Shown here one piece after another: positions 1-64,000 of a stretch of 64,000 nucleotides of DNA. The translations under genes were made by a program, and so were the position numbers. Each line of letters opens with the position of its first letter. Within the stretch, counting starts at the first letter, position 1. Where the stretch lies: positions 328,287-392,286 of the forward strand of contig JACKLW010000007.1 of assembly GCA_024235715.1 (NCBI GenBank), read 5' to 3'. The notes beneath the pieces are model-generated. The model had not been told where the DNA came from. It did no database searches and worked only from the letters and a program-made list of their open reading frames with translations. The DNA comes from Accumulibacter sp. GTDB lineage: Bacteria; Pseudomonadota; Gammaproteobacteria; Burkholderiales; Rhodocyclaceae.

Positions 1-2527
<2,527 letters not shown>

Positions 2528-2595
2528 AAATACCTCGCGTATGGGGGAAGAAGGAAAGGAGTTGCGAGCAGCACGCTCGCAGGGTCCCTAGAGTG

Positions 2596-2625
2596 AGTGA
2601 CCCGGGCAAGTTTCGCCGGGTCACT
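2596..2625. repeat. Inverted repeat between the oxidoreductase operon and ppdK
   Basis: Perfect 10-base arms AGTGACCCGG and CCGGGTCACT are separated by a 10-base loop. It sits after the stop of the FAD/ferredoxin subunit and before ppdK on the minus strand. There is no T-run on the minus-strand downstream side, so it may be an RNA-stabilising or attenuating hairpin, not a standard terminator. Confidence 0.55.
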
Positions 2626-2688
2626 GAATTGCAGCGCTCCTGACCTTCTGTCGGACCAGGAGCGGTAAAGCAGGTGCTGACCGGGCGA

Positions 2689-4311
2689 TCAGATTTCTTC
2701 TGCCTCCATCTTGATCGCGCCGCACGGGCATTCGGCGACACACATGCCGCAGCCCTTGCAATAGTCATAGTTGAATTCAAAGCGCTTGCCGGGGCCGAGT
2801 TTGATCACCGCATTGTCCGGACAGACGCCGTAGCAGTTGTCGCATTCAAAGCAGTTGCCGCAGGAAAGGCAGCGGCGGGCTTCGAAAAGCGCGGTGCTCT
2901 CGTCCAGACCACCCTGCACTTCATCGAAAGTCGACTGGCGACGAATGATGTCCAGCATCGGCCGAACCGTCTTCGGCGCGTCGGCATAGTACCAGGGGTT
3001 GAGCTTCTCGAAGTTGGCGACTTCGTGCTGCGGGGCGGGCACGTGCTCCTCGCCGCGCAGCCAGGCGTCGATATGCCGCGCCGCCTGCTTGCCATGACCG
3101 ATGCCGACCGTGACATTGCGCTCCGCGGGAACCATGTCGCCACCGGCAAAAATACCGGGATGCCCGGTCATCATGTTGGGCGCGACCTTGACCACCCCGT
3201 CAGTGACTTCCAGCCCGGGAACGCCGTCGAGCAGCCCGAGATCAACATCCTGTCCCAGCGCGAGCACCAGTGAATCGGCCTCGATGGTCTCGAACTCGCC
3301 CGTCGGTTGCGGGAAACCCTTGTCGTCGAGAGCCATCTTTTCGATGGTCAACGACGATTCCTCCGCCTGGGTGATGGTCGACAGCCACTTGACCATGATC
3401 CCTTCCTGAATCGCTTCCTCCATCTCGAAATCATGTGCCGGCATCTTGTCGCGTGTGCGGCGATAGACGATCAGCGGTTCGGCACCCATGCGCTTGGCGG
3501 TACGCGCCACGTCGATGGCCGTATTGCCGCCGCCATAGACGACGACGCGGCGACCGAGCATCGGCTTTTCTTCGCCCTCCATGCTGCGCAGCAGCGAGAT
3601 GGCGTCGACGATCTTCGCCGCGTCGCCAGCCGGAATGCGCGCGCGTTTTCCGATGTGCGCGCCCACCGCCAGGAAGGCCGCGTCGAATTTGCCGTCCTGC
3701 ATGGTGTTCAGGATGTTATCGACTTTGGTGTTCAGATTCACCTTGACGCCGAGGTCCACGACACGCTGCATTTCTGCCTCGAGAACATCGCGCGGCAGGC
3801 GGTATTTGGGGATGCCGAAGCGCATCATGCCGCCGAGCATCGGACCTGCCTCGAACACGGTGACGCTGTGGCCGAGGCGGCGCAGGTGGTAGGCCGCCGA
3901 CATGCCGGAAGGACCAGCGCCGACGACCAGCACGTTCTTGCCCGATTCACTGCTCGGTGGCGTGAGCTTCCAGCCGAGCTTGAGGGCCTCGTCACCGAGA
4001 AAGCGCTCGACCGAATTGATGCCCACCGGCGCGTCGATCTGGCCGCGGTTGCAGACGCCTTCGCAGCTGTGGTAGCAGACCCGTCCCATGATCGCCGGAA
4101 AGGGGTTGTCTCGCGTCAGGTGCCGCCAGGCGCTTTCATAGTCGCCGGACTCGGCGTGAAACAGCCAGCCCTGAATGTCCTCACCCGCCGGGCATTGCTT
4201 GTTGCAGGGGGGCAAGCGATCGATGTAGACCGGCCGCGACGTACGCCAGGAGCCGGTGTGGTTGGCCAGCGAGGAGCCGGGGTCTAGGGTAATGGCAAAG
4301 GGCTTTTCCAT
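2689..4311 (-). CDS. FAD/NAD(P)-binding GltD-like subunit with C-terminal 2x[4Fe-4S] ferredoxin domain
   Basis: 540 residues. It probably couples the neighbouring 2-oxoacid oxidoreductase to NAD(P)(H). The N-terminal third has the GltD-type cysteine motifs (CPAGEDIQGW, and CYHSCEGVCNRG). Next come an FAD Rossmann motif (VVGAGPSGMSAAYHLRRLG), a second dinucleotide fold (VVYGGGNTAIDVARTAKRMG) and the FAD closing motif FAGGDM. The C-terminal 70 residues hold two ferredoxin clusters (CLSCGNCFECDNCYGVCP and CKGCGMCVAECPCGAIK). The start overlaps the beta-subunit stop in a TGATG junction, so the two are translationally coupled. Family knowledge: phenylglyoxylate:NAD+ oxidoreductase of denitrifying betaproteobacteria has a comparable FAD subunit, but with a separate ferredoxin subunit. 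The electron acceptor itself is inference. Confidence 0.88.
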   Translation of the reverse strand: MEKPFAITLDPGSSLANHTGSWRTSRPVYIDRLPPCNKQCPAGEDIQGWLFHAESGDYESAWRHLTRDNPFPAIMGRVCYHSCEGVCNRGQIDAPVGINSVERFLGDEALKLGWKLTPPSSESGKNVLVVGAGPSGMSAAYHLRRLGHSVTVFEAGPMLGGMMRFGIPKYRLPRDVLEAEMQRVVDLGVKVNLNTKVDNILNTMQDGKFDAAFLAVGAHIGKRARIPAGDAAKIVDAISLLRSMEGEEKPMLGRRVVVYGGGNTAIDVARTAKRMGAEPLIVYRRTRDKMPAHDFEMEEAIQEGIMVKWLSTITQAEESSLTIEKMALDDKGFPQPTGEFETIEADSLVLALGQDVDLGLLDGVPGLEVTDGVVKVAPNMMTGHPGIFAGGDMVPAERNVTVGIGHGKQAARHIDAWLRGEEHVPAPQHEVANFEKLNPWYYADAPKTVRPMLDIIRRQSTFDEVQGGLDESTALFEARRCLSCGNCFECDNCYGVCPDNAVIKLGPGKRFEFNYDYCKGCGMCVAECPCGAIKMEAEEI

Positions 4312-5324
4312 CAGTTCGCCTCCTGGTCGAGCAGTCCGTATTTGCGTATGTTCTTGTCTGCCGCCGCTTGCAGGCGGGCGATCGTTTCCACTGCCGGTTT
4401 CTTGCCGAAGAGGTGCGCATAGCGCTTCTGCCGTTGCAGGTACGCCTCGACCGGCTGCTTTCTGCGAATCTTCAGGGTGCCGGTCACCTCGCCGTTCTCC
4501 GCTTCGAAGACCGGAAAGATGCCGGTTTCCTTGGCCAGGCGCGCCAGCAGGATGGTGTCCTCCGAAGCCGCGCCCCAGCCCAGCGGGCAGGGAACGAGAA
4601 TGTGGATATAGCGCGCGCCACGGATGCCCATGGCCTTGGTGACCTTGTACTCGAGATCACGCAGGTCGGCGACGGTCGCCGTGGCGACGTAAGGGATTTC
4701 GTGTGCCATGGCAATCGCCGGGACGAACTTGCCCTGGCCGAACTGGTTTCCCGGTTCCGGACCGACCGGCATGGTGGTCGCCGTGCGGGCGGCCGGAGGC
4801 GTTGCCGAACTGCGCTGCACCCCGGTATTCATGTAGCCGCCATTGTCGTAACAGATGTAGAGAACGTCGTCATTGCGCTCGAACATGCCGGAAAGGCAGC
4901 CGAAACCGATGTCCGTCGTGCCGCCGTCGCCGCCCTGGGCAACGACGCGGACATCGCCCATCTCGCCCTTGTGTTTCTTCACCTTGATCGCCGCGGCGAT
5001 GCCCGTGGCGACCGCCGCGGTGTTGCCGAACAGCGAGTGAATCCAGGGGATCTGCCACGAGGTTTCCGGGTAGGGCGTCGAGAACACTTCGAGGCAACCG
5101 GTTGCGTTGGCGGCGATCAAGCGGCCGCGAGCGGCGTTCATCGCCGCATCGATGGCGTAGCGTGCGCCGAGTGCTTCACCGCAACCCTGACACGCGCGGT
5201 GCCCGGAGTTCAGTGAATTCGTACGTTGAATGTTGGCCTGGACGCTGCGTTCGGACGGTTCCAGGAGGCGATTGCCGACGGTGAAGGTGCCGGTCTGATA
5301 GAAATGGACGGGTTGAAAGCTCAT
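4311..5324 (-). CDS. 2-oxoacid:acceptor oxidoreductase, beta subunit (TPP-binding)
   Basis: 337 residues from the ATG at 5324, chosen because AGGAG lies just upstream; a longer open frame to 5447 only adds an Arg-rich shadow of the alpha gene. This subunit binds thiamine diphosphate and a 4Fe-4S cluster. Visible are Cys45/Cys48 (ACQGCGEALG) and the TPP motif GGDGGTTDIG at 131-140, followed by YDNGGYMNTG at 159-168. It resembles PorB of pyruvate:ferredoxin oxidoreductase and the beta subunit of phenylglyoxylate oxidoreductase. It begins 11 bases after the alpha stop and ends overlapping the FAD subunit start. Pyruvate is the likeliest substrate given ppdK downstream, but the sequence alone does not settle the substrate. 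Confidence 0.92.
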   Translation of the reverse strand: MSFQPVHFYQTGTFTVGNRLLEPSERSVQANIQRTNSLNSGHRACQGCGEALGARYAIDAAMNAARGRLIAANATGCLEVFSTPYPETSWQIPWIHSLFGNTAAVATGIAAAIKVKKHKGEMGDVRVVAQGGDGGTTDIGFGCLSGMFERNDDVLYICYDNGGYMNTGVQRSSATPPAARTATTMPVGPEPGNQFGQGKFVPAIAMAHEIPYVATATVADLRDLEYKVTKAMGIRGARYIHILVPCPLGWGAASEDTILLARLAKETGIFPVFEAENGEVTGTLKIRRKQPVEAYLQRQKRYAHLFGKKPAVETIARLQAAADKNIRKYGLLDQEAN

Positions 5325-5335
5325 CGTGGGTCTCC

Positions 5336-6589
5336 TCAGCCAATACGGGCGGCAACGACGCCGACGTCGCGCAGCATGCTTTCCGCTGCCGGACCCGAAC
5401 GGCGCGTCGTGCGCTCGCGTTCGAGTTGCTTGTTGACCACGTCCCAATCGAGATCGAGAAACGTCAGGCGCTCGAGTTCGCCGCGGATGGCCTTGGCAAA
5501 CAGCGCGTGCAGTGACTTCATGGTGATCGCCCGGCCGCCGAGTCCGGCGACGACGGTGTGTCCTTCGAGTTGCAGCCCGGACATGGCCATGCGTACATCG
5601 GTCGACACGACACCGCCGATGCCTACCGCCAGGCTCTTTTCGAGCACTACTACCCGTTTGGCGTTCTGCAGTGCGGCGCGGACGTTGTCGAGCGGGAAAG
5701 GCCGGTAGGAACTGATGCCCAGAACGCCGATCTTCTCCCCAGCCTGACGCATCTCATCGACGACGTCCTTGATCGTTCCGAGGATCGAACCCATCGCGAC
5801 GACGATGGTCTCCGCATCGTCCGTGAGGTAGGAATGCGTCAGACCGCCCGAATCGCGACCGAATATCGTCTTGAACTGTGCAGCCAGCTTCGGGATGAGT
5901 TCCAGGGCCTGCATCTGCTTGGCGTGCGCGAGGTAGCGCACTTCGGAGAAGGCTTCCGGGCCAACCATTGCGCCGATCGATACTGGATCCGTGGGATCGA
6001 GTGCCTGGCGTGGTTCGTAGGGTGGCAGGAAAGCGTCGACCTGCTCCTGAGTCGGCACGTCGACGCGCTCGTAAGCGTGCGTGAGAATGAAGCCGTCCAT
6101 GCAGACCATCACCGGCAGGCTCACTTCCTCGGCCAGCTTGAAAGCCAGGATGTGCAGGTCGAGAGCTTCCTGGTTGGTTTCGGCGAACAACTGGATCCAG
6201 CCGCTGTCCCGCTGCGAGAGCGCATCGGTGTGATCGTTCCAGATGTTGATCGGTGCGCCGATGGCACGGTTGGCGACGGTCATGACGATCGGCAGGCCGA
6301 GACCGGAAGCGTTATAGACCGCCTCGCACATGAACAGAATGCCCTGCGAAGCGGTCGCTGTGTAGGTGCGGGCACCGGTTGCCGACGAGCCAATGGCGAC
6401 GCTCATCGCTGCGAACTCGGATTCGACGTTGATGAACTCGCAGTCGGTGACTTCCCCGGACTTGACCATCTCGCCGAGGCCTTCAACGATGTGTGTCTGC
6501 GGGGAAATCGGGTAGGCGCAAATGACCTCCGGCCGGCAAAGGCCGACCGCTTCGGCAACGGCGTGGGAACCTTCAGTCTGTTTAAGCAT
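5336..6589 (-). CDS. 2-oxoacid:acceptor oxidoreductase, alpha subunit
   Basis: 417 residues. It carries the pyrimidine-binding half of the TPP site and the transketolase C-terminal-like domain. Family motifs are YPISPQTHIVE near residues 26-36 and GSSATGARTYTATASQGILF near 68-87, close to those of pyruvate synthase PorA. NIWNDHTDALSQRD follows, a region that in PorA sits near the substrate pocket. It overlaps the gamma-subunit stop by 8 bases, giving an operon order gamma-alpha-beta-FAD subunit. Such enzymes are usually oxygen-sensitive and reversible, so in an acetate-feeding cell this one could run as a CO2-fixing pyruvate synthase. Alternative substrates are 2-oxoglutarate or aromatic 2-oxoacids. 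Confidence 0.92.
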   Translation of the reverse strand: MLKQTEGSHAVAEAVGLCRPEVICAYPISPQTHIVEGLGEMVKSGEVTDCEFINVESEFAAMSVAIGSSATGARTYTATASQGILFMCEAVYNASGLGLPIVMTVANRAIGAPINIWNDHTDALSQRDSGWIQLFAETNQEALDLHILAFKLAEEVSLPVMVCMDGFILTHAYERVDVPTQEQVDAFLPPYEPRQALDPTDPVSIGAMVGPEAFSEVRYLAHAKQMQALELIPKLAAQFKTIFGRDSGGLTHSYLTDDAETIVVAMGSILGTIKDVVDEMRQAGEKIGVLGISSYRPFPLDNVRAALQNAKRVVVLEKSLAVGIGGVVSTDVRMAMSGLQLEGHTVVAGLGGRAITMKSLHALFAKAIRGELERLTFLDLDWDVVNKQLERERTTRRSGPAAESMLRDVGVVAARIG

Positions 6590-7178
6590 GTGCGGCCTCC
6601 TGGTGACTTGCCCCGGCGATCTCGTCAGTGACGAACTGATAAGCCTCGGTGGCAGCAGCGATGTTGTTGCGGGCGATCTTCTCCGAGAACTTGGTATTGA
6701 TGGCCTTGATCACCGACTCCAGGCGGATGATTCCCGAGGCGGCGGCGAAGCCGGCCAGCAAGGGGACATTGGGCATCGGCCGGCCGACGTGCTTGCGGCT
6801 GAGGTCGGTGGCCGGGACCGTGAGAAGCCGCTCTTCCGGCCAGTCGCGGACGAAATCGGCTAGGCCCAGATCGGTAAAGCTGCGGCTGGTGTTGATCAGG
6901 ATGTAACCGCCCTTCTTCAGCCCGGAGAAGACGTCCACCTGGAAAAGCAGGGTCGGATCCTGAATGATCAGGGCATCGGGCTCCATGATTGGCTCGCGCA
7001 GCCGGATCTCCTGATCGGCGATGCGGCAGAAGGCGACGACGGGAGCGCCGGTGCGCTCCGATCCAAAACTTGGGAAGGCCTGCGCGTGGCGTCCCTCTTC
7101 AAATGCAGCGATCGATAACATTTCGGCAGCGGTAACCACGCCCTGGCCACCGCGACCATGTATTCGGACTTGGAACAT
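6582..7178 (-). CDS. 2-oxoacid:acceptor oxidoreductase, gamma subunit
   Basis: 198 residues, first gene of the four-gene operon. It starts MFQVRIHGRGGQGVVTAAE, the signature of the POR gamma (catalytic CoA-interacting) domain. The length matches stand-alone gamma subunits (about 180-200). Its ATG at 7178 follows a GGAGG-like sequence on the minus strand. The about 290 bases upstream, to the mch stop, must hold the operon promoter; no specific box could be assigned. No separate delta (ferredoxin) subunit is present, its role being taken by the C-terminal domain of the FAD subunit. Confidence 0.92.
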   Translation of the reverse strand: MFQVRIHGRGGQGVVTAAEMLSIAAFEEGRHAQAFPSFGSERTGAPVVAFCRIADQEIRLREPIMEPDALIIQDPTLLFQVDVFSGLKKGGYILINTSRSFTDLGLADFVRDWPEERLLTVPATDLSRKHVGRPMPNVPLLAGFAAASGIIRLESVIKAINTKFSEKIARNNIAAATEAYQFVTDEIAGASHQEAAHA

Positions 7179-7468
7179 GTTTCCTCCATTGTTTTACATC
7201 GGTGTCTTTTTTGGGTCCGCGCAGCATAGCTCAGTTCGAGTTCATTGAAAACAACGACACGGCTGCCGATCACCGGCTTGCCGTGGTTTTTCGGCAACTC
7301 GCCGGAATCGGGGGCCTGCAGGCGAGTCGTGCTCGATTTCCCGCCTGCAGGACAGACCCGCCCACCTCTGGTATACGAGCCATGCTGAACAATTTTGTGC
7401 TGCTGCTTACTGCTGCTGCCGGTGTTGGTGGTACCGCCGCCAGCCTGGTTTGCTGCGCATGCCGCATT

Positions 7469-8548
7469 TCATGCCGGCAATGGGCCACTGCCCGGTCTCT
7501 TCGGCATCAGGACCGTATAGTCGAAGTCGAGAAGCACGCTTGGGTCGTAGCTGCCGTCGGCTGCCTTGTACGGGAAGTCGGCACAGTTGCGGTCCTTGGT
7601 GGCCACGGTACGCAGGCGGAGCGCGCCAAGGTCATGGCGACCGGGAAGGGACATCTGTTCGATGACCTCCGACCAGGCGTACACCGTATCGCCGGCGAAT
7701 GCCGGCGATACATGCCTGCCTGCGTTGATCGCCGCGACGCTGAAGGCATTGGCCAGGCCGTTGAACGACAGCGAGCGCGCCAGGCCGATAATGTAGCCAC
7801 CGTAGACGATCCTGCGCCCGAAACGTCCCTCCTTTTCCGCGTGCTGGTTGAAGTGCACCCGCGCCGTGTTCTGGTAGAGGCGGGTGGCCATCATGTGCTC
7901 GCTTTCCTCGATGGTCATCCCGTCGACGTGGTCGATGCGTTCACCGACCCGGTAGTCGTCCCATAGATCCGTGCTGCCCGAAAGCGTGGTGTCGTAGTCT
8001 TCCAGCCTGATCCCGGCCGGAATGACCAGGTCGCTCGCCGCCACGGCATCGTGAAGTTCGGGAATCACGGTGTCTGGCGCCGGTGACGCCGGATCGCGCT
8101 TGCGAACCATTACCCAGCGGCAGTAGTCGAGCGCTATCTGCCCACGCTGATTGACGCCACAGGAGCGCACATAGACGATGCCGGTCTTGCCGTCGCGATT
8201 TTCCTTGAGTCCGATCACCGTCGAATCGGCGGTGAGCGTGTCTCCCGGATAGACACGGTGACCGAAGCGTCCGGTGGCGTAGCCGAGGTTGGCAATGGCA
8301 TTGAGCGAGATATCCGGCACCGTCTTGCCGAAGACCACGTTGAAAGCCAGCAAATTGTCCACCGGCGAACGCGGGAAGGACAGGCTGTGCGCGAAGGTGT
8401 CTGCCGAGGTCAGGGCAAAGCGCGAGCCGGTCAGTGCCGTGTACAGGGCGACATCGCCTTCGGTAATCGTCCGCGGCGTCGCATGGGCGATCGTCTGGCC
8501 GACGCGAAAATCCTCGAAGAAATTGCCCCGCCTGGTCTTCTCGCTCAT
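7469..8548 (-). CDS. mch: Mesaconyl-C1-CoA hydratase (beta-methylmalyl-CoA dehydratase)
   Basis: 359 residues, double-hotdog MaoC-like enzyme that interconverts mesaconyl-C1-CoA and (2R,3S)-beta-methylmalyl-CoA. The N-terminal half begins NFFEDFRVGQTIAHATPRTI and holds ITEGDVALYTALTGSRFAL and the motif VFGKTVPDISLNA. The C-terminal half holds IDHVDGMTIEESEHMMATR and YQNTARVHFNQHAEKEGRFG, the region matching the hydratase-2 active site in related enzymes. The match to Mch of Rhodobacter and Chloroflexus as I recall those sequences is extensive over the full length. It is the last gene of mct-mcl-mch, 33 bases downstream of mcl. The order mch-mcl-mct is the one known from Chloroflexus aurantiacus. 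Confidence 0.95.
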   Translation of the reverse strand: MSEKTRRGNFFEDFRVGQTIAHATPRTITEGDVALYTALTGSRFALTSADTFAHSLSFPRSPVDNLLAFNVVFGKTVPDISLNAIANLGYATGRFGHRVYPGDTLTADSTVIGLKENRDGKTGIVYVRSCGVNQRGQIALDYCRWVMVRKRDPASPAPDTVIPELHDAVAASDLVIPAGIRLEDYDTTLSGSTDLWDDYRVGERIDHVDGMTIEESEHMMATRLYQNTARVHFNQHAEKEGRFGRRIVYGGYIIGLARSLSFNGLANAFSVAAINAGRHVSPAFAGDTVYAWSEVIEQMSLPGRHDLGALRLRTVATKDRNCADFPYKAADGSYDPSVLLDFDYTVLMPKRPGSGPLPA

Positions 8549-8581
8549 CGTCTTCTCTCCCCCTCGTCCCGCATGGTCGCT

Positions 8582-9625
8582 TTACAGTCCATAGGCAGCC
8601 GCCAGGTCCGGATCGCGTCTGGCAACAAGGCTTGCCAGATCGACGATCACCCGCGCCTGTTTCCAGGTGGCGTCGTCCTGCATCTTGCCGTCGATCGTCG
8701 CCACGCCACTGCCGTCGGGCATGGCTTCCAGAATGCGCTTGGCGAACAGGACTTCCTTGACATCGGGACTGAAGACGCGTTTGGCTATGGCGATCTGGTT
8801 GGGCGCCAGCGACCAGGCGCCGGAGCAACCCATCAGGAAGGCATTGCGAAACTGCGCCTCGCAGGCCGCCTCGTCCTTGAGGTCACCGAACGGCCCGTAG
8901 AACGAGTGCAGACCGTGTGCCACGGCTGCATCGACCATGCGGGCGACGGTGTAGTGCCACAGATCCTGCTGAAAGAAGGCACGCTGGTCCTTGCCCACCT
9001 CGGGGTCTGCAAGAACGCCGTAGCCGGGGTGACCGCCTCCGACGCGAGTGGTCTTCATGCCGCGCGACGCCGCCAGGTCTGCAGGGCCGAGGCTCAGACC
9101 GTGCATCCGTGGACTGGCGCCGCAGATCGCCTCGACATTGGTCACCCCTTGCGCGGTTTCAAGCAGCGCGTGCAGCAGGATCGGCTTGCGGATTGCGTAT
9201 TTCGCTTCGAGCAGGGCGACGTACTGATCGACGAAGTGGATATCCCAGGGCCCCTCGACCTTGGGGATCATGATCACGTCGAGCTTGTTGCCGACATGCT
9301 TGATGATCTCGCTGAGGTCGTCGAGTACCCACGGGCTGTTCAGCGCATTGATGCGCACCCACATGCCGGTATCGGCGAAATCGTTGTTTGCCAGCACTTC
9401 GATGAAGCCGGCACGCGCCGCCTCCTTGGCGTCGATCGGAATGGCGTCCTCGAGGTTGCCGCACATTACATCGCACTTGCTGGCAGTCTCGGGCGCCTTG
9501 GCGCGGATCTTTTCGATGTGTGGCGGAAAGAAGTGGATCATGCGCTCCGGTCGCACGGGCAGTTCACGCAGGGGTTGTGGGGCACCAATGGCGAGCGGCT
9601 TGTAGAAATGGACTGGTAGCTTCAT
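8582..9625 (-). CDS. mcl: Malyl-CoA / beta-methylmalyl-CoA / citramalyl-CoA lyase
   Basis: 347 residues, HpcH/HpaI (CitE-like) TIM-barrel lyase. Metal ligands are predicted at Glu156 (LLETAQG) and Asp183 ([10 protein letters not shown]), the same 27-residue spacing as in characterised malyl-CoA lyases. The N-terminus [20 protein letters not shown] and C-terminus [10 protein letters not shown] match, as I recall it, the Chloroflexus trifunctional lyase, which also cleaves (S)-citramalyl-CoA to acetyl-CoA and pyruvate. Reactions: beta-methylmalyl-CoA to glyoxylate + propionyl-CoA, and possibly citramalyl-CoA cleavage. It lies between mct (80 bases) and mch (33 bases). Trifunctionality is inferred from similarity, not seen directly. 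Confidence 0.95.
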
Positions 9626-9705
9626 GGCATTCTTCCTGGGGAAAGAGACGGTCTGGCAGGCAAGGGCGGCGAAGGACTCATCGGTACGGTAATGCGGTCA
9701 TGCGG

Positions 9706-10926
9706 TCATCCTGGCCCGGCGACCACGCCGGCGTCGTGCAGCCGGCCGACTTCCGCTTCACTCATGCCGAGGACCTCGAGCAGTATCTGGTCGGTGTGTT
9801 GGCCAAGCAGCGGCGCCGGCATCGCCGGCAGGCGGGGCGACCCGGAAAAGTCGAGTGGCGTGGTGGGCATCAGGTAGGCTCCGACGCCGGCTTGCTCGGT
9901 CATGTGGAACAGGGGATTGTCGACCGAGCAATCGGGATCGTTGGCAATCGCCTCGCGAACGCTGCGATAGGGGCTCCAGCTGACGCGGTGCGCATCGAGG
10001 ACGGCTGCCGCCTCGGCCAGCGTGCGTGCCTGGCACCACGGTTCGATCAGCGCGGCGATCTGCTGGCGCGCACGGAAGCGATTGCCCTCGTCGTCCAGGT
10101 CGAGTCCGAGACGGACGCCCAGCGCCTCGATCGACTCTTTCAGTCCGGTCGCCTTGATCAGGTCGCGCCACTGCCTGCGGGTCAGTCCGACGATCATCAG
10201 CCGCTTGCCGTCGAGTGTTTCGAAGTCGCGGCCGAAAGCGCCGTACAGGTAGTTTCCCTGTCTGGGCCGGTCGGCATCGTTGACCATCACCTCGGCGATC
10301 ATTCCGACGTTGCCGATCATCGCCAGCGCCACGTCCTTGAGTGCCAGGCGTACCAACTGCCCTTCTCCGGTCAGGCGGCGGTGCCTTTCGGCGGCGAGCA
10401 TGCCGATGGCGATCATGTGGCCGCTGATGAAGTCCCACGCCGGAAAGACGTGGTTGACCACCTCGGGGGAAGCGTTCGGCCCGGTCATGAAGGGCAGGCC
10501 AACCTGCGGGTTTACGGTGTAATCGACGTCCGAGCTGCCGTCGCGGCGACCGGTGAGATTGACCATGATCAGGTCCTGCCGATTGGCTTGCAGTGCCTCG
10601 TAGCTCAGCCAGCCGGTGGCCGGGAAGTTGGTGCTGAAGAGACCGGCGTTCTCGCCCGGCGCACAGATCAGCTCGGTCAGCAACGCCTGTCCACGGGGAT
10701 TGCGCAGGTTGACTGCGATCGAACGCTTCCCCTTGTTCATGCCGGCCCAGAAAAGGCTGTGCTGGCCGCCGCGGGCCAATGGCCAGCGACCGTAGTCGAG
10801 GCCGCCGCCGATGGGGTCGAAACGGATGACGTCGGCGCCCAGTTGAGCGAGCGTCATGCCACCCAGTGGTGCGGCGACGAACGCCGAGCCTTCGACCACC
10901 CGCAGGCCCTTGAGGATACCGTCCAT
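9706..10926 (-). CDS. mct: Mesaconyl-CoA C1-C4 CoA transferase
   Basis: 406 residues, family III CoA transferase. It moves CoA within the same molecule, turning mesaconyl-C1-CoA into mesaconyl-C4-CoA. The predicted catalytic aspartate is Asp165 in PAWDFISGH, and the N-terminus MDGILKGLRVVEGSAFVAAP is typical of the Chloroflexus enzyme as I recall it. Mct is otherwise known mainly from the 3-hydroxypropionate bi-cycle and is not part of the classical ethylmalonyl-CoA pathway. First gene of the mct-mcl-mch operon; a 561-base gap separates it from divergent meh. Other family III transferases (formyl-CoA, succinyl-CoA) are less likely given the neighbours and the full-length match. Confidence 0.93.
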   Translation of the reverse strand: MDGILKGLRVVEGSAFVAAPLGGMTLAQLGADVIRFDPIGGGLDYGRWPLARGGQHSLFWAGMNKGKRSIAVNLRNPRGQALLTELICAPGENAGLFSTNFPATGWLSYEALQANRQDLIMVNLTGRRDGSSDVDYTVNPQVGLPFMTGPNASPEVVNHVFPAWDFISGHMIAIGMLAAERHRRLTGEGQLVRLALKDVALAMIGNVGMIAEVMVNDADRPRQGNYLYGAFGRDFETLDGKRLMIVGLTRRQWRDLIKATGLKESIEALGVRLGLDLDDEGNRFRARQQIAALIEPWCQARTLAEAAAVLDAHRVSWSPYRSVREAIANDPDCSVDNPLFHMTEQAGVGAYLMPTTPLDFSGSPRLPAMPAPLLGQHTDQILLEVLGMSEAEVGRLHDAGVVAGPG

Positions 10927-11487
10927 ATCGTCTTACCCGTCCTGCCGCCGCGTTCTGCGGCCGCAAATGGATTCGTCAGTCAAGCCAACCGCCTTCTTGC
11001 TCATTCGCCGGCGCCAGTAAGCAGCGATATCCCGCCGCACGCGCGCCTGGCAGGCCACTGCCATGCTCGCACCGCCATTCTGACGGCGCGCTTCTTGCCC
11101 AGTGCTGCAATCCCGACGGCGGCGATCGCGAGCAGATCGCTGACTTCGTGGCCAGCATGTTGCCCGAACTTCGCAGCCAGGCATCCGTGTCCCCAAGCGC
11201 GGTCGAGGGTGCGCCCTCGCCGATGCGACGCAACAGGTCTGGCTGCCATCGTCCCCCACGGCGGAGCTGTTGCCTCCACAGAGGTGCTGCCGCCCGTCGA
11301 ACACATCGGCGATGCCGTTCCGGGTGGCGGTGCAGTGCGCACAGTATATGGGAAAAGGGGGGCGCCGGCGCACGCTTGCGACGCGGGCAGCGACGGCGCG
11401 CAACGTATGTGCGCCGGCTTGAGTTTGCCCGCCTGCTGTGCTGTACTTGCCGAAGGCCTCCGGAACCCACGCAAAAGGATACGCTTG
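10927..11487. other. Divergent intergenic region mct / meh
   Basis: 561 bases between the start of mct (minus) and the start of meh (plus). A plus-strand open frame runs straight through it into meh, but it is the antisense shadow of mct and has no protein-like features. The region must carry both promoters. I recognised no operator, riboswitch or small gene. Confidence 0.6.
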
Positions 11488-12345
11488 ATGACAGACGTGA
11501 CAGCAGACTATGGCGCCTGGATTGGCCGCCGCGAAGTCACCGACGACGAACTGGCCCTGGCTCCGGCACTGGCGGCGGCCGCGACCCTGGACGACACGGC
11601 GACGCACTTCGAACGAGGCAGCGCACTTCCGCCGCTGTGGCACTGGTTCTACTTCCTGCCGAGGGCGGCGCAGGCGCAGCTCGACGTCGACGGGCACCCG
11701 CGCCGGGGTGGTTTCATGCCACCGGTTCCCTATCCCAGACGGATGTTTGCCGGTGGCCGAACGCGCTACCACCGGCCGCTACTGATCGGTCAGCCGGCGC
11801 GGCGCGAAGCGCTGATCCGGGATGTTCGGGAGAAATCGGGTCGCTCTGGCTCGCTGGCCTTTGTTTCCGTGAGCTACAACTTCTATCAGGATGGCGAGCT
11901 CTGTATCGAGGAGGAGCAGGACATTGTCTATCGTGAGCCAGGGCCGGCGGTTGCTCGTCCGCAAGTGATCGCCTGGACGCCCCTCGGGGAAGGCACCTGG
12001 TCACGTATCGTGACGCCGGACCCGAAACTGCTCTTCCGCTTCTCGGCGCTTACCTTCAACGCCCATCGCATTCATTACGACCGGCCCTACGCCACCGAGG
12101 AGGAGGGCTATCCCGGGCTGGTCGTGCATGGCCCCTTGACCGCAGTCCTGCTGATGGAACTGCTGCGCACGCATGCGGGCCGGCCGGTCAGGAGCTTCAG
12201 CTTCCGCGGCTTGGCTCCACTGTTCGATCTCGCGCCGTTTCGCGTGCTTTGCACCGGCGGCAAAGACGGCCAGATGTCGCTCGTCGCGCAGGCACCCGAC
12301 GGAGTCGCCGCGATGAGCGCCAGCGCCGAGTTGGTGCCGGCCTAG
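11488..12345 (+). CDS. meh: Mesaconyl-C4-CoA hydratase
   Basis: 285 residues from the ATG at 11488, which follows an AAAAGGA site; the upstream open frame is antisense to mct. It is a FAS1-type hotdog hydratase with a C-terminal MaoC-like half: FSALTFNAHRIHYDRPYA carries the N-x-H-x2-H signature, followed by YPGLVVHGPLTAVLLMELL. Meh hydrates mesaconyl-C4-CoA to (S)-citramalyl-CoA, the step after Mct in the 3-hydroxypropionate bi-cycle. The neighbouring mct-mcl-mch genes support that assignment over the generic family description. It is transcribed toward the ethylmalonyl-CoA operon and separated from it by 670 bases. Confidence 0.9.
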   Translation: MTDVTADYGAWIGRREVTDDELALAPALAAAATLDDTATHFERGSALPPLWHWFYFLPRAAQAQLDVDGHPRRGGFMPPVPYPRRMFAGGRTRYHRPLLIGQPARREALIRDVREKSGRSGSLAFVSVSYNFYQDGELCIEEEQDIVYREPGPAVARPQVIAWTPLGEGTWSRIVTPDPKLLFRFSALTFNAHRIHYDRPYATEEEGYPGLVVHGPLTAVLLMELLRTHAGRPVRSFSFRGLAPLFDLAPFRVLCTGGKDGQMSLVAQAPDGVAAMSASAELVPA

Positions 12346-13015
12346 TCGCCTTGCCCGGAACGGCGCTCATGGCGCCGGCAAGGCAATCCTGAAGGACAGA
12401 GACGGTGGAGCGGCCAAAGGCCTCCGCTTCACCGGCGTCGAACCGTTGGCAGCTGTCAATGGGCGCGCTGCTTGTGGCAACTCCCGTGCAACGGCAGCGC
12501 CGCCAGCAGTTCTGTGTCCGTCCGGGGTCTTCCATGGCTGAGCAGGTCCGAGCCCTTGCCAAATTCCCGTTTTCCTGTGCATGCCCGAAGGGCGCCTCGC
12601 CTTCGCACTCCCATGGGCGCTTGGCTCAGGCGCCCACAGTCGAGGCTGGCGGGCGTATTGGCGACGGCTTTTCCCTGTCTCGATCGCACTTGCCCGTTCT
12701 CCGCCATCGAGAAACGGCGTGCCCTGGCGTTCTCGGTACGGCCAGGAAGGGTATCGGGCACGGCTAACCCTGGTGGCGCGCCCACGAACGAAGGCGGCCG
12801 TACGCGATAGCGAACGATCGGGGTCGGCGAAACCGTCTTCCACGTTTTACTCTTATCTCTTATATAAGATCGAAGAGATCTCTTCCTGTGGCCGTAATCG
12901 TATTGCCTTGTGCCACGATCGCCGATAGAATCCTCATTAACTGCGAGGAATAGTACGGTAAGACAAATGCATGATATTTATGGATTTGCAGTGTGCTCAA
13001 TTTTGGAGGGACGAA
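12346..13015. other. Intergenic region upstream of the ethylmalonyl-CoA operon
   Basis: 670 bases. The first about 480 are GC-rich with only low-quality open frames on both strands. From about 12835 the composition turns AT-rich and contains two adjacent palindromes (separate entry), then TTGCC and GATAGAAT-like stretches, and finally the ribosome binding site GGAGGG at 13005-13010. The promoter of the operon is therefore most likely between 12840 and 13000. I looked for a cobalamin-riboswitch B12 box, because Ecm needs B12, and found none. Confidence 0.6.
12858..12885. promoter_or_regulatory. Tandem palindromes, candidate operator of the ethylmalonyl-CoA operon
   Basis: Two perfect palindromes lie 2 bases apart in the AT-rich region: TCTTATATAAGA at 12858-12869 and GAAGAGATCTCTTC at 12872-12885. 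They are about 130 bases before the first gene. Symmetric sites of this size usually bind dimeric regulators. No regulator gene lies adjacent, so the binder is unknown. Confidence 0.4.
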
Positions 13016-14455
13016 ATGAAACTTACGCTCAGCCATGATGAAATAGGTGCCTATTCTGGCGAGTTGCACGCTTGCAACGAGGCTTTCAAATCGCACTACC
13101 CGGCGGATTCCTTCGACCGGCAGCCGGTGCATACGGTCTACGGGGGCGCCAATCTGTTCAAGGCCGGCTTTGCCGGCAAGTTGGGTGAGGTTGCGCTCAA
13201 GACCCTCGATACCTATGCCCCCAGTTACAGCGTCTTCGCCCGCGCACTTGGCTTGCCGCGCGCCGACACCTTGCCGACGAATCCGATGGAGCTGGCCAGC
13301 CTCACCCGTGCGCTGGAAACGAATCCCGACCTCGTCCGAGAGACCAAGCAGGCCGCCTGGCTGGCTTATACGGTCTACAACCGGGTCGTGAAGAAGTTGC
13401 AGAGCGAGCCGATTGAAGACAACCGCATCGACTTCGAAGATGGCTACGGCAATCGCCCGGACGATGAAGAAGATGGTCATGCCGTCTCGGCTGCCGACGA
13501 AGTCGCCAAAGGGATGGGCGATGGCGTGCTCTCGCCGTTTATCGGCATCCGGGTGAAGACCTTCTCGGAAGAGTGCAAGCTGCGCTCGATTCGCACCCTG
13601 GACATCTTCCTGACGCGGCTGGCCGAGAAGACCGGCGGCAAACTGCCGCAGAACTTCATCGTCACGCTTCCGAAGGTCACTACGCCGGGTCAGGTGTCGA
13701 CCTTCGTAAAGATTCTCGAGAATCTCGAGTCTCGACTTGGTTTTCCCAAGGACTCGCTGAGAATGGAGATCATGATCGAAACGACGCAGTCGATCATCAA
13801 TCACAAGGGGGAAAACACGGTTCCGCTGCTCGTCGCTGCCGCCGGTGGCCGCTGCCGCTCGGCGATCTTCGGGACCTACGACTACACGGCCTCGTGCAAC
13901 ATTACTGCCGCACACCAGACGCACACCCATCCGGCCTGCGATTTCGCGCGCCACGTGATGCAGGTCAGTCTGGCCGGAACCGGAATAACGATCAGCGACG
14001 GTGCGACCACCAGCATGCCGATCGGGCCGCACAAGGCGGCCAGGGACGCTGTTCTGTCGGCGCAGCAGATGGACGAGAATCGCGCCGTCGTGCACGGTGC
14101 CTGGAAGCTGCACTACGACAATATCATGCACTCCCTGCGGCACGGCTACTATCAGGGCTGGGATTTGAATCCGGGCCAGTTGCCGGTGCGCTATGCGGCG
14201 ATGGACACCTTCTTCCTCAGCAGTCTGCAGGATGCCTCGGCGCGGCTGAACGCTTTTCTCAACAAGGCCGCTCAGGCGACGCTGGTCGGCAATACCTTCG
14301 ACGACGCAGCGACAGGTCAGGGCTTGCTGAACTTCTTCTTGCGGGGAATGGCGTGCGGCGCGATCACCGAGCAGGAAGTTCTCGCGACGGGAATCACTCT
14401 GGACGAGTTGCGCTCGCGTTCGTTTGTCCAGATTGTCAGCAATCGGACCAGCTAG
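13016..14455 (+). CDS. HpcH/HpaI-type aldolase/lyase, DUF6986-like, in the ethylmalonyl-CoA operon
   Basis: 479 residues from the ATG at 13016, five bases after GGAGGG; an upstream in-frame ATG at 12971 lacks such a site. The fold signals are those of the CitE/malyl-CoA lyase superfamily: RIDFEDGYG (acidic ligand loop), VTLPKVTTPG, EIMIETTQS, IFGTYDYTASCNI, GTGITISDGATT and GYYQGWDLNPGQLPVRYA. This set matches the uncharacterised DUF6986 family as I remember it. Being first in an operon with Mcd, an Mch-like hydratase, Ecm and Ccr, it is a good candidate for the C4/C5 acyl-CoA lyase or thioesterase step of the pathway (beta-methylmalyl-CoA cleavage or malyl-CoA formation/hydrolysis). That role is inference. 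Confidence 0.8.
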   Translation: MKLTLSHDEIGAYSGELHACNEAFKSHYPADSFDRQPVHTVYGGANLFKAGFAGKLGEVALKTLDTYAPSYSVFARALGLPRADTLPTNPMELASLTRALETNPDLVRETKQAAWLAYTVYNRVVKKLQSEPIEDNRIDFEDGYGNRPDDEEDGHAVSAADEVAKGMGDGVLSPFIGIRVKTFSEECKLRSIRTLDIFLTRLAEKTGGKLPQNFIVTLPKVTTPGQVSTFVKILENLESRLGFPKDSLRMEIMIETTQSIINHKGENTVPLLVAAAGGRCRSAIFGTYDYTASCNITAAHQTHTHPACDFARHVMQVSLAGTGITISDGATTSMPIGPHKAARDAVLSAQQMDENRAVVHGAWKLHYDNIMHSLRHGYYQGWDLNPGQLPVRYAAMDTFFLSSLQDASARLNAFLNKAAQATLVGNTFDDAATGQGLLNFFLRGMACGAITEQEVLATGITLDELRSRSFVQIVSNRTS

Positions 14456-14499
14456 CAAGCGACGCAACAGCCGATCAGCTATCAAGAAAGGGATGAGCC

Positions 14500-16176
14500 A
14501 TGACAGAGGTCAACAGCGGAATGCAGGTGGCGGTACGGTATCTCCAATCAGCCGATGCACTGATCGGGAAGTCGCTGGGCTGGATGAAGCAGCAGTGTGC
14601 CGGCGACAAGGGAGTCTCCAGCGAGAAGCTCGACGCCCATCAGATGGCCAGTTTCGATCTGGCATGGTGTGCCGCTGAAGCGACCGCTGCACGTTTTGCG
14701 GCTGACTATGCCGGCAAGGTTGCCGCGGCCGGTGCGACAGGCGATGGCCCATGTCTGGAAGAGCGGATGGCGCTGGTGTTTTGCGCCGAGGCCTTGCAGA
14801 ACATTCACAACCGTTTCTGGGCGCGCCCGCAGTGTTTCGGCGTGAATGCCGGCGAACTGGCCGCCTTCGCCTCTTCCGAAATGGCTGTTTTCTGCCAGAC
14901 GCAACTCGATGCGCGCAATCTGGAAGCGCTTGGCAGGCAGGTGGCGGCACTGGAGGGCGACAGCGGTGCCTACATGCTCGGCGATGACGCGATGATGATG
15001 CAGGACGCGTTCCGCAAGCTGGCGACCAACGTGGTGATGCCTCTGGCCGAGGAGATTCATCGCGAGGACCGGATCATTCCGCAGGAAATCCTCGAGCCGC
15101 TGACGGAAATGGGCTGCTTCGGCCTGTCGATTCCGGAACGTTTCGGCGGTATCCAGAGCGACGATCATGAAGACAACATGGGGATGATCGTGGTCACCGA
15201 GGAACTGTCGCGCGGCTCCCTCGGTGCGGCAGGCAGCCTGATCACCCGTCCTGAAATCCTCAGCCGCGCCCTGCTCAAGGGCGGAACGGAAGCGCAGAGA
15301 CAGAAGTGGTTGCCGCAGGTGGCGATGGGCGATCCATTGTGCGCCATCGCGGTCACCGAACCGGATACCGGCTCGGACGTCGCGGCCATGCGCCTCAAGG
15401 CGACCAGGTGCGATGGCGGCTGGATTCTGGACGGCGTCAAGACCTGGTGCACCATGGCCGGCAAGGCTGGCGTGCTGCTGGTCCTGGCCCGATCCAACCC
15501 GGACCGCTCGCTCGGTCACAAGGGCTTGAGCATGTTCCTGGTGGAAAAGGACTCGTATGACGGGCACGATTTCGAGTATCGTCAGGCGCAGGGTGGCGTG
15601 CTGACCGGCCGGGCGATTTCGACCATTGGTTACCGCGGGATGCATTCCTATGAACTGTTCTTCGACAACATCTTTGTCCCTGACGAGAATCTGGTCGGCG
15701 GTCCGGAAGGCGAAGGGAAGGGCTTCTACTTCACCATGGCCGGCTTTGCGGGCGGACGAATTCAAACTGCCGCACGTGCCATCGGCGTCATGCAGGCGGC
15801 TTTCGAACGTGCCGTTTCCTATGCCGGCGAGCGCAAGGCATTCGGCAAACCGATTGGCGACTATCAACTGACGCTGGTCAAGTTGGCGCGCATGGCAACT
15901 CTGCTGACCGTCTCCCGGCAATTCACCTACGCCGTCGGGCGTCTCATGGACCAGGGTTCAGGGCAGATGGAAGCGAGCATGGTGAAGCTCTTCACCTGTC
16001 GGACCGCCGAGTGGCTGACCCGCGAAGCGCTGCAGATCCATGGGGGTATGGGCTATGCCGAGGAGTCGCCCGTCAGCCGCTATTTCCTGGATGCCCGTGT
16101 GCTGTCGATTTTCGAAGGGGCCGAAGAAACGCTGGCCCTGAAGGTGATCGCGCGCGCGCTCATCGACGCGGCGTAG
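14500..16176 (+). CDS. mcd: (2S)-Methylsuccinyl-CoA dehydrogenase
   Basis: 558 residues, acyl-CoA dehydrogenase with the extra N-terminal helical domain (about 150 residues) that marks Mcd. It oxidises methylsuccinyl-CoA to mesaconyl-C1-CoA, passing electrons to ETF. ACAD motifs are AITEPDTGSD-like AVTEPDTGSDVAAM, GGWILDGVKTWCTMAG, YAGERKAFGKPIGDYQ and HGGMGYAEE. The expected catalytic base is Glu539 in SIFEGAEET. The length is close to the Rhodobacter enzyme (about 550) and well above ordinary ACADs (about 380). It starts 44 bases after the aldolase-like gene with a good AAAGGGATGAGCC leader. A 242-base gap to the next gene could hold a secondary promoter. Confidence 0.94.
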   Translation: MTEVNSGMQVAVRYLQSADALIGKSLGWMKQQCAGDKGVSSEKLDAHQMASFDLAWCAAEATAARFAADYAGKVAAAGATGDGPCLEERMALVFCAEALQNIHNRFWARPQCFGVNAGELAAFASSEMAVFCQTQLDARNLEALGRQVAALEGDSGAYMLGDDAMMMQDAFRKLATNVVMPLAEEIHREDRIIPQEILEPLTEMGCFGLSIPERFGGIQSDDHEDNMGMIVVTEELSRGSLGAAGSLITRPEILSRALLKGGTEAQRQKWLPQVAMGDPLCAIAVTEPDTGSDVAAMRLKATRCDGGWILDGVKTWCTMAGKAGVLLVLARSNPDRSLGHKGLSMFLVEKDSYDGHDFEYRQAQGGVLTGRAISTIGYRGMHSYELFFDNIFVPDENLVGGPEGEGKGFYFTMAGFAGGRIQTAARAIGVMQAAFERAVSYAGERKAFGKPIGDYQLTLVKLARMATLLTVSRQFTYAVGRLMDQGSGQMEASMVKLFTCRTAEWLTREALQIHGGMGYAEESPVSRYFLDARVLSIFEGAEETLALKVIARALIDAA

Positions 16177-16418
16177 TTCCGGCTCCAGCCTGCAGGTCGT
16201 CGCGCCGATGGTCATGGCAGCGCAGCCGGTGACGGTCATGACCGCTTCCTTCACTTGCGGTGCGCATTCCGGCATGCGCGCCGCTGTTGTTTGAGTGGCG
16301 GTGAGCAGGCCTCCTGGAGTCCTCGCCTCATTCCCCGATCCTTGTCTCCCGCTCGGGGTGAAACAGAAGGGAGATTCGTGAGTCGCGAATGCGACTTGCA
16401 CGGCAAAAGGAAGATTCC

Positions 16419-17600
16419 ATGTCGCAAGCGATTCGTTTCCGACCGCAGGTCGAGCTGGCTGAAACAGTGAAGGTGGACCTGCAGAAGGTCCGCTACCCTC
16501 ACTATGGACGCTATCTGGAGGAGTTCGTGCCGGGGCAGGTGTTTGTGCACCCGCGTGGCTTCACCTTCTTCCCCGCCCAGATGGAGGCCTTTGCCCGCAC
16601 CTACATGCAGTGCAATCCGCTGTACATCAATCAGGAGTACGCGCGGGCCAGCGGTTTTGCCGGCCTGCTGGCTTCGCCGCAGATGGTCTTCAACGTCGTT
16701 CTCTCGCTCGGCGTGCAGAACGACTCGGAAAAGGCAATGGCGAACCTCGGCTATTACGATGCGCAGTACTTGCGGCCGGTTTATCAGCTGGACACGATTC
16801 GCGCCCTGACCAGGGTCATGGACCGCAAGGAGCGTGGCGCCGGCAAGCCCGGTATCGTGACCATCCGGACATTGGGCATCAACCAGAATGACGAGGTGGT
16901 TCTGCAGTACCAGCGCAAGATCATGGTCGCCGGGCAGGGTGACCGTCCGCCAACCACGCCCCTGCCGCCCTCCGCGGCGATGCCGGCCTTCCCCTGGGTC
17001 GAGGATGCCGCGGTCTCCCTGCCCGAGTTTCCGGCTGCGCTTCCTTCCGGCCTGACCGGGCCAACTTCCTACTTCGAGGATTTTTCCGTCGGCGAGATCA
17101 TCGTTCACGCCAATGGCAGAACGATCACCGATGAACATCAGCCGCTGACCTACGCGGTGGGAAATACGCATCCGCTGCACTTCGATCGCGTCTTCAGTTC
17201 CGGCCTGTCGGGCAAGATGAGCGGAGATCCCATTGTTTATGGGGGGCTGGTTTTCGCCTGGCTGGAAGGCCTGGCCAGTCGCGACGTCAGCGAGAACAGC
17301 GTATGGGAGCTCGGTTTCACGGAGGGCTATCATACTCAGCCCTCGGTCGGCGGCGACACCGTTGCCGCCCTGTCGCGCGTCCTGGCCGCCGAAGATGCCC
17401 CCGGCGAGTTGGGCGCCAGCTTCGGCATCGTGACTTTTCAGCTGGTCGGCGTCAAGAACGTCAGTGCCGCCACCGCTTTTGCCGAATACGGCGAGGATTT
17501 GTTCATCAAGGAAAACGACAAGAAGGCGATGAACAAGGAAAAGATCGAGGCGAAGATTTTTGAGATCGAGAGACGTCTCTTGATCAGGAAGAGGAGCTAG
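16419..17600 (+). CDS. Mch-like double-hotdog MaoC hydratase (second mesaconyl-CoA hydratase candidate)
   Basis: 393 residues from the ATG at 16419, preceded by AAAAGGA. Two MaoC-like hotdog halves are visible. The first has FTFFPAQMEAFARTYMQCNP. The second opens SYFEDFSVGEIIVHANGRTI and carries VGNTHPLHFDRVFSSG. The N-T-x2-[VL]-H-F core of the second half matches NTARVHF in the Mch encoded at 7469-8548, so a mesaconyl-CoA / beta-methylmalyl-CoA hydratase role is plausible. It is longer by 34 residues and clearly diverged, ending in a Lys/Glu-rich helix (KENDKKAMNKEKIEAKI). It ends two bases before ecm. Substrate is inferred; another branched C5 acyl-CoA is possible. Confidence 0.8.
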   Translation: MSQAIRFRPQVELAETVKVDLQKVRYPHYGRYLEEFVPGQVFVHPRGFTFFPAQMEAFARTYMQCNPLYINQEYARASGFAGLLASPQMVFNVVLSLGVQNDSEKAMANLGYYDAQYLRPVYQLDTIRALTRVMDRKERGAGKPGIVTIRTLGINQNDEVVLQYQRKIMVAGQGDRPPTTPLPPSAAMPAFPWVEDAAVSLPEFPAALPSGLTGPTSYFEDFSVGEIIVHANGRTITDEHQPLTYAVGNTHPLHFDRVFSSGLSGKMSGDPIVYGGLVFAWLEGLASRDVSENSVWELGFTEGYHTQPSVGGDTVAALSRVLAAEDAPGELGASFGIVTFQLVGVKNVSAATAFAEYGEDLFIKENDKKAMNKEKIEAKIFEIERRLLIRKRS

Positions 17601-17602
17601 TC

Positions 17603-19621
17603 ATGGATTCCGTGCAAACGAAACGGGACCGTCCCTGGTTGATGCGGACCTACAGTGGTCACAGCTCGGCCCGGGCGTCCAACGCGCTCTATCGAACCAA
17701 TCTTGCCAAAGGCCAGACCGGGTTGTCGGTGGCCTTCGATCTGCCGACGCAGACCGGCTACGATGCAGACAGCCCCCTGGCCAGGGGCGAGGTCGGCAAG
17801 GTTGGCGTGCCGATATCGCATATCGAGGACATGGATCAGTTGTTTGACCAGATACCCCTCGACCAGATGAACACGGCGATGACCATCAACGCCACGGCGC
17901 CATGGCTGCTGTCCCTGTATATCGGCCTGGCACAGCGCAGAGGCATCGACCCGAAGAAGCTGAGCGGCACGACCCAGAACGACATCATCAAGGAATACCT
18001 GTCGCGGGGTACCTACATCTATCCGCCGGGTCCGTCGATGCGCCTGATCGCGGACACCATCAACTACACCGTCAAGCACGTGCCGAAGTGGAATCCGACC
18101 AACATCTGCAGTTACCACTTGCAGGAGGCAGGGGCTACGCCGGTCCAGGAACTGGCCTATGCCCTGTGCACCGCGACGGCCGTTCTGGACCGCGTCCAGG
18201 CGTCTGGCGAGATCAGGCCGGAAGAGTTTTCACAGGTCGTCGAGCGCATCTCCTTCTTTGTCAACGCGGGCATCCGTTTCGTCGAGGAGTGTTGCAAGCT
18301 GCGGGCATTCGGCGAGATGTGGGACGAGCTGACGCTGACCCGCTACAAGGTGGCCGATCCGAAGCTGCGCCGTTTTCGCTATGGCGTGCAGGTGAACTCG
18401 CTGGGGCTCACCGAACCGCAGCCGGAAAACAATGTGCAGAGAATCGTCCTGGAAATGCTGGCGGTGGCGCTGTCCAAGGGCGCTAGGGCGCGTGCCATCC
18501 AGCTTCCCGCGTGGAACGAGGCAATGGGTTTGCCGCGGCCCTGGGACCAGCAATGGGCGTTGCGCATGCAGCAGGTCTTGGCCTTCGAGACCGATCTGCT
18601 GGAGTACGAAGACATTCTCGACGGCTCGCCGGTGATTGCGGCGAAGGTCAGGCAGCTCGTCGAGGGTGCCAGAAGAGAGATCGAGAACGTCGAAGCGCAG
18701 GGCGGGATCATTGCCGCGATCGAATCCGGTTACGTCAAGCGCGAGCTGGTGGCCAGCCACATGCAGCGCTTGCGCGCGATCGAGTCGGGCGAACTGAAGA
18801 TCATCGGGGTCAACTGCTTCCAGGAAACCGCGGAGTCCCCGCTGACCCTGGGTAGCGATGGCGGTATCATGAAGACCGATCCGGCCGCCGAACGTGAGCA
18901 GATCGAAAGGCTGCAGGCGCATCGAAAGAAGCGCAGCGAGGCCGACGTTCAGGCCGCCCTGCAGGGGCTGAGCGATGCCGCCAGAAGCGGCGACAACATC
19001 ATGCCAAGTTCGATTCGCTGCGCCCTGGCCGGCGTCAGCACCGGCGAGTGGGGTGATTCGCTGCGCGCTGTGTTTGGTGAGTTCCGCCCGCCGACGGGGA
19101 TCGATATCGCCATCGACAGCCGCGCCGTACTTGGCAAGAAGGATCAGGTCACCGATCTCAGGGCGAGAGTCGCCAGCACCGGTGCGGCACTGGGCCGTCC
19201 CCTCAAGCTGCTGGTCGGCAAACCCGGGCTGGACGGACATTCCAACGGCGCGGAGCAGATTGCCGTCAAGGCGCGTGACGTCGGCTTCGAGGTGGTCTAC
19301 GACGGGATCCGCCTGACGCCGCAACAGATTGCCCAGGCTGCCGAAGAGGAAGGCGTGCATATGGTCGGCCTGTCGATACTTTCGGGAAGCCACATGGAGC
19401 TGGTGGAATCGGTGCTGCAGGAGCTGCGTTCGCGCGATCTGGCGAGCGTGCCGGTGATCGCCGGCGGGATTATCCCGCAAGAGGACGCAACGAAGCTGGC
19501 CGCGCTCGGCGTCAGCGCAGTCTACACGCCCAAGGATTTCAATCTCAATACGATCATGGCCGACATGGTGGACGTGATCCGCCACGCCAACGGGCTCGAA
19601 CGGCTTGGTCAGCTGCCCTGA
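17603..19621 (+). CDS. ecm: Ethylmalonyl-CoA mutase (B12-dependent)
   Basis: 672 residues. It rearranges (2R)-ethylmalonyl-CoA to (2S)-methylsuccinyl-CoA. The N-terminal TIM barrel has VAFDLPTQTGYDADSP and LSGTTQNDIIKEYLSRG, and the C-terminal cobalamin domain has the base-off motif Asp544-Gly-His546-Ser-Asn-Gly549 in GKPGLDGHSNG. The mutase family splits into methylmalonyl-, isobutyryl- and ethylmalonyl-CoA forms; a single-chain protein of about 670 residues next to ccr and mcd points to Ecm. It is followed after six bases by its GTPase chaperone. B12 supply would be needed, but no cobalamin gene lies in the window. Confidence 0.95.
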   Translation: MDSVQTKRDRPWLMRTYSGHSSARASNALYRTNLAKGQTGLSVAFDLPTQTGYDADSPLARGEVGKVGVPISHIEDMDQLFDQIPLDQMNTAMTINATAPWLLSLYIGLAQRRGIDPKKLSGTTQNDIIKEYLSRGTYIYPPGPSMRLIADTINYTVKHVPKWNPTNICSYHLQEAGATPVQELAYALCTATAVLDRVQASGEIRPEEFSQVVERISFFVNAGIRFVEECCKLRAFGEMWDELTLTRYKVADPKLRRFRYGVQVNSLGLTEPQPENNVQRIVLEMLAVALSKGARARAIQLPAWNEAMGLPRPWDQQWALRMQQVLAFETDLLEYEDILDGSPVIAAKVRQLVEGARREIENVEAQGGIIAAIESGYVKRELVASHMQRLRAIESGELKIIGVNCFQETAESPLTLGSDGGIMKTDPAAEREQIERLQAHRKKRSEADVQAALQGLSDAARSGDNIMPSSIRCALAGVSTGEWGDSLRAVFGEFRPPTGIDIAIDSRAVLGKKDQVTDLRARVASTGAALGRPLKLLVGKPGLDGHSNGAEQIAVKARDVGFEVVYDGIRLTPQQIAQAAEEEGVHMVGLSILSGSHMELVESVLQELRSRDLASVPVIAGGIIPQEDATKLAALGVSAVYTPKDFNLNTIMADMVDVIRHANGLERLGQLP

Positions 19622-19627
19622 CGAAAC

Positions 19628-20656
19628 ATGGCCCAGGCAAACCTTCCCGAACCCGAGCAGCTGGCCTTGCGGATACTGCGCGGGGAGCGCGCGGCGGTTG
19701 CCGGTGGTCTGAATCTCCTGGACAACAAGCTTCCGGAAGCGCGCAACCGCTCGGCGCGTCTGCTGGCCGCGCTCTCCGGCGAGCGTGCGCTGAATGACGG
19801 CCACCTCGTCGGGGTGACGGGTCCCCCCGGCGCCGGGAAGTCGTCTCTCGTTTCGGCGATGATACGCGAGTGGCGGCTCGCGGGCAGGACCGTCGGAGTG
19901 CTGGCGGTGGATCCGTCCAGCCGGCCGGAATTGGGCGGAGGCGCCTTGCTGGGCGATCGCATTCGCATCAAGAATTCCTCTCACGACGACGGTTTGTTCA
20001 TTCGCTCGCTGGCCAATCGCAACCAGTTGGGGGGCGTCGCGACCGAGGTCTGGCCAATGAGCTGGCTGATGCTGGCCTGCTTCGACATCGTGGTCATCGA
20101 GACCGTCGGCGTCGGGCAGACCGAAATCGATATCGCGGAGATCGGTGATACCGTCTGTTATGTGGCGCAGCCGGCGTCGGGCGACACGATCCAGTATCTC
20201 AAGTCGGGAATCATCGAAATACCGGATATCTTCGTGGTCAACAAGTCGGATATTGGCGCTGCGGCGCGCAAAACGGCCAGTGAACTTGGCCGCAGCGCGC
20301 CCCGGCCCGACCGCCGGGACGACTGGGATTATCCCGTGTGTCTGGTGAGCGCGACGATGAATACGGGGATCAGGCAGCTTAACGAGCATTTCGACAGGCA
20401 CCGCAAATATCTTGTCGGCGCCGACTTGCTGGGCACGCTGCGTGCTCGCCATCAAAGCGGCTGGGTAGTACGCCTGTTGAAAGAGGAGTTCGGAACGTTC
20501 GGCCTGGAACTGATCGGCGGCTGCGCGGCTGTCGGCGAAAGGCTTGGGGAAAACCAGCACCGTCAGTTTGAAGAATACGAGCGTATGCGCAAGCATATTC
20601 TTTCCAGATTCATGTCGGCAAGCCAGCCGAGTAGTCTAACCAAAGGAGCATCCTGA
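19628..20656 (+). CDS. meaB: MeaB/ArgK-family GTPase, mutase chaperone
   Basis: 342 residues, G3E-type P-loop GTPase that protects and reloads B12-dependent acyl-CoA mutases. The Walker A motif GPPGAGKS is at residues 65-72; a Mg-binding ETVGVGQTE and the base-specificity motif NKSD follow. It starts six bases after ecm and its stop overlaps the ccr start (TGATG), so ecm-meaB-ccr are coupled. The pairing supports Ecm being an active cobalamin enzyme. Confidence 0.94.
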
Positions 20657-22410
20657 TGAGCAAACAACTGTATGAACTAGGCGATAGGCCCCCCCTGGGC
20701 GAAGTTCCGGAACAGATGCATGCCTGGCTGATCCGCCAGGACCGTTTTGGCAAGCCCACCGAGGCGTTTCAGAAGGAAGTGGTGAATACCCCGGCGATCG
20801 CCGACGATGAGGTCCTGGTACTCGTGATGGCGGCGGGGATCAACTACAACAACGTGTGGGCGGCACTCGGCTTCCCGGTCAACGTCATCGGCGCCCGCAA
20901 CAAGGCCGGCGAGCCCGAAGACTTCCATATCGGCGGCAGCGACGCCTCCGGCATCGTCTACGCGGTCGGCAAGGACGTGACCAACGTCAAGGTCGGGGAC
21001 GAAGTGGTGATGCATTGCGGCCAATGGGATCGCAACTGCAGCTGGGTCAAGAAGGGTGGCGACCCGATGTACTCGCCCTCGTTCAAGATCTGGGGATACG
21101 AAACCAATTACGGCAGTTTTGCCCAATTCACCAAGGTGCAGGGTCACCAGTGCATGCCCAAGCCCAGGCACATGACCTGGGAAGAGTCGGCGGCGTATAC
21201 GCTGGTCGCCGCGACGGCCTGGCGGATGCTGCACGGCTGGGAAAGCAGTTCGATCAAGAAGGGCGATGTGGCCCTGATCTGGGGTGGCGCAGGCGGCCTG
21301 GGTTCGATGGCCATCCAGATCGCCAAGGCGGTCGGCGCGACATCGGTGGCCATCGTGTCGGGCGAGGACAAGTTCGACTACTGCATGAAGCTGGGTGCGA
21401 AAGGCTGCATCAACCGTAACGACTTCGATCACTGGGGCATGTTGCCGCACTGGAAGGACAACGCCGGCTACGCCAAGTGGCTGAAAGGCGTGCGCTCCTT
21501 TGGCGCGAAGATCTGGGAAGTGCTGGGCGAGAAGCGCGCGCCGAACATCGTCTTCGAGCATCCTGGCGAAACGACCATCCCGACTTCGATTTTCGTGTGT
21601 GAAACCGGTGGCATGGTCGTCGTCTGCGCCGGCACCTCGGGCTACAATGCGACCGTCGACCTGCGCTACCTGTGGATGCGGCAGAAGCGCCTGCAAGGCT
21701 CGCATTTTGCCAATGCCGTGCAGTGCAACCAGATGAACGAGCTGGCGCTTGCTGGCCTGATCGATCCCTGCATGTCGCGAGCGTTTACCTATGACGATCT
21801 GCCCCTGGCACATCAGTTGATGCACGACAACAAACACCCGCACGGCAACATGTCGGCGCTGATTGGCGCTACCGAATTCGGCCTGGGTGCCAGTGGCAAG
21901 CCGGCCGTGGCGATTGTGCATCCGACGCTGCCCAAGGACGATGTTCACACGACGCCGGCACCCTATCCGATGTCCACGCCGCTGCCGGGCATTGCCGAGG
22001 GCGAACCCGTTACCATTGCCGACGATGGCAGCAAGGTTCGCGATCTGATGCATCGTGGCATCATTTCCTGTGCGCCGGGCGATTCCGTCGGTGCTGTCGC
22101 CAAGATCATGGTCGACAACGAGATTCATGCCGTGGTCGTCATGGATGCGCAGGGCGGAGCCGTTGGCGTCGTGTCGCAGACCGACATGGTTCTGGCGCGG
22201 CAGGGCCGGACGCCGGATCAGGCGCGCGCGATGCAGGCCGGGGAGATCATGACCCCGGGTTGCGCGACCTGCGATGCGGAGATGCTGTTGAGCGACGCGG
22301 TCAGCCTGATGACGGGGCGTCGTATGCACCGTCTGGTGGTGACCGAGCAGGGTCAGCCGGTGGGCGTCATTTCCATGACCGACGTGGTCCGCAAGATCAT
22401 CGGCGAGTGA
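20656..22410 (+). CDS. ccr: Crotonyl-CoA carboxylase/reductase with C-terminal tandem CBS domains
   Basis: 584 residues, against about 430-450 for known Ccr. Residues 1-412 are a full MDR-family Ccr that reductively carboxylates crotonyl-CoA to ethylmalonyl-CoA with NADPH and CO2. Visible are [12 protein letters not shown], the nucleotide loop [11 protein letters not shown] (209-219), NYGSFAQF, and QGSHFAN, whose His350 aligns with the CO2-binding His of characterised enzymes as I recall it. A Pro-rich linker (about 413-455) leads to two CBS motifs: [16 protein letters not shown] to [10 protein letters not shown] (461-512) and [16 protein letters not shown] to [10 protein letters not shown] (528-578). 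CBS pairs bind adenine nucleotides or SAM in other enzymes. The frame is continuous, so the fusion is not a stop read-through in this sequence. Last gene of the operon. Confidence 0.95.
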
Positions 22411-22486
22411 TCGCCGCGCGCCAGGTCAGCGGCATCTGCCGTCGTCCCTCCGCGGCCGGCCCGGTCCGGGCAAGGGGCGCTGCAAA

Positions 22487-22516
22487 CCCTTCCCCGTCCT
22501 TGCGGACGGGGAAGGG
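22487..22516 (+). terminator. Rho-independent terminator after ccr
   Basis: Perfect 13-base stem, CCCTTCCCCGTCC at 22487-22499 and GGACGGGGAAGGG at 22504-22516, with a four-base loop TTGC, followed by ATTTTC. It lies about 75 bases after the ccr stop and would end the ethylmalonyl-CoA transcript. The stem is nearly symmetric, so it may also be an abundant dispersed hairpin. Confidence 0.75.
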
Positions 22517-22548
22517 ATTTTCTCGAAAACGATGGAGAATTTCCCAGC

Positions 22549-23526
22549 ATGCGAGCCATCGTCTGCCGTGAACTCACTGGTCCCGCCGCGTTGCGGATCG
22601 AGGAGCTTGCCGAACCTCTCTCCGGTCCCGGGCAGGTGCGCATTCGGGTCCGTGCCTGCGGGGTCAACTTTGCCGACAGCCTGATTACCCGCGGCCAATA
22701 TCAAAAACAGCCAGCAACCCCTTTCGTTCCGGGTTTTGAAGTTGCCGGAGAGGTGCTCGAGGTGGGCGCCGGCGTGACCGGGTTCGCGCCCGGCGATCGG
22801 GTGCTGGCCCTGACGCCCCACGGTGGCTACGCCGAGCAGGTTGCCGCCGACATCACGCGTTGTGTGCCGATACCGCCGACCATGTCCTGGGAACACGCCG
22901 CGGGATTTCCGGTGGTGTTTGGCACGTCGCATGTCGCCTTGTGGCATCGCGCACGCTTGCAGGCAGGCGAGACGCTGGTCGTGCACGGTGCCTCCGGTGG
23001 CGTCGGGCTGACCGCCGTTGCCATTGGCAAGCGTCTGGGGGCCACGGTCATCGCCACGGCCAGCGGCCCGGCAAAGCTCGCGGTGGCCCGCGAACACGGC
23101 GCCGACCACCTCATCGATTCCAGCCGGGAGGATGTTCGCGAGCGGATCAGGGACCTGACCGCCGGTCGTGGTGCCGACGTGGTCTACGATCCCGTTGGCG
23201 GTGCGTTATTTACGGCTTCGCTGCGCAGCATCGCTTTCGAAGGGCGAATCCTGGTCATCGGTTTTGCCGGCGGCGACGTGCCGCAGATCCCTGCCAATCA
23301 CCTGCTGGTCAAGAATGTCGACGTGATCGGCGTTAACTGGCCGGCTTACGCCGAATTGCTCCCCCGAGTAATGATCGAGAGTTTCGCGACGCTTGTTCAA
23401 TGGTATCTCGACGGCGCCATCCAGGTGCACGTTTCGGCGACCTATCCGCTGGCAAGGGCGGTCGAGGCGCTCGATCAGGTCGTGAGCAGAAAATCCACGG
23501 GCAAGGTGGTTATTACTACCGAGTGA
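22549..23526 (+). CDS. NADPH:quinone oxidoreductase / enoyl reductase-like MDR protein
   Basis: 325 residues, zinc-free medium-chain dehydrogenase/reductase. The N-terminal catalytic fold begins MRAIVCRELTGPAALRIEEL, and the cofactor loop is HGASGGVGLTAVAIGKRLGA, of the NADPH-preferring quinone reductase type. Substrate cannot be read from sequence. It lies just behind the ccr terminator, so it has its own promoter or receives read-through. A role as an acyl-CoA enoyl reductase is possible, as Ccr belongs to the same superfamily, but nothing proves it. Confidence 0.82.
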   Translation: MRAIVCRELTGPAALRIEELAEPLSGPGQVRIRVRACGVNFADSLITRGQYQKQPATPFVPGFEVAGEVLEVGAGVTGFAPGDRVLALTPHGGYAEQVAADITRCVPIPPTMSWEHAAGFPVVFGTSHVALWHRARLQAGETLVVHGASGGVGLTAVAIGKRLGATVIATASGPAKLAVAREHGADHLIDSSREDVRERIRDLTAGRGADVVYDPVGGALFTASLRSIAFEGRILVIGFAGGDVPQIPANHLLVKNVDVIGVNWPAYAELLPRVMIESFATLVQWYLDGAIQVHVSATYPLARAVEALDQVVSRKSTGKVVITTE

Positions 23527-23800
23527 AGCGCAGCGCCGCTTAATGGAGTGACGTTTTGCCTGCCGGGACGCGCGCTCGAATGTGTATTATCGATTGGTAT
23601 GACAATGGAGACTGCCGTTTGACCGGGGGTCCAATATAAAGGATACTCGTTGCCATGCAATTCCAGTCCCTGGCCTCGCGACCTCTCTGGCTCGAAATGG
23701 CCGGAATGCTCCAAAACACACACTGGCGCAGGCGATAGCAGGCGTCATTTTCCCTGGGCACGGCCATGTCCGTGCTGATAATCACCATGAAAGGCCTGTC

Positions 23801-24250
23801 ATGAATCCCCAGAACGGTTACGATATTGAAGACTTGTCAGTCGGCATGAGCGCAGAAATTGCCAAGACGATTACCGATGCGGACCTCGTCATGTTTGCCG
23901 GCGTGTCCACGGACGTCAATGCGGTTCATATGGACGAGGATTTTGCAAAGACGACGATGTTTGGCGGCCGCATCGCGCACGGCATGTTGTCGGCCAGCCT
24001 GATCTCGGCGGTGCTCGGCAACCGTTTGCCCGGGCCGGGCTGCATTTACATGAGCCAGGCCTTGCGTTTTCGTGCGCCGGTGCGTCCCGGCGACACGGTC
24101 CATGCCAGGGTTACCGTCAAGGAAGTTTTCGCCGACAAGGGGCGGGTAGCGCTCGATACCGTATGCACGGTGGGAGACAAGGTGGTCATTGACGGAGAAG
24201 CGATGCTGATGCCAACCTCGCGCAGCAAGCGCGAAGCGGCCGGCAAGTAG
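23801..24250 (+). CDS. phaJ: (R)-specific enoyl-CoA hydratase, MaoC/PhaJ type
   Basis: 149 residues, single hotdog. The active-site pair Asp38-x4-His43 lies in STDVNAVHMDEDFA, followed by GGRIAHGMLSASLIS, the full hydratase-2 signature. The reaction is (R)-3-hydroxyacyl-CoA to trans-2-enoyl-CoA. In this context it can convert PHB-derived (R)-3-hydroxybutyryl-CoA into crotonyl-CoA, the Ccr substrate, or run the other way for PHB synthesis. Monocistronic, with 274 bases upstream in which I see no clear operator. Confidence 0.9.
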   Translation: MNPQNGYDIEDLSVGMSAEIAKTITDADLVMFAGVSTDVNAVHMDEDFAKTTMFGGRIAHGMLSASLISAVLGNRLPGPGCIYMSQALRFRAPVRPGDTVHARVTVKEVFADKGRVALDTVCTVGDKVVIDGEAMLMPTSRSKREAAGK

Positions 24251-24304
24251 TTCGTCGTGAGCGGTGCCGGGCGCGGCTTGCCCTGGCGAGCAGCTTGCCG
24301 GCAC

Positions 24305-25117
24305 CTACCAGTACTTCTCGAAAGCCATTTGTCCGGGCACGCCACGGCGGCTGGTGGCGAACCCACGCGCGCCCAGCGCCTGTCGTAGCGCAAGCGCCAT
24401 TTCCGGGTTGCCGCAGACCATCAGGCGCGACGCCTCGACTCGCAGCGGCCTGCCCGCGGCTTCTTCCAGTCGGCCGTCGGCCAGCAGTTCCGGGATCCGC
24501 GCAGCAAGCGGTGTTGCCCCCGCTTCCCGCGTCACCACCGGAAGATAGGCCAGCCGTGCCCTGCCGCTGGCGACAGCGTGGTCATCGGCCAGCGCCTGCA
24601 GTTCATCGCGATAGGCGAGCTCCGATGATCGGCGCACGCTGTGGACGACAATCAGCCGTTCGAAGTCGCGCCAGACCGTTGCACCGCGCAGGATGGAAAC
24701 AAACGGCCCCAGCCCCGTCCCGCTGGCCAGCATCCATAGCTCGCGACCGGTGGCCAACTGGTCGACCGTGAGGAACCCGAAACTGGCCCGGTCGACCAGA
24801 ATCGTCTCGCCCGGCTGCACGTGCGACAGGGCGCCTGAAAAGCGACCGCCGGGAACCAGTGTGGCCAGGAATTCGAGTTCGTCTGCAGCAGCATCGGAAA
24901 CCATCGAAAAGGGTCGCCAGACGAGGCCAGTGTCGGTCCTGACGCCGAGCCGCGCGTACTGACCCGGCGTGAAACGGAATTCGTCGTCGCGGGTGGTGCA
25001 GAACGACAGCATGTTTGCGGTCCAGTAGCGGATCTCCGATACCCGCTGCGTCGTCCATTTCTGGTCTGCAGTCGGGTCGGGAGGGATCTGCGGGCCGGAT
25101 TTGGCGGACAGACTCAT
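24305..25117 (-). CDS. fpr: Ferredoxin-NADP+ reductase
   Basis: 270 residues from the ATG at 25117, preceded by GGAG; an in-frame ATG at 25150 has no such site. It transfers electrons between ferredoxin/flavodoxin and NADP(H). The FAD motif WRPFSMVS is at about 67-74, the NADPH pyrophosphate loop ASGTGLGPF at 131-139, and the protein ends in the aromatic AFEKYW expected for bacterial Fpr of the Azotobacter/Pseudomonas type. It could balance ferredoxin made or used by the 2-oxoacid oxidoreductase with the NADPH needed by Ccr; that link is inference. Confidence 0.9.
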   Translation of the reverse strand: MSLSAKSGPQIPPDPTADQKWTTQRVSEIRYWTANMLSFCTTRDDEFRFTPGQYARLGVRTDTGLVWRPFSMVSDAAADELEFLATLVPGGRFSGALSHVQPGETILVDRASFGFLTVDQLATGRELWMLASGTGLGPFVSILRGATVWRDFERLIVVHSVRRSSELAYRDELQALADDHAVASGRARLAYLPVVTREAGATPLAARIPELLADGRLEEAAGRPLRVEASRLMVCGNPEMALALRQALGARGFATSRRGVPGQMAFEKYW

Positions 25118-25213
25118 GGCGTATCTCCGTCGGTTTCGTGGATTTGGCAATGTCCTGTGGCGTCGTCGGCGGGCGGGCCATGGCAGCGTTCCTGGGCACG
25201 TGCAACAGCCATG

Positions 25214-25975
25214 TCAGCTGCTACTGAAGAACAGGGCCGCCATGATCAGACCGGTCACGACGATGGCCGCGCGCAGCACCGGTGCCGGTATCCGGCGCGC
25301 AAAGCGCGCGCCGAAATAGCCGCCGGCGGTGGCCGCGATCATCATCATCAGGGCCTGCGGCCAGGCCACCACGCCGCCCCAGGCGTAGACCGCGACGGCA
25401 ATCGACGTCAGCAAGGCCGATACGACGTTCTTTGCCCCGTTCATTGCGTTCAGATTGCTTTGACCGAGCAGGCCGAACAAGGCCAGCAACAGAATGCCGA
25501 GCCCGCCGTTGAAGTAGCCGCCATAGATCGAGACGGCCATCAGCCCTGCCGTGGCGCGGATTGCCGAGACGTGGCCGGGACGATCACCATCGGCCCGGCG
25601 CAACAGCGTCGGGCCGATGGCAAACAGCAGGGTTGCAAGCAGCAACAGCCAGGGAACCAACACGCGAAACGTGCGATCGTCGGTCAGCAGCAGCAGAGCG
25701 GCACCAGTCGCGCCGCCGAGCAGGCTTACGGCAGCCAAACCGCCCAGGGACAATCCGGGCGGCGCCTGCAGATCTTCGCGAAAGCCCAGCGCTCCGGAGG
25801 CGTAGCCGGGCAGGAGGGCGACAGTGCCGGTGGCGTTCGCGGCAAGGGGCGGCACGCCTGTGAATACCAGCGCCGGCAAGGTCAGAAAGCTGCCGCCGCC
25901 GGCGACAGCGTTCAGGGTGCCGGCAGCGAAAGCTGCAACGAGAAGCAGCGCGAGGTTCAGGGTGGTGTCAAGCAT
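25214..25975 (-). CDS. TauE/SafE (TSUP) family membrane permease
   Basis: 253 residues with about eight hydrophobic segments. The N-terminal AAFAAGTLNAVAGGGSFLTL is the TSUP signature; the second repeat has GLLGQSNLNAMNGAKNVVS and GGYFGARFARR. Members export or import sulfite, sulfoacetate or other organic anions, and substrate cannot be predicted here. It lies 96 bases upstream of fpr on the same strand but no functional tie is obvious. Confidence 0.88.
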   Translation of the reverse strand: MLDTTLNLALLLVAAFAAGTLNAVAGGGSFLTLPALVFTGVPPLAANATGTVALLPGYASGALGFREDLQAPPGLSLGGLAAVSLLGGATGAALLLLTDDRTFRVLVPWLLLLATLLFAIGPTLLRRADGDRPGHVSAIRATAGLMAVSIYGGYFNGGLGILLLALFGLLGQSNLNAMNGAKNVVSALLTSIAVAVYAWGGVVAWPQALMMMIAATAGGYFGARFARRIPAPVLRAAIVVTGLIMAALFFSSS

Positions 25976-26223
25976 CAGGCATTCCGGTTAGTCGATAGCG
26001 ATCGTCGGGGCGAGGAGACGTTCGACCAGGCCCGGCTGGCAAGCTTCCTGCAGTGGTCGCCGGGTCGGCGAAGTCGGCCGTCAAAAGGCCTGACGCAGCA
26101 CGGCGAACCAGTGCTGACCCCGTGAAGCCGGGCGCGCCGTCGCGCCGGTCCGGCGACGTCGTCTACAATGGCGGAATACTAGCAAACATTTCTGTTGAGA
26201 ATTCTCCTCGCTGGAGCCAGCTG

Positions 26224-26991
26224 ATGATCATCGTTCTATCGCCCGCCAAGACCTTCGACTTCCAGACGCCATTGACGCTCGACGAGCATTCCCAGCCGCA
26301 GTTTCTGGAGCAGTCGCAGATTCTGATCGAACGTCTGCGCGAATTCTCGCCGGCGGAACTTGCCAGCCTGATGCGGATCAGCGACAAGCTCGCAGCGCTG
26401 AACGCGACCCGCCACGCCGAGTGGACACCAGCCTTCACACGTGACAACGCCAGGCAGGCGGCCCTGGCCTTTGACGGCGACGTCTATGCAGGTCTCGATG
26501 CCGAGACCCTGTCGCTGGACGACCTGCGCTTTGCGCAGGCGCACCTGCGCATTCTCTCGGGGCTCTACGGCGTGCTGCGTCCGCTCGACCTGATCCAGCC
26601 GTACCGGCTGGAGATGGGAACCCGGTTGGCCAATCCCGGCGGCAGGGACCTTTATGCCTTCTGGGGCGAACGCATCACCGAGGCCCTCAACACGGCGCTG
26701 GTCGAAGCGCAGGCGACGGTGTTGCTCAACCTGGCGTCGGAAGAGTACTTCAAGGCGGTAAGGCCGAAGAAACTGTCGTTGCCGGTGATTCGACCGGTCT
26801 TCGAGGACTGGGGCAACGGCAAGTTCCGGGTGGTCAGCTTCTACGCCAAGCGTGCACGCGGCCTGATGGCGCGCTTTGCGATCATCAACCGTCTGACCGA
26901 CCCCGTGGGCCTCAAGGACTTTGCGGTCGGTGGCTATGCCTACGCCGACGATGCTTCCAGCGACAGCGTCTGGGTATTCAGGCGCCGTTGA
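26224..26991 (+). CDS. yaaA: Peroxide stress protein YaaA
   Basis: 255 residues from the ATG at 26224; the longer frame from 26053 adds 57 non-conserved residues. It starts [13 protein letters not shown], the DUF328 family signature, and has [21 protein letters not shown] and the GLMARFAI region. The family limits free intracellular iron during hydrogen peroxide stress and binds DNA. Monocistronic. Confidence 0.95.
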
Positions 26992-27093
26992 TGTGACGGT
27001 TGCGTCCATGCAAGCCTTGCCTGCGGCCTTCGGCGGAGTTTCCCCGAAGGCCTGTCGGCGGCGGGGGCGGCGCGGGGCCCTGCTGCCCGTGTG

Positions 27094-27525
27094 TCAGCAG
27101 CCGGCGAGCAGCGCTGCTGCGGCTTGTGCCGTGACTATGGCGCATGACGGTACCGGACGACGGCGCCTCACCAGCCTGAGCAGTTCCTGGTCACGGGTGA
27201 TCAACAAATCGGCACGGCAGCGCACCCCCAGAATCAGGAACTTCTGATCGTCGGCGTCGCGGCAGCGCGGCAGCAGGTAGTCCTCGACCCCGACGGCTTC
27301 GCACAGCGTGACAAAACGGCAGTAGCGCTCGATCAGCACCCGTTGCGCCGCAGCATCAAGAGAAAACTGCGGGTAGGCAACGACCCGCTGCAGTTCTTCC
27401 AGGCACCGACGGTCGCTGAAGCACTGCAGCGAGCCATCGTCGATGGCGCTGCGCAGCGCCCGCGTCTGCGGATCGGCGAAGTGCAGCAGGTCGATGATGA
27501 TATTGGTGTCGAGAACGGCACGCAT
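27094..27525 (-). CDS. PIN-domain protein (putative ribonuclease)
   Basis: 143 residues. PIN acidic residues are present: Asp6 (VLDTNIIIDLL), Glu43/44 (CLEELQRV), Asp90/92 (CRDADDQKFL) and Asp112 (LLITRDQELL), as in the COG1569-type 'putative toxin' family. It starts four bases after the stop of the upstream oxidoreductase gene, so the two are probably one transcript. No antitoxin-like gene lies before or after it, so a classic toxin-antitoxin role is doubtful; an RNA-processing role is possible. Confidence 0.85.
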   Translation of the reverse strand: MRAVLDTNIIIDLLHFADPQTRALRSAIDDGSLQCFSDRRCLEELQRVVAYPQFSLDAAAQRVLIERYCRFVTLCEAVGVEDYLLPRCRDADDQKFLILGVRCRADLLITRDQELLRLVRRRRPVPSCAIVTAQAAAALLAGC

Positions 27526-27529
27526 GCCG

Positions 27530-28663
27530 CTAGCCGAGTTGCAGTTCGGCGACCACCTGTTCGGCGATCGCCAGACACGCCGTCAGGCCCGGCGATTCGA
27601 TGCCGAACAGGTTGACCAGTCCGCGAATGCCATGTTGCGCCGGTCCCTGGATCAGGAAATCAGCGGCTGGCTGGCCGCGGCCGGCAATCTTTGGCCGGAT
27701 GCCGGCATAGGCTGGCGCCAGCGCGTCGTCGGGCAAGGCCGGCCAGTAGCGGCGAATCTCGGCGTAGAAGGCGTCGGCGCGTGCCGGGTCGACGCGGTAG
27801 TCGAGCCCGCCGATCGGCTGCGCAGGAGCCGGGTCGGGCAACCACTCGACATCCGGGCCGAAGCGCGCCTGGCCACCGAGATCGAGCGTCAGGTGCACTC
27901 CGAGGCCCCCGGCCTCGGGAAGTGGATAGAGCAGCCGCGAGAACGGTGCCCGGCCAGCGAGCGCATAGTAGTTGCCCTTGGCGTGGAAGTTTGCCGGAAT
28001 CAGTGCGCGTGGAAAGCCGGCCAGCGAGGCGGCGACCTCCGGCGCCCACAGCCCGGCGGCGTTGACCACCAGCGAGGCCTTGAAGCGCAGGCGGTCAGCG
28101 CCGCCGCTCTCCAGCACCATGCCGGTCGGCCCGAGCGCGCCATGGCTCAGCGGGCTGTGCAGCGCCAGCAAAGCGCCGTCACGCTGCGCATCACCGAGCA
28201 GGGCCAGCATCAGGCCGTGGCTGTCGACGATGCCGGTGGACGGCGAGAGCAGGGCAGCGGTACATGCCAGCTCGGGCTCGAGCGCGCGCGCCTCCGCGGC
28301 GCTCAGACGTTGCAGATCGTCCACTCCGTTGGCGTCTCCTTGTTGCTGCAGCGCCGCGAGTAGCCTCTCCTGGTCCGGCGAGGTGGCGACGATCAGCTTG
28401 CCGCAGCGTCGGTGACCGACCGCGTGCGTCGCACAGAACTCATAGAGCTGCCTGCGGCCGGCAACGCAGAGTCGGGCCTTTGCCGAAGCCGCCGGATAGT
28501 AGAGTCCGGCGTGGATCACCTCGCTATTGCGGGCGCTGGTTTCGGTGCCGAAAGCGCCCTGCCGTTCGAGAATCACCGTCTCGAATCCTCGCCCTGCCAG
28601 CGCCCGTGCGCAGGCAAGGCCGACCACGCCGGCACCGATCACCACCGCCTCGATGCTCTCCAT
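27530..28663 (-). CDS. FAD-dependent oxidoreductase, L-2-hydroxyglutarate dehydrogenase-like
   Basis: 377 residues from the ATG at 28663 with a GGAGAG site. The DAO-fold FAD motif is [20 protein letters not shown] at 7-26. [16 protein letters not shown] and [22 protein letters not shown] are typical of LhgO-type enzymes that oxidise L-2-hydroxyglutarate to 2-oxoglutarate and feed the quinone pool. Residues 325 onward, [12 protein letters not shown], close the FAD pocket. It shares a probable transcript with the PIN gene. Related 2-hydroxyacid oxidases cannot be excluded. Confidence 0.87.
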
Positions 28664-28818
28664 TGTTTGCTCTCCGCTGCCGATCAGCCATTGTAGCGGC
28701 TGGGTACGGCACGCGTTGAGCGAAACTCCGGCAAGCCGTGCTTTGCCGGTGACGAACAGCGCTTGCTGGCCGATTTGGCGAGCAAGACGCCTGTGCAACC
28801 CGTGTGCTGCCTAAGGCG

Positions 28819-30330
28819 TCAGCGAACCGCCGTGCAAATTGGCGTTGGCGAACACGATGCCGGCAGACGGACCTGCACGTTCGTGCCCTTGCCGTCTGCA
28901 CAGCTGGTGATGGTAATCGAACCACGGTGCCCGCAGACGATCTCGCGGGCGATCGGCAGACCGAGGCCACTGCCAACAGTCGTTGCATCCGGCAGACGGT
29001 GAAAGCGCTCGAATACACGGTTGCGCTCGTGTTCGGGAATGCCGGGACCGCTATCGCTGACATCAATTTCGACAACCGTTGCGGTATGAACGCAGCGCAG
29101 GGTGACCTGTCCACCGGCGGGCGTGAATTTGAGTGCGTTGTCCACCAGATTTGCGATCAGCTCCCTGAGTAGCGTTGGATCGCCGGTGACCGTCGCAACA
29201 TCGCGCTGGATGCCGAAGTCGATCTTCTTTTCGTCGGCGATGCGCAGCCACTCTTCCAGCATCTCATCGATCAATCCTGCCAGATCTACCGACGACGCAC
29301 TTGCCATCAAATGCTGACTGCCCTCCGCCCGCGCGAGCGCCAGCAGCTGGTTGGCCAGTCGTGTGACCCGCTTTACGGACGTGCGCAGGCTGTTTGGCAC
29401 CGAAAGCTCAGGTTGTTCGCGGCACAGCAGTTCAACCTGCACCTGCAGTGCAGCGAGCGGGGTGCGCAGTTGATGCGCGGCATTCTGCAGGAACTCCCGT
29501 TGTGCCGCGTTCGCTTCCCGCAAGCGAGTCAAGAGTGCATTCAGCGCGCCTACGACTTCGCGTATTTCGACTGGTACGTGCCGTAGATCCACCGGGGCCA
29601 GATCCTGGCCGGAACGTTCCGCAAGCTCCTTTTCCAACTGGCGTAGCGATGCCAGTCCGGAGGTTATTCCATAGCGCACGACTACGGCGACGGCCGCGAG
29701 CAGCAGGAGCACGGCAAGGCCAAAGCCAAGCAATAGATCGCGAATGGCATCACGGCGCTTGCCCAGTGTCTCGGCGACCGTTACGTAAATCCCGTGCTTG
29801 TCGACCACCGGGTGAAAGCGCACGCCACGTATTGCTTGCCCGCGGAAGCGTGTATCAAAAAAGAGACTGCGTGGCGCGGCGGCTTTCGTGCTGACGTCGC
29901 GTGGTGACGTGTTCGGTGGCCCGGGATCGGGAACGATTTCCGCGAGAATGGGGGCCGCGATTTCGGGTGGAGGCAGATCGGCGTCGCCGGCAATGATTTG
30001 CCCCGCGTCATCGCGAACCCGAAAGTAGATGTGGTCCACAGTGTCGGTGCGCAGGAGCGCTTCTGCTTCGCCCGTCAGATTGATCGTGACTCCGCCATCT
30101 TCGACTCGCACGCGATTGGCGATGCCGTTCGCGAGGTTCAACAGACTCTGGTCGTACGCGCTGCTGACGACCTTTTCTGCTGCGCGATAGGCAAATACAC
30201 CCCCCGCGCACAGCGCGACCAGAAGGGGCCCCGCCAATGCCTTCAGCAGGCTGCTGCGCAGGCTGGTGCCAGGCGATGCGTCGGCGGCACTGTTGCCCGC
30301 CCTTGCAAGTGCGCTACTGGCCGTTGGCAT
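28819..30330 (-). CDS. Two-component sensor histidine kinase (TctE/QseC-like)
   Basis: 503 residues from the ATG at 30330, which overlaps the regulator stop by 17 bases. Two membrane segments (about 32-48 and 200-219) flank a periplasmic domain of the 2CSK_N type. A HAMP-like stretch is followed by the H-box NAAHQLRTPLAAL with His about 286, then ELIANLVDNALKFTP (N box), DSGPGIPE (G1) and GSGLGLPIA (G2). It pairs with the response regulator upstream. Kinases of this group sense tri- or monocarboxylates in some systems. The divergent DUF485-actP operon suggests acetate uptake control, which is inference. Confidence 0.92.
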   Translation of the reverse strand: MPTASSALARAGNSAADASPGTSLRSSLLKALAGPLLVALCAGGVFAYRAAEKVVSSAYDQSLLNLANGIANRVRVEDGGVTINLTGEAEALLRTDTVDHIYFRVRDDAGQIIAGDADLPPPEIAAPILAEIVPDPGPPNTSPRDVSTKAAAPRSLFFDTRFRGQAIRGVRFHPVVDKHGIYVTVAETLGKRRDAIRDLLLGFGLAVLLLLAAVAVVVRYGITSGLASLRQLEKELAERSGQDLAPVDLRHVPVEIREVVGALNALLTRLREANAAQREFLQNAAHQLRTPLAALQVQVELLCREQPELSVPNSLRTSVKRVTRLANQLLALARAEGSQHLMASASSVDLAGLIDEMLEEWLRIADEKKIDFGIQRDVATVTGDPTLLRELIANLVDNALKFTPAGGQVTLRCVHTATVVEIDVSDSGPGIPEHERNRVFERFHRLPDATTVGSGLGLPIAREIVCGHRGSITITSCADGKGTNVQVRLPASCSPTPICTAVR

Positions 30331-31000
30331 CGTGCCGTATCCTGCTGGCGATGTTGGCGACGATCTCCAGCCGGTAGCCAAAGCCGCGCACCGTGCGAAT
30401 GTTCAGGCCAGCGACTTCCAGTCGTCGCCGCAGCCGACAGACATACACTTCCAGGGCGTTGACGCTGCTGTCGGCCTGCAAATGTTCCTTCGCAACCGTG
30501 TGCCCGTCGGCAGTGGCAAGAGCAGTGAGCAAATCCCATTCCCTGCTGGAGAGAATCAATGGCCTGTCCGCCAGGGAGGCGTGGCGCGCCTGAATGTCCA
30601 TGCTCAGGGGACCGAACTGGATACTATGCGTAAGGTCACTGGCACCGCGACGCGTGATGGCGCGCATGCGCGCGGTGAGTTCGGCCAACTCGAACGGCTT
30701 TGACAGGTAGTCGTCTGCACCCAGGTCCAGACCGTAGATTCGGTCGTCGAGTGCATCTCGCGCGGTGATCATGACCACAGCAAGCGATTGGCGACGTTCG
30801 CGAATTCGTCGGACTATTTCGTAGCCGCCGAGTCCCGGGAGAGCAACATCGACCAGGACGAAGTCGAAGCCCCTTTCCTGCAACAAGCGATCCGCAGTCA
30901 TGCCATTCGACTCCACGACGACGCTGTCGCCCTGTCCGGCAAGAAAGGTCGCAATGCCATCTGCCAGTTCGGGATCATCTTCTATCAAAAGTACACGCAT
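30314..31000 (-). CDS. OmpR-family response regulator (TctD/QseB-like)
   Basis: 228 residues from the ATG at 31000 with a GAGGTG site; the longer frame to 31192 is not conserved. The receiver domain has the acidic pair near Glu7-Asp9, phosphoacceptor Asp51 (VLVDVALPG) and Lys101 (YLSKPF). A winged-helix domain follows, with SREWDLLTALATADG and NALEVYVCRLRRRLE. It is translated ahead of its kinase, with overlapping ends. Direct TGTAAG repeats in the intergenic region toward actP are candidate binding sites. Confidence 0.94.
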   Translation of the reverse strand: MRVLLIEDDPELADGIATFLAGQGDSVVVESNGMTADRLLQERGFDFVLVDVALPGLGGYEIVRRIRERRQSLAVVMITARDALDDRIYGLDLGADDYLSKPFELAELTARMRAITRRGASDLTHSIQFGPLSMDIQARHASLADRPLILSSREWDLLTALATADGHTVAKEHLQADSSVNALEVYVCRLRRRLEVAGLNIRTVRGFGYRLEIVANIASRIRHDANGQ

Positions 31001-31346
31001 GAAACACCTCGATTGCAGACTGAAATAGAGCAAACGGCGCGTGCAGGAAGCGCGCGGAACAGCGCGATTGCATTGGCTGCGCCGCTGATTGTACGCGCTG
31101 ACCGCGGTTCGCAAATGATGAACAGCTGCAGCTGTGCGAGTGCCGTGGGGATGGCCTTGTGGAGACCGGCCCGGGATCCGTGGCTCCAGCAAGGCAACGT
31201 TAAGATTTCCGACAGATATGTGTAAGTCTCTGTTTTATATATATAAAGTAGAAACTTTGTAAGCGCGGTGTAAGGTCGTCACCCTACTGTGGCCTCCGCA
31301 GTCAAGCCAAACGAGTCGAGAAACCATTCCTGTGCGAGGAGGCGAA
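31001..31346. promoter_or_regulatory. Divergent promoter region: two-component system / DUF485-actP
   Basis: 346 bases. The right half is AT-rich (TTTTATATATATAAAG at about 31232-31247). Three TGTAAG hexamers on the plus strand lie at 31221-31226, 31258-31263 and 31269-31274; the last two are 11 bases apart, one helical turn, as for direct-repeat sites of OmpR-family regulators. A related GTTAAG at 31199-31204 is 22 bases before the first. Promoter boxes were not assigned with confidence. Confidence 0.45.
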
Positions 31347-31664
31347 ATGAAGGAAGAAGATGTGGTTGCGCGTATTGCCGCCAACCCCAAGTATCACCGA
31401 CTGGTGCGTACGCGCTCCAGCTACAGCATCACCATGACCATCCTGGTCATGCTCATCTACTACGGCTACATCCTGCTGATTGCCTTTGACAAGGACTTCC
31501 TGGCGCAGAAGATGGGTACCGACATGGTGACTTCGATCGGCATTCCGATGGGCCTTGGCGTAATCATTCTGACGATCCTCATCACCAACCTCTACGTACG
31601 CCGTGCGAATTCCGAATTCGACGATCTCAATGCCGAAATCATAGAAGAGGCATACAAACAATGA
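31347..31664 (+). CDS. DUF485 inner-membrane protein (YjcH-like)
   Basis: 105 residues from the ATG at 31347, preceded by GAGGAGG; a GTG at 31332 is upstream of that site. Two membrane helices are visible (about 30-50 and 66-86), with [21 protein letters not shown] before the first. DUF485 proteins are the regular upstream partner of ActP acetate symporters and their role is unclear. The stop overlaps the actP start by four bases (ATGA). Confidence 0.93.
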
Positions 31665-33349
31665 TGCCGAGAACGATGCACAAGGGACTGGGTTTCATGC
31701 TCGGCATGCTGGTGGCGGGTGCCGCCCTGGCAGCTGGTGCCGATCTCGGCACTACCGTCAAGCAGGAAACCAACTGGGTCGCCATCAGCATGTTTGGCGC
31801 TTTCGTGATCATGACGCTGTTCATTACCAAGTGGGCGGCGAGCAGGACCAAGACGGCTGCCGATTTCTATACCGCCGGCGGTGGCATCACCGGTTTCCAG
31901 AACGGTCTGGCGATCGCCGGGGACTACATGTCCGCGGCGTCCTTCCTCGGTATTTCCGGGCTGGTGTTCGCCAACGGTTTCGACGGCCTGATCTTCTCCA
32001 TCGGCTGGCTGGTTGGCTGGCCGGTACTCACATTCCTGATGGCGGAGCGTTTGCGCAATCTCGGTAAGTTTACCTTTGCCGATGTGGTTTCGTATCGCTT
32101 TGCACAGACCCCGACGCGCGTGTTTGCCGCCTGTGGCACCCTGGTCGTCGTGGCTTTCTACATGATCGCGCAGATGGTCGGCGCCGGTCAGCTCATCAAG
32201 GTGCTGTTCGGCCTTGACTATCACTACGCCGTGATGATCGTCGGGGTGTTGATGATGTGCTACGTGCTGTTCGGCGGCATGACGGCCACCACCTGGGTTC
32301 AGATCATCAAGGCCATCATGCTTCTCTGCGGTGCAACCTTCATGGCGCTGGCAGTGCTCTGGCAGTTTCACTTCAATCCCGAACTGCTCTTCGCCAAGGC
32401 CGTTGAAATCCACAGCAAGCACGATGCCATCATGGCGCCGGGCGCGCTGATCAAGGACCCGATCTCGGCACTCTCGGTCGGCATGACACTGATGTTCGGC
32501 ACGGCAGGTCTGCCGCACATCCTGATGCGCTTTTTCACCGTTCCGAGTGCGAAAGAAGCGCGCAAGTCGGTTGGTTGGGCAACCACCTGGATCGGCTACT
32601 TCTACATCCTGACCTTCATCATCGGTTTCGGTGCAGTTGTTCTGCTGACCCAGGATCCGGGCGCGTACTACGTCGAAGGCGACCTGGCCAAGGGTCTCAA
32701 GGGCGGCGGCAACATGGCTGCCATCCACCTGGCCAACGCTGTGGGCGGCAACGTCTTCCTCGGCTTCATCTCTGCGGTGGCTTTCGCCACAATCCTCGCG
32801 GTGGTGTCGGGACTGACCTTGTCCGGAGCCTCTGCCGTTTCGCACGATCTGTACGCCACGGTGTTCAAGAAGGGGCATACCGACTCGAACCACGAGTTGC
32901 GTGTGTCCAAGATCACGACCATCTGCCTCGGTGTCGTCGCGGTCTTTCTGGGTATCGCCTTCGAAAAGCAGAACGTTGCATACATGGTGATGCTGGCCTT
33001 CGCCATCGCCTGTTCGGCCAACTTCCCGGTGCTCTTCATGTCGGTGCTGTGGAAGGATTGCACGACCAGGGGCGCGGTTGCCGGCGGGGTAGTAGGCTTG
33101 CTCAGTTCGGCCGGCCTGACCATCGCCTCGGCTTCGGTATGGGAGGCCGTGATGCACAACCCGAAAGGAAGTGCATGGTTTCCGTACTCCTCGCCTGGCC
33201 TTTTCTCGATGAGCGCTGCCTTCCTGACCATCTACCTGGTTTCAAAGACGGACAACAGCAAGCAGGCCAAGCTCGAGCGTGCGCTCTACCCTGCGCAAAA
33301 GGTTCGCTCCGAAACGGGTGTTGGTGCGGCAGGTGCATCGGGTCACTGA
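31661..33349 (+). CDS. actP: Acetate permease ActP (cation/acetate symporter)
   Basis: 562 residues, sodium:solute symporter family with about 13 membrane segments after a cleavable-looking N-terminal stretch. The SSS core [32 protein letters not shown] is present at about 66-98, as are [20 protein letters not shown] and [17 protein letters not shown]. ActP takes up acetate and other short monocarboxylates using the ion gradient, the entry point for the acetate-assimilating pathways in this window. A terminator follows. The divergent two-component system may control it. Confidence 0.96.
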
Positions 33350-33691
33350 ACAGCGACAGTGCCCTCCTCAAAGGCAACAAGACGGCCCGCGCTTCGCGGG
33401 CCTTTCCTCTCCGGCTTGTCTCCGCGACGGCACTTCGCGAACTGGCTGGCGGAGGCGAACGCCGCTACCCTGGAAGGCTCGGTCCCCGCAACTCGTCGAT
33501 GCTGCCGTTGGACGGCAGCAATCGATACTTTGCCGGCTGTGCGCTGAATCGGTACACTGGCGGGACGCTGCAGATCGGGCAGCGCCGATGTTGGCTGTCG
33601 CTGAGCCAGGGCGACCTGCCCGACGACAGTGGCTATTAAGCTACATAACCTGCGTTGCAACCGTGCCGAAACGACAAAGGAGCGCCTGACC
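33350..33691. other. Intergenic region after actP
   Basis: 342 bases. It starts with the actP terminator; the rest is GC-rich with only antisense or low-quality frames up to the DUF1415 start. A leader AAAGGAG at 33676-33682 belongs to the next gene. Nothing else recognised. Confidence 0.6.
33384..33405 (+). terminator. Rho-independent terminator after actP
   Basis: Stem GGCCCGCG at 33384-33391 and CGCGGGCC at 33395-33402 with loop CTT, then TTTC. It is 34 bases after the actP stop. Confidence 0.8.
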
Positions 33692-34267
33692 ATGCTCCCA
33701 GACCATCCCAGTCACCAGGAAGCCATCGTCGCAACGCGGCACTGGCTCGAGCGCGCGGTGATCGGTCTCAACCTCTGTCCTTTTGCCAAGGGTGTGCACA
33801 GCAAGGGGCAGGTGCGCTACGCGGTCAGCGATGCGATTGATGAAGAGGGCCTGCTCGCCGATCTCGAACGCGAATTGCACGCGCTGCTGGCCATGGCGCC
33901 GGAAGAGATCGATACCACGCTGCTCATCCACCCCCGGGTGCTCAATGACTTCGACGACTACGTCGCGTTCCTCGACCTGGTTAATGTCGTTCTCAGGACG
34001 CAGCAGCTCGAAGGTGTCCTTCAGGTCGCCAGCTTCCACCCCGATTACGCGTTTGCCGGCACCGACGCGGACGACATAACGAACTGCACGAACCGCGCCC
34101 CGTTCCCGACGCTGCACCTGCTGCGCGAGGCCAGTCTCGACCGCGCGGTCGCCGCTTTTCCCGACGCCGCCTCGATCTACGAGCGCAACATGCAGACGCT
34201 GCGCGAACTCGGCAGCGAAGGCTGGCAGGCGCTCGGCGTCGGCGTGACGCCTGGCAAGGGCAGGTAG
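33692..34267 (+). CDS. DUF1415 family protein
   Basis: 191 residues from the ATG at 33692. The conserved block WLERAVIGLNLCPFAKGV near the N-terminus and FHPDYAFAGTDADDITNCTNRAPFP are the DUF1415 signatures. Function is unknown; the family is common in proteobacteria and soluble. It is closely followed by arfB, seven bases later, so they are probably co-transcribed. Confidence 0.9.
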   Translation: MLPDHPSHQEAIVATRHWLERAVIGLNLCPFAKGVHSKGQVRYAVSDAIDEEGLLADLERELHALLAMAPEEIDTTLLIHPRVLNDFDDYVAFLDLVNVVLRTQQLEGVLQVASFHPDYAFAGTDADDITNCTNRAPFPTLHLLREASLDRAVAAFPDAASIYERNMQTLRELGSEGWQALGVGVTPGKGR

Positions 34268-34274
34268 GCCGCCA

Positions 34275-34685
34275 ATGTCCGGGCCGCGCATCGAGTTGCG
34301 CGAGAGCGAAGTCGAGTTCATCGCCATTCGCGCGCAGGGGGCTGGTGGTCAGAACGTCAACAAGGTATCGAATGCCGTCCATCTGCGCTTCGACATCGGC
34401 GCTTCGTCACTGCCCGATGAGATCAAGGCGCGTCTGCGGCAACTGCGGGACCAGCGAATCAGTGCCGACGGGCTCGTGATCATCAAGGCACAGGCGCACC
34501 GCAGCCTCGATCGCAATCGCCTCGACGCGCTCACTCGCCTGCGCGAGTTGATCGCCAGGGCGGCGTTCACGCCGACGCCGCGCCGGCCGACCCGGCCGAC
34601 GCGGGGTTCGCAGATCAGGCGCGTCGACAGCAAGGTGCGACGTGGGGCGGTCAAACTGCTCCGTGGGCGGGTCGACGAGCACTGA
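34275..34685 (+). CDS. arfB: Alternative ribosome-rescue factor ArfB (peptidyl-tRNA hydrolase)
   Basis: 136 residues. The catalytic GGQ motif is in RAQGAGGQNVNKVSNAVHLRF at residues 19-39, and the basic C-terminal tail (SQIRRVDSKVRRGAVKLLRGR) fits the mRNA channel of stalled ribosomes. It hydrolyses peptidyl-tRNA on non-stop ribosomes. The length matches E. coli YaeJ (140). Confidence 0.95.
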   Translation: MSGPRIELRESEVEFIAIRAQGAGGQNVNKVSNAVHLRFDIGASSLPDEIKARLRQLRDQRISADGLVIIKAQAHRSLDRNRLDALTRLRELIARAAFTPTPRRPTRPTRGSQIRRVDSKVRRGAVKLLRGRVDEH

Positions 34686-34763
34686 TCGACAGTCGGCAGG
34701 AAGCGGAATTCGGCAGGGAGCAGCTATGCACATGGTGTGCCACTCAGAGCCAGGAGCGTGCAG

Positions 34764-35303
34764 ATGACGCCCGCCGCAGTTCTCGCATTCTGGTTCGACG
34801 AGGCGACGCCCGCACAATGGTGGGCGAAGTCCGCCGAATTCGACCGCCTGATCGCGGCGCGATTCGGCGCCCTGCACGCTGCGGCCAGCCGTTGCGAACT
34901 CTACGCCTGGCGCGGCAGCGCGGACGGTCGCCTGGCAGAGGTCATCGTCCTCGATCAGTTCTCGCGCAACATTTTCCGTGATCGCGCGGACTCCTTCGCC
35001 ACCGACGCACTGGCGCTGGTGCTTGCCCAGGAAGCCGTCGCCGCTGGCGCCGATAGCAGCCTCGACGCGGCGCGCCGTGCTTTCCTCTATATGCCGTACA
35101 TGCACAGCGAGTCACGACTGATCCATGCGCAGGCGGTCGCGCTGTTTTCTGCGCCGGGAATGGAGAACAACCTCGCCTTCGAGCTTCGCCACAAGGCAAT
35201 CATCGAGCGCTTCGGTCGCTACCCGCATCGGAACGCCATTCTCCGGCGGCAGTCGACGCCGGAGGAGGTCGAGTTCCTGAAGAAGCCGGGCTCAGGGTTC
35301 TAG
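34764..35303 (+). CDS. DUF924 family protein
   Basis: 179 residues from the ATG at 34764. Signatures are VLAFWFDEATPAQWW at the N-terminus, VIVLDQFSRNIFRD, FLYMPYMHSE and a C-terminal GRYPHRNAILRRQSTPEE. Structures of the family are all-helical TPR-like; function is unknown. Single gene, with the convergent thioredoxin-like gene starting its 3' end 20 bases later. Confidence 0.92.
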   Translation: MTPAAVLAFWFDEATPAQWWAKSAEFDRLIAARFGALHAAASRCELYAWRGSADGRLAEVIVLDQFSRNIFRDRADSFATDALALVLAQEAVAAGADSSLDAARRAFLYMPYMHSESRLIHAQAVALFSAPGMENNLAFELRHKAIIERFGRYPHRNAILRRQSTPEEVEFLKKPGSGF

Positions 35304-35322
35304 GCGGGCGAGGCGGAGCCGG

Positions 35323-35559
35323 TCATTTCAGCGCTGCGATGCCGGCACCAAAGTTGATATGGAAGGTGGCGCCATCGAGGACGAGCGCGGGCACGGAGTG
35401 GACACCTGCGGCTTCAGCTTCGTCGAGCCGTGACTTGTTCTCGCCGAGGTGGACGACTTCGAGGTCGTATCGCAAAGGGTCGAGCGCGTTGGCCAGGTTT
35501 TGTTCGGCTGCCATACACACCGGGCATCCGGCGTGATAAAAAGTCGCTGTGGTTTTCAT
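35323..35559 (-). CDS. Thioredoxin-family small protein
   Basis: 78 residues from the ATG at 35559. A redox motif C-P-V-C at residues 12-15 (HAGCPVCMAAEQ) and the cis-Pro loop VHSVPALVLDG are present. It is shorter than classical thioredoxin (about 105) and resembles glutaredoxin/YtpP-like minimal folds. It is divergently transcribed from an HxlR regulator 127 bases away, a common arrangement in which the regulator controls its neighbour. Confidence 0.85.
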   Translation of the reverse strand: MKTTATFYHAGCPVCMAAEQNLANALDPLRYDLEVVHLGENKSRLDEAEAAGVHSVPALVLDGATFHINFGAGIAALK

Positions 35560-35686
35560 GATGATTTCCTCTGGAGTGGAGTTGAGTTCGTGCCGGGAGC
35601 ACGGGATCATTCTAGATGCGCCTCGTTTGGTCGGAAAGCGGGCACTTTTTGGTGCCCCGGTAACCTTTCGGTGTAAATCGTTGGCC

Positions 35687-36019
35687 ATGAACGAAAAAAA
35701 TGATTCATCTGCTTCGACGCCATCCGTTTACCGCCATCTTGAAGAAGTGGTTGGCTGCAAATGGTCGGTGTCGGTATTGATCGCCATTGCCGACGGTGTT
35801 GCACGCCCAGGCGAGCTGGAACGTCGTGTGGCGGGAATCTCGAAGAAGATTCTGTCCGAGCGCTTGCGCAAGCTGACGCTGTACGGCTTGCTGAAGAAAC
35901 ATGCCTACGCCGAAGTGCCTCCGCGCACAGTCTATTCACTGACCGACACCGGCCGGAAACTGGTCGATATCATTGAACAGATACGAACCCTGGACGGACA
36001 GATTGCCAGCGCCGGATAG
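35687..36019 (+). CDS. HxlR-family transcriptional regulator
   Basis: 110 residues from the ATG at 35687. A winged helix with the HxlR signature: Cys24 in VVGCKWSVSVLIAIADG, then RRVAGISKKILSERLRKLTLYGLL and the wing VPPRTVYSLTDTGRKL. The conserved N-terminal cysteine is used as a redox or aldehyde sensor in several family members. The divergent thioredoxin-like gene is its probable target. Confidence 0.93.
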   Translation: MNEKNDSSASTPSVYRHLEEVVGCKWSVSVLIAIADGVARPGELERRVAGISKKILSERLRKLTLYGLLKKHAYAEVPPRTVYSLTDTGRKLVDIIEQIRTLDGQIASAG

Positions 36020-36058
36020 GGAGTGCGCCAGCGCTCTCTACGCACGGGAAAGTTGCCG

Positions 36059-36925
36059 ATGTCGCGAGCGCTGACCTTTTCCCTGACCCTGCTGGCGATG
36101 ATTGCGTTCGCGGGCAATTCGCTGCTCTGTCGACTGGCGCTGAAGCACAGCAGCATCGATGCCGCCAGCTTCACCACCATTCGCATCGTCTCTGGCGCGC
36201 TCGCGCTGTGGCTGATCCTGCGTCTGCGTGCCGGGACGCACACGGCAACCGGAAGCTGGCCGTCGGCACTGGCGCTGTTTGCCTATGCAGGCGGCTTCTC
36301 CTATGCCTACGTCAGTCTGCCCGCAGCGGCGGGCGCCCTGCTGCTCTTTGGCGCGGTACAGGCAACCATGATCGGTTACGGACTGTGGGCCGGCGAGCGG
36401 CTGACGATGCGCCAATCGACGGGGCTGTTGCTTGCTTTCGGCGGCCTGGCAATCCTGCTGTTTCCCGGTCTCTCGGCGCCGCCCGTGCCTGGCTCGCTGC
36501 TGATGCTGGGTGCTGGCGTTGCGTGGGGTATCTATTCCCTGCGTGGCAAGGGTGCCGGCGACCCGATCTGTGCGACGGCAGGCAATTTCCTGCGGGCGAC
36601 GCCGATGGCGGCGGCGCTGAGTGTGGTCATGCTTCCGTGGAGTTCGCTGGATGCGCTGGATGCGCTGGATGGCGTCGGTGTCTGCTACGCGATCGCTTCT
36701 GGCGCGCTTGCTTCGGGTCTCGGCTATGCGGTCTGGTACACCGCCTTGCGCGGGCTGAAGGCAACGAGCGCGGCCAGCGTGCAGCTCAGCGTGCCGATCA
36801 TCGCCGCAGTCGGTGGCATCGTCTTCCTCGGTGAAGCCATCAGCGTGCGCCTGGTGATCGCCTCCGCAGCAATCCTCGGTGGAATCGCGCTGGTCATTGT
36901 CGGCAAGCAGGCCGATCGGCGATGA
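36059..36925 (+). CDS. EamA/DMT-family transporter
   Basis: 288 residues from the ATG at 36059. About ten membrane helices in two EamA repeats: AFAGNSLLCRLALKHSSIDAASFTTIRI in the first, and LKATSAASVQLSVPIIAAVGGIVFLGEAIS in the second, ending with a cytosolic KQADRR. The family exports or imports small metabolites such as amino acids; the substrate is not predictable. Confidence 0.9.
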   Translation: MSRALTFSLTLLAMIAFAGNSLLCRLALKHSSIDAASFTTIRIVSGALALWLILRLRAGTHTATGSWPSALALFAYAGGFSYAYVSLPAAAGALLLFGAVQATMIGYGLWAGERLTMRQSTGLLLAFGGLAILLFPGLSAPPVPGSLLMLGAGVAWGIYSLRGKGAGDPICATAGNFLRATPMAAALSVVMLPWSSLDALDALDGVGVCYAIASGALASGLGYAVWYTALRGLKATSAASVQLSVPIIAAVGGIVFLGEAISVRLVIASAAILGGIALVIVGKQADRR

Positions 36926-37090
36926 AGTCGGCGGATCGCGGCAGGCAGCTCGGGACGGGCGGCTTGTCCGCGCCCTCGTCCCGACAGGCGCCGCATTGGC
37001 ACGGGCGGCCAGGATTCGCCGCGCGAGGCGATGCCCGTATACTCTGCCAGCGCCCGGCAAGGGTGATGGTCCACGGAGCGAGGAGGAGGA

Positions 37091-37504
37091 ATGGCTTATC
37101 AAGAGAGCTTTGACGTCAACAGCCGCGGCCGCGGCACCGTCGAGATCACCGTCGAAGTGGCGCGCATCGTTCGTGCGTCGGGTGTCCAGATCGGCCTGGC
37201 CAACGTCTTCGTGCAGCACACCAGCTGTTCGGTGGTGTTGACCGAGAACGCCGATCCGTCGGTGCGCCGCGATCTGGAGACGCTGGCGGCGCGCTGGGCG
37301 CCCGATGGGGACGCCGCCTATCATCATGACAGTGAGGGCGACGACGACATGGCCGCTCATGGCAGAAACATCCTGGCCGGCGCATCGCTGGGCGTGCCGG
37401 TCGGCAAGGGCGCACTGCTGCTCGGCACCTGGCAGGGGATCTACCTCTGGGAGCATCGCACGTTCCCGCACCGACGGCGGGTCATCGTCACGGTCGTCGG
37501 CTGA
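37091..37504 (+). CDS. YjbQ-family protein (secondary thiamine-phosphate synthase type)
   Basis: 137 residues. The family block HTSCSVVLTENADPSVRRDLE is at about 44-64, with HHDSEGDDDMAAHGRNILAG and the C-terminal GTWQGIYLWEHRTFPHRRRV. YjbQ proteins can complement thiamine-phosphate synthase mutants weakly; the main role is unsettled. The leader GAGGAGGA precedes the ATG. Confidence 0.93.
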   Translation: MAYQESFDVNSRGRGTVEITVEVARIVRASGVQIGLANVFVQHTSCSVVLTENADPSVRRDLETLAARWAPDGDAAYHHDSEGDDDMAAHGRNILAGASLGVPVGKGALLLGTWQGIYLWEHRTFPHRRRVIVTVVG

Positions 37505-37562
37505 TCGCTATTCTTGCTAAACTCGGCCGCTTGATCGTCTCGCGACTGGAAGAGGAAAAGCA

Positions 37563-38441
37563 ATGAAAATCGGATTCATCGGTCTGGGTATCATGGGGCG
37601 CCCGATGGCGCTGAACCTGCTGCGCGGCGGGCACGAGCTGACCGTCTGGGCGCGTCGCGCCGAGTCGATGCAGCCCCTGCTCGATGCCGGCGCCAGCGGC
37701 GCTGACAGTCCGGCCGGCGTGGCCAGCGCGGTCGAGCTGGTGATCTCCGTCGTCGCCGACGCCCCCGACGTCGAGCAGGTGATGCTCGGCGAGCAGGGCG
37801 TCGCCAGCGCCGACCGTGCAGGGCTGGTGGCGGTCGACATGAGTACCATCCGGCCGGCGGCGGCGCGTGACATCGGCGCAAGGCTGCTCGAACAGGGTGT
37901 CGACTTCCTCGATGCGCCGGTTTCCGGTGGCGAGGTCGGCGCCGTTGCCGGCAGCCTGTCGATCATGGTCGGCGGCAGCGTTGCCGCTTTCGACACGGCG
38001 CGACCGGCCTTCGCGTGCATGGGCAAGAACATCGTGCATGTCGGTGATTCAGGTGCCGGGCAGGTGGCCAAGGCGGCCAACCAGATCGTCACCGGCGCTG
38101 GCGTGCTGACCGTCGCCGAAGCGCTCAATTTCGCCGCCCGCAGCGGCGTCGATCCGGCCAAGGTGCGCGAAGCACTGCTCGGTGGCTTCGCCTACTCGAA
38201 AATCCTCGAGAACCACGGTCAGCGCATGCTCGACCGCAACTTCAAGCCGGGTTTCAAGTCCTGGATGCATCAGAAGGACATGAACATCGTCATGCAGAGC
38301 GCGCACGAGCTGGGCATGTGCCTGCCGGTAGCGGCGGCGACGGCGCAGATGTATAACGCCATGGTCGGTTCGGGGCTTGGCGAAGAGGATTCGATTGCCA
38401 TTCTCAAGTTGCTCGAACGGCTGTCGGGCGGCGAAGACTGA
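37563..38441 (+). CDS. Beta-hydroxyacid dehydrogenase (tartronate semialdehyde reductase-like), copy 1
   Basis: 292 residues. The NAD(P) loop GFIGLGIMGRPMALNL is at 4-19, the substrate motif DFLDAPVSGGEVGA and the catalytic lysine in GAGQVAKAANQ. The family reduces tartronate semialdehyde to glycerate or oxidises 3-hydroxyisobutyrate and similar acids. GlxR/GarR is the closest guess; with glyoxylate formed by Mcl elsewhere in the window a glycerate route is imaginable, but no glyoxylate carboligase is present here. Its stop overlaps the start of copy 2 (TGATG). Confidence 0.88.
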   Translation: MKIGFIGLGIMGRPMALNLLRGGHELTVWARRAESMQPLLDAGASGADSPAGVASAVELVISVVADAPDVEQVMLGEQGVASADRAGLVAVDMSTIRPAAARDIGARLLEQGVDFLDAPVSGGEVGAVAGSLSIMVGGSVAAFDTARPAFACMGKNIVHVGDSGAGQVAKAANQIVTGAGVLTVAEALNFAARSGVDPAKVREALLGGFAYSKILENHGQRMLDRNFKPGFKSWMHQKDMNIVMQSAHELGMCLPVAAATAQMYNAMVGSGLGEEDSIAILKLLERLSGGED

Positions 38442-39319
38442 TGCAGCTCGGCTTTATCGGCCTCGGCGTGATGGGTCGGCCGATGGCCATGCACCTGCTG
38501 CATGCCGGTCACCAACTATCGGTCTGGGCGCGCCGACGGGAGTCGAGCCAGCCGCTGCTCGATGCCGGCGCCGTTGGCTGCGCGACGCCGGCGGCCGTTG
38601 CGCAACGCAGTGAAGTGGTGTTCACCATGCTCACGGCCGGCGCCGACGTCGAGCGCGTGGCCCTGGGGCCCGACGGGCTGGTGGAGGGGTTTGCCAGCCA
38701 TTCACTGCTGATCGACATGAGCACCATCGGGCCGGCGATGGCGCGCTCGCTGGCCGAGCGCCTCGCGCTGGCCGGCATCGACATGCTCGATGCGCCGGTT
38801 TCCGGCGGCGGCCAGGCGGCCGCCGCCGCGACCCTGGCGATCATGGTCGGCGGCAAGGTGGCGGTGCTCGAACGCGTTCGTCCGCTGTTGGCGTTGCTCG
38901 GCAGGGCGATCGTGCATGTCGGCGGCAATGGCGCCGGGCAGGTGGCCAAGATGTGCAATCAGATGATCATGGTCGGGGCAATACAGGCGGTGGCCGAGGC
39001 ATTGCACTTCAGCAGCGTGTCGGGCGCCGATCCCGCAAAAGTGCGCCAGGCGCTGGCGGGCGGTTCGGCAGGCAGTCGCGCGCTTGAAGTCATGGGTGGA
39101 AGAATGGTCGACCGCGACTTCGTCGCCGGTGTCGAGGCCCGCCTGCACCACAAGGATTACGGCATTGCGCTGGACGCCGCGTACCGGCTCGGCCTGCCCC
39201 TGCCGATTGCCGGGCAGGTCTGGCAGCAACTCAACGCATTGATGGCGATGGGCTGGGGGCGGTCGGACACCGCCGCCCTGCTGCGCGTCCTGGAAGCGAG
39301 CCGGCGCGCCACACCATGA
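38441..39319 (+). CDS. Beta-hydroxyacid dehydrogenase, tandem paralogue (copy 2)
   Basis: 292 residues, the same length as copy 1 and clearly homologous: GFIGLGVMGRPMAMHLLHAG at the N-terminus, DMLDAPVSGGGQAAAAATLA, and GAGQVAKMCNQ with the catalytic lysine. The substrate loop and C-terminal helices differ, so this is an old duplication with probable change of specificity. It overlaps the next gene by four bases (ATGA). Confidence 0.88.
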   Translation: MQLGFIGLGVMGRPMAMHLLHAGHQLSVWARRRESSQPLLDAGAVGCATPAAVAQRSEVVFTMLTAGADVERVALGPDGLVEGFASHSLLIDMSTIGPAMARSLAERLALAGIDMLDAPVSGGGQAAAAATLAIMVGGKVAVLERVRPLLALLGRAIVHVGGNGAGQVAKMCNQMIMVGAIQAVAEALHFSSVSGADPAKVRQALAGGSAGSRALEVMGGRMVDRDFVAGVEARLHHKDYGIALDAAYRLGLPLPIAGQVWQQLNALMAMGWGRSDTAALLRVLEASRRATP

Positions 39320-39657
39320 GAGCCGGTCGAACCGGTCTCCTCATCGCGCTGCTCGTCCTGCCGGGCGCCAGTGCGAGCCTGGCCGGCTTGAAACAGCAGC
39401 CCGGGATCCGTGTCGCCGGCATCGATCTGGTCGAGCTCGGCTTCCTTGAACAGCGTTTCGCCGTGCTGTTGCGGGTACGCAATCCGAATGGCCTCGAGTT
39501 GCCAATCACCGGCCTGAGCTTCGACATCGACGTCAACGGGCTGCGCTTCGTCGCCGGGCTGTCCGAAGAGGCCGTCACCGTGCCGCGTTTTGGCGAAGGG
39601 CTGCTCGACGCGCTCGCCCACGGTCGGCGTGGCGGCCGGCTCCCGCGCCCTACTTGA
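39316..39657 (+). CDS. LEA14-like (LEA type 2) protein, C-terminus apparently truncated
   Basis: 113 residues. A signal-peptide-like N-terminus (TGLLIALLVLPGASASLAG) is followed by the LEA2 core PGIRVAGIDLVELGFLEQRF, LLRVRNPNGLELPITGLSFDIDVNG and EAVTVPRFGEG. Family members usually continue for 40-60 residues after VPRFGE with a further beta-hairpin. Here the frame ends in an Arg/Gly-rich tail (LLDALAHGRRGGRLPRPT) with no family character. A frameshift or C-terminal loss is likely; the gene may be non-functional. Confidence 0.7.
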   Translation: MRAGRTGLLIALLVLPGASASLAGLKQQPGIRVAGIDLVELGFLEQRFAVLLRVRNPNGLELPITGLSFDIDVNGLRFVAGLSEEAVTVPRFGEGLLDALAHGRRGGRLPRPT

Positions 39658-39868
39658 CCGGGATGATCAGCTTGTCCCAGCCCGAACCATCTTCGTCCGA
39701 GTCGGGCTTGCGGTTGCGGCCGATCATCGCCAGCCGCGCTTCCATTTCCGCAATCGACTGGTCCGTGAATTGAAGCTTGCGGCGGTCGGCGCCGCAGCGG
39801 CGTTCAGCCTGGCCAGCCGGTCGCTCGATCTGCCGCTGGCGTCGGTCTGGTCCTCTGTTCGTGCGCAT
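39650..39868 (-). CDS. Small charged hypothetical protein
   Basis: 72 residues, convergent with and overlapping the LEA14-like stop by eight bases. The N-terminal half is Arg-rich with DRR repeats (GPDRRQRQIERPAGQAERRCGADRR); the C-terminal half is acidic and helical (SIAEMEARLAMIGRNRK, DSDEDGSGWDKLIIPVK). The orderly ending and low fit to a pure antisense shadow favour a real gene, but I do not recognise a family. Moderate to low confidence. Confidence 0.5.
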   Translation of the reverse strand: MRTNRGPDRRQRQIERPAGQAERRCGADRRKLQFTDQSIAEMEARLAMIGRNRKPDSDEDGSGWDKLIIPVK

Positions 39869-40167
39869 TGCTCGCTCCTTGAAATCGCTGCATCAACGTC
39901 GCGATGGATAGGCCGTCAGCCAGAGCCGGCAATCTCTTGCCGATCCTGAGCGGCCTCGCTGGTGGCGGTCCACGGACGATCACTAGCGGTGCTTGTTGCG
40001 CTCACTTCCAAGCATTATCCGGAAAACGTCACCTTAACACCAGCGCGGGCAACCGGGGCTTGCGCGTGGCCGGATCCGGCGTTTGCAGGATGCTGCCCGG
40101 CCGCGCTTCGCGCGCTGTGACTGCGCGGTGCGCGTCGCTGCCGTCGCAGCGCGCGGGGCCGGATGCA

Positions 40168-43002
40168 CTAGGCCGACCTGTCGTCGTGCAGCAGGCGCAA
40201 TCCGGCGGGCAGGGACTCGCCGAAAGCACGGCGTTCGTCGGCCTTGTCGAGCTCGATCACGGTCGTGATCTGATCGATCCAGCTGCTGCTCGCATTGATT
40301 GCGGCAAGCCGCGCGAGCACTTCGTCGCGGCTGCCGTCGGGCAGATCCCGCGAGCGGTCGCCGGTCAGGCGGGCCAGTTGCGTCGCCGCAAACGCGGCCG
40401 GCTCGACCTTCTTCCAGTCGGTGGCCAGCACACCTTCCAGCCAGCGACAGGCATCTTCCGCCGGCACGACCTGGTGGGCACTGCCGTAGAGCGGTTGCCG
40501 TGCGCCGATGCGGCCGAGTGCCCACCAGCCGAGCGGTTTTTCGGAGGCTCTGGACAGCCTGTCGAGCAGCCAGTCGCCGACCTCGATCTTGCGTTCGACG
40601 GGCAGTCTTTCGAGTGATGCGACCAGGCGCAGCATGTCGTCGTGGCTGCCGCTGATCGGCGCTGGCTGGCGGTTGCGGGCCTTGACGGTCTCGGCCTGCA
40701 AGGGGGGCAGAAGTTCGGCAAGCAGCAGGGCCTGCGTGTCGGCGGGCAGGCCACCGGCTGCGCGCCGCCAAAGTGTCCACCACTCGGACCAGTTCTGGCT
40801 CTCGTTGACGTACTGGATGCCTTGCGTCAGCAGGGCGCTGAGCTGTTCGATGCGCCAGTCGTCGATGGCGTCGCCGAGACCCGGGCGCAGGCAGTAGCCG
40901 GCGAGATTGAGCCACAGGCGCTCGTGTTCCGGCGAGCGGCGCCGGCGCCGTGCACGCTGCAGCAGGGCGTCGAACAGGGCGCGCAGCAACGGCAGTTCCC
41001 AGTCCTCGCGTTTGCCGAGCAGGTGTTCGAGCTGACCGCGCAGGCGGCGCACTTCCTTGCTGTCAACCGCTTGCGAACGGCCGCCGAAAATTTGCTCGAT
41101 GGATTTCACCGCGTCGACGAAACGTGGCGGCAGGACTTCCGACGAAGCCGTCGTCGCTTCCCCGTCGCCACGCAGCTGGAACTCGAGCAGCCAGCGGCGC
41201 GCCGGATTGTCGATACTGACGCAATGCAGTTCCAGGCTCCCGACCTCGGTGATGCCGCTGATCAGTTCGACGCGCACTTCGCGCTGATTGCTGTCAGCCT
41301 GCGGCTGCACGACGGTGGCGATCGGCGGCAGGCGGACGAAGTCTTCGTCGTCGAGGGCCGCGATCTCGCCGGGCTGGTAAACGGTGTCGGCGACCGACGA
41401 CGCAAGATAGAAACGTACCGGCTGGCCGAGGCGCAGGCTGAAGGTACGTTCCGGCAGGCGGATTTCGTGACCTTCCTCGCTGCCGCGCGGCAGGATGCAG
41501 ATGCCGCGCCGCTGCTTGCTGCCTTCCTCGAGGACCAGGAAATAGCTGCGTGCCGATCCGCCGCCGATCCGTCGTCCGTGCCCCTGCCGGACCAGCGCGT
41601 AGGCGACCGCGCCGCGGGCGACGGCGACGTCCGGGTTGTCGTTGTGCAGCAGGCGCAGCGGCGCGCCGCGCCAGTCGGCGAGGGTGGCCTGCAGGCGTTC
41701 GCTGAGCGCCTCGGCGCGAAAGACGCCGCCGTTGAGCAGCAAGGTGTCGGGTACCGGCAGCTCCGGCTTCCCTTGCTCGCCGCCGTCGTCGCGCTCGTCG
41801 GGTTGTTCGCTCGCCGCATGCGCCGCTGCATCGTCGGCCAGCGCCCGTTGCGCCGCCTGCCGGTGCCGTCTGAGGAAGGCCGCGACATGGCGGGTGATCG
41901 CCGGGTCGGCGGGATAAGGCAGTCCGAACTCGACCAGTCCGGAACGCCGCTGCAGCACCGGCTGATCGGCCGCAACGCGCGGCAGGAAACCGTCGATGAC
42001 CAGGTTCAGGACTTCGTCGCGGTGCAGCTCGATGGTGCGCGCGCCGCCGATCAGTTTCGCACCGCCGCCGAGCAGTGTCAGCAGGACCGATTCCGGCGCG
42101 CCAGTGGCCAGCAGTTGTTCCTTGGCCGCTCGACAGCGGGCGGTCAGCTGCGAAAAACGTGCCGCCGACAATTTCTTGCCGCCGCTGTCCGGCAGGCGTG
42201 ATTCGACCAGGTGCGCGAGCGCCAGATCCATGTTGTCGCCGCCGAGCATCAGGTGGTCGCCGACGCCGATGCGCGTCAGCTCCGGCTCGCCGTCCTTGAA
42301 CGCCACCTGGATCAGGGTCAGGTCGGTGGTGCCGCCGCCGACATCGCAGACCATCAGCAGCCGCGTCTCCGCGAGTTCTTCGTCGATGCCCTGCTGGTGG
42401 CGGAAAAGCCAGTCGTAGAACGCCGCCTGCGGCTCCTCGAGCAGGCGCAGCCTGGGCAGGCCGGCCTGTCGCGCCGCCTCGAGGGTCAGGGCCCGCGCGC
42501 CTTCGTCGAAAGATGCGGGAACGGTCAGGATCACCTGCTGCTGTTCGAGCGGCGCGTTCGGGAAACGGTGTGACCACGCCGCGCGGACATGCGCCAGATA
42601 GCTGGCGCTGGCGCCGACCGGCGAGACCCTGGCGACGCCGTCTTCGGCGCCCCAGGGCAGGATCGGCGCCATGCGGTCGACGGATGCATGCGACAGCCAG
42701 CTCTTGGCGCTGGCCACCAGCCGACCGGGCACCTGCGCGCCGAGTTCGAGGGCAAAACGACCGGTGAGGGCGAGTTCCGCACCCTCGTCGGCAGGCCAGG
42801 GCAACTGCAGGTCGCCGGGGCTGAGCTCGCCCGCCGCCGGATGAAAACGCACCGAAGGCAGCAGCGGGCGGGCGGCAACCTCGCCGGCGCCGACCAGCTG
42901 CTCGATCTCGAAGAGTTCGACCCGCTGCTCGCCGGGCGCCGTGTAGGCGACGACGGTATTGCTCGTCCCGAGGTCGATGCCGACGATGTACTGCTGCTTC
43001 AT
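40168..43002 (-). CDS. Large Hsp70-family protein with C-terminal extension (DUF3731-like)
   Basis: 944 residues from the ATG at 43002. Residues 1 to about 560 form an actin-fold ATPase: phosphate-1 motif VGIDLGTSNTVVAY (8-21), VPASFDEGARALTLEAARQAG, LEEPQAAFYDWL, phosphate-2 CDVGGGTTDLTLI, and LLLNGGVFRAEALSERL near the adenosine site. The C-terminal about 350 residues (LRGQLEHLLGKREDWELPLLRALFDALL onward) are helical and replace the usual peptide-binding domain and lid; this matches DUF3731 as I recall it. It lies five bases after the shorter Hsp70 gene. Client and partner proteins are unknown. Confidence 0.88.
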   Translation of the reverse strand: MKQQYIVGIDLGTSNTVVAYTAPGEQRVELFEIEQLVGAGEVAARPLLPSVRFHPAAGELSPGDLQLPWPADEGAELALTGRFALELGAQVPGRLVASAKSWLSHASVDRMAPILPWGAEDGVARVSPVGASASYLAHVRAAWSHRFPNAPLEQQQVILTVPASFDEGARALTLEAARQAGLPRLRLLEEPQAAFYDWLFRHQQGIDEELAETRLLMVCDVGGGTTDLTLIQVAFKDGEPELTRIGVGDHLMLGGDNMDLALAHLVESRLPDSGGKKLSAARFSQLTARCRAAKEQLLATGAPESVLLTLLGGGAKLIGGARTIELHRDEVLNLVIDGFLPRVAADQPVLQRRSGLVEFGLPYPADPAITRHVAAFLRRHRQAAQRALADDAAAHAASEQPDERDDGGEQGKPELPVPDTLLLNGGVFRAEALSERLQATLADWRGAPLRLLHNDNPDVAVARGAVAYALVRQGHGRRIGGGSARSYFLVLEEGSKQRRGICILPRGSEEGHEIRLPERTFSLRLGQPVRFYLASSVADTVYQPGEIAALDDEDFVRLPPIATVVQPQADSNQREVRVELISGITEVGSLELHCVSIDNPARRWLLEFQLRGDGEATTASSEVLPPRFVDAVKSIEQIFGGRSQAVDSKEVRRLRGQLEHLLGKREDWELPLLRALFDALLQRARRRRRSPEHERLWLNLAGYCLRPGLGDAIDDWRIEQLSALLTQGIQYVNESQNWSEWWTLWRRAAGGLPADTQALLLAELLPPLQAETVKARNRQPAPISGSHDDMLRLVASLERLPVERKIEVGDWLLDRLSRASEKPLGWWALGRIGARQPLYGSAHQVVPAEDACRWLEGVLATDWKKVEPAAFAATQLARLTGDRSRDLPDGSRDEVLARLAAINASSSWIDQITTVIELDKADERRAFGESLPAGLRLLHDDRSA

Positions 43003-43007
43003 GGTCC

Positions 43008-44855
43008 TCAGTCCGCTGCGCTGCCGCGCGCATCGAACTCGACTTTCCAGCGTTCGGGTCCGTCGTGCGGCAGCGCTTCGAGTTCGAGGGTACCGGCCTC
43101 GGTGACGCGCGCATGCAGCTTGACGCGTACGACTTCGCCGGCTGCGCGGCCTTCGGCGGGCAGCGTCGTCTGGATCTCGGCGAGTTCCTGCAGTTCCTCG
43201 GGCTCCCACTCGTCGAGCAGCGTGCCGACCTGATCCTGGCGGCGAACCGAAGAGCCGAAGAAGCGGAAGCGTACCGATTCGCCGACCACCAGCCCGAATT
43301 CCTGTTCCGGCAGGGCGGCATCGCTGCCTTCCTCCATGCCGAACGGTGCCAGGCACAGCGCCTGCACCGGCGGTTGCATGCCGGGCACTGCCGGCATCAC
43401 CGATTCGATCGCGACGTAGTACGAACGCGCCGTGCCGCCCCGGATGCGCACCCCCTGGCCGCGGCGCACGTAGCCGTAATAGGCGCCGCCACGGGCGACC
43501 GCCAGATCGAGATCGGCGCCTTCGAGCTGGCGCGCCGGCGGGGCGCCTTCGGCAGCGAGCCACGAGTTGATCGTCGCCAGCGTACGCTCGGCGAGCAGTT
43601 CCGACTTGAACACCCCCCCATTGAACAGTACCGCGGTCGGGTGCAGGAATGTGGCGCCTTCCGGCAGGGCGCCGGTAAAGCCTTCGAGTTCGGCAGTCGC
43701 CGCGACCTGGCGAGCCAGGAAGGCGGCGAGGTGACGGGTGATCGCCGCGTCATGCGCGTAGGGCAGGCCGAGCTGGGTCAGGCCGGCGCGCCCGCGCACC
43801 TGCGGGCGATCGGCGATTTGCGCGTCCGGGAAGAAGCCTTCGAGCAGGGTGGCGGTCAGCTCGGCGCGGGTCAGCTCGCTGCGCAGCGAACCGCCGATCA
43901 GTTTGGCGCCGCGGCTGGCGATGACCAGCGGCACTTCGCCGAGCGACGCGTCGTTGAGCAGCGCTTCCTTTGCCGAGCGGCAGGCATGGGTCAGCGCCCG
44001 CAGCTGCCAGGCGTCGGTCTTGATGCCCTGGGCGCCCAGCTTGCTGGCGACGGCGAAGGCCAGCGCCAGGTCCATGTTGTCGCCGCCGAGCAGGATGTGC
44101 TCGCCGACCGCCACGCGGTGCAGTTCGAGGACGCCGTCGCGTTCGAGAACGGCAATCAGCGAGAAGTCGCTGGTGCCGCCGCCGACGTCGGCGACGAGGA
44201 TGATCTCGCCCGGCCGTACCTGCTTGCGCCAGCTGCCGCCGCTCTTCTGAATCCAGCTGTACAGCGCCGCCTGCGGCTCCTCGAGCAGGATCATGTGCGT
44301 GCAGCCCGCCGTCCTCGCCGCTTCGGCGCTCAACTCGCGTGCCGCCGGATCGAAGGAAGCCGGGATGGTGACGACGATCTCCTGTTCGACGAAGGGCGCC
44401 TCCGGGTGGGCCAGGTCCCAGGCAGCGCGCAGATGCGCGAGGTAGCGCAGCGAGGCTTCGAGCGGCGACAGCCGCGCCACTTCGGGCGGTGCGTCGTGCG
44501 GCAGGATGTCCGCGCGCCGGTCGACGCCGGCATGGCAGAGCCAGCTCTTGGCGCTCGACACCAGCCGGATCGGCGTGGCCGCACCGCGGCTGCGCGCCAT
44601 TTCGCCGACCGCATAGTCCTGCTCGGCGGTCCACGGCAGGCTGAGGTCGCCGGGCGCCAGTTCGCTGGCATGCGGCAGGTAGATGAACGACGGCAGCAGT
44701 CCCGGCGACTCGACCGAACCGGGGGCGGTCAGCTGCGGGATGGCGAGGACTTCCTGCGCGACGTTCTCGCCGTCGCTGTTGGCGATGTCGACGTAGGACA
44801 GCGCGCAGTGCGTGGTACCGAGATCGATACCAATGGAAAATTTTGCTTCACTCAT
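43008..44855 (-). CDS. Hsp70-family protein (DnaK-like, non-canonical)
   Basis: 615 residues. The ATPase domain motifs are IGIDLGTTHCALSYV, TIPASFDPAARELSAEAARTAG, LEEPQAALYSWI, VADVGGGTSDFSLI and LFNGGVFKSELLAERTL. The C-terminal beta region (RFRFFGSSVRRQDQVG, VRVKLHARVTEAGTLELEAL) is short and there is no DnaK-type lid or EEVD-like tail. It is more similar to the 944-residue neighbour than to DnaK, so the two look like diverged duplicates. The start overlaps the DUF2760 stop by four bases. No DnaJ or GrpE partner is encoded nearby. Confidence 0.9.
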   Translation of the reverse strand: MSEAKFSIGIDLGTTHCALSYVDIANSDGENVAQEVLAIPQLTAPGSVESPGLLPSFIYLPHASELAPGDLSLPWTAEQDYAVGEMARSRGAATPIRLVSSAKSWLCHAGVDRRADILPHDAPPEVARLSPLEASLRYLAHLRAAWDLAHPEAPFVEQEIVVTIPASFDPAARELSAEAARTAGCTHMILLEEPQAALYSWIQKSGGSWRKQVRPGEIILVADVGGGTSDFSLIAVLERDGVLELHRVAVGEHILLGGDNMDLALAFAVASKLGAQGIKTDAWQLRALTHACRSAKEALLNDASLGEVPLVIASRGAKLIGGSLRSELTRAELTATLLEGFFPDAQIADRPQVRGRAGLTQLGLPYAHDAAITRHLAAFLARQVAATAELEGFTGALPEGATFLHPTAVLFNGGVFKSELLAERTLATINSWLAAEGAPPARQLEGADLDLAVARGGAYYGYVRRGQGVRIRGGTARSYYVAIESVMPAVPGMQPPVQALCLAPFGMEEGSDAALPEQEFGLVVGESVRFRFFGSSVRRQDQVGTLLDEWEPEELQELAEIQTTLPAEGRAAGEVVRVKLHARVTEAGTLELEALPHDGPERWKVEFDARGSAAD

Positions 44856-45415
44856 AGTTCAACCTCCGCCGGCGCGACGATATGCAGATCATGGCTGCCG
44901 GCAAGTTTGGGGAGGCGCGTTTCGAGCACGCGCCAGCCGCGGTGTGTGATGTGGCCGCTGAAAGGTGGCTCACCGACGACGTTGCCGGTGATGCGTATCG
45001 CCGCGGCGTCGAAGCCCTCGGGCAGGGTGATTGCGCTGCCTTCGTCTTCCTCGCGCACCGGGTCGATGGTGAAGTTGTCCACCAGTACCTTGCGGCAGCC
45101 TTCATGGACCAGGCGGGCGGCCGCGCCGATGTCGGCGTCGGCATAGGCAGCGACGTCCTCCTGGATGAAATCGATGAAACGGGCCTCGCGCTGCAGCAGG
45201 CCCAGGAGTTGCAGGGCGCCGTCAGGCGCCGCTTCCTTGAGTGGCGGTGCGGCAGGCTTCGCGACGGCCGCTGCCGCTTCGGTGGCCTGGCCTTGCCGCT
45301 CGGCCGCCCGCAGCGCCTGCACGCCGCCGGCGAACGCGCTGTTGCCAAGGATCTTGAAGAAGCTGGCGATGGCAATGCCGATTCTGCTGAAAAAATGTGG
45401 ATTGTCTGGCTTCAT
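44852..45415 (-). CDS. DUF2760 protein, first gene of the Hsp70 pair operon
   Basis: 187 residues. The N-terminus MKPDNPHFFSRIGIAIASFFKILGNSAFA holds one hydrophobic or amphipathic helix. After an Ala-rich linker the DUF2760 core shows ALQLLGLLQREARFIDFIQEDVAAYADADIGAAARLVHEGC and a C-terminal PPFSGHITHRGWRVLETRLPKL. Its function is unknown. Conserved placement before two Hsp70-like genes suggests it targets or regulates them, perhaps at the membrane; that is inference. Confidence 0.88.
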   Translation of the reverse strand: MKPDNPHFFSRIGIAIASFFKILGNSAFAGGVQALRAAERQGQATEAAAAVAKPAAPPLKEAAPDGALQLLGLLQREARFIDFIQEDVAAYADADIGAAARLVHEGCRKVLVDNFTIDPVREEDEGSAITLPEGFDAAAIRITGNVVGEPPFSGHITHRGWRVLETRLPKLAGSHDLHIVAPAEVEL

Positions 45416-45890
45416 GGACGGGTCCTGGTATTTGCCGCCGCAGCGGCTCGGTGACAGGCTTCAAGACCCGGCCGCGGCAGCGCCAGAACTGGCTGCTGCT
45501 TCGCGCCGGGTGTTGGGGGGATCGTTCCGGGTGGGGCAATGTTTGAGAGGCAATTCTTCAGGCCTGCGCATGGTAGCGATGGCCGCAGCGATACGCAACG
45601 CCGGTCGCGCCGCGCGGCCCCGTCGCGAGACGCCCACCACTACCCGTCAGACGGGATTGCTGCGGTGCAATATAAACCATTTTGCCGCTTTCGGGTAGGG
45701 GCTGCGGCAGGGGTGGCCGCCGGGACAGTGCCGGACGAGTGCTACCGACCGTGAGCAAGACTTCATGTTCTTGGAATGCGGACCTTCGAACGTTGCGACT
45801 AACCGGCGCGCGAAGAGGGCGTAGCCGGCCAAAGGCCGATCTGCTGAGCCGCGTGGGCAGGCCGGACCGTGTTGGATGCCGCGCTCGAGC
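45416..45890. other. Intergenic region upstream of the DUF2760 operon
   Basis: 475 bases between the start of the DUF2760 gene and the 3' end of the cupin gene. It must hold the promoter of the Hsp70-pair operon. GC-rich with short unconvincing frames; I recognised no heat-shock promoter or CIRCE-like inverted repeat. Confidence 0.55.
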
Positions 45891-46235
45891 TTACTCTTGC
45901 CTGACTATATCGACCGAGATTTCCACCGCCGGAAGCGTTCCTCTGTTCTCAAGCCAGTGTGTGGTGTTCCTGTCCTCGGGCCAGCCCACTCCGGGGCCAT
46001 AGTCCGTAGCGACGCCATTTCGATGGTCAGTGATCGTTCCTTGCAGTATGTAGACGGTGCCTGGTCTGTCCTTATGGTCGTGAACCGGCCCGAACACTCC
46101 TCCAGGCTCGATGGTCACCTTTCGCATTCGAAGTTGGCGCCCTGCCATGCCCTCGATCTCAGGAGCAAGGTCAACCGTTGCAAGTAACTCCACCGTGACA
46201 CCCTTCGTCTCAGGTGCCACCCGTACGTCGCTCAT
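45891..46235 (-). CDS. Cupin-domain protein
   Basis: 114 residues from the ATG at 46235, directly after a strong AAGGAGAGAG site; the open frame extends upstream but that part is not conserved. The cupin motif 1 is incomplete (GPVHDHKDRPGTVYILQG, with two His), and motif 2 is PGVGWPEDRNTTHWLENRG. Small single-domain cupins bind a metal or act as sensors. It lies next to katG on the same strand but 400 bases downstream of it. Function not predicted. Confidence 0.85.
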   Translation of the reverse strand: MSDVRVAPETKGVTVELLATVDLAPEIEGMAGRQLRMRKVTIEPGGVFGPVHDHKDRPGTVYILQGTITDHRNGVATDYGPGVGWPEDRNTTHWLENRGTLPAVEISVDIVRQE

Positions 46236-46634
46236 CGCTCTCTCCTTTTTTACCGCCAGCGCCTGACGGCTCTTCGACCCATCGGCTCCGAATAATGTTG
46301 CAGTCGTCGAGACGGATTCGCCGGTAGTTGTTTTCGCGAACGGCATCGCCTTTTTTTGATGGGTGTCGAAAACATGGGCGGGCTCTAAGAGATGGGCATG
46401 AACGGCAGCGGTGAGTGATGACAAAAAGGAATCAAGCAGGCGCTTCAAGGCCGGTCGCCGCCCTTCGGCCAGCCACCTCTCCTGACACGCAGGTGACAAG
46501 GGCCGGAAGCCGTTGCCAATGACTGCGCTCTGACAAGTTCCTCGCCGAGGCGATCGCCTACAGCCAGACCGAAATGACAACGCCCCACACTGGAAATGAT
46601 TCCCTGCGTGGGGAATGTGTTGCCGCTGACGAAA
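46236..46634. other. Intergenic region katG / cupin gene
   Basis: 399 bases. An open minus-strand frame continues through it into the cupin gene but has no recognisable domain and no good start site. No terminator with a T-run was found after katG. Confidence 0.5.
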
Positions 46635-50460
<3,826 letters not shown>

Positions 50461-50874
50461 GGTAGTTCTTCCCATCAGGTCTATTGCGCCGCGACCGCAA
50501 CGGTCGCCAGTTGGCTGTCGAGAGCATACGCCACTCGCTTGCCCGCGGGAGCGGTTGGCGGCGGCGCTGCCCGGTGCCGGCATCGCGCGCGGGCTTGTCG
50601 TTGAATTTCCCGGTCCCGCGCTTGTCTGAGCCAGCTGAATGAGCCGGACGGGATGACCTGGCTGTTGGCGTGTCGACGCTTTCCGGGCACGGACTGCGCG
50701 TTCGTGGCGTCGAGTGACGTCGGGATGTTTGGCGGGCAACGGGCCAACCGTGTAGCTTGCCTTGTGCTCGAGCGGACGCCGTAGCGACAGGACTGTGCCG
50801 AGTCTCTGACCTTCAACCCCGGGCAAGCACGGACAGGCATGAACATCTCACTGAGTTCCATCGAGGAGAATCGA
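50461..50874. other. Divergent intergenic region: sugar dehydrogenase / msrB
   Basis: 414 bases between two divergent starts. The plus-strand leader GAGGAG at 50864-50869 belongs to msrB. Promoters for both genes must be here; none is clear enough to mark. Confidence 0.5.
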
Positions 50875-51321
50875 ATGAAGTCTTACAAGAAGTCGGATGC
50901 CGCGATCGCCGCCCTGACGCCGGAGCAGTTTCGGGTCACTCAGCAAGGCGGCACCGAGACACCGGGAACGGGCGAATATCTTGGCAATAGCGAGCCCGGC
51001 ATCTATGTCGATGTCGTCTCGGGCGAGCCCCTGTTCGCGTCGTCGGAAATGTTCGAGTCGGGTTGTGGCTGGCCCAGCTTTGCCAGGCCCATCGAGCACG
51101 CGCACATCACTGAACTGAGGGATGTCAGCCATGGCATGCTGCGAACCGAAGTCCGATCGCTGCATGGCGACAGCCATCTCGGGCATGTGTTTCCGGACGG
51201 TCCAAGGGAGCGCGGCGGTCTGCGCTACTGCATAAACTCTGCTTCGCTGCGCTTCATCCATCGCAATGACATGGAAGCGGCCGGCTATGGCGAGTACCTT
51301 GATCAGGTGGAGGACAGGTAA
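50875..51321 (+). CDS. msrB: Peptide-methionine (R)-S-oxide reductase MsrB
   Basis: 148 residues from the ATG at 50875 with GAGGAG upstream. The family motifs are [40 protein letters not shown] and the catalytic Cys in [12 protein letters not shown]. The two CxxC pairs that bind zinc in most MsrB are missing, so this is the zinc-free type. The stop overlaps the msrA start (TAATG). Confidence 0.95.
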
Positions 51322-51824
51322 TGGCAAAGGAACGCGCAGTTCTGGCGGGCGGCTGCTTCTGGGGCATGCAGGATCTGATTCGCAAATTGCCGGGGGTCGA
51401 GGCGACCAGGGTCGGTTACACCGGCGGCGATGTTCCCAACGCCACCTACCGCAACCACGGCACGCATGCGGAAGGCATCGAGATCCTGTTTGACCCGGAC
51501 AGGATCTCGTATCGCCGCATCCTGGAATTCTTCTTCCAGATTCACGACCCGACGACCCCCAACCGGCAAGGCAATGACCGGGGTTTATCCTATCGCTCGG
51601 CCATCTACCACGTTGACGAGGCGCAGAAGCAGGTCGCGCTTGACACCATCGCCGACGTCAATGCCTCGGGCCTTTGGCCGGGCAGGGTGGTAACCGAAGT
51701 CGCACCCGCAGGCGATTTTTGGGAGGCGGAGTCCGAGCATCAGGATTATCTCGAGCGCCTTCCCAACGGCTACACCTGTCATTACGCGCGTTCGGACTGG
51801 GTACTGCCACGGCGCGCACCCTAA
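51321..51824 (+). CDS. msrA: Peptide-methionine (S)-S-oxide reductase MsrA
   Basis: 167 residues. The catalytic Cys is in [18 protein letters not shown] (about residue 12), with [21 protein letters not shown] and [19 protein letters not shown] typical of MsrA. It is translationally coupled to msrB. The pair repairs both diastereomers of methionine sulfoxide in the cytosol. Confidence 0.96.
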
Positions 51825-52218
51825 TGTGGACTTTCTCCAAGCCGCGCTCGGAGCGCGTATGACGCCAAACACTTGACGCGAACTTCGGCGGGTCCCTTCG
51901 ACAGCTGCGCTGCGCGCCGCTCGTACCCTTCCCGCGAGTGATGCCCGGGGCGTAACCGGTTACCTGTCTCCGGGCATCGAAGGACGATCGCAAGCGCGGC
52001 GGGCGACCATCTGTGAATCGTCCGCGACCTGCAAGGCCTGGTACTCGCGCTGCGCGCCTGCGCGACCACGATTAGCGTTAAAATGTCTGCCGGACAAACA
52101 ATACATCTGCCTGCCGGCGCTGGATTGCGCAAGAAAAGGGTTGCCCGGTTCGTGTACGTGGCGACAGCATTTTCTCCAGTTCGCTCGGTAGCGCATCTCT
52201 GTTGAGGTGGTGGCGAGC
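51825..52218. other. Intergenic region msrA / methyltransferase
   Basis: 394 bases. Contains a nested inverted repeat (separate entry) about 115 bases after msrA. A GAGGTGG leader near 52204 belongs to the methyltransferase. Nothing else recognised. Confidence 0.55.
51940..51978. repeat. Nested inverted repeat downstream of msrA
   Basis: Outer arms GATGCCCGG (51940-51948) and CCGGGCATC (51970-51978) enclose a perfect 12-base palindrome GTAACCGGTTAC (51952-51963). It could form a cruciform or a branched RNA. No T-run follows, so it is not a standard terminator; it may belong to a dispersed repeat family. Confidence 0.5.
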
Positions 52219-52860
52219 ATGGGCGATACTCCCGCGGTGACCTACCGCGCGAAGACCAATTACACCGAGGAAAAGGCCCGCGGTTATGCCGACCGTGAGG
52301 CGCGGCGCAACGTTCCCGAGTTGAAGCTGGTCGAGCGCGCATTCCAGTTCATCCCGCGCGGCCGCGTTCTGGATGTGCCCTGCGGAGGTGGCCGGGTAAC
52401 GGTGCTGCTTGGCAAGCTCGGCTACGAAATGAGCGCAGCCGACTACTCGGAGCCCATGCGCCAGATTACCCGCGAGACCACCGCGGCAAACGGGCTGAAC
52501 GTGCCAGTCTTCAAGGAGGACATCGAGAACCTCTCACAGGCCGACCGGAGTTTTGATGCGATCGTCTGTTTCCGTTTTTTCCACCATCTACCCAACGAGG
52601 AGTTGCGCCGCAAGGTCGTGGGCGAACTCTGCCGCGTGGCGCGCCGGCACGTGGCGATGTCCTATTTCAACCCGAAAACCCTGCGCGCGCTGGAACAGAA
52701 GCTGCGTCGTTTGCGCGGCAGGAAGCTGTCGGTCTTCAATACGCCGCTGGCGGAGGTCACGGCTTATTTTGAGGTCAACGGTTTCGAACTGGCCAGGAAC
52801 TTTCGGCTCGACGCCATCAACAACCTTCACCTGGCGGTCTTCGAGCGCGTGCCGGATTGA
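52219..52860 (+). CDS. Class I SAM-dependent methyltransferase
   Basis: 213 residues from the ATG at 52219; a GTG at 52207 is an alternative. SAM motif I is RGRVLDVPCGGGRVTVLLGKLG, followed by MSAADYSEPMRQITRE and FDAIVCFRFFHHLPNEELRRKV, typical of the Methyltransf_11/25 group. The substrate is unknown. It heads a run of three plus-strand genes with two lipopolysaccharide-kinase-like proteins, suggesting a cell-envelope substrate. Confidence 0.88.
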   Translation: MGDTPAVTYRAKTNYTEEKARGYADREARRNVPELKLVERAFQFIPRGRVLDVPCGGGRVTVLLGKLGYEMSAADYSEPMRQITRETTAANGLNVPVFKEDIENLSQADRSFDAIVCFRFFHHLPNEELRRKVVGELCRVARRHVAMSYFNPKTLRALEQKLRRLRGRKLSVFNTPLAEVTAYFEVNGFELARNFRLDAINNLHLAVFERVPD

Positions 52861-52881
52861 GCCGATAGCGCCTTTGCCTTC

Positions 52882-53769
52882 ATGACCATGCTTAGTCGCG
52901 AGCGCATGCACTTCGCGCCGGGCTGGGAGGCCCGGCTTCGCGCCGTCGGCCTGAACACCTTCGAAGCTGCGTTTCTGTGCAAGCGGGGGACGCTCGTTCG
53001 CCGTAGCGGTAGCAGTGAGGTGCGGCGAATCGAACTCGAGGGTGACGGCGAGGCTGAACCCCGCGTGTTGTTCCTCAAGAAATACTGGGTGGCGCGCCGC
53101 GCGCAACTGCGCAGCCGCGTGTTTCGAGGGACGCTGTTCGGCGCTTCGAAAGTGCGTCGGGAATTCTCCAATCTGCTGCTGCTGAACGCATGGCAGCGGA
53201 GCGAGGCTGCACCGGTGGCTTTCGGCGAGGAGCGTCGCGCCGGCTGGTTGTGGCGCTCGTTTCTGATCACCACCGGCATCGCAGGCGCGATGGCGGTAGA
53301 TGCCTTCATACGGGACGTGCTGCCGCACCTGCCCGCAGCCGCACGACGCTCAAGTCGGCGCGAGTTGCTGCAGCAGGTGGCCGGGCTGACGCGCGAGATG
53401 CATGCGCGACAGTTCACGCATGGCGATCTTTACTGGCGCAACATGATCATCGCGGAGGATGATCTGGCGCGTATCTCGCTCATCGACATGCCGCGCGGAC
53501 GGCGACATGCGCAGGTACTTAGCGTGGCGGCGCGGGCGCGGGATCTTGCCGCGCTGGATGCGCCCGCAACAGGGTTTTTCCGGCGTACCGAGCGGTTGCG
53601 GTTCCTGCTCGAATACCGGCAGACCCGGTGCCTGGATGCGAGCGGCAAGGAATTGATCCGGCAGGTGCTCAAGCTGGCCGCACCGATGCGCCGCAGGCAG
53701 CTCGATCACGTGGGTGTCGAGGCCGCCGAACACACTGGAGGAAGCACAGCGGAAACCGCGCTCTGTTGA
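52882..53769 (+). CDS. Lipopolysaccharide kinase-like (InaA/WaaP/Kdo kinase) protein 1
   Basis: 295 residues. A eukaryotic-like kinase fold of the LPS-kinase family: FLKKYW (beta-3 lysine), REFSNLLLLNAWQRSEA (helix C), catalytic loop FTHGDLYWRNMII and the metal Asp in ISLIDMPRGRRH. Such kinases phosphorylate heptose or Kdo in the LPS inner core. It overlaps or abuts the second kinase gene. Confidence 0.87.
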   Translation: MTMLSRERMHFAPGWEARLRAVGLNTFEAAFLCKRGTLVRRSGSSEVRRIELEGDGEAEPRVLFLKKYWVARRAQLRSRVFRGTLFGASKVRREFSNLLLLNAWQRSEAAPVAFGEERRAGWLWRSFLITTGIAGAMAVDAFIRDVLPHLPAAARRSSRRELLQQVAGLTREMHARQFTHGDLYWRNMIIAEDDLARISLIDMPRGRRHAQVLSVAARARDLAALDAPATGFFRRTERLRFLLEYRQTRCLDASGKELIRQVLKLAAPMRRRQLDHVGVEAAEHTGGSTAETALC

Positions 53770-53773
53770 AGAG

Positions 53774-54535
53774 ATGATTGACTGGCTCCAGAATCCGGAC
53801 TACGCCCAGGGTGAAGCGGCTACCCTTTTCGGCGACATTGATCGCGTTTTTTCCCTAACGGGTGAGCTGATCACCCAGGATTCTCTGAGCTGCATGCTGC
53901 GCGTCACAGTGGGCAGCCAACGCTACTACGTCAAACGCTACAGTGGTAGCGGCAAGAACCACAGACGCCGCTGGTTTGGCCTGCGCCGCTGGTTTGGATC
54001 ACCGCGGGTGCGCGCCGAATGGCAGAACCTCCTGGCATTCCGTAGCTGGGGAATTCCGACGGCGACGCTGGTTGCCTACGGCCTCGAGCGACGCGGTGGT
54101 GCTTTCACGCGTGGAGCGGTGGTGACCGCGGAAATTCCCGACAGCATGGATTTGGCACAAATCAACTACGTCAACGACCCACGACTATCCGATCGCCGCT
54201 GGGTTGCCCGGGTTTCCGGAAAGGTTGCCGACATCGCGCGAACGTTGCACGCCGCCCGCTTTGCCCACAACGATCTGAAATGGCGCAACCTTCTGGTCGA
54301 TGGCGAGGCAACGGTCTATCTGATTGATTGTCCCAGCGGTGGCTATTATCGCGGCGCGTTTCTCGATTACCGGATCATCAAGGATCTCGCCTGTCTCGAC
54401 ATTCGGGCCAGGCAGCGACTGTCGCGCAGCCAACGACTACGCTTCTATCTGGATTACGCGCAGAGGTCTCGGCTGACTGACGAGGATCGCAAGCGCATTC
54501 GGAAGATCGTCCGTTTCTTCGACGGCCGCCGCTAG
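53774..54535 (+). CDS. Lipopolysaccharide kinase-like (InaA/WaaP) protein 2
   Basis: 253 residues from the ATG at 53774, five bases after the first kinase stop; a GTG at 53714 would add 20 residues and overlap the upstream gene. Kinase motifs are YYVKRYSGSGK (lysine), AEWQNLLAFRSWGIPTA, catalytic loop FAHNDLKWRNLLVDG and VYLIDCPSGG. It shares the fold but little direct sequence with kinase 1, so they are not recent duplicates. The pair may phosphorylate two positions of the same core sugar. Confidence 0.87.
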   Translation: MIDWLQNPDYAQGEAATLFGDIDRVFSLTGELITQDSLSCMLRVTVGSQRYYVKRYSGSGKNHRRRWFGLRRWFGSPRVRAEWQNLLAFRSWGIPTATLVAYGLERRGGAFTRGAVVTAEIPDSMDLAQINYVNDPRLSDRRWVARVSGKVADIARTLHAARFAHNDLKWRNLLVDGEATVYLIDCPSGGYYRGAFLDYRIIKDLACLDIRARQRLSRSQRLRFYLDYAQRSRLTDEDRKRIRKIVRFFDGRR

Positions 54536-54825
54536 CACACTGAGGCGGCGACGTGCTCACGGCTTCGGTCGAGCGCTTGGGGGCTCGCTTGCCGCGAAGA
54601 CCGCTTGCTGGCCAGTTCGCTGGCCGAGCTGCGCGGGCCAGCGCCCCTGGCATCCTGGCCGGAAGGAAATCGACGACCATTTTCGCTTACACTATTGTCG
54701 TGTCGCTGGACTCTCGCGGCTGCTGAAGCAAGAGCGCGAAAGGCAACAGAGATTCGCGACCCGGGACAGTGCCTGTTCTTGCGTTTTCGGCGGGTTTCAT
54801 CGTCGTATTTTCTCTGGAGATTGCC

Positions 54826-55011
54826 ATGTCGTCGTGGGGCTGTCCGCATGAAATCAATGGTCTGTGCAGCAAGGTGAACAACCTGGTCTGCAATCCGGGC
54901 ATGAAGGGCTGCGAACTGGCCGGTCGCTACTTCTTTGTCGGCAGCGAGGACAAGAACAAGCGGCTGCAGGAAAAGCAGGCGCGGGCGGCAAGCGAGCGGC
55001 AGACGAAATAG
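54826..55011 (+). CDS. Small Cys-rich hypothetical protein
   Basis: 61 residues from the ATG at 54826, preceded by TCTGGAGA. Four cysteines are evenly placed (WGCPHEINGLCSKVNNLVCNPGMKGCELAG: Cys5, 12, 19 and 26), then a charged helical tail (DKNKRLQEKQARAASERQTK). The spacing C-x6-C-x6-C-x6-C would suit a structural metal site. I do not know a named family. Isolated gene. Confidence 0.7.
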   Translation: MSSWGCPHEINGLCSKVNNLVCNPGMKGCELAGRYFFVGSEDKNKRLQEKQARAASERQTK

Positions 55012-55339
55012 CCTGCCAATACCCTGTGCATGGTCGGCGAATCCCTGTCCTGATTGCCGGGCTGCCGAGCGTGAATCCCGGCGCCCGGCCAATCGCTCAG
55101 GCGGAAGGGGCTGAACGCCGCGACATTGAACAGACGGGTTGCGGCTCGTGCTCCAGGCGCCGCCGGGAGTCTGCCCTGAGCACGGTATCGGCAGCCAATT
55201 CAGGAATAGCCGCGACCTCGAACTGGCGGTTCGTGTATTCTCGAGTAAGGCGGTAACGAGGCCGACGCGGAACCATTGGCGCAGCGCGAGCTTGGTAATG
55301 GGCTCTCGGATGCACTCCATCACACCCCGAGCATCGAGC
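55012..55339. other. Intergenic region before the antiporter gene
   Basis: 328 bases. The antiporter frame is open upstream to 55139 but that part is not family-like. No operator or hairpin recognised. Confidence 0.5.
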
Positions 55340-57169
55340 ATGGAAAACGCGCCTGACTGGCTGGTCAACAGCTTCATCTACCTGAGTGCGGCGGTCATCG
55401 CCGTGCCGCTGAGCAAGGCGCTCGGGCTTGGCGCGATCATCGGCTATCTGGCGGCGGGCATCGTCATCGGACCCTGGGGCCTGGCCCTGGTCGCGAACGT
55501 CGAGGACATTCTCCATTTCGCCGAGTTCGGTGTCGTACTGATGCTTTTTCTGGTCGGCCTCGAACTGGACCCCAAGCGGCTGTGGAGCATGCGGCGTCCG
55601 ATCTTCGGCTGGGGTGGCGCGCAGGTTCTCGGCTGCGCGGCTGCGTTGGCAGGGCTGGCGATGCTGAGCGGCGTGCCCTGGCGCGTCGCTCTCGTGGCAG
55701 CGCTTGGCCTGGCGCTCTCCAGTACGGCGATTGCCCTGCAGGTGATGGGCGAGCGCAATCTGATGCCGACCTCCAGCGGGCGGTCGGCCTTCGCCATTCT
55801 GCTGTTCCAGGATGTCGCGGCGATCCCGATCCTGGCCCTGCTGCCATTGCTGGCGACCGGCGTCGCCGGCGAAGTTCCCGGGGGACAGGTCAACCACGGA
55901 CTGGAAGCCGCCAGGATTGTCGGCGTGGTTGCGGCGATCGTGCTTGGCGGGCGCCTGCTGCTGCGCCCGCTGCTGCGCTGGATCGCGCGCTCGCGCACGC
56001 CGGAGATCTTCACCGCCGCGTCGCTGTTGCTGGTGGTGGGCATTGCCGGCTTGATGCAGCAGGTGGGACTGTCGATGGCGCTGGGCGCCTTTCTGGCCGG
56101 CGTGCTCCTGGCCGAAAGCGAATACCGGCGTGCGCTGGAAACCGACATCGAACCATTCAAGGGTCTGCTGCTGGGCCTGTTCTTCATCGCCGTGGGGATG
56201 AGCATCGACTTTGGCGTGCTGCTTGCCTCACCGTTGCAGATGGCCGCCATCGTCGCCGGCTTCCTGGGGTTGAAGATCGTGGTCATCCATGCCCTGGCCT
56301 GGCAGATGGACGTGCCTTTCCAGGACCGGCCGGTGTTTACATTGCTGCTCGCGCAGGGTGGCGAGTTCGCGTTCGTGGTCTTTCAGGCAGCGGTTGGCGC
56401 GCGCGTCTTGGCGCCGGAAGTGGCCTCCCTGCTGATCGGCGCCGTGGCGGTATCGATGCTGCTGTCGCCGCTGTTGCTGGTGGCCGTCGACAAGTGGCTT
56501 CTGCCGCGTTACGCCAGCCGCCGCCAGGTCGTTCTGGACGAGATCTCGGAACTCCAGGACGCGCCGATCCTGGTTGCCGGTTTCGGGCGTTACGGGCAGA
56601 TCGTCTCCCGCGTGATGCTCGCCGAGGGGATCGCGTGCACGATTCTCGACCACGACGCAGAAATGGTCGAGGCCGCGCGCAGCTTCGGCTATCGGGTCTT
56701 CTACGGCGATGCCTCGCGGCTCGACCTGTTGCGCACGGCCGGGGCGGCCAGTGCGCGGGTGCTGGTGCTGGCGGTCGACGACGTCGAACAGTCGCTGAAG
56801 ATCGTCGACCTGGTGCACGAACATTTCCCGCGTCTGGAAATCGTCGCGCGGGCGCGCGACGTGACCCACTGGAACCAGTTGCGCGACCATCGGGTGATGC
56901 GCGTCCAGCGCGAGCTGTTCGAATCGAGCCTGTGCACTGCGCGCAGCGTGCTGGAGTTGCTGGGCCACTCGGCCGATGACGCACTGGTCACGACGACGCG
57001 TTTTCGCGCCCATAATCTGGAACTGTTCGAACGTCTGCATCCCCACTACCAGGACCGCGACAGGATGATTGCCGTCGTCAAGCAGGGGCGCCAGCAGCTG
57101 GAGGAACAGATGGCGCAGGAGCGGATCGAGCGGGCCGCGCGCCGACGACAGGAGGAGCCGCCGGCATGA
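55340..57169 (+). CDS. CPA2-family monovalent cation:proton antiporter (KefB/KefC-like)
   Basis: 609 residues from the ATG at 55340. About 12 membrane helices (residues 10-390) with GLGAIIGYLAAGIVIGPWGL, FLVGLELDPKRLW, GLALSSTAIALQVMGER, LLFQDVAAIPILALLPLL. An RCK/TrkA-N domain follows at about 410-530, with the dinucleotide loop VAGFGRYGQIVSRVMLAEG. Kef systems are closed by glutathione and opened by its adducts during electrophile stress; a specific glutathione site was not verified here. No KefF/KefG flavoprotein is adjacent. Confidence 0.92.
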   Translation: MENAPDWLVNSFIYLSAAVIAVPLSKALGLGAIIGYLAAGIVIGPWGLALVANVEDILHFAEFGVVLMLFLVGLELDPKRLWSMRRPIFGWGGAQVLGCAAALAGLAMLSGVPWRVALVAALGLALSSTAIALQVMGERNLMPTSSGRSAFAILLFQDVAAIPILALLPLLATGVAGEVPGGQVNHGLEAARIVGVVAAIVLGGRLLLRPLLRWIARSRTPEIFTAASLLLVVGIAGLMQQVGLSMALGAFLAGVLLAESEYRRALETDIEPFKGLLLGLFFIAVGMSIDFGVLLASPLQMAAIVAGFLGLKIVVIHALAWQMDVPFQDRPVFTLLLAQGGEFAFVVFQAAVGARVLAPEVASLLIGAVAVSMLLSPLLLVAVDKWLLPRYASRRQVVLDEISELQDAPILVAGFGRYGQIVSRVMLAEGIACTILDHDAEMVEAARSFGYRVFYGDASRLDLLRTAGAASARVLVLAVDDVEQSLKIVDLVHEHFPRLEIVARARDVTHWNQLRDHRVMRVQRELFESSLCTARSVLELLGHSADDALVTTTRFRAHNLELFERLHPHYQDRDRMIAVVKQGRQQLEEQMAQERIERAARRRQEEPPA

Positions 57170-57336
57170 CTCGCGGCCTTCATTTGGCGTATGCTCGACA
57201 GGGCGCCGCCGCCGACGCCCTCTCGGCCGTGGCCCGTGGTCATGGTGGCGACGTTTCCGCGAGGCCGCAGGAGCAGGTGCAGTGACTCCGACATGCTGGC
57301 GTGATCGCCGGCCCTGAACCGCGAAGGAGAAGACCA

Positions 57337-57945
57337 GTGAAGATGAAGAGCGCGAAGACCATATCCCGCAATCCCGTTGCCCGGGCGGTGGTTTCGGCCG
57401 GCCTGATGGCGGCAGCTCTCGGCAGCCCCTTGCCTGCCGCGGCAGCCTGCAGTCCGTGCGCAGCACGTAGCCGGAGCGGCCGGGTAGCCAATCCCTGCGC
57501 TGCGAAGAACCCGTGCGCCACAAAAAATCCTTGTACGGCCAGGGCCCCGTGCGCCGCCAGGGCGCTGACCCGTCCCGCCAACTACCAGCCGTACGTGGGC
57601 GACAAGGCCGAGCTGATCAAGGCTGGCGAAGCCCTGTTCAAGGACACCAGGTTGTCCACCAACGGCATGTCCTGCAATACCTGTCATCAGAACTACGGCG
57701 CGTTTCAGGCTTCGTTCGCCGAGCCGTATCCGCACGCAGTGCGCATGGCAACGAGCGCCGGTATCAGCCAGGTGCACCTCGACGAGTTCGTCCAGTTCTG
57801 CGTCGTAAACCCGCTGGCGGCGAAGCCCTTGCCCTGGGACTCCAGGGAGCTGGCTGCGCTGACGGCTTATGTTGCCGACTTGCAGAAGGGCTTCAAGCCA
57901 CAGGCGGCGAAAGCCAACCCCTGCGCTGCCAAGGGCGGCTATTGA
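57337..57945 (+). CDS. Periplasmic c-type cytochrome with Asn-Pro-Cys repeats
   Basis: 202 residues from GTG at 57337 (ATG at 57343 also possible), after AAGGAGA. A signal peptide ends near PLPAAAACS. It is followed by a low-complexity run with NPC/APC repeats about every five to seven residues (ANPCAAKNPCATKNPC, residues 51-66). The haem c site is Cys113-Asn-Thr-Cys116-His117 (MSCNTCHQNYG). The C-terminal helix LPWDSRELAALTAYVADLQ fits class I cytochromes, and the protein ends with another NPC unit (ANPCAAKGGY). The repeat could bind metal ions or form a crosslinked tail. Confidence 0.85.
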   Translation: MKMKSAKTISRNPVARAVVSAGLMAAALGSPLPAAAACSPCAARSRSGRVANPCAAKNPCATKNPCTARAPCAARALTRPANYQPYVGDKAELIKAGEALFKDTRLSTNGMSCNTCHQNYGAFQASFAEPYPHAVRMATSAGISQVHLDEFVQFCVVNPLAAKPLPWDSRELAALTAYVADLQKGFKPQAAKANPCAAKGGY

Positions 57946-58033
57946 GCGGCGAGCGCGCCGTCGCGTGCGCGCCTGAACGCGGCGGCTGGCGACCTTCCCT
58001 GTCGCCGCCATTCCTCTCCTGCGCCTTGCCGGC

Positions 58034-58747
58034 ATGAAGCTCGCGCCCGGTCTCGACAGCCTGAGTCCTGAAGGCCGGGCCTCGATGCTTGCTGCTGCCC
58101 GAGAGATTCGCGAGTGTTACCGCGTTCTCGAAAAGGGCGGCATCAATCTCGTTGGCGAGGTGCTGCGCGGGCAGGGCGAGTTCGTCGAGCTGGAGCACTA
58201 TCCGCGTGACGACGTCTTCGACAACGAAACGCACGCGCAGTACTACTACCACGCCCATCGCGATGGCGATCTCGAGCATGGCCATTTCCATCTTTTTCTT
58301 CGCGCTGGCGGCATGCCTCCAGGATGCCGTCCGCTCGACTACCCGCAGGCGACAGACGCCTGGCCGGCGGATGACGAGGCACTTGGCCACCTGGTGGCCA
58401 TTTCCATGGATGCCTGGGGTTACCCGATCGGCCTCTTCTGCACCAACCGCTGGGTGACCGCGGAGGCGTGGTATCCGGCCGAACAGATGATCGCCATGCT
58501 CGACCGCTTTGCCATCGACCATGCCTTCCCCAACTGGGCGCTGAATCGCTGGCTGACCGCGATGCTGCGACTCTACCGCCCGCATGTCGAGTGGCTGATT
58601 CGGCAACGCGACGAAGTGGTCGCCGAGTGGCAGGCGAGGCAGCCGACTGCGGACGTCTTCGAGGACCGGCATCTGGAGATCACCGGCTATTTGCCGATCG
58701 ACGTCCAGGCGCTCACCCGGGAGCTCGAGGCGATGGCAGGGGCGTGA
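58034..58747 (+). CDS. Conserved hypothetical protein (DUF6969-like)
   Basis: 237 residues, soluble, 88 bases downstream of the cytochrome gene. Notable are RECYRVLEKGGINLVGEVLRG, a His-rich stretch YYYHAHRDGDLEHGHFHLFLR, and WALNRWLTAMLRLYRPHVEWLI. The His/Glu cluster suggests a metal site. I believe this is the family now called DUF6969, but that is from memory and no function is known. Confidence 0.75.
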   Translation: MKLAPGLDSLSPEGRASMLAAAREIRECYRVLEKGGINLVGEVLRGQGEFVELEHYPRDDVFDNETHAQYYYHAHRDGDLEHGHFHLFLRAGGMPPGCRPLDYPQATDAWPADDEALGHLVAISMDAWGYPIGLFCTNRWVTAEAWYPAEQMIAMLDRFAIDHAFPNWALNRWLTAMLRLYRPHVEWLIRQRDEVVAEWQARQPTADVFEDRHLEITGYLPIDVQALTRELEAMAGA

Positions 58748-59131
58748 AGCCTGCCGCCCCGTGCTCGTCCGTTTCTGACCGCTGTCCCGCAATTGCTGGT
58801 GGCAGGGACGACTTCGTCGGCACGCATCGTGTGAAGGTGCTGGCATTCAGTTGTAAGCATTCGAGATCTCACGCGACCGTTACAGGTGTCCCGGCCCTGT
58901 ATTCAAACGGAACCTCCTGCCGAACCGAGCGGAGACCGGTTTCGGTGCCGCGCGGGGGACGCGATCGTCGCTCGGTCGAGCCTGCGCGTTTTGAAATGAA
59001 GCATAATCGTGGGCTTTCTCGGGGATGCCGGCCGCCTTGCCGCTGGTTTTCACCGCGAACGCCCTGTTGCCATAGTGCGTCTTGCGTGCCAGCGCGGCGC
59101 CTGATTCCTGACGACGTTTCGGAGACCACGC
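58748..59131. other. Intergenic region
   Basis: 384 bases between the DUF6969-like gene and the zinc-finger gene. Only short low-quality frames on both strands; nothing recognised. Confidence 0.5.
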
Positions 59132-59329
59132 ATGTTGACTTGCCGGGAAGTCACCCAACTACTGTCCGAAGGGCAGGACCGCAAATTGACCGTCGCCGAA
59201 CGCTTGCGCTTGCGGATACATCTGGCGATGTGCCAGGGCTGCGCCCGTTTCAGGAAACAAATGGACTTCCTGCATCAGGCCTGCCGGCAGTTTGTCGTCG
59301 GACCGGCAGGTGCGGAGCGTGACGATTAG
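59132..59329 (+). CDS. Small putative zinc-finger (zf-HC2-like) protein
   Basis: 65 residues. The N-terminal MLTCREVTQLLSEGQDRKLT and RIHLAMCQGCARFRKQMDFL give the H-x3-C-x2-C motif of zinc-binding anti-sigma domains. Length and motif match the stand-alone zf-HC2 proteins usually found beside an ECF sigma factor, but no sigma factor gene is adjacent. It could act on a sigma factor elsewhere. Confidence 0.82.
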   Translation: MLTCREVTQLLSEGQDRKLTVAERLRLRIHLAMCQGCARFRKQMDFLHQACRQFVVGPAGAERDD

Positions 59330-59395
59330 TTCCCTGTTCCGCTGCCTTGTTCAGCAGCCCTCCGGCCGCCGAACAGGCCATGGCGCCAGCGACTC

Positions 59396-60121
59396 ATGCA
59401 GCGTGAGCCAGTGACGACGCCGCAGGAACGCCCTTTCCTTTCGCTGATCCTGCCTGTGCTCGATGAAGCGGCGACAGTCGCCATGCACCTGGAGGGACTG
59501 CAGGAACTGCGCGCGCGCGGCGCGGAGCTTCTCGTGGTCGATGGCGGCAGCAGCGACGGAACGGCGGCGCTGGCGGTACCCGGCGCCGACCAGGTCCTCG
59601 CTGCGCCTTGCGGTCGCGCGCTGCAGATGAACGCCGGTGCGCGTGTCAGTCGGGGCGAGGTGCTGCTCTTCGTGCATGCCGATACGGCGCTGCCGCCCGA
59701 CGCCGAGGCGCTGGTTCGCGCGGCAATCGCCGAGGGTGCCGTGTGGGGACGCTTCGACGTGCGCATCGACGGTCGTCACCCGATGCTGCGGGTCGTGGAA
59801 ACGATGATGAACTGGCGCTCGCGGCTCACCGGAATCGCCACCGGCGACCAGGCGATCTTCGTCCGGCGCGATACCCTTCTGGCCGTTGGCGGTTTTCCGG
59901 AACTGCCGCTGATGGAGGACATTGCGCTTTCCAGGCGCCTGAAATCGATCACGCGACCGGCTTGTCTGCGCGCCCGGGTGAGCACTTCCGCGCGACGCTG
60001 GGAGAAGAATGGCGTGCTGCGAACCATTTTCCTGATGTGGCGTCTGCGGGCCAGCTATTTCCTCGGTGCCGACCCGCAGCAGTTGGCGCTTCGCTATGGC
60101 TACGCACCGCGGCAGCATTGA
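59396..60121 (+). CDS. Family 2 glycosyltransferase (TIGR04283-like, arsenosugar-cluster type)
   Basis: 241 residues. GT-A motifs: PFLSLILPVLDEAATVAMHL at the N-terminus, LLVVDGGSSDGTAA, LLFVHADTALPPDA (metal-binding region) and GDQAIFVRR with LPLMEDIALSRRLK. The family is often annotated with arsenosugar biosynthesis because of gene clusters. Here no arsenic gene is present, so a general small-sugar transferase is as likely. It overlaps the next gene by 26 bases. Confidence 0.85.
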   Translation: MQREPVTTPQERPFLSLILPVLDEAATVAMHLEGLQELRARGAELLVVDGGSSDGTAALAVPGADQVLAAPCGRALQMNAGARVSRGEVLLFVHADTALPPDAEALVRAAIAEGAVWGRFDVRIDGRHPMLRVVETMMNWRSRLTGIATGDQAIFVRRDTLLAVGGFPELPLMEDIALSRRLKSITRPACLRARVSTSARRWEKNGVLRTIFLMWRLRASYFLGADPQQLALRYGYAPRQH

Positions 60122-60746
60122 GCGGCCGTCACTCGCTGTCTTTGCGCGCGCGCCGCAGGCTGGCGCCGCAAAAACGCGGCTGATTCCTGCGCTTGGCGCT
60201 GCCGGTGCCGCCCGTCTGCAGCGCCGGCTGACGCTGCACGCGCTGGCGGTGGCCGAGGAGGCGGCGCTGGGCAAAGTCACCCTGTGGGTCGCACCGGACG
60301 GCCAGCACCGCTTCTTTCGTGCATTGCGCCGTTCGTGCGCCATCACTCCTCGCGAGCAGTCCGGCGACGACCTCGGCGCACGCATGGCGACGGCTTTCGC
60401 CGTGCACGGCGGCCCGCTGCTGTTGATCGGCAGCGACTGCCCTGCTTTGCAGCCCGAGCATCTGGCGGCGGCGGCCAAGGCGCTGGACGGAGAATCGCCT
60501 GGCGGCCACGACGCGGTCTTCATTCCGGCGGAAGACGGCGGCTACGTGCTGGTCGGCCTTCGTCGTCCGCAGCCAGGCCTGTTCGAAGGCGTCGATTGGG
60601 GAAGCGGACAGGTGATGGCGCAGACGCGGCAGCGTCTTCTGTCGCAGGGCTTGCGCTGGCTCGAGCTGCCAGCACTCTGGGACGTCGATCGGCCCGAAGA
60701 TCTGCCACGGCTGGCGACGCTAAGAGGTTTCACGGCCGTCGGGTAG
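60096..60746 (+). CDS. DUF2064 / TIGR04282-like glycosyltransferase partner
   Basis: 216 residues from the ATG at 60096. The nucleotidyl/glycosyl transferase fold shows LAVFARAPQAGAAKTRLIPALG, LLLIGSDCPALQPEHL and FIPAEDGGYVLVGLRRPQP. It nearly always occurs next to the TIGR04283-type gene, as here, and the two probably act in one pathway whose product is not established for this organism. Confidence 0.87.
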   Translation: MATHRGSIERPSLAVFARAPQAGAAKTRLIPALGAAGAARLQRRLTLHALAVAEEAALGKVTLWVAPDGQHRFFRALRRSCAITPREQSGDDLGARMATAFAVHGGPLLLIGSDCPALQPEHLAAAAKALDGESPGGHDAVFIPAEDGGYVLVGLRRPQPGLFEGVDWGSGQVMAQTRQRLLSQGLRWLELPALWDVDRPEDLPRLATLRGFTAVG

Positions 60747-60838
60747 GGCGGCGCTTCGGCCAGCCGAGCGAAGAGTTGCATCGCCGAGGTCTGGCGCCAG
60801 CAGCAGCGCGTGCCACTGCCGGCGGCCCGTCCATTCGC

Positions 60839-61777
60839 CTATTGCATCTGCTGAATTCCCGCCAGGACCCAGCCGCCCTTGCCTTGGCGCGGCTTGACGA
60901 GGTGCCACACCTCGTCGATCGCTTCGGCGGCTGCATCCGCCTCTTCCCGGATCAGGCCCGAGAAACGGACGCTGACCACGTAGCGGCTGGCTTCTTCGGC
61001 AACATCGAGTACGACGGCTTCGATGGTTACCACGTCGGTTTCCTGCGGCGCGTCGCCGCGCTCGGCGATGGCCATGCTGATCTCGGCGAACATCTCGGGG
61101 GTCGTGAACTCACGGATGTCGTCGAGGTTGCCGGCGTCGTTGGCGGCCTGCAGTCGAATGAAGCTGACTTTGGCGTTGCGTACGAAGCCGGCCGCGTCGA
61201 AGTCGGGCGGGATGTTGGCGCTGCTGGTGCCCTGCGCGTCCGAGGCAGGGGCCGCCGCTGCGGCCGAGCTGCTGCCAAAGGAGGTATCCGGTCCGGAAGA
61301 GGGTAGCAACGGCGATTCACTGCGTTCTCGATTGGTCAGCGTGCTGCCGGCGCCTGCCGCGGCGTACTGCAGGCCTCCCGGAGCACCTGCTCCGGCCTGT
61401 CGGGCAGCTGCGCGGCGGCGCATGATGAAGCCGATGACCAGCACCGCGGCCATCACCAGCAGGCCGATCATCAGCATCGAGGCCATTTCCTCGCCGAAGC
61501 CGAGGTGTGAAGCCAGGGCGGCCAGTCCGAGACCGGCGGCGAGACCGGCCAGCGGACCCATCCAAGAGCGTTTGGCTTGCGCTTGCGGCGCTGCGGCGGC
61601 TGCCGGCGCCCTGGCGGCACCCGGCGCGCCGGCGGTGGCCTTGTTGGCGCCGATCGAATCGCGCTGCATGCCCGCGGACTTGCCGGCACCGAGGCGCTTG
61701 CCTGCGGCCTCGGCATCTCCGACGGCGAGCGTCACGCCGAGAGCCAGAACGGCTGCCAGCAACGAGAGGGTTTTCAT
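60839..61777 (-). CDS. Tim44-like domain membrane protein
   Basis: 312 residues. A signal-like N-terminus (MKTLSLLAAVLALGVTLAVG), an Ala/Pro-rich linker, then one or two membrane segments (MGPLAGLAAGLGLAALASHLG and MASMLMIGLLVMAAVLVIGFIMRRR). The C-terminal Tim44-like domain runs from about 195: FDAAGFVRNAKVSFIRLQAANDAGN, MFAEISMAIAERG and ending VWHLVKPRQGKGGWVLAGIQQ. Bacterial members are membrane-anchored with unknown roles. Convergent with the glycosyltransferase pair. Confidence 0.88.
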   Translation of the reverse strand: MKTLSLLAAVLALGVTLAVGDAEAAGKRLGAGKSAGMQRDSIGANKATAGAPGAARAPAAAAAPQAQAKRSWMGPLAGLAAGLGLAALASHLGFGEEMASMLMIGLLVMAAVLVIGFIMRRRAAARQAGAGAPGGLQYAAAGAGSTLTNRERSESPLLPSSGPDTSFGSSSAAAAAPASDAQGTSSANIPPDFDAAGFVRNAKVSFIRLQAANDAGNLDDIREFTTPEMFAEISMAIAERGDAPQETDVVTIEAVVLDVAEEASRYVVSVRFSGLIREEADAAAEAIDEVWHLVKPRQGKGGWVLAGIQQMQ

Positions 61778-61947
61778 GTCGTCTCCTGAAACCTGGGTTG
61801 AAGAGGGAGTAACGATAGACCGACGACAGTCGCGACAAAAGCAGAATTATTTACGGCGACACATCCAGAATAATGAAGTGTTTGCGCGCCCGGGGCGGTT
61901 GGCCGGTGCGGCGCGGCGTTGCCGCCGTCCGACACTGCCCGGCGCTC

Positions 61948-62958
61948 TCAGGAAGCCTTTCCGGACGAGCGCGCGCGGCCACGTGAGCCGGGCGGCCGAA
62001 CGGGCGGTGCCACCTGATCCTGACTGCCGTCTGCGGCGAGCCGGCGCGCCCGCGGGTCGGCGCCAAAAACCTTCCTGCGCGCCACCTGAATGATGGCGAC
62101 GATGGCCGGATGGCTCAAACGACGCTCGGTGGTTATGGCGAACAGTTGTTCGGCGATTGAATCGATGCGGCCGATGGCCCGCACGCGATACTGATCGCTG
62201 ACGTAGGCGGCGATCGCCGTCGGGGCGACGAAGAGGCCGGCGCCGGCCTGCCCGAACGACTTGAGCAGCGCGCTGTCGTCGAATTCGCCGACGACGCGCG
62301 GGTGCAGGCGGGTGGCTTCGAACCACTGTTCGAGGCGCAGGCGGATCGCCACGTCGTCGCCGGGCATCAGAAAGGGGGCGCCGTTGAGCAGTGCCGGAAA
62401 GTCGCCATGCAGCGTATCGAGCAGCATTGGCGCGCCGAAAACGGTCAAGTCGCTTTCGCCAAGCGGGTGGCTGTAGGCACGCACATTCAGATTGGCTGGC
62501 ATCGGCCGGTCGGCGATAACCATGTCCAGGCGGTGCACGGCGAGGTCAGCGAGCAATCCGGTCAGGCGCCCTTCGCGACAGATCAGGCGCACTGCTTCGG
62601 GCAGGTGCAGGACCGGCTCGACCAGCCACAAGGCAACCGATTTGGGCACCGAATCCGAAATTCCCACGGCGAACGGCAGGCTTTGGGCCATGGTCTGGTC
62701 ACGGGCGACCTCGAGCAGCTCGTCGCCGATGGCAAAGATCTCCTCCGCGTAACTCAGAATGCGTCGTCCGGCGTCGGTCAGTTCCAGGCCACGGCCGACG
62801 CGGCGCAACAAGGCGACGCCGAGCGACTCCTCCAGTTCGCGCAACTGGCCGCTGACTGCCTGCGGCGTCAGGTGCAGCTGTTCGCAGGCGCGAGCGATGG
62901 AGCCGCACTTGGCGACCATCCAGAAGTAACGCAGGTGCTTGTAGTTGAGTGAGGCCAT
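61948..62958 (-). CDS. LysR-family transcriptional activator, NhaR-like
   Basis: 336 residues from the ATG at 62958. The winged-helix N-terminus is LNYKHLRYFWMVAKCGSIARACEQLHLTPQAVSGQLRELEE, which is the NhaR variant of LysR. A periplasmic-binding-like effector domain follows (AVGISDSVPKSVALWL). NhaR responds to sodium in E. coli and activates nhaA; no nhaA is next to it here. Divergent from hpf, so it may also act in that 116-base gap. Confidence 0.88.
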   Translation of the reverse strand: MASLNYKHLRYFWMVAKCGSIARACEQLHLTPQAVSGQLRELEESLGVALLRRVGRGLELTDAGRRILSYAEEIFAIGDELLEVARDQTMAQSLPFAVGISDSVPKSVALWLVEPVLHLPEAVRLICREGRLTGLLADLAVHRLDMVIADRPMPANLNVRAYSHPLGESDLTVFGAPMLLDTLHGDFPALLNGAPFLMPGDDVAIRLRLEQWFEATRLHPRVVGEFDDSALLKSFGQAGAGLFVAPTAIAAYVSDQYRVRAIGRIDSIAEQLFAITTERRLSHPAIVAIIQVARRKVFGADPRARRLAADGSQDQVAPPVRPPGSRGRARSSGKAS

Positions 62959-63074
62959 GGCTGCCTGGTGAATAATCAATAAAAATCGATCTGTCGATAC
63001 AGTATATTCGATTTGTCGGATGTCTTGGCGTGTCCTAGAGTGCATTCTCCGATCAATGCTAGAGGAGAGTTCTG

Positions 63075-63458
63075 ATGCACATCGTGACCCAGGCCAGAGG
63101 CTTCGATCTCAGCGAGGAATTACGCGAGCATGTCGAACGGCGCCTTGGCTTTGCCATCGACAGGGCCCGGCACCGCGTCGGCAGGATCTCCGTCATCCTG
63201 TCCGACGTCAACGGGCCGCGCGGCGGCGACGACAAACGTTGCCACATCCAGCTCGCCATCGACGGTGCCGCCGATCTGGTGATCGACGACACCCAGTCCG
63301 ATCTGCACGTGGCCATCGATCGCGCTGTCGGTCGCGCCGGGCGAACGCTGGCGCGTCGGGTGGCGCGACAGCACCAGCGTAGACCGGGGCGCGTCAGCGA
63401 TGCGCAAACGGAGCTTGCGGCCAGTGCGCAATCGGCCGTCGCCAGCCTGGCGTCGTGA
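63075..63458 (+). CDS. Ribosome hibernation-promoting factor, HPF/RaiA family
   Basis: 127 residues with the HPF fold: LREHVERRLGFAIDRARHRVGRISVILSDVNGPRGG and CHIQLAIDGAADLVIDD, DLHVAIDRAVGRAGRTLARRVARQ. The basic C-terminus and short length indicate the RaiA/short-HPF type that binds the 30S subunit in stationary phase or stress. Followed by a BAX-inhibitor-like gene after 34 bases. Confidence 0.9.
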   Translation: MHIVTQARGFDLSEELREHVERRLGFAIDRARHRVGRISVILSDVNGPRGGDDKRCHIQLAIDGAADLVIDDTQSDLHVAIDRAVGRAGRTLARRVARQHQRRPGRVSDAQTELAASAQSAVASLAS

Positions 63459-63492
63459 GTCGCCATAACTCTTTCCCATACAGGAGTCCACA

Positions 63493-64000
63493 ATGAGTAC
63501 CTTGAAAATCCAGCCGGCTACGCGTGTCGCGCAGCGCAGCAGCGAGTCGGTCATTTCCTCGAACACGGTCATCCGCAACACCTATCTGCTGCTTTCGATG
63601 ACCCTGTTGTTCTCGGCGCTCACTGCCGGCGTCTCGGTCGTACTGAAATTGCCGCACCCCGGCCTGATCGTCACCCTGGTCGGCTACTTCGGCCTGCTGT
63701 TCCTGACCAACCGGCTCAGGAACAGCGGCTGGGGGGTGGCGTCGGTGTTCGCCCTGACCGGTTTCATGGGCTACACGCTGGGGCCGATCGTCGGTCACTA
63801 TCTCGGCCTGCCCAACGGCGGCCAGACGGTGATGATGGCGATGGCGGGCACCGCCACCATCTTCCTCGGACTGTCGGGCTACGCGCTGAGCACGCGCAAG
63901 GACTTCAGCTTCATGGGCGGCTTTCTGATGGTCGGCATCCTGGTCGCTTTCCTGGCCGGGCTCGGGGCGATCTTCTTCGAGATTCCGGCTTTGTCACTGA
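63493..64000 (+). CDS. BAX inhibitor-1 / YccA-family membrane protein (partial, right edge)
   Basis: The first 169 residues are present and the frame is open at the end of the window. The ATG at 63493 follows CAGGAG. The cytosolic N-terminus (about 25 residues) leads to membrane helices from about 28, with TYLLLSMTLLFSALTAGVSVVL, GLIVTLVGYFGLLFLTNRL and GWGVASVFALTGFMGYTLGPIVGHYL, the Bax1-I signature region. Family members are calcium-leak or protease-modulator proteins (YccA regulates FtsH). The C-terminal conserved Asp pair lies outside the window. Confidence 0.92.
   Translation, partial: MSTLKIQPATRVAQRSSESVISSNTVIRNTYLLLSMTLLFSALTAGVSVVLKLPHPGLIVTLVGYFGLLFLTNRLRNSGWGVASVFALTGFMGYTLGPIVGHYLGLPNGGQTVMMAMAGTATIFLGLSGYALSTRKDFSFMGGFLMVGILVAFLAGLGAIFFEIPALSL

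Follow-up and report, generated by a model that had tools for sequence, protein, structure and literature searches.

A crotonyl-CoA carboxylase/reductase with a C-terminal CBS pair is conserved and probably laterally spread among Accumulibacter and other bacteria

A single uninterrupted 584-codon frame in a 64,000-nucleotide stretch of an Accumulibacter sp. genome (the window) encodes a protein, here called Ccr-CBS, in which a flexible linker joins a crotonyl-CoA carboxylase/reductase (Ccr) to two CBS motifs (Table 1). The enzyme is known, but its domain architecture here is new, conserved, laterally spread and very probably regulatory. In our judgment the protein is probably a true Ccr of the ethylmalonyl-CoA pathway whose C-terminal CBS pair serves as an on-board allosteric sensor. 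The original prediction had called such a Ccr undescribed, and searches of the open-licence PMC literature yielded no description of the fusion.

Table 1. Positions of ccr-CBS, its parts and neighboring features in the window.
Feature	Position	Strand	Basis
ccr-CBS, crotonyl-CoA carboxylase/reductase with CBS pair, 584 aa	20656..22410	+	open frame, profile searches
Ccr catalytic part, residues 1-412	20656..21891	+	TIGR01751 match, alignment
Pro-rich linker, residues 413-459	21892..22032	+	mostly low pLDDT, variable sequence
CBS motif 1, residues 460-512; H491, G504-V-V-S507-Q-T509-D510	22033..22191	+	Pfam, alignment, model
CBS motif 2, residues 527-582; H558-R559, G570-V-I-S573-M-T575-D576	22234..22401	+	Pfam, alignment, model
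DUF6986 protein, first gene of probable operon, putative lyase	12971..14455	+	profile search; lyase role from context
Acyl-CoA dehydrogenase, probably methylsuccinyl-CoA dehydrogenase (mcd)	14500..16176	+	role from context
Mesaconyl-CoA hydratase (mch; MC_hydratase)	16389..17600	+	profile search
Ethylmalonyl-CoA mutase (ecm)	17603..19621	+	MM_CoA_mutase and B12-binding domain; substrate from context
MeaB-type GTPase	19628..20656	+	one-base overlap of its stop with the ccr start codon (TGATG)
Terminator-like hairpin, 13 pairs (10 G-C), possible operon end	22487..22516	+	consensus match only
MaoC-type (R)-enoyl-CoA hydratase, candidate PhaJ linking 3-hydroxybutyryl-CoA and crotonyl-CoA	23801..24250	+	profile search
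2-Methylfumaryl-CoA (mesaconyl-CoA) isomerase, Mct	9706..10926	-	TIGR04253, 801 bits, cut-off 725

Results

Domain architecture and structural relatives

The Ccr profile TIGR01751 matched residues 17-412 with 556.7 bits (cut-off 378.55, E 2e-167, model positions 4-396 of 398), in agreement with the roughly 412-residue Ccr part that had been proposed. The Pfam CBS profile matched two stretches with 86.3 bits in all (cut-off 24, E 2e-24), the best of them spanning residues 528-582; both motifs scored above the gathering threshold and a CBS fold was predicted for them. The 584-codon Ccr-CBS frame, and the CBS domains expected within residues 455-584, were therefore confirmed. In an alignment with 6na3, for which a numbering shift of two was inferred, N65, Y148, E149 and H350 of Ccr-CBS correspond to N81, F170 (F/Y170), E171 and H365 of the Kitasatospora ECR, which we take to be its CO2-site residues. 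These four positions were kept in 67-68 of the 68 rows of a fused alignment in which one row (L001) repeats the window's own gene.

The CBS pair modelled alone reached a mean pLDDT of 90.6. The full-length model was of moderate quality (mean pLDDT 79.6, pTM 0.66), with linker residues 416-437 and 442-454 as well as catalytic residues 327-340 below 50, and in this single-chain model of moderate confidence no path from the CBS pair to the active site was seen. The best 50 matches listed in a fold search with the whole model were Ccr and related dehydrogenase/reductase structures, and the structure search placed Ccr 4gi2, AntE 4y0k and ECR 9kva at 52-56% identity to the catalytic part. Known Ccr proteins, including 6na3, resemble Ccr-CBS in their catalytic positions and in their ethylmalonyl-CoA gene clusters, but the known chains (4gi2, 4y0k, 9kva and 6na3) are 410-445 residues long and lack the CBS part. 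Similarly, the unfused Ccr relatives collected here end 1-15 residues past the Ccr part, except for L169 (21) and L173 (74). IMP dehydrogenase and AMPK gamma share the CBS-pair (Bateman) fold and motif with Ccr-CBS, whereas in Ccr-CBS it forms the C-terminal part of a medium-chain reductase/carboxylase; to our knowledge no CBS-regulated member of that enzyme group has been described. The closest CBS fold by Z (18.2, with rows within 1 tied) was AcuB, which has been solved with AMP/ADP/ATP. AcuB is only 17% identical to the CBS pair of the window, has a chain of about 200 residues and is not fused to an enzyme.

Conservation of the CBS pair

Residues at the ligand contacts hardly vary in either CBS motif and rank with the most conserved sites of the CBS part. 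The ribose-binding Asp and the preceding Ser/Thr are present in both motifs, with D510 in 68/68, T509 in 68/68, D576 in 67/68 and T575 in 64/68 fused rows. The CBS domain is furthermore under purifying selection. The pair also contains conserved cysteines, C472 at 22069-22071 and C536 and C539 within 22261-22272, the latter two forming a C536-x-x-C539 arrangement in most rows.

Gene neighborhood

As expected for a Ccr of the ethylmalonyl-CoA pathway, ccr-CBS is encoded together with ecm, mcd and mch, at 14500-22410. Relatives of these three genes also adjoin the fused ccr at most Accumulibacter loci, several Competibacteraceae loci and the SAR324 locus L078. Downstream of ccr-CBS lie the MaoC hydratase gene and an NAD(P)H:quinone-oxidoreductase-like gene. 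Terminator-like sites numbered 12 in the window against a mean of 9.6 in shuffles, and the hairpin behind ccr-CBS has the most pairs among them. The opposite strand at 7469-10926 encodes Mct, another mesaconyl-CoA hydratase and a lyase of the CitE/malyl-CoA-lyase type.

A FAS1_DH-like protein starting at about 11488, beside the ethylmalonyl-CoA genes, is a possible mesaconyl-C4-CoA hydratase, and the genes at 7469-12345 and 12971-22410 could together convert acetyl-CoA and CO2 to pyruvate via mesaconyl-CoA and citramalyl-CoA. In L068 and L080, too, Mct-like genes lie close to the fused ccr. The window also holds, at 2689-7178 (-), a 2-oxoacid (pyruvate-type) ferredoxin oxidoreductase cluster, in which searches with two proteins gave one PorA-like and one NAD(P)-binding/PorD-like protein.

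Distribution of the fusion

The original prediction raised the search for other Ccr-CBS fusions, and these were found in Accumulibacter, Competibacteraceae, Defluviicoccus, SAR324 and some other alphaproteobacteria. The full-length fusion was present in 23 of the 28 Accumulibacter genomes; unfused Ccr was found in none of the 28, and no Ccr of any kind in nine genomes from other genera of the same family. Family f94, which is that of G128 and holds Competibacter/Contendobacter, carried the fusion in 18 of 31 genomes (17 full-length, G811 in pieces). Because the same architecture recurs across so many genomes and lineages, there is practically no chance that an assembly or frame error joined two genes. 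The 22 other genus genomes match full-length at 85-92% (G010 and G016 being single-contig), and the fusion lies on the complete Defluviicoccus chromosome CP058705 (L074). The misassembly that the original prediction had named as its possible undoing was thus excluded by recurrence.

Two fused copies each were found in G812, G818, G820 and G824 of family f94. A second fused ccr shares the contig in L049 (6815-8752 and 12944-14746) and L190 (6864-8705 and 8665-10656), whereas within 7 kb of the second copies in L063, L065 and L067 nothing related to the ethylmalonyl-CoA genes of the window was found. Such second copies possibly encode isoforms that serve a different role.

Of 64 titled loci, 55 encode some or all of the CBS pair and nine lack it; the scan relied on exact matches to short peptides from the window's Ccr-CBS and so favors near relatives. 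Among the organisms represented are Accumulibacter, Competibacter, Contendobacter, Defluviicoccus, SAR324, a Rhizobiales and a Deltaproteobacteria MAG. An even phylum sample had Ccr in 61/398 genomes at 1e-60, two of them fused (G000 and G698), and an even class sample had Ccr in 4/369 genomes, three of them fused. The class of G698 would be Alphaproteobacteria, judging by gene order and likeness to named loci; there, 11/385 genomes passed a strict 1e-160, three of them fused, and among 61 genomes around G698 a match was found in 29, of which seven were fused. G840 and G858 hold both forms. By these counts the fused form is in the minority and, apart from a few lineages, rare. In a plasmid collection, 43 records matched at 1e-80, all with less than 80% of the query covered, and no fused form was found there.

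The suggested fit to a polyphosphate-accumulating lifestyle proved not to be specific, as the fusion also occurs in Competibacteraceae, Defluviicoccus, SAR324 and other alphaproteobacteria. In excerpts of papers on these organisms, Competibacteraceae and Defluviicoccus are discussed as glycogen accumulators. Glycogen synthase, tried as a trait marker, did not discriminate: it was present in 23/26 fused and 17/30 unfused genomes, including all 11 unfused f263 genomes. Additionally, G838 (L147, L188) and G856 (L148), genomes of 1.3-1.4 Mb that are 97% complete, encode a fused Ccr and a second Ccr homologue of 38-39%; their small size would fit a symbiont.

Association with isocitrate lyase

We searched for isocitrate lyase (TIGR01346) in 49 genomes that carry a fused Ccr and in 87 that carry unfused Ccr only. 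At 1e-50 it matched 42/49 fused genomes (23/23 in the genus, 16/17 in f94 and 3/9 in the alphaproteobacteria), as opposed to 0/30 and 1/57 of the unfused ones, a count that leaves out unfused G765 and G793; G826 (f94) gave a partial match below the cut-off. The 1e-50 threshold was too strict for one long type, and 73 unfused genomes plus the seven fused ones without a strict match were searched again at 1e-5; none of these 80 gave a match above the curated TIGR01346 cut-off. Four unfused genomes (G839, G844, G558 and G098; L194-L197) showed a multi-block match below that cut-off in a 556-619-codon frame with a KQCGH motif. On the model of Pseudomonas-type enzymes, we take this long divergent protein to be an isocitrate lyase. 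It was found in none of the seven fused genomes at 1e-5. At least 5/87 unfused genomes, 73 of them searched again at 1e-5, thus have isocitrate lyase. Most other weak matches span model positions of about 150-260 and come from frames some 300-500 codons long; we take them as methylisocitrate-lyase-like relatives.

Isocitrate lyase is absent from 6/9 fused alphaproteobacterial genomes. According to the excerpted text of PMC9041414, Defluviicoccus lacks the glyoxylate cycle, and a table there marks it absent in eight of nine columns, the column heads lying outside the excerpt. Although these counts come from related genomes representing few independent host lineages, the contrast between fused and unfused genomes is still large, and the second search left our assessment of Ccr-CBS unchanged.

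Origin and spread of the fusion

For a tree based solely on the Ccr part, we collected 135 distinct Ccr sequences, 67 of them fused, and used 80 of these plus the window, with Accumulibacter and unfused alphaproteobacterial rows thinned to about one in four. A single branch (support 98/81) separates all 50 fused rows from the rest, a split recovered in 98% of 200 bootstrap trees. Reading the fused rows as a clade requires the root to be placed among the unfused ones, and L080 and L083 sit on long branches. Distances in the Ccr and CBS parts run parallel across 68 rows (r 0.924; best of 999 permutations 0.369). Given the single branch and the parallel distances, the simplest account would be one fusion followed by common descent and lateral transfer, and the same two observations leave repeated independent fusions unsupported. 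A separate CBS gene beside an unfused Ccr, which might represent the forerunner of the fusion, was not found by BLAST in the loci examined, a weak negative with flanks of often about 1.5 kb.

Defluviicoccus (L070, L073, L074) and G877 (L149) carry the fused ccr between ecm and mcd, the same order as for unfused ccr in alphaproteobacterial loci. The three Defluviicoccus loci were compared with five unfused alphaproteobacterial loci (L089, Pseudorhodoplanes; L091, Enterovirga; L153, L158 and L168) and with Accumulibacter/Competibacteraceae loci (the window, L031, L054, L060, L064, L066 and L069). Their ecm was 66-82% identical to the former and 62-66% to the latter, and their mcd 61-68% and 39-47%, whereas their Ccr was 51-57% and 67-75%. 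The Defluviicoccus ecm and mcd look native, and by these identities only ccr, of the three genes, appears to have been exchanged for the foreign fused type. Exchange of ccr alone points to selection for the fused enzyme form, and we infer that this selection acted for the CBS pair. Separately, the fused Ccr of L075, a contig titled as a Synechococcaceae cyanobacterium, falls within the Competibacteraceae part of the tree; the title is probably a binning error.

Discussion

The near-invariant ligand contacts and the purifying selection on the CBS domain suggest that the CBS pair is likely a working sensor. CBS pairs can serve for subunit assembly alone; they dimerise in many proteins, and Ccr-CBS has a long linker that is modelled mostly with low confidence, both of which would suit a module for oligomer stability or for granule or partner binding that lacks ligand control. 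We consider such a role unlikely, since the ligand contacts of both motifs rank among the best conserved CBS positions. Even less likely is a redox switch, in which C472 and the C536-x-x-C539 pair would form a disulfide following the anaerobic/aerobic cycle. The cysteines are common enough among the fused rows (C472 in 63/68, C536 and C539 each in 60/68), but C539 is replaced by Ile or Val in Defluviicoccus and related rows, and eight rows lack C536 and eight lack C539, whereas the nucleotide motif stays in place.

Which ligand a working sensor would bind is a separate question. In the structure search the CBS-pair fold was equally close to AMP/ADP, SAM/MTA and c-di-AMP binders, and these ligands were not told apart. 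The original claim of an adenylate- or SAM-gated Ccr is supported as far as a regulatory CBS pair is concerned, given the fusion, its conservation, the near-invariant ligand contacts and purifying selection, but the fold fails to single out adenylate. CBS domains sense adenine nucleotides in other proteins, and we read the H558-R559 pair as the His-Arg pair of AMPK gamma; an adenine nucleotide would be the most likely ligand on these sequence features. That the pair instead senses SAM/MTA, c-di-AMP or NAD(P)H, such that redox state or a second messenger rather than energy charge gates Ccr, is somewhat unlikely. The fold is as near to SAM/MTA and c-di-AMP binders as to AMP/ADP binders, whereas both motifs carry the Ser/Thr and Asp of the adenine-nucleotide motif in addition to the AMPK-gamma-like His-Arg, features with which other adenosine ligands are still compatible.

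We propose that the CBS pair would bind an adenosine-type ligand, most likely AMP, ADP and ATP in competition, and that binding would, via the flexible linker, change how the CBS pairs of the Ccr oligomer are arranged and so raise or lower Ccr turnover. In one state crotonyl-CoA would be carboxylated toward ethylmalonyl-CoA, mesaconyl-CoA, propionyl-CoA or pyruvate; in the other it would stay in the 3-hydroxybutyryl-CoA/PHB pool and acetyl-CoA would use the glyoxylate shunt. The gated Ccr would in this way divide acetyl-CoA and 3-hydroxybutyryl-CoA among storage, the glyoxylate shunt and the ethylmalonyl-CoA route. The frequency of isocitrate lyase among the fused genomes would fit such a switch, although few independent lineages lie behind it and 6/9 fused alphaproteobacteria do not have the enzyme. 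As to the sign of control, our guess, weakly held, is activation by AMP, because AMP-forming acetate activation should raise AMP anaerobically, when the cell would need crotonyl-CoA carboxylation as an outlet for reducing equivalents.

More broadly, it is possible, and we put this forward tentatively, that Ccr-CBS is a laterally traded energy-sensing form that replaced the native Ccr in storage-cycling bacteria, where the glyoxylate shunt and the ethylmalonyl-CoA route would occur in one cell and be switched by adenylate charge. In Accumulibacter the product would also exit via mesaconyl-CoA isomerase to citramalyl-CoA, taking acetyl-CoA and CO2 to pyruvate.

Both acetyl-CoA routes have been described in one Paracoccus cell, and the excerpted text of PMC6747724 leaves their coordination open, with allosteric control as one possibility. 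A sensor-bearing Ccr makes such coordination directly testable. In the excerpted portions of PMC12604563, PMC8956781 and PMC9041414, the ethylmalonyl-CoA pathway appears as an anaerobic redox sink or a source of propionyl-CoA in Accumulibacter, Contendobacter and Defluviicoccus, all of which carry the fused Ccr form, and Ccr-CBS thus bears on phosphate removal via this pathway in the carriers of the fusion. A ligand-controlled carboxylase would also serve synthetic CO2 fixation. In the Accumulibacter of the window, the Ccr step in acetate use may therefore be under the control of the cell's energy state.
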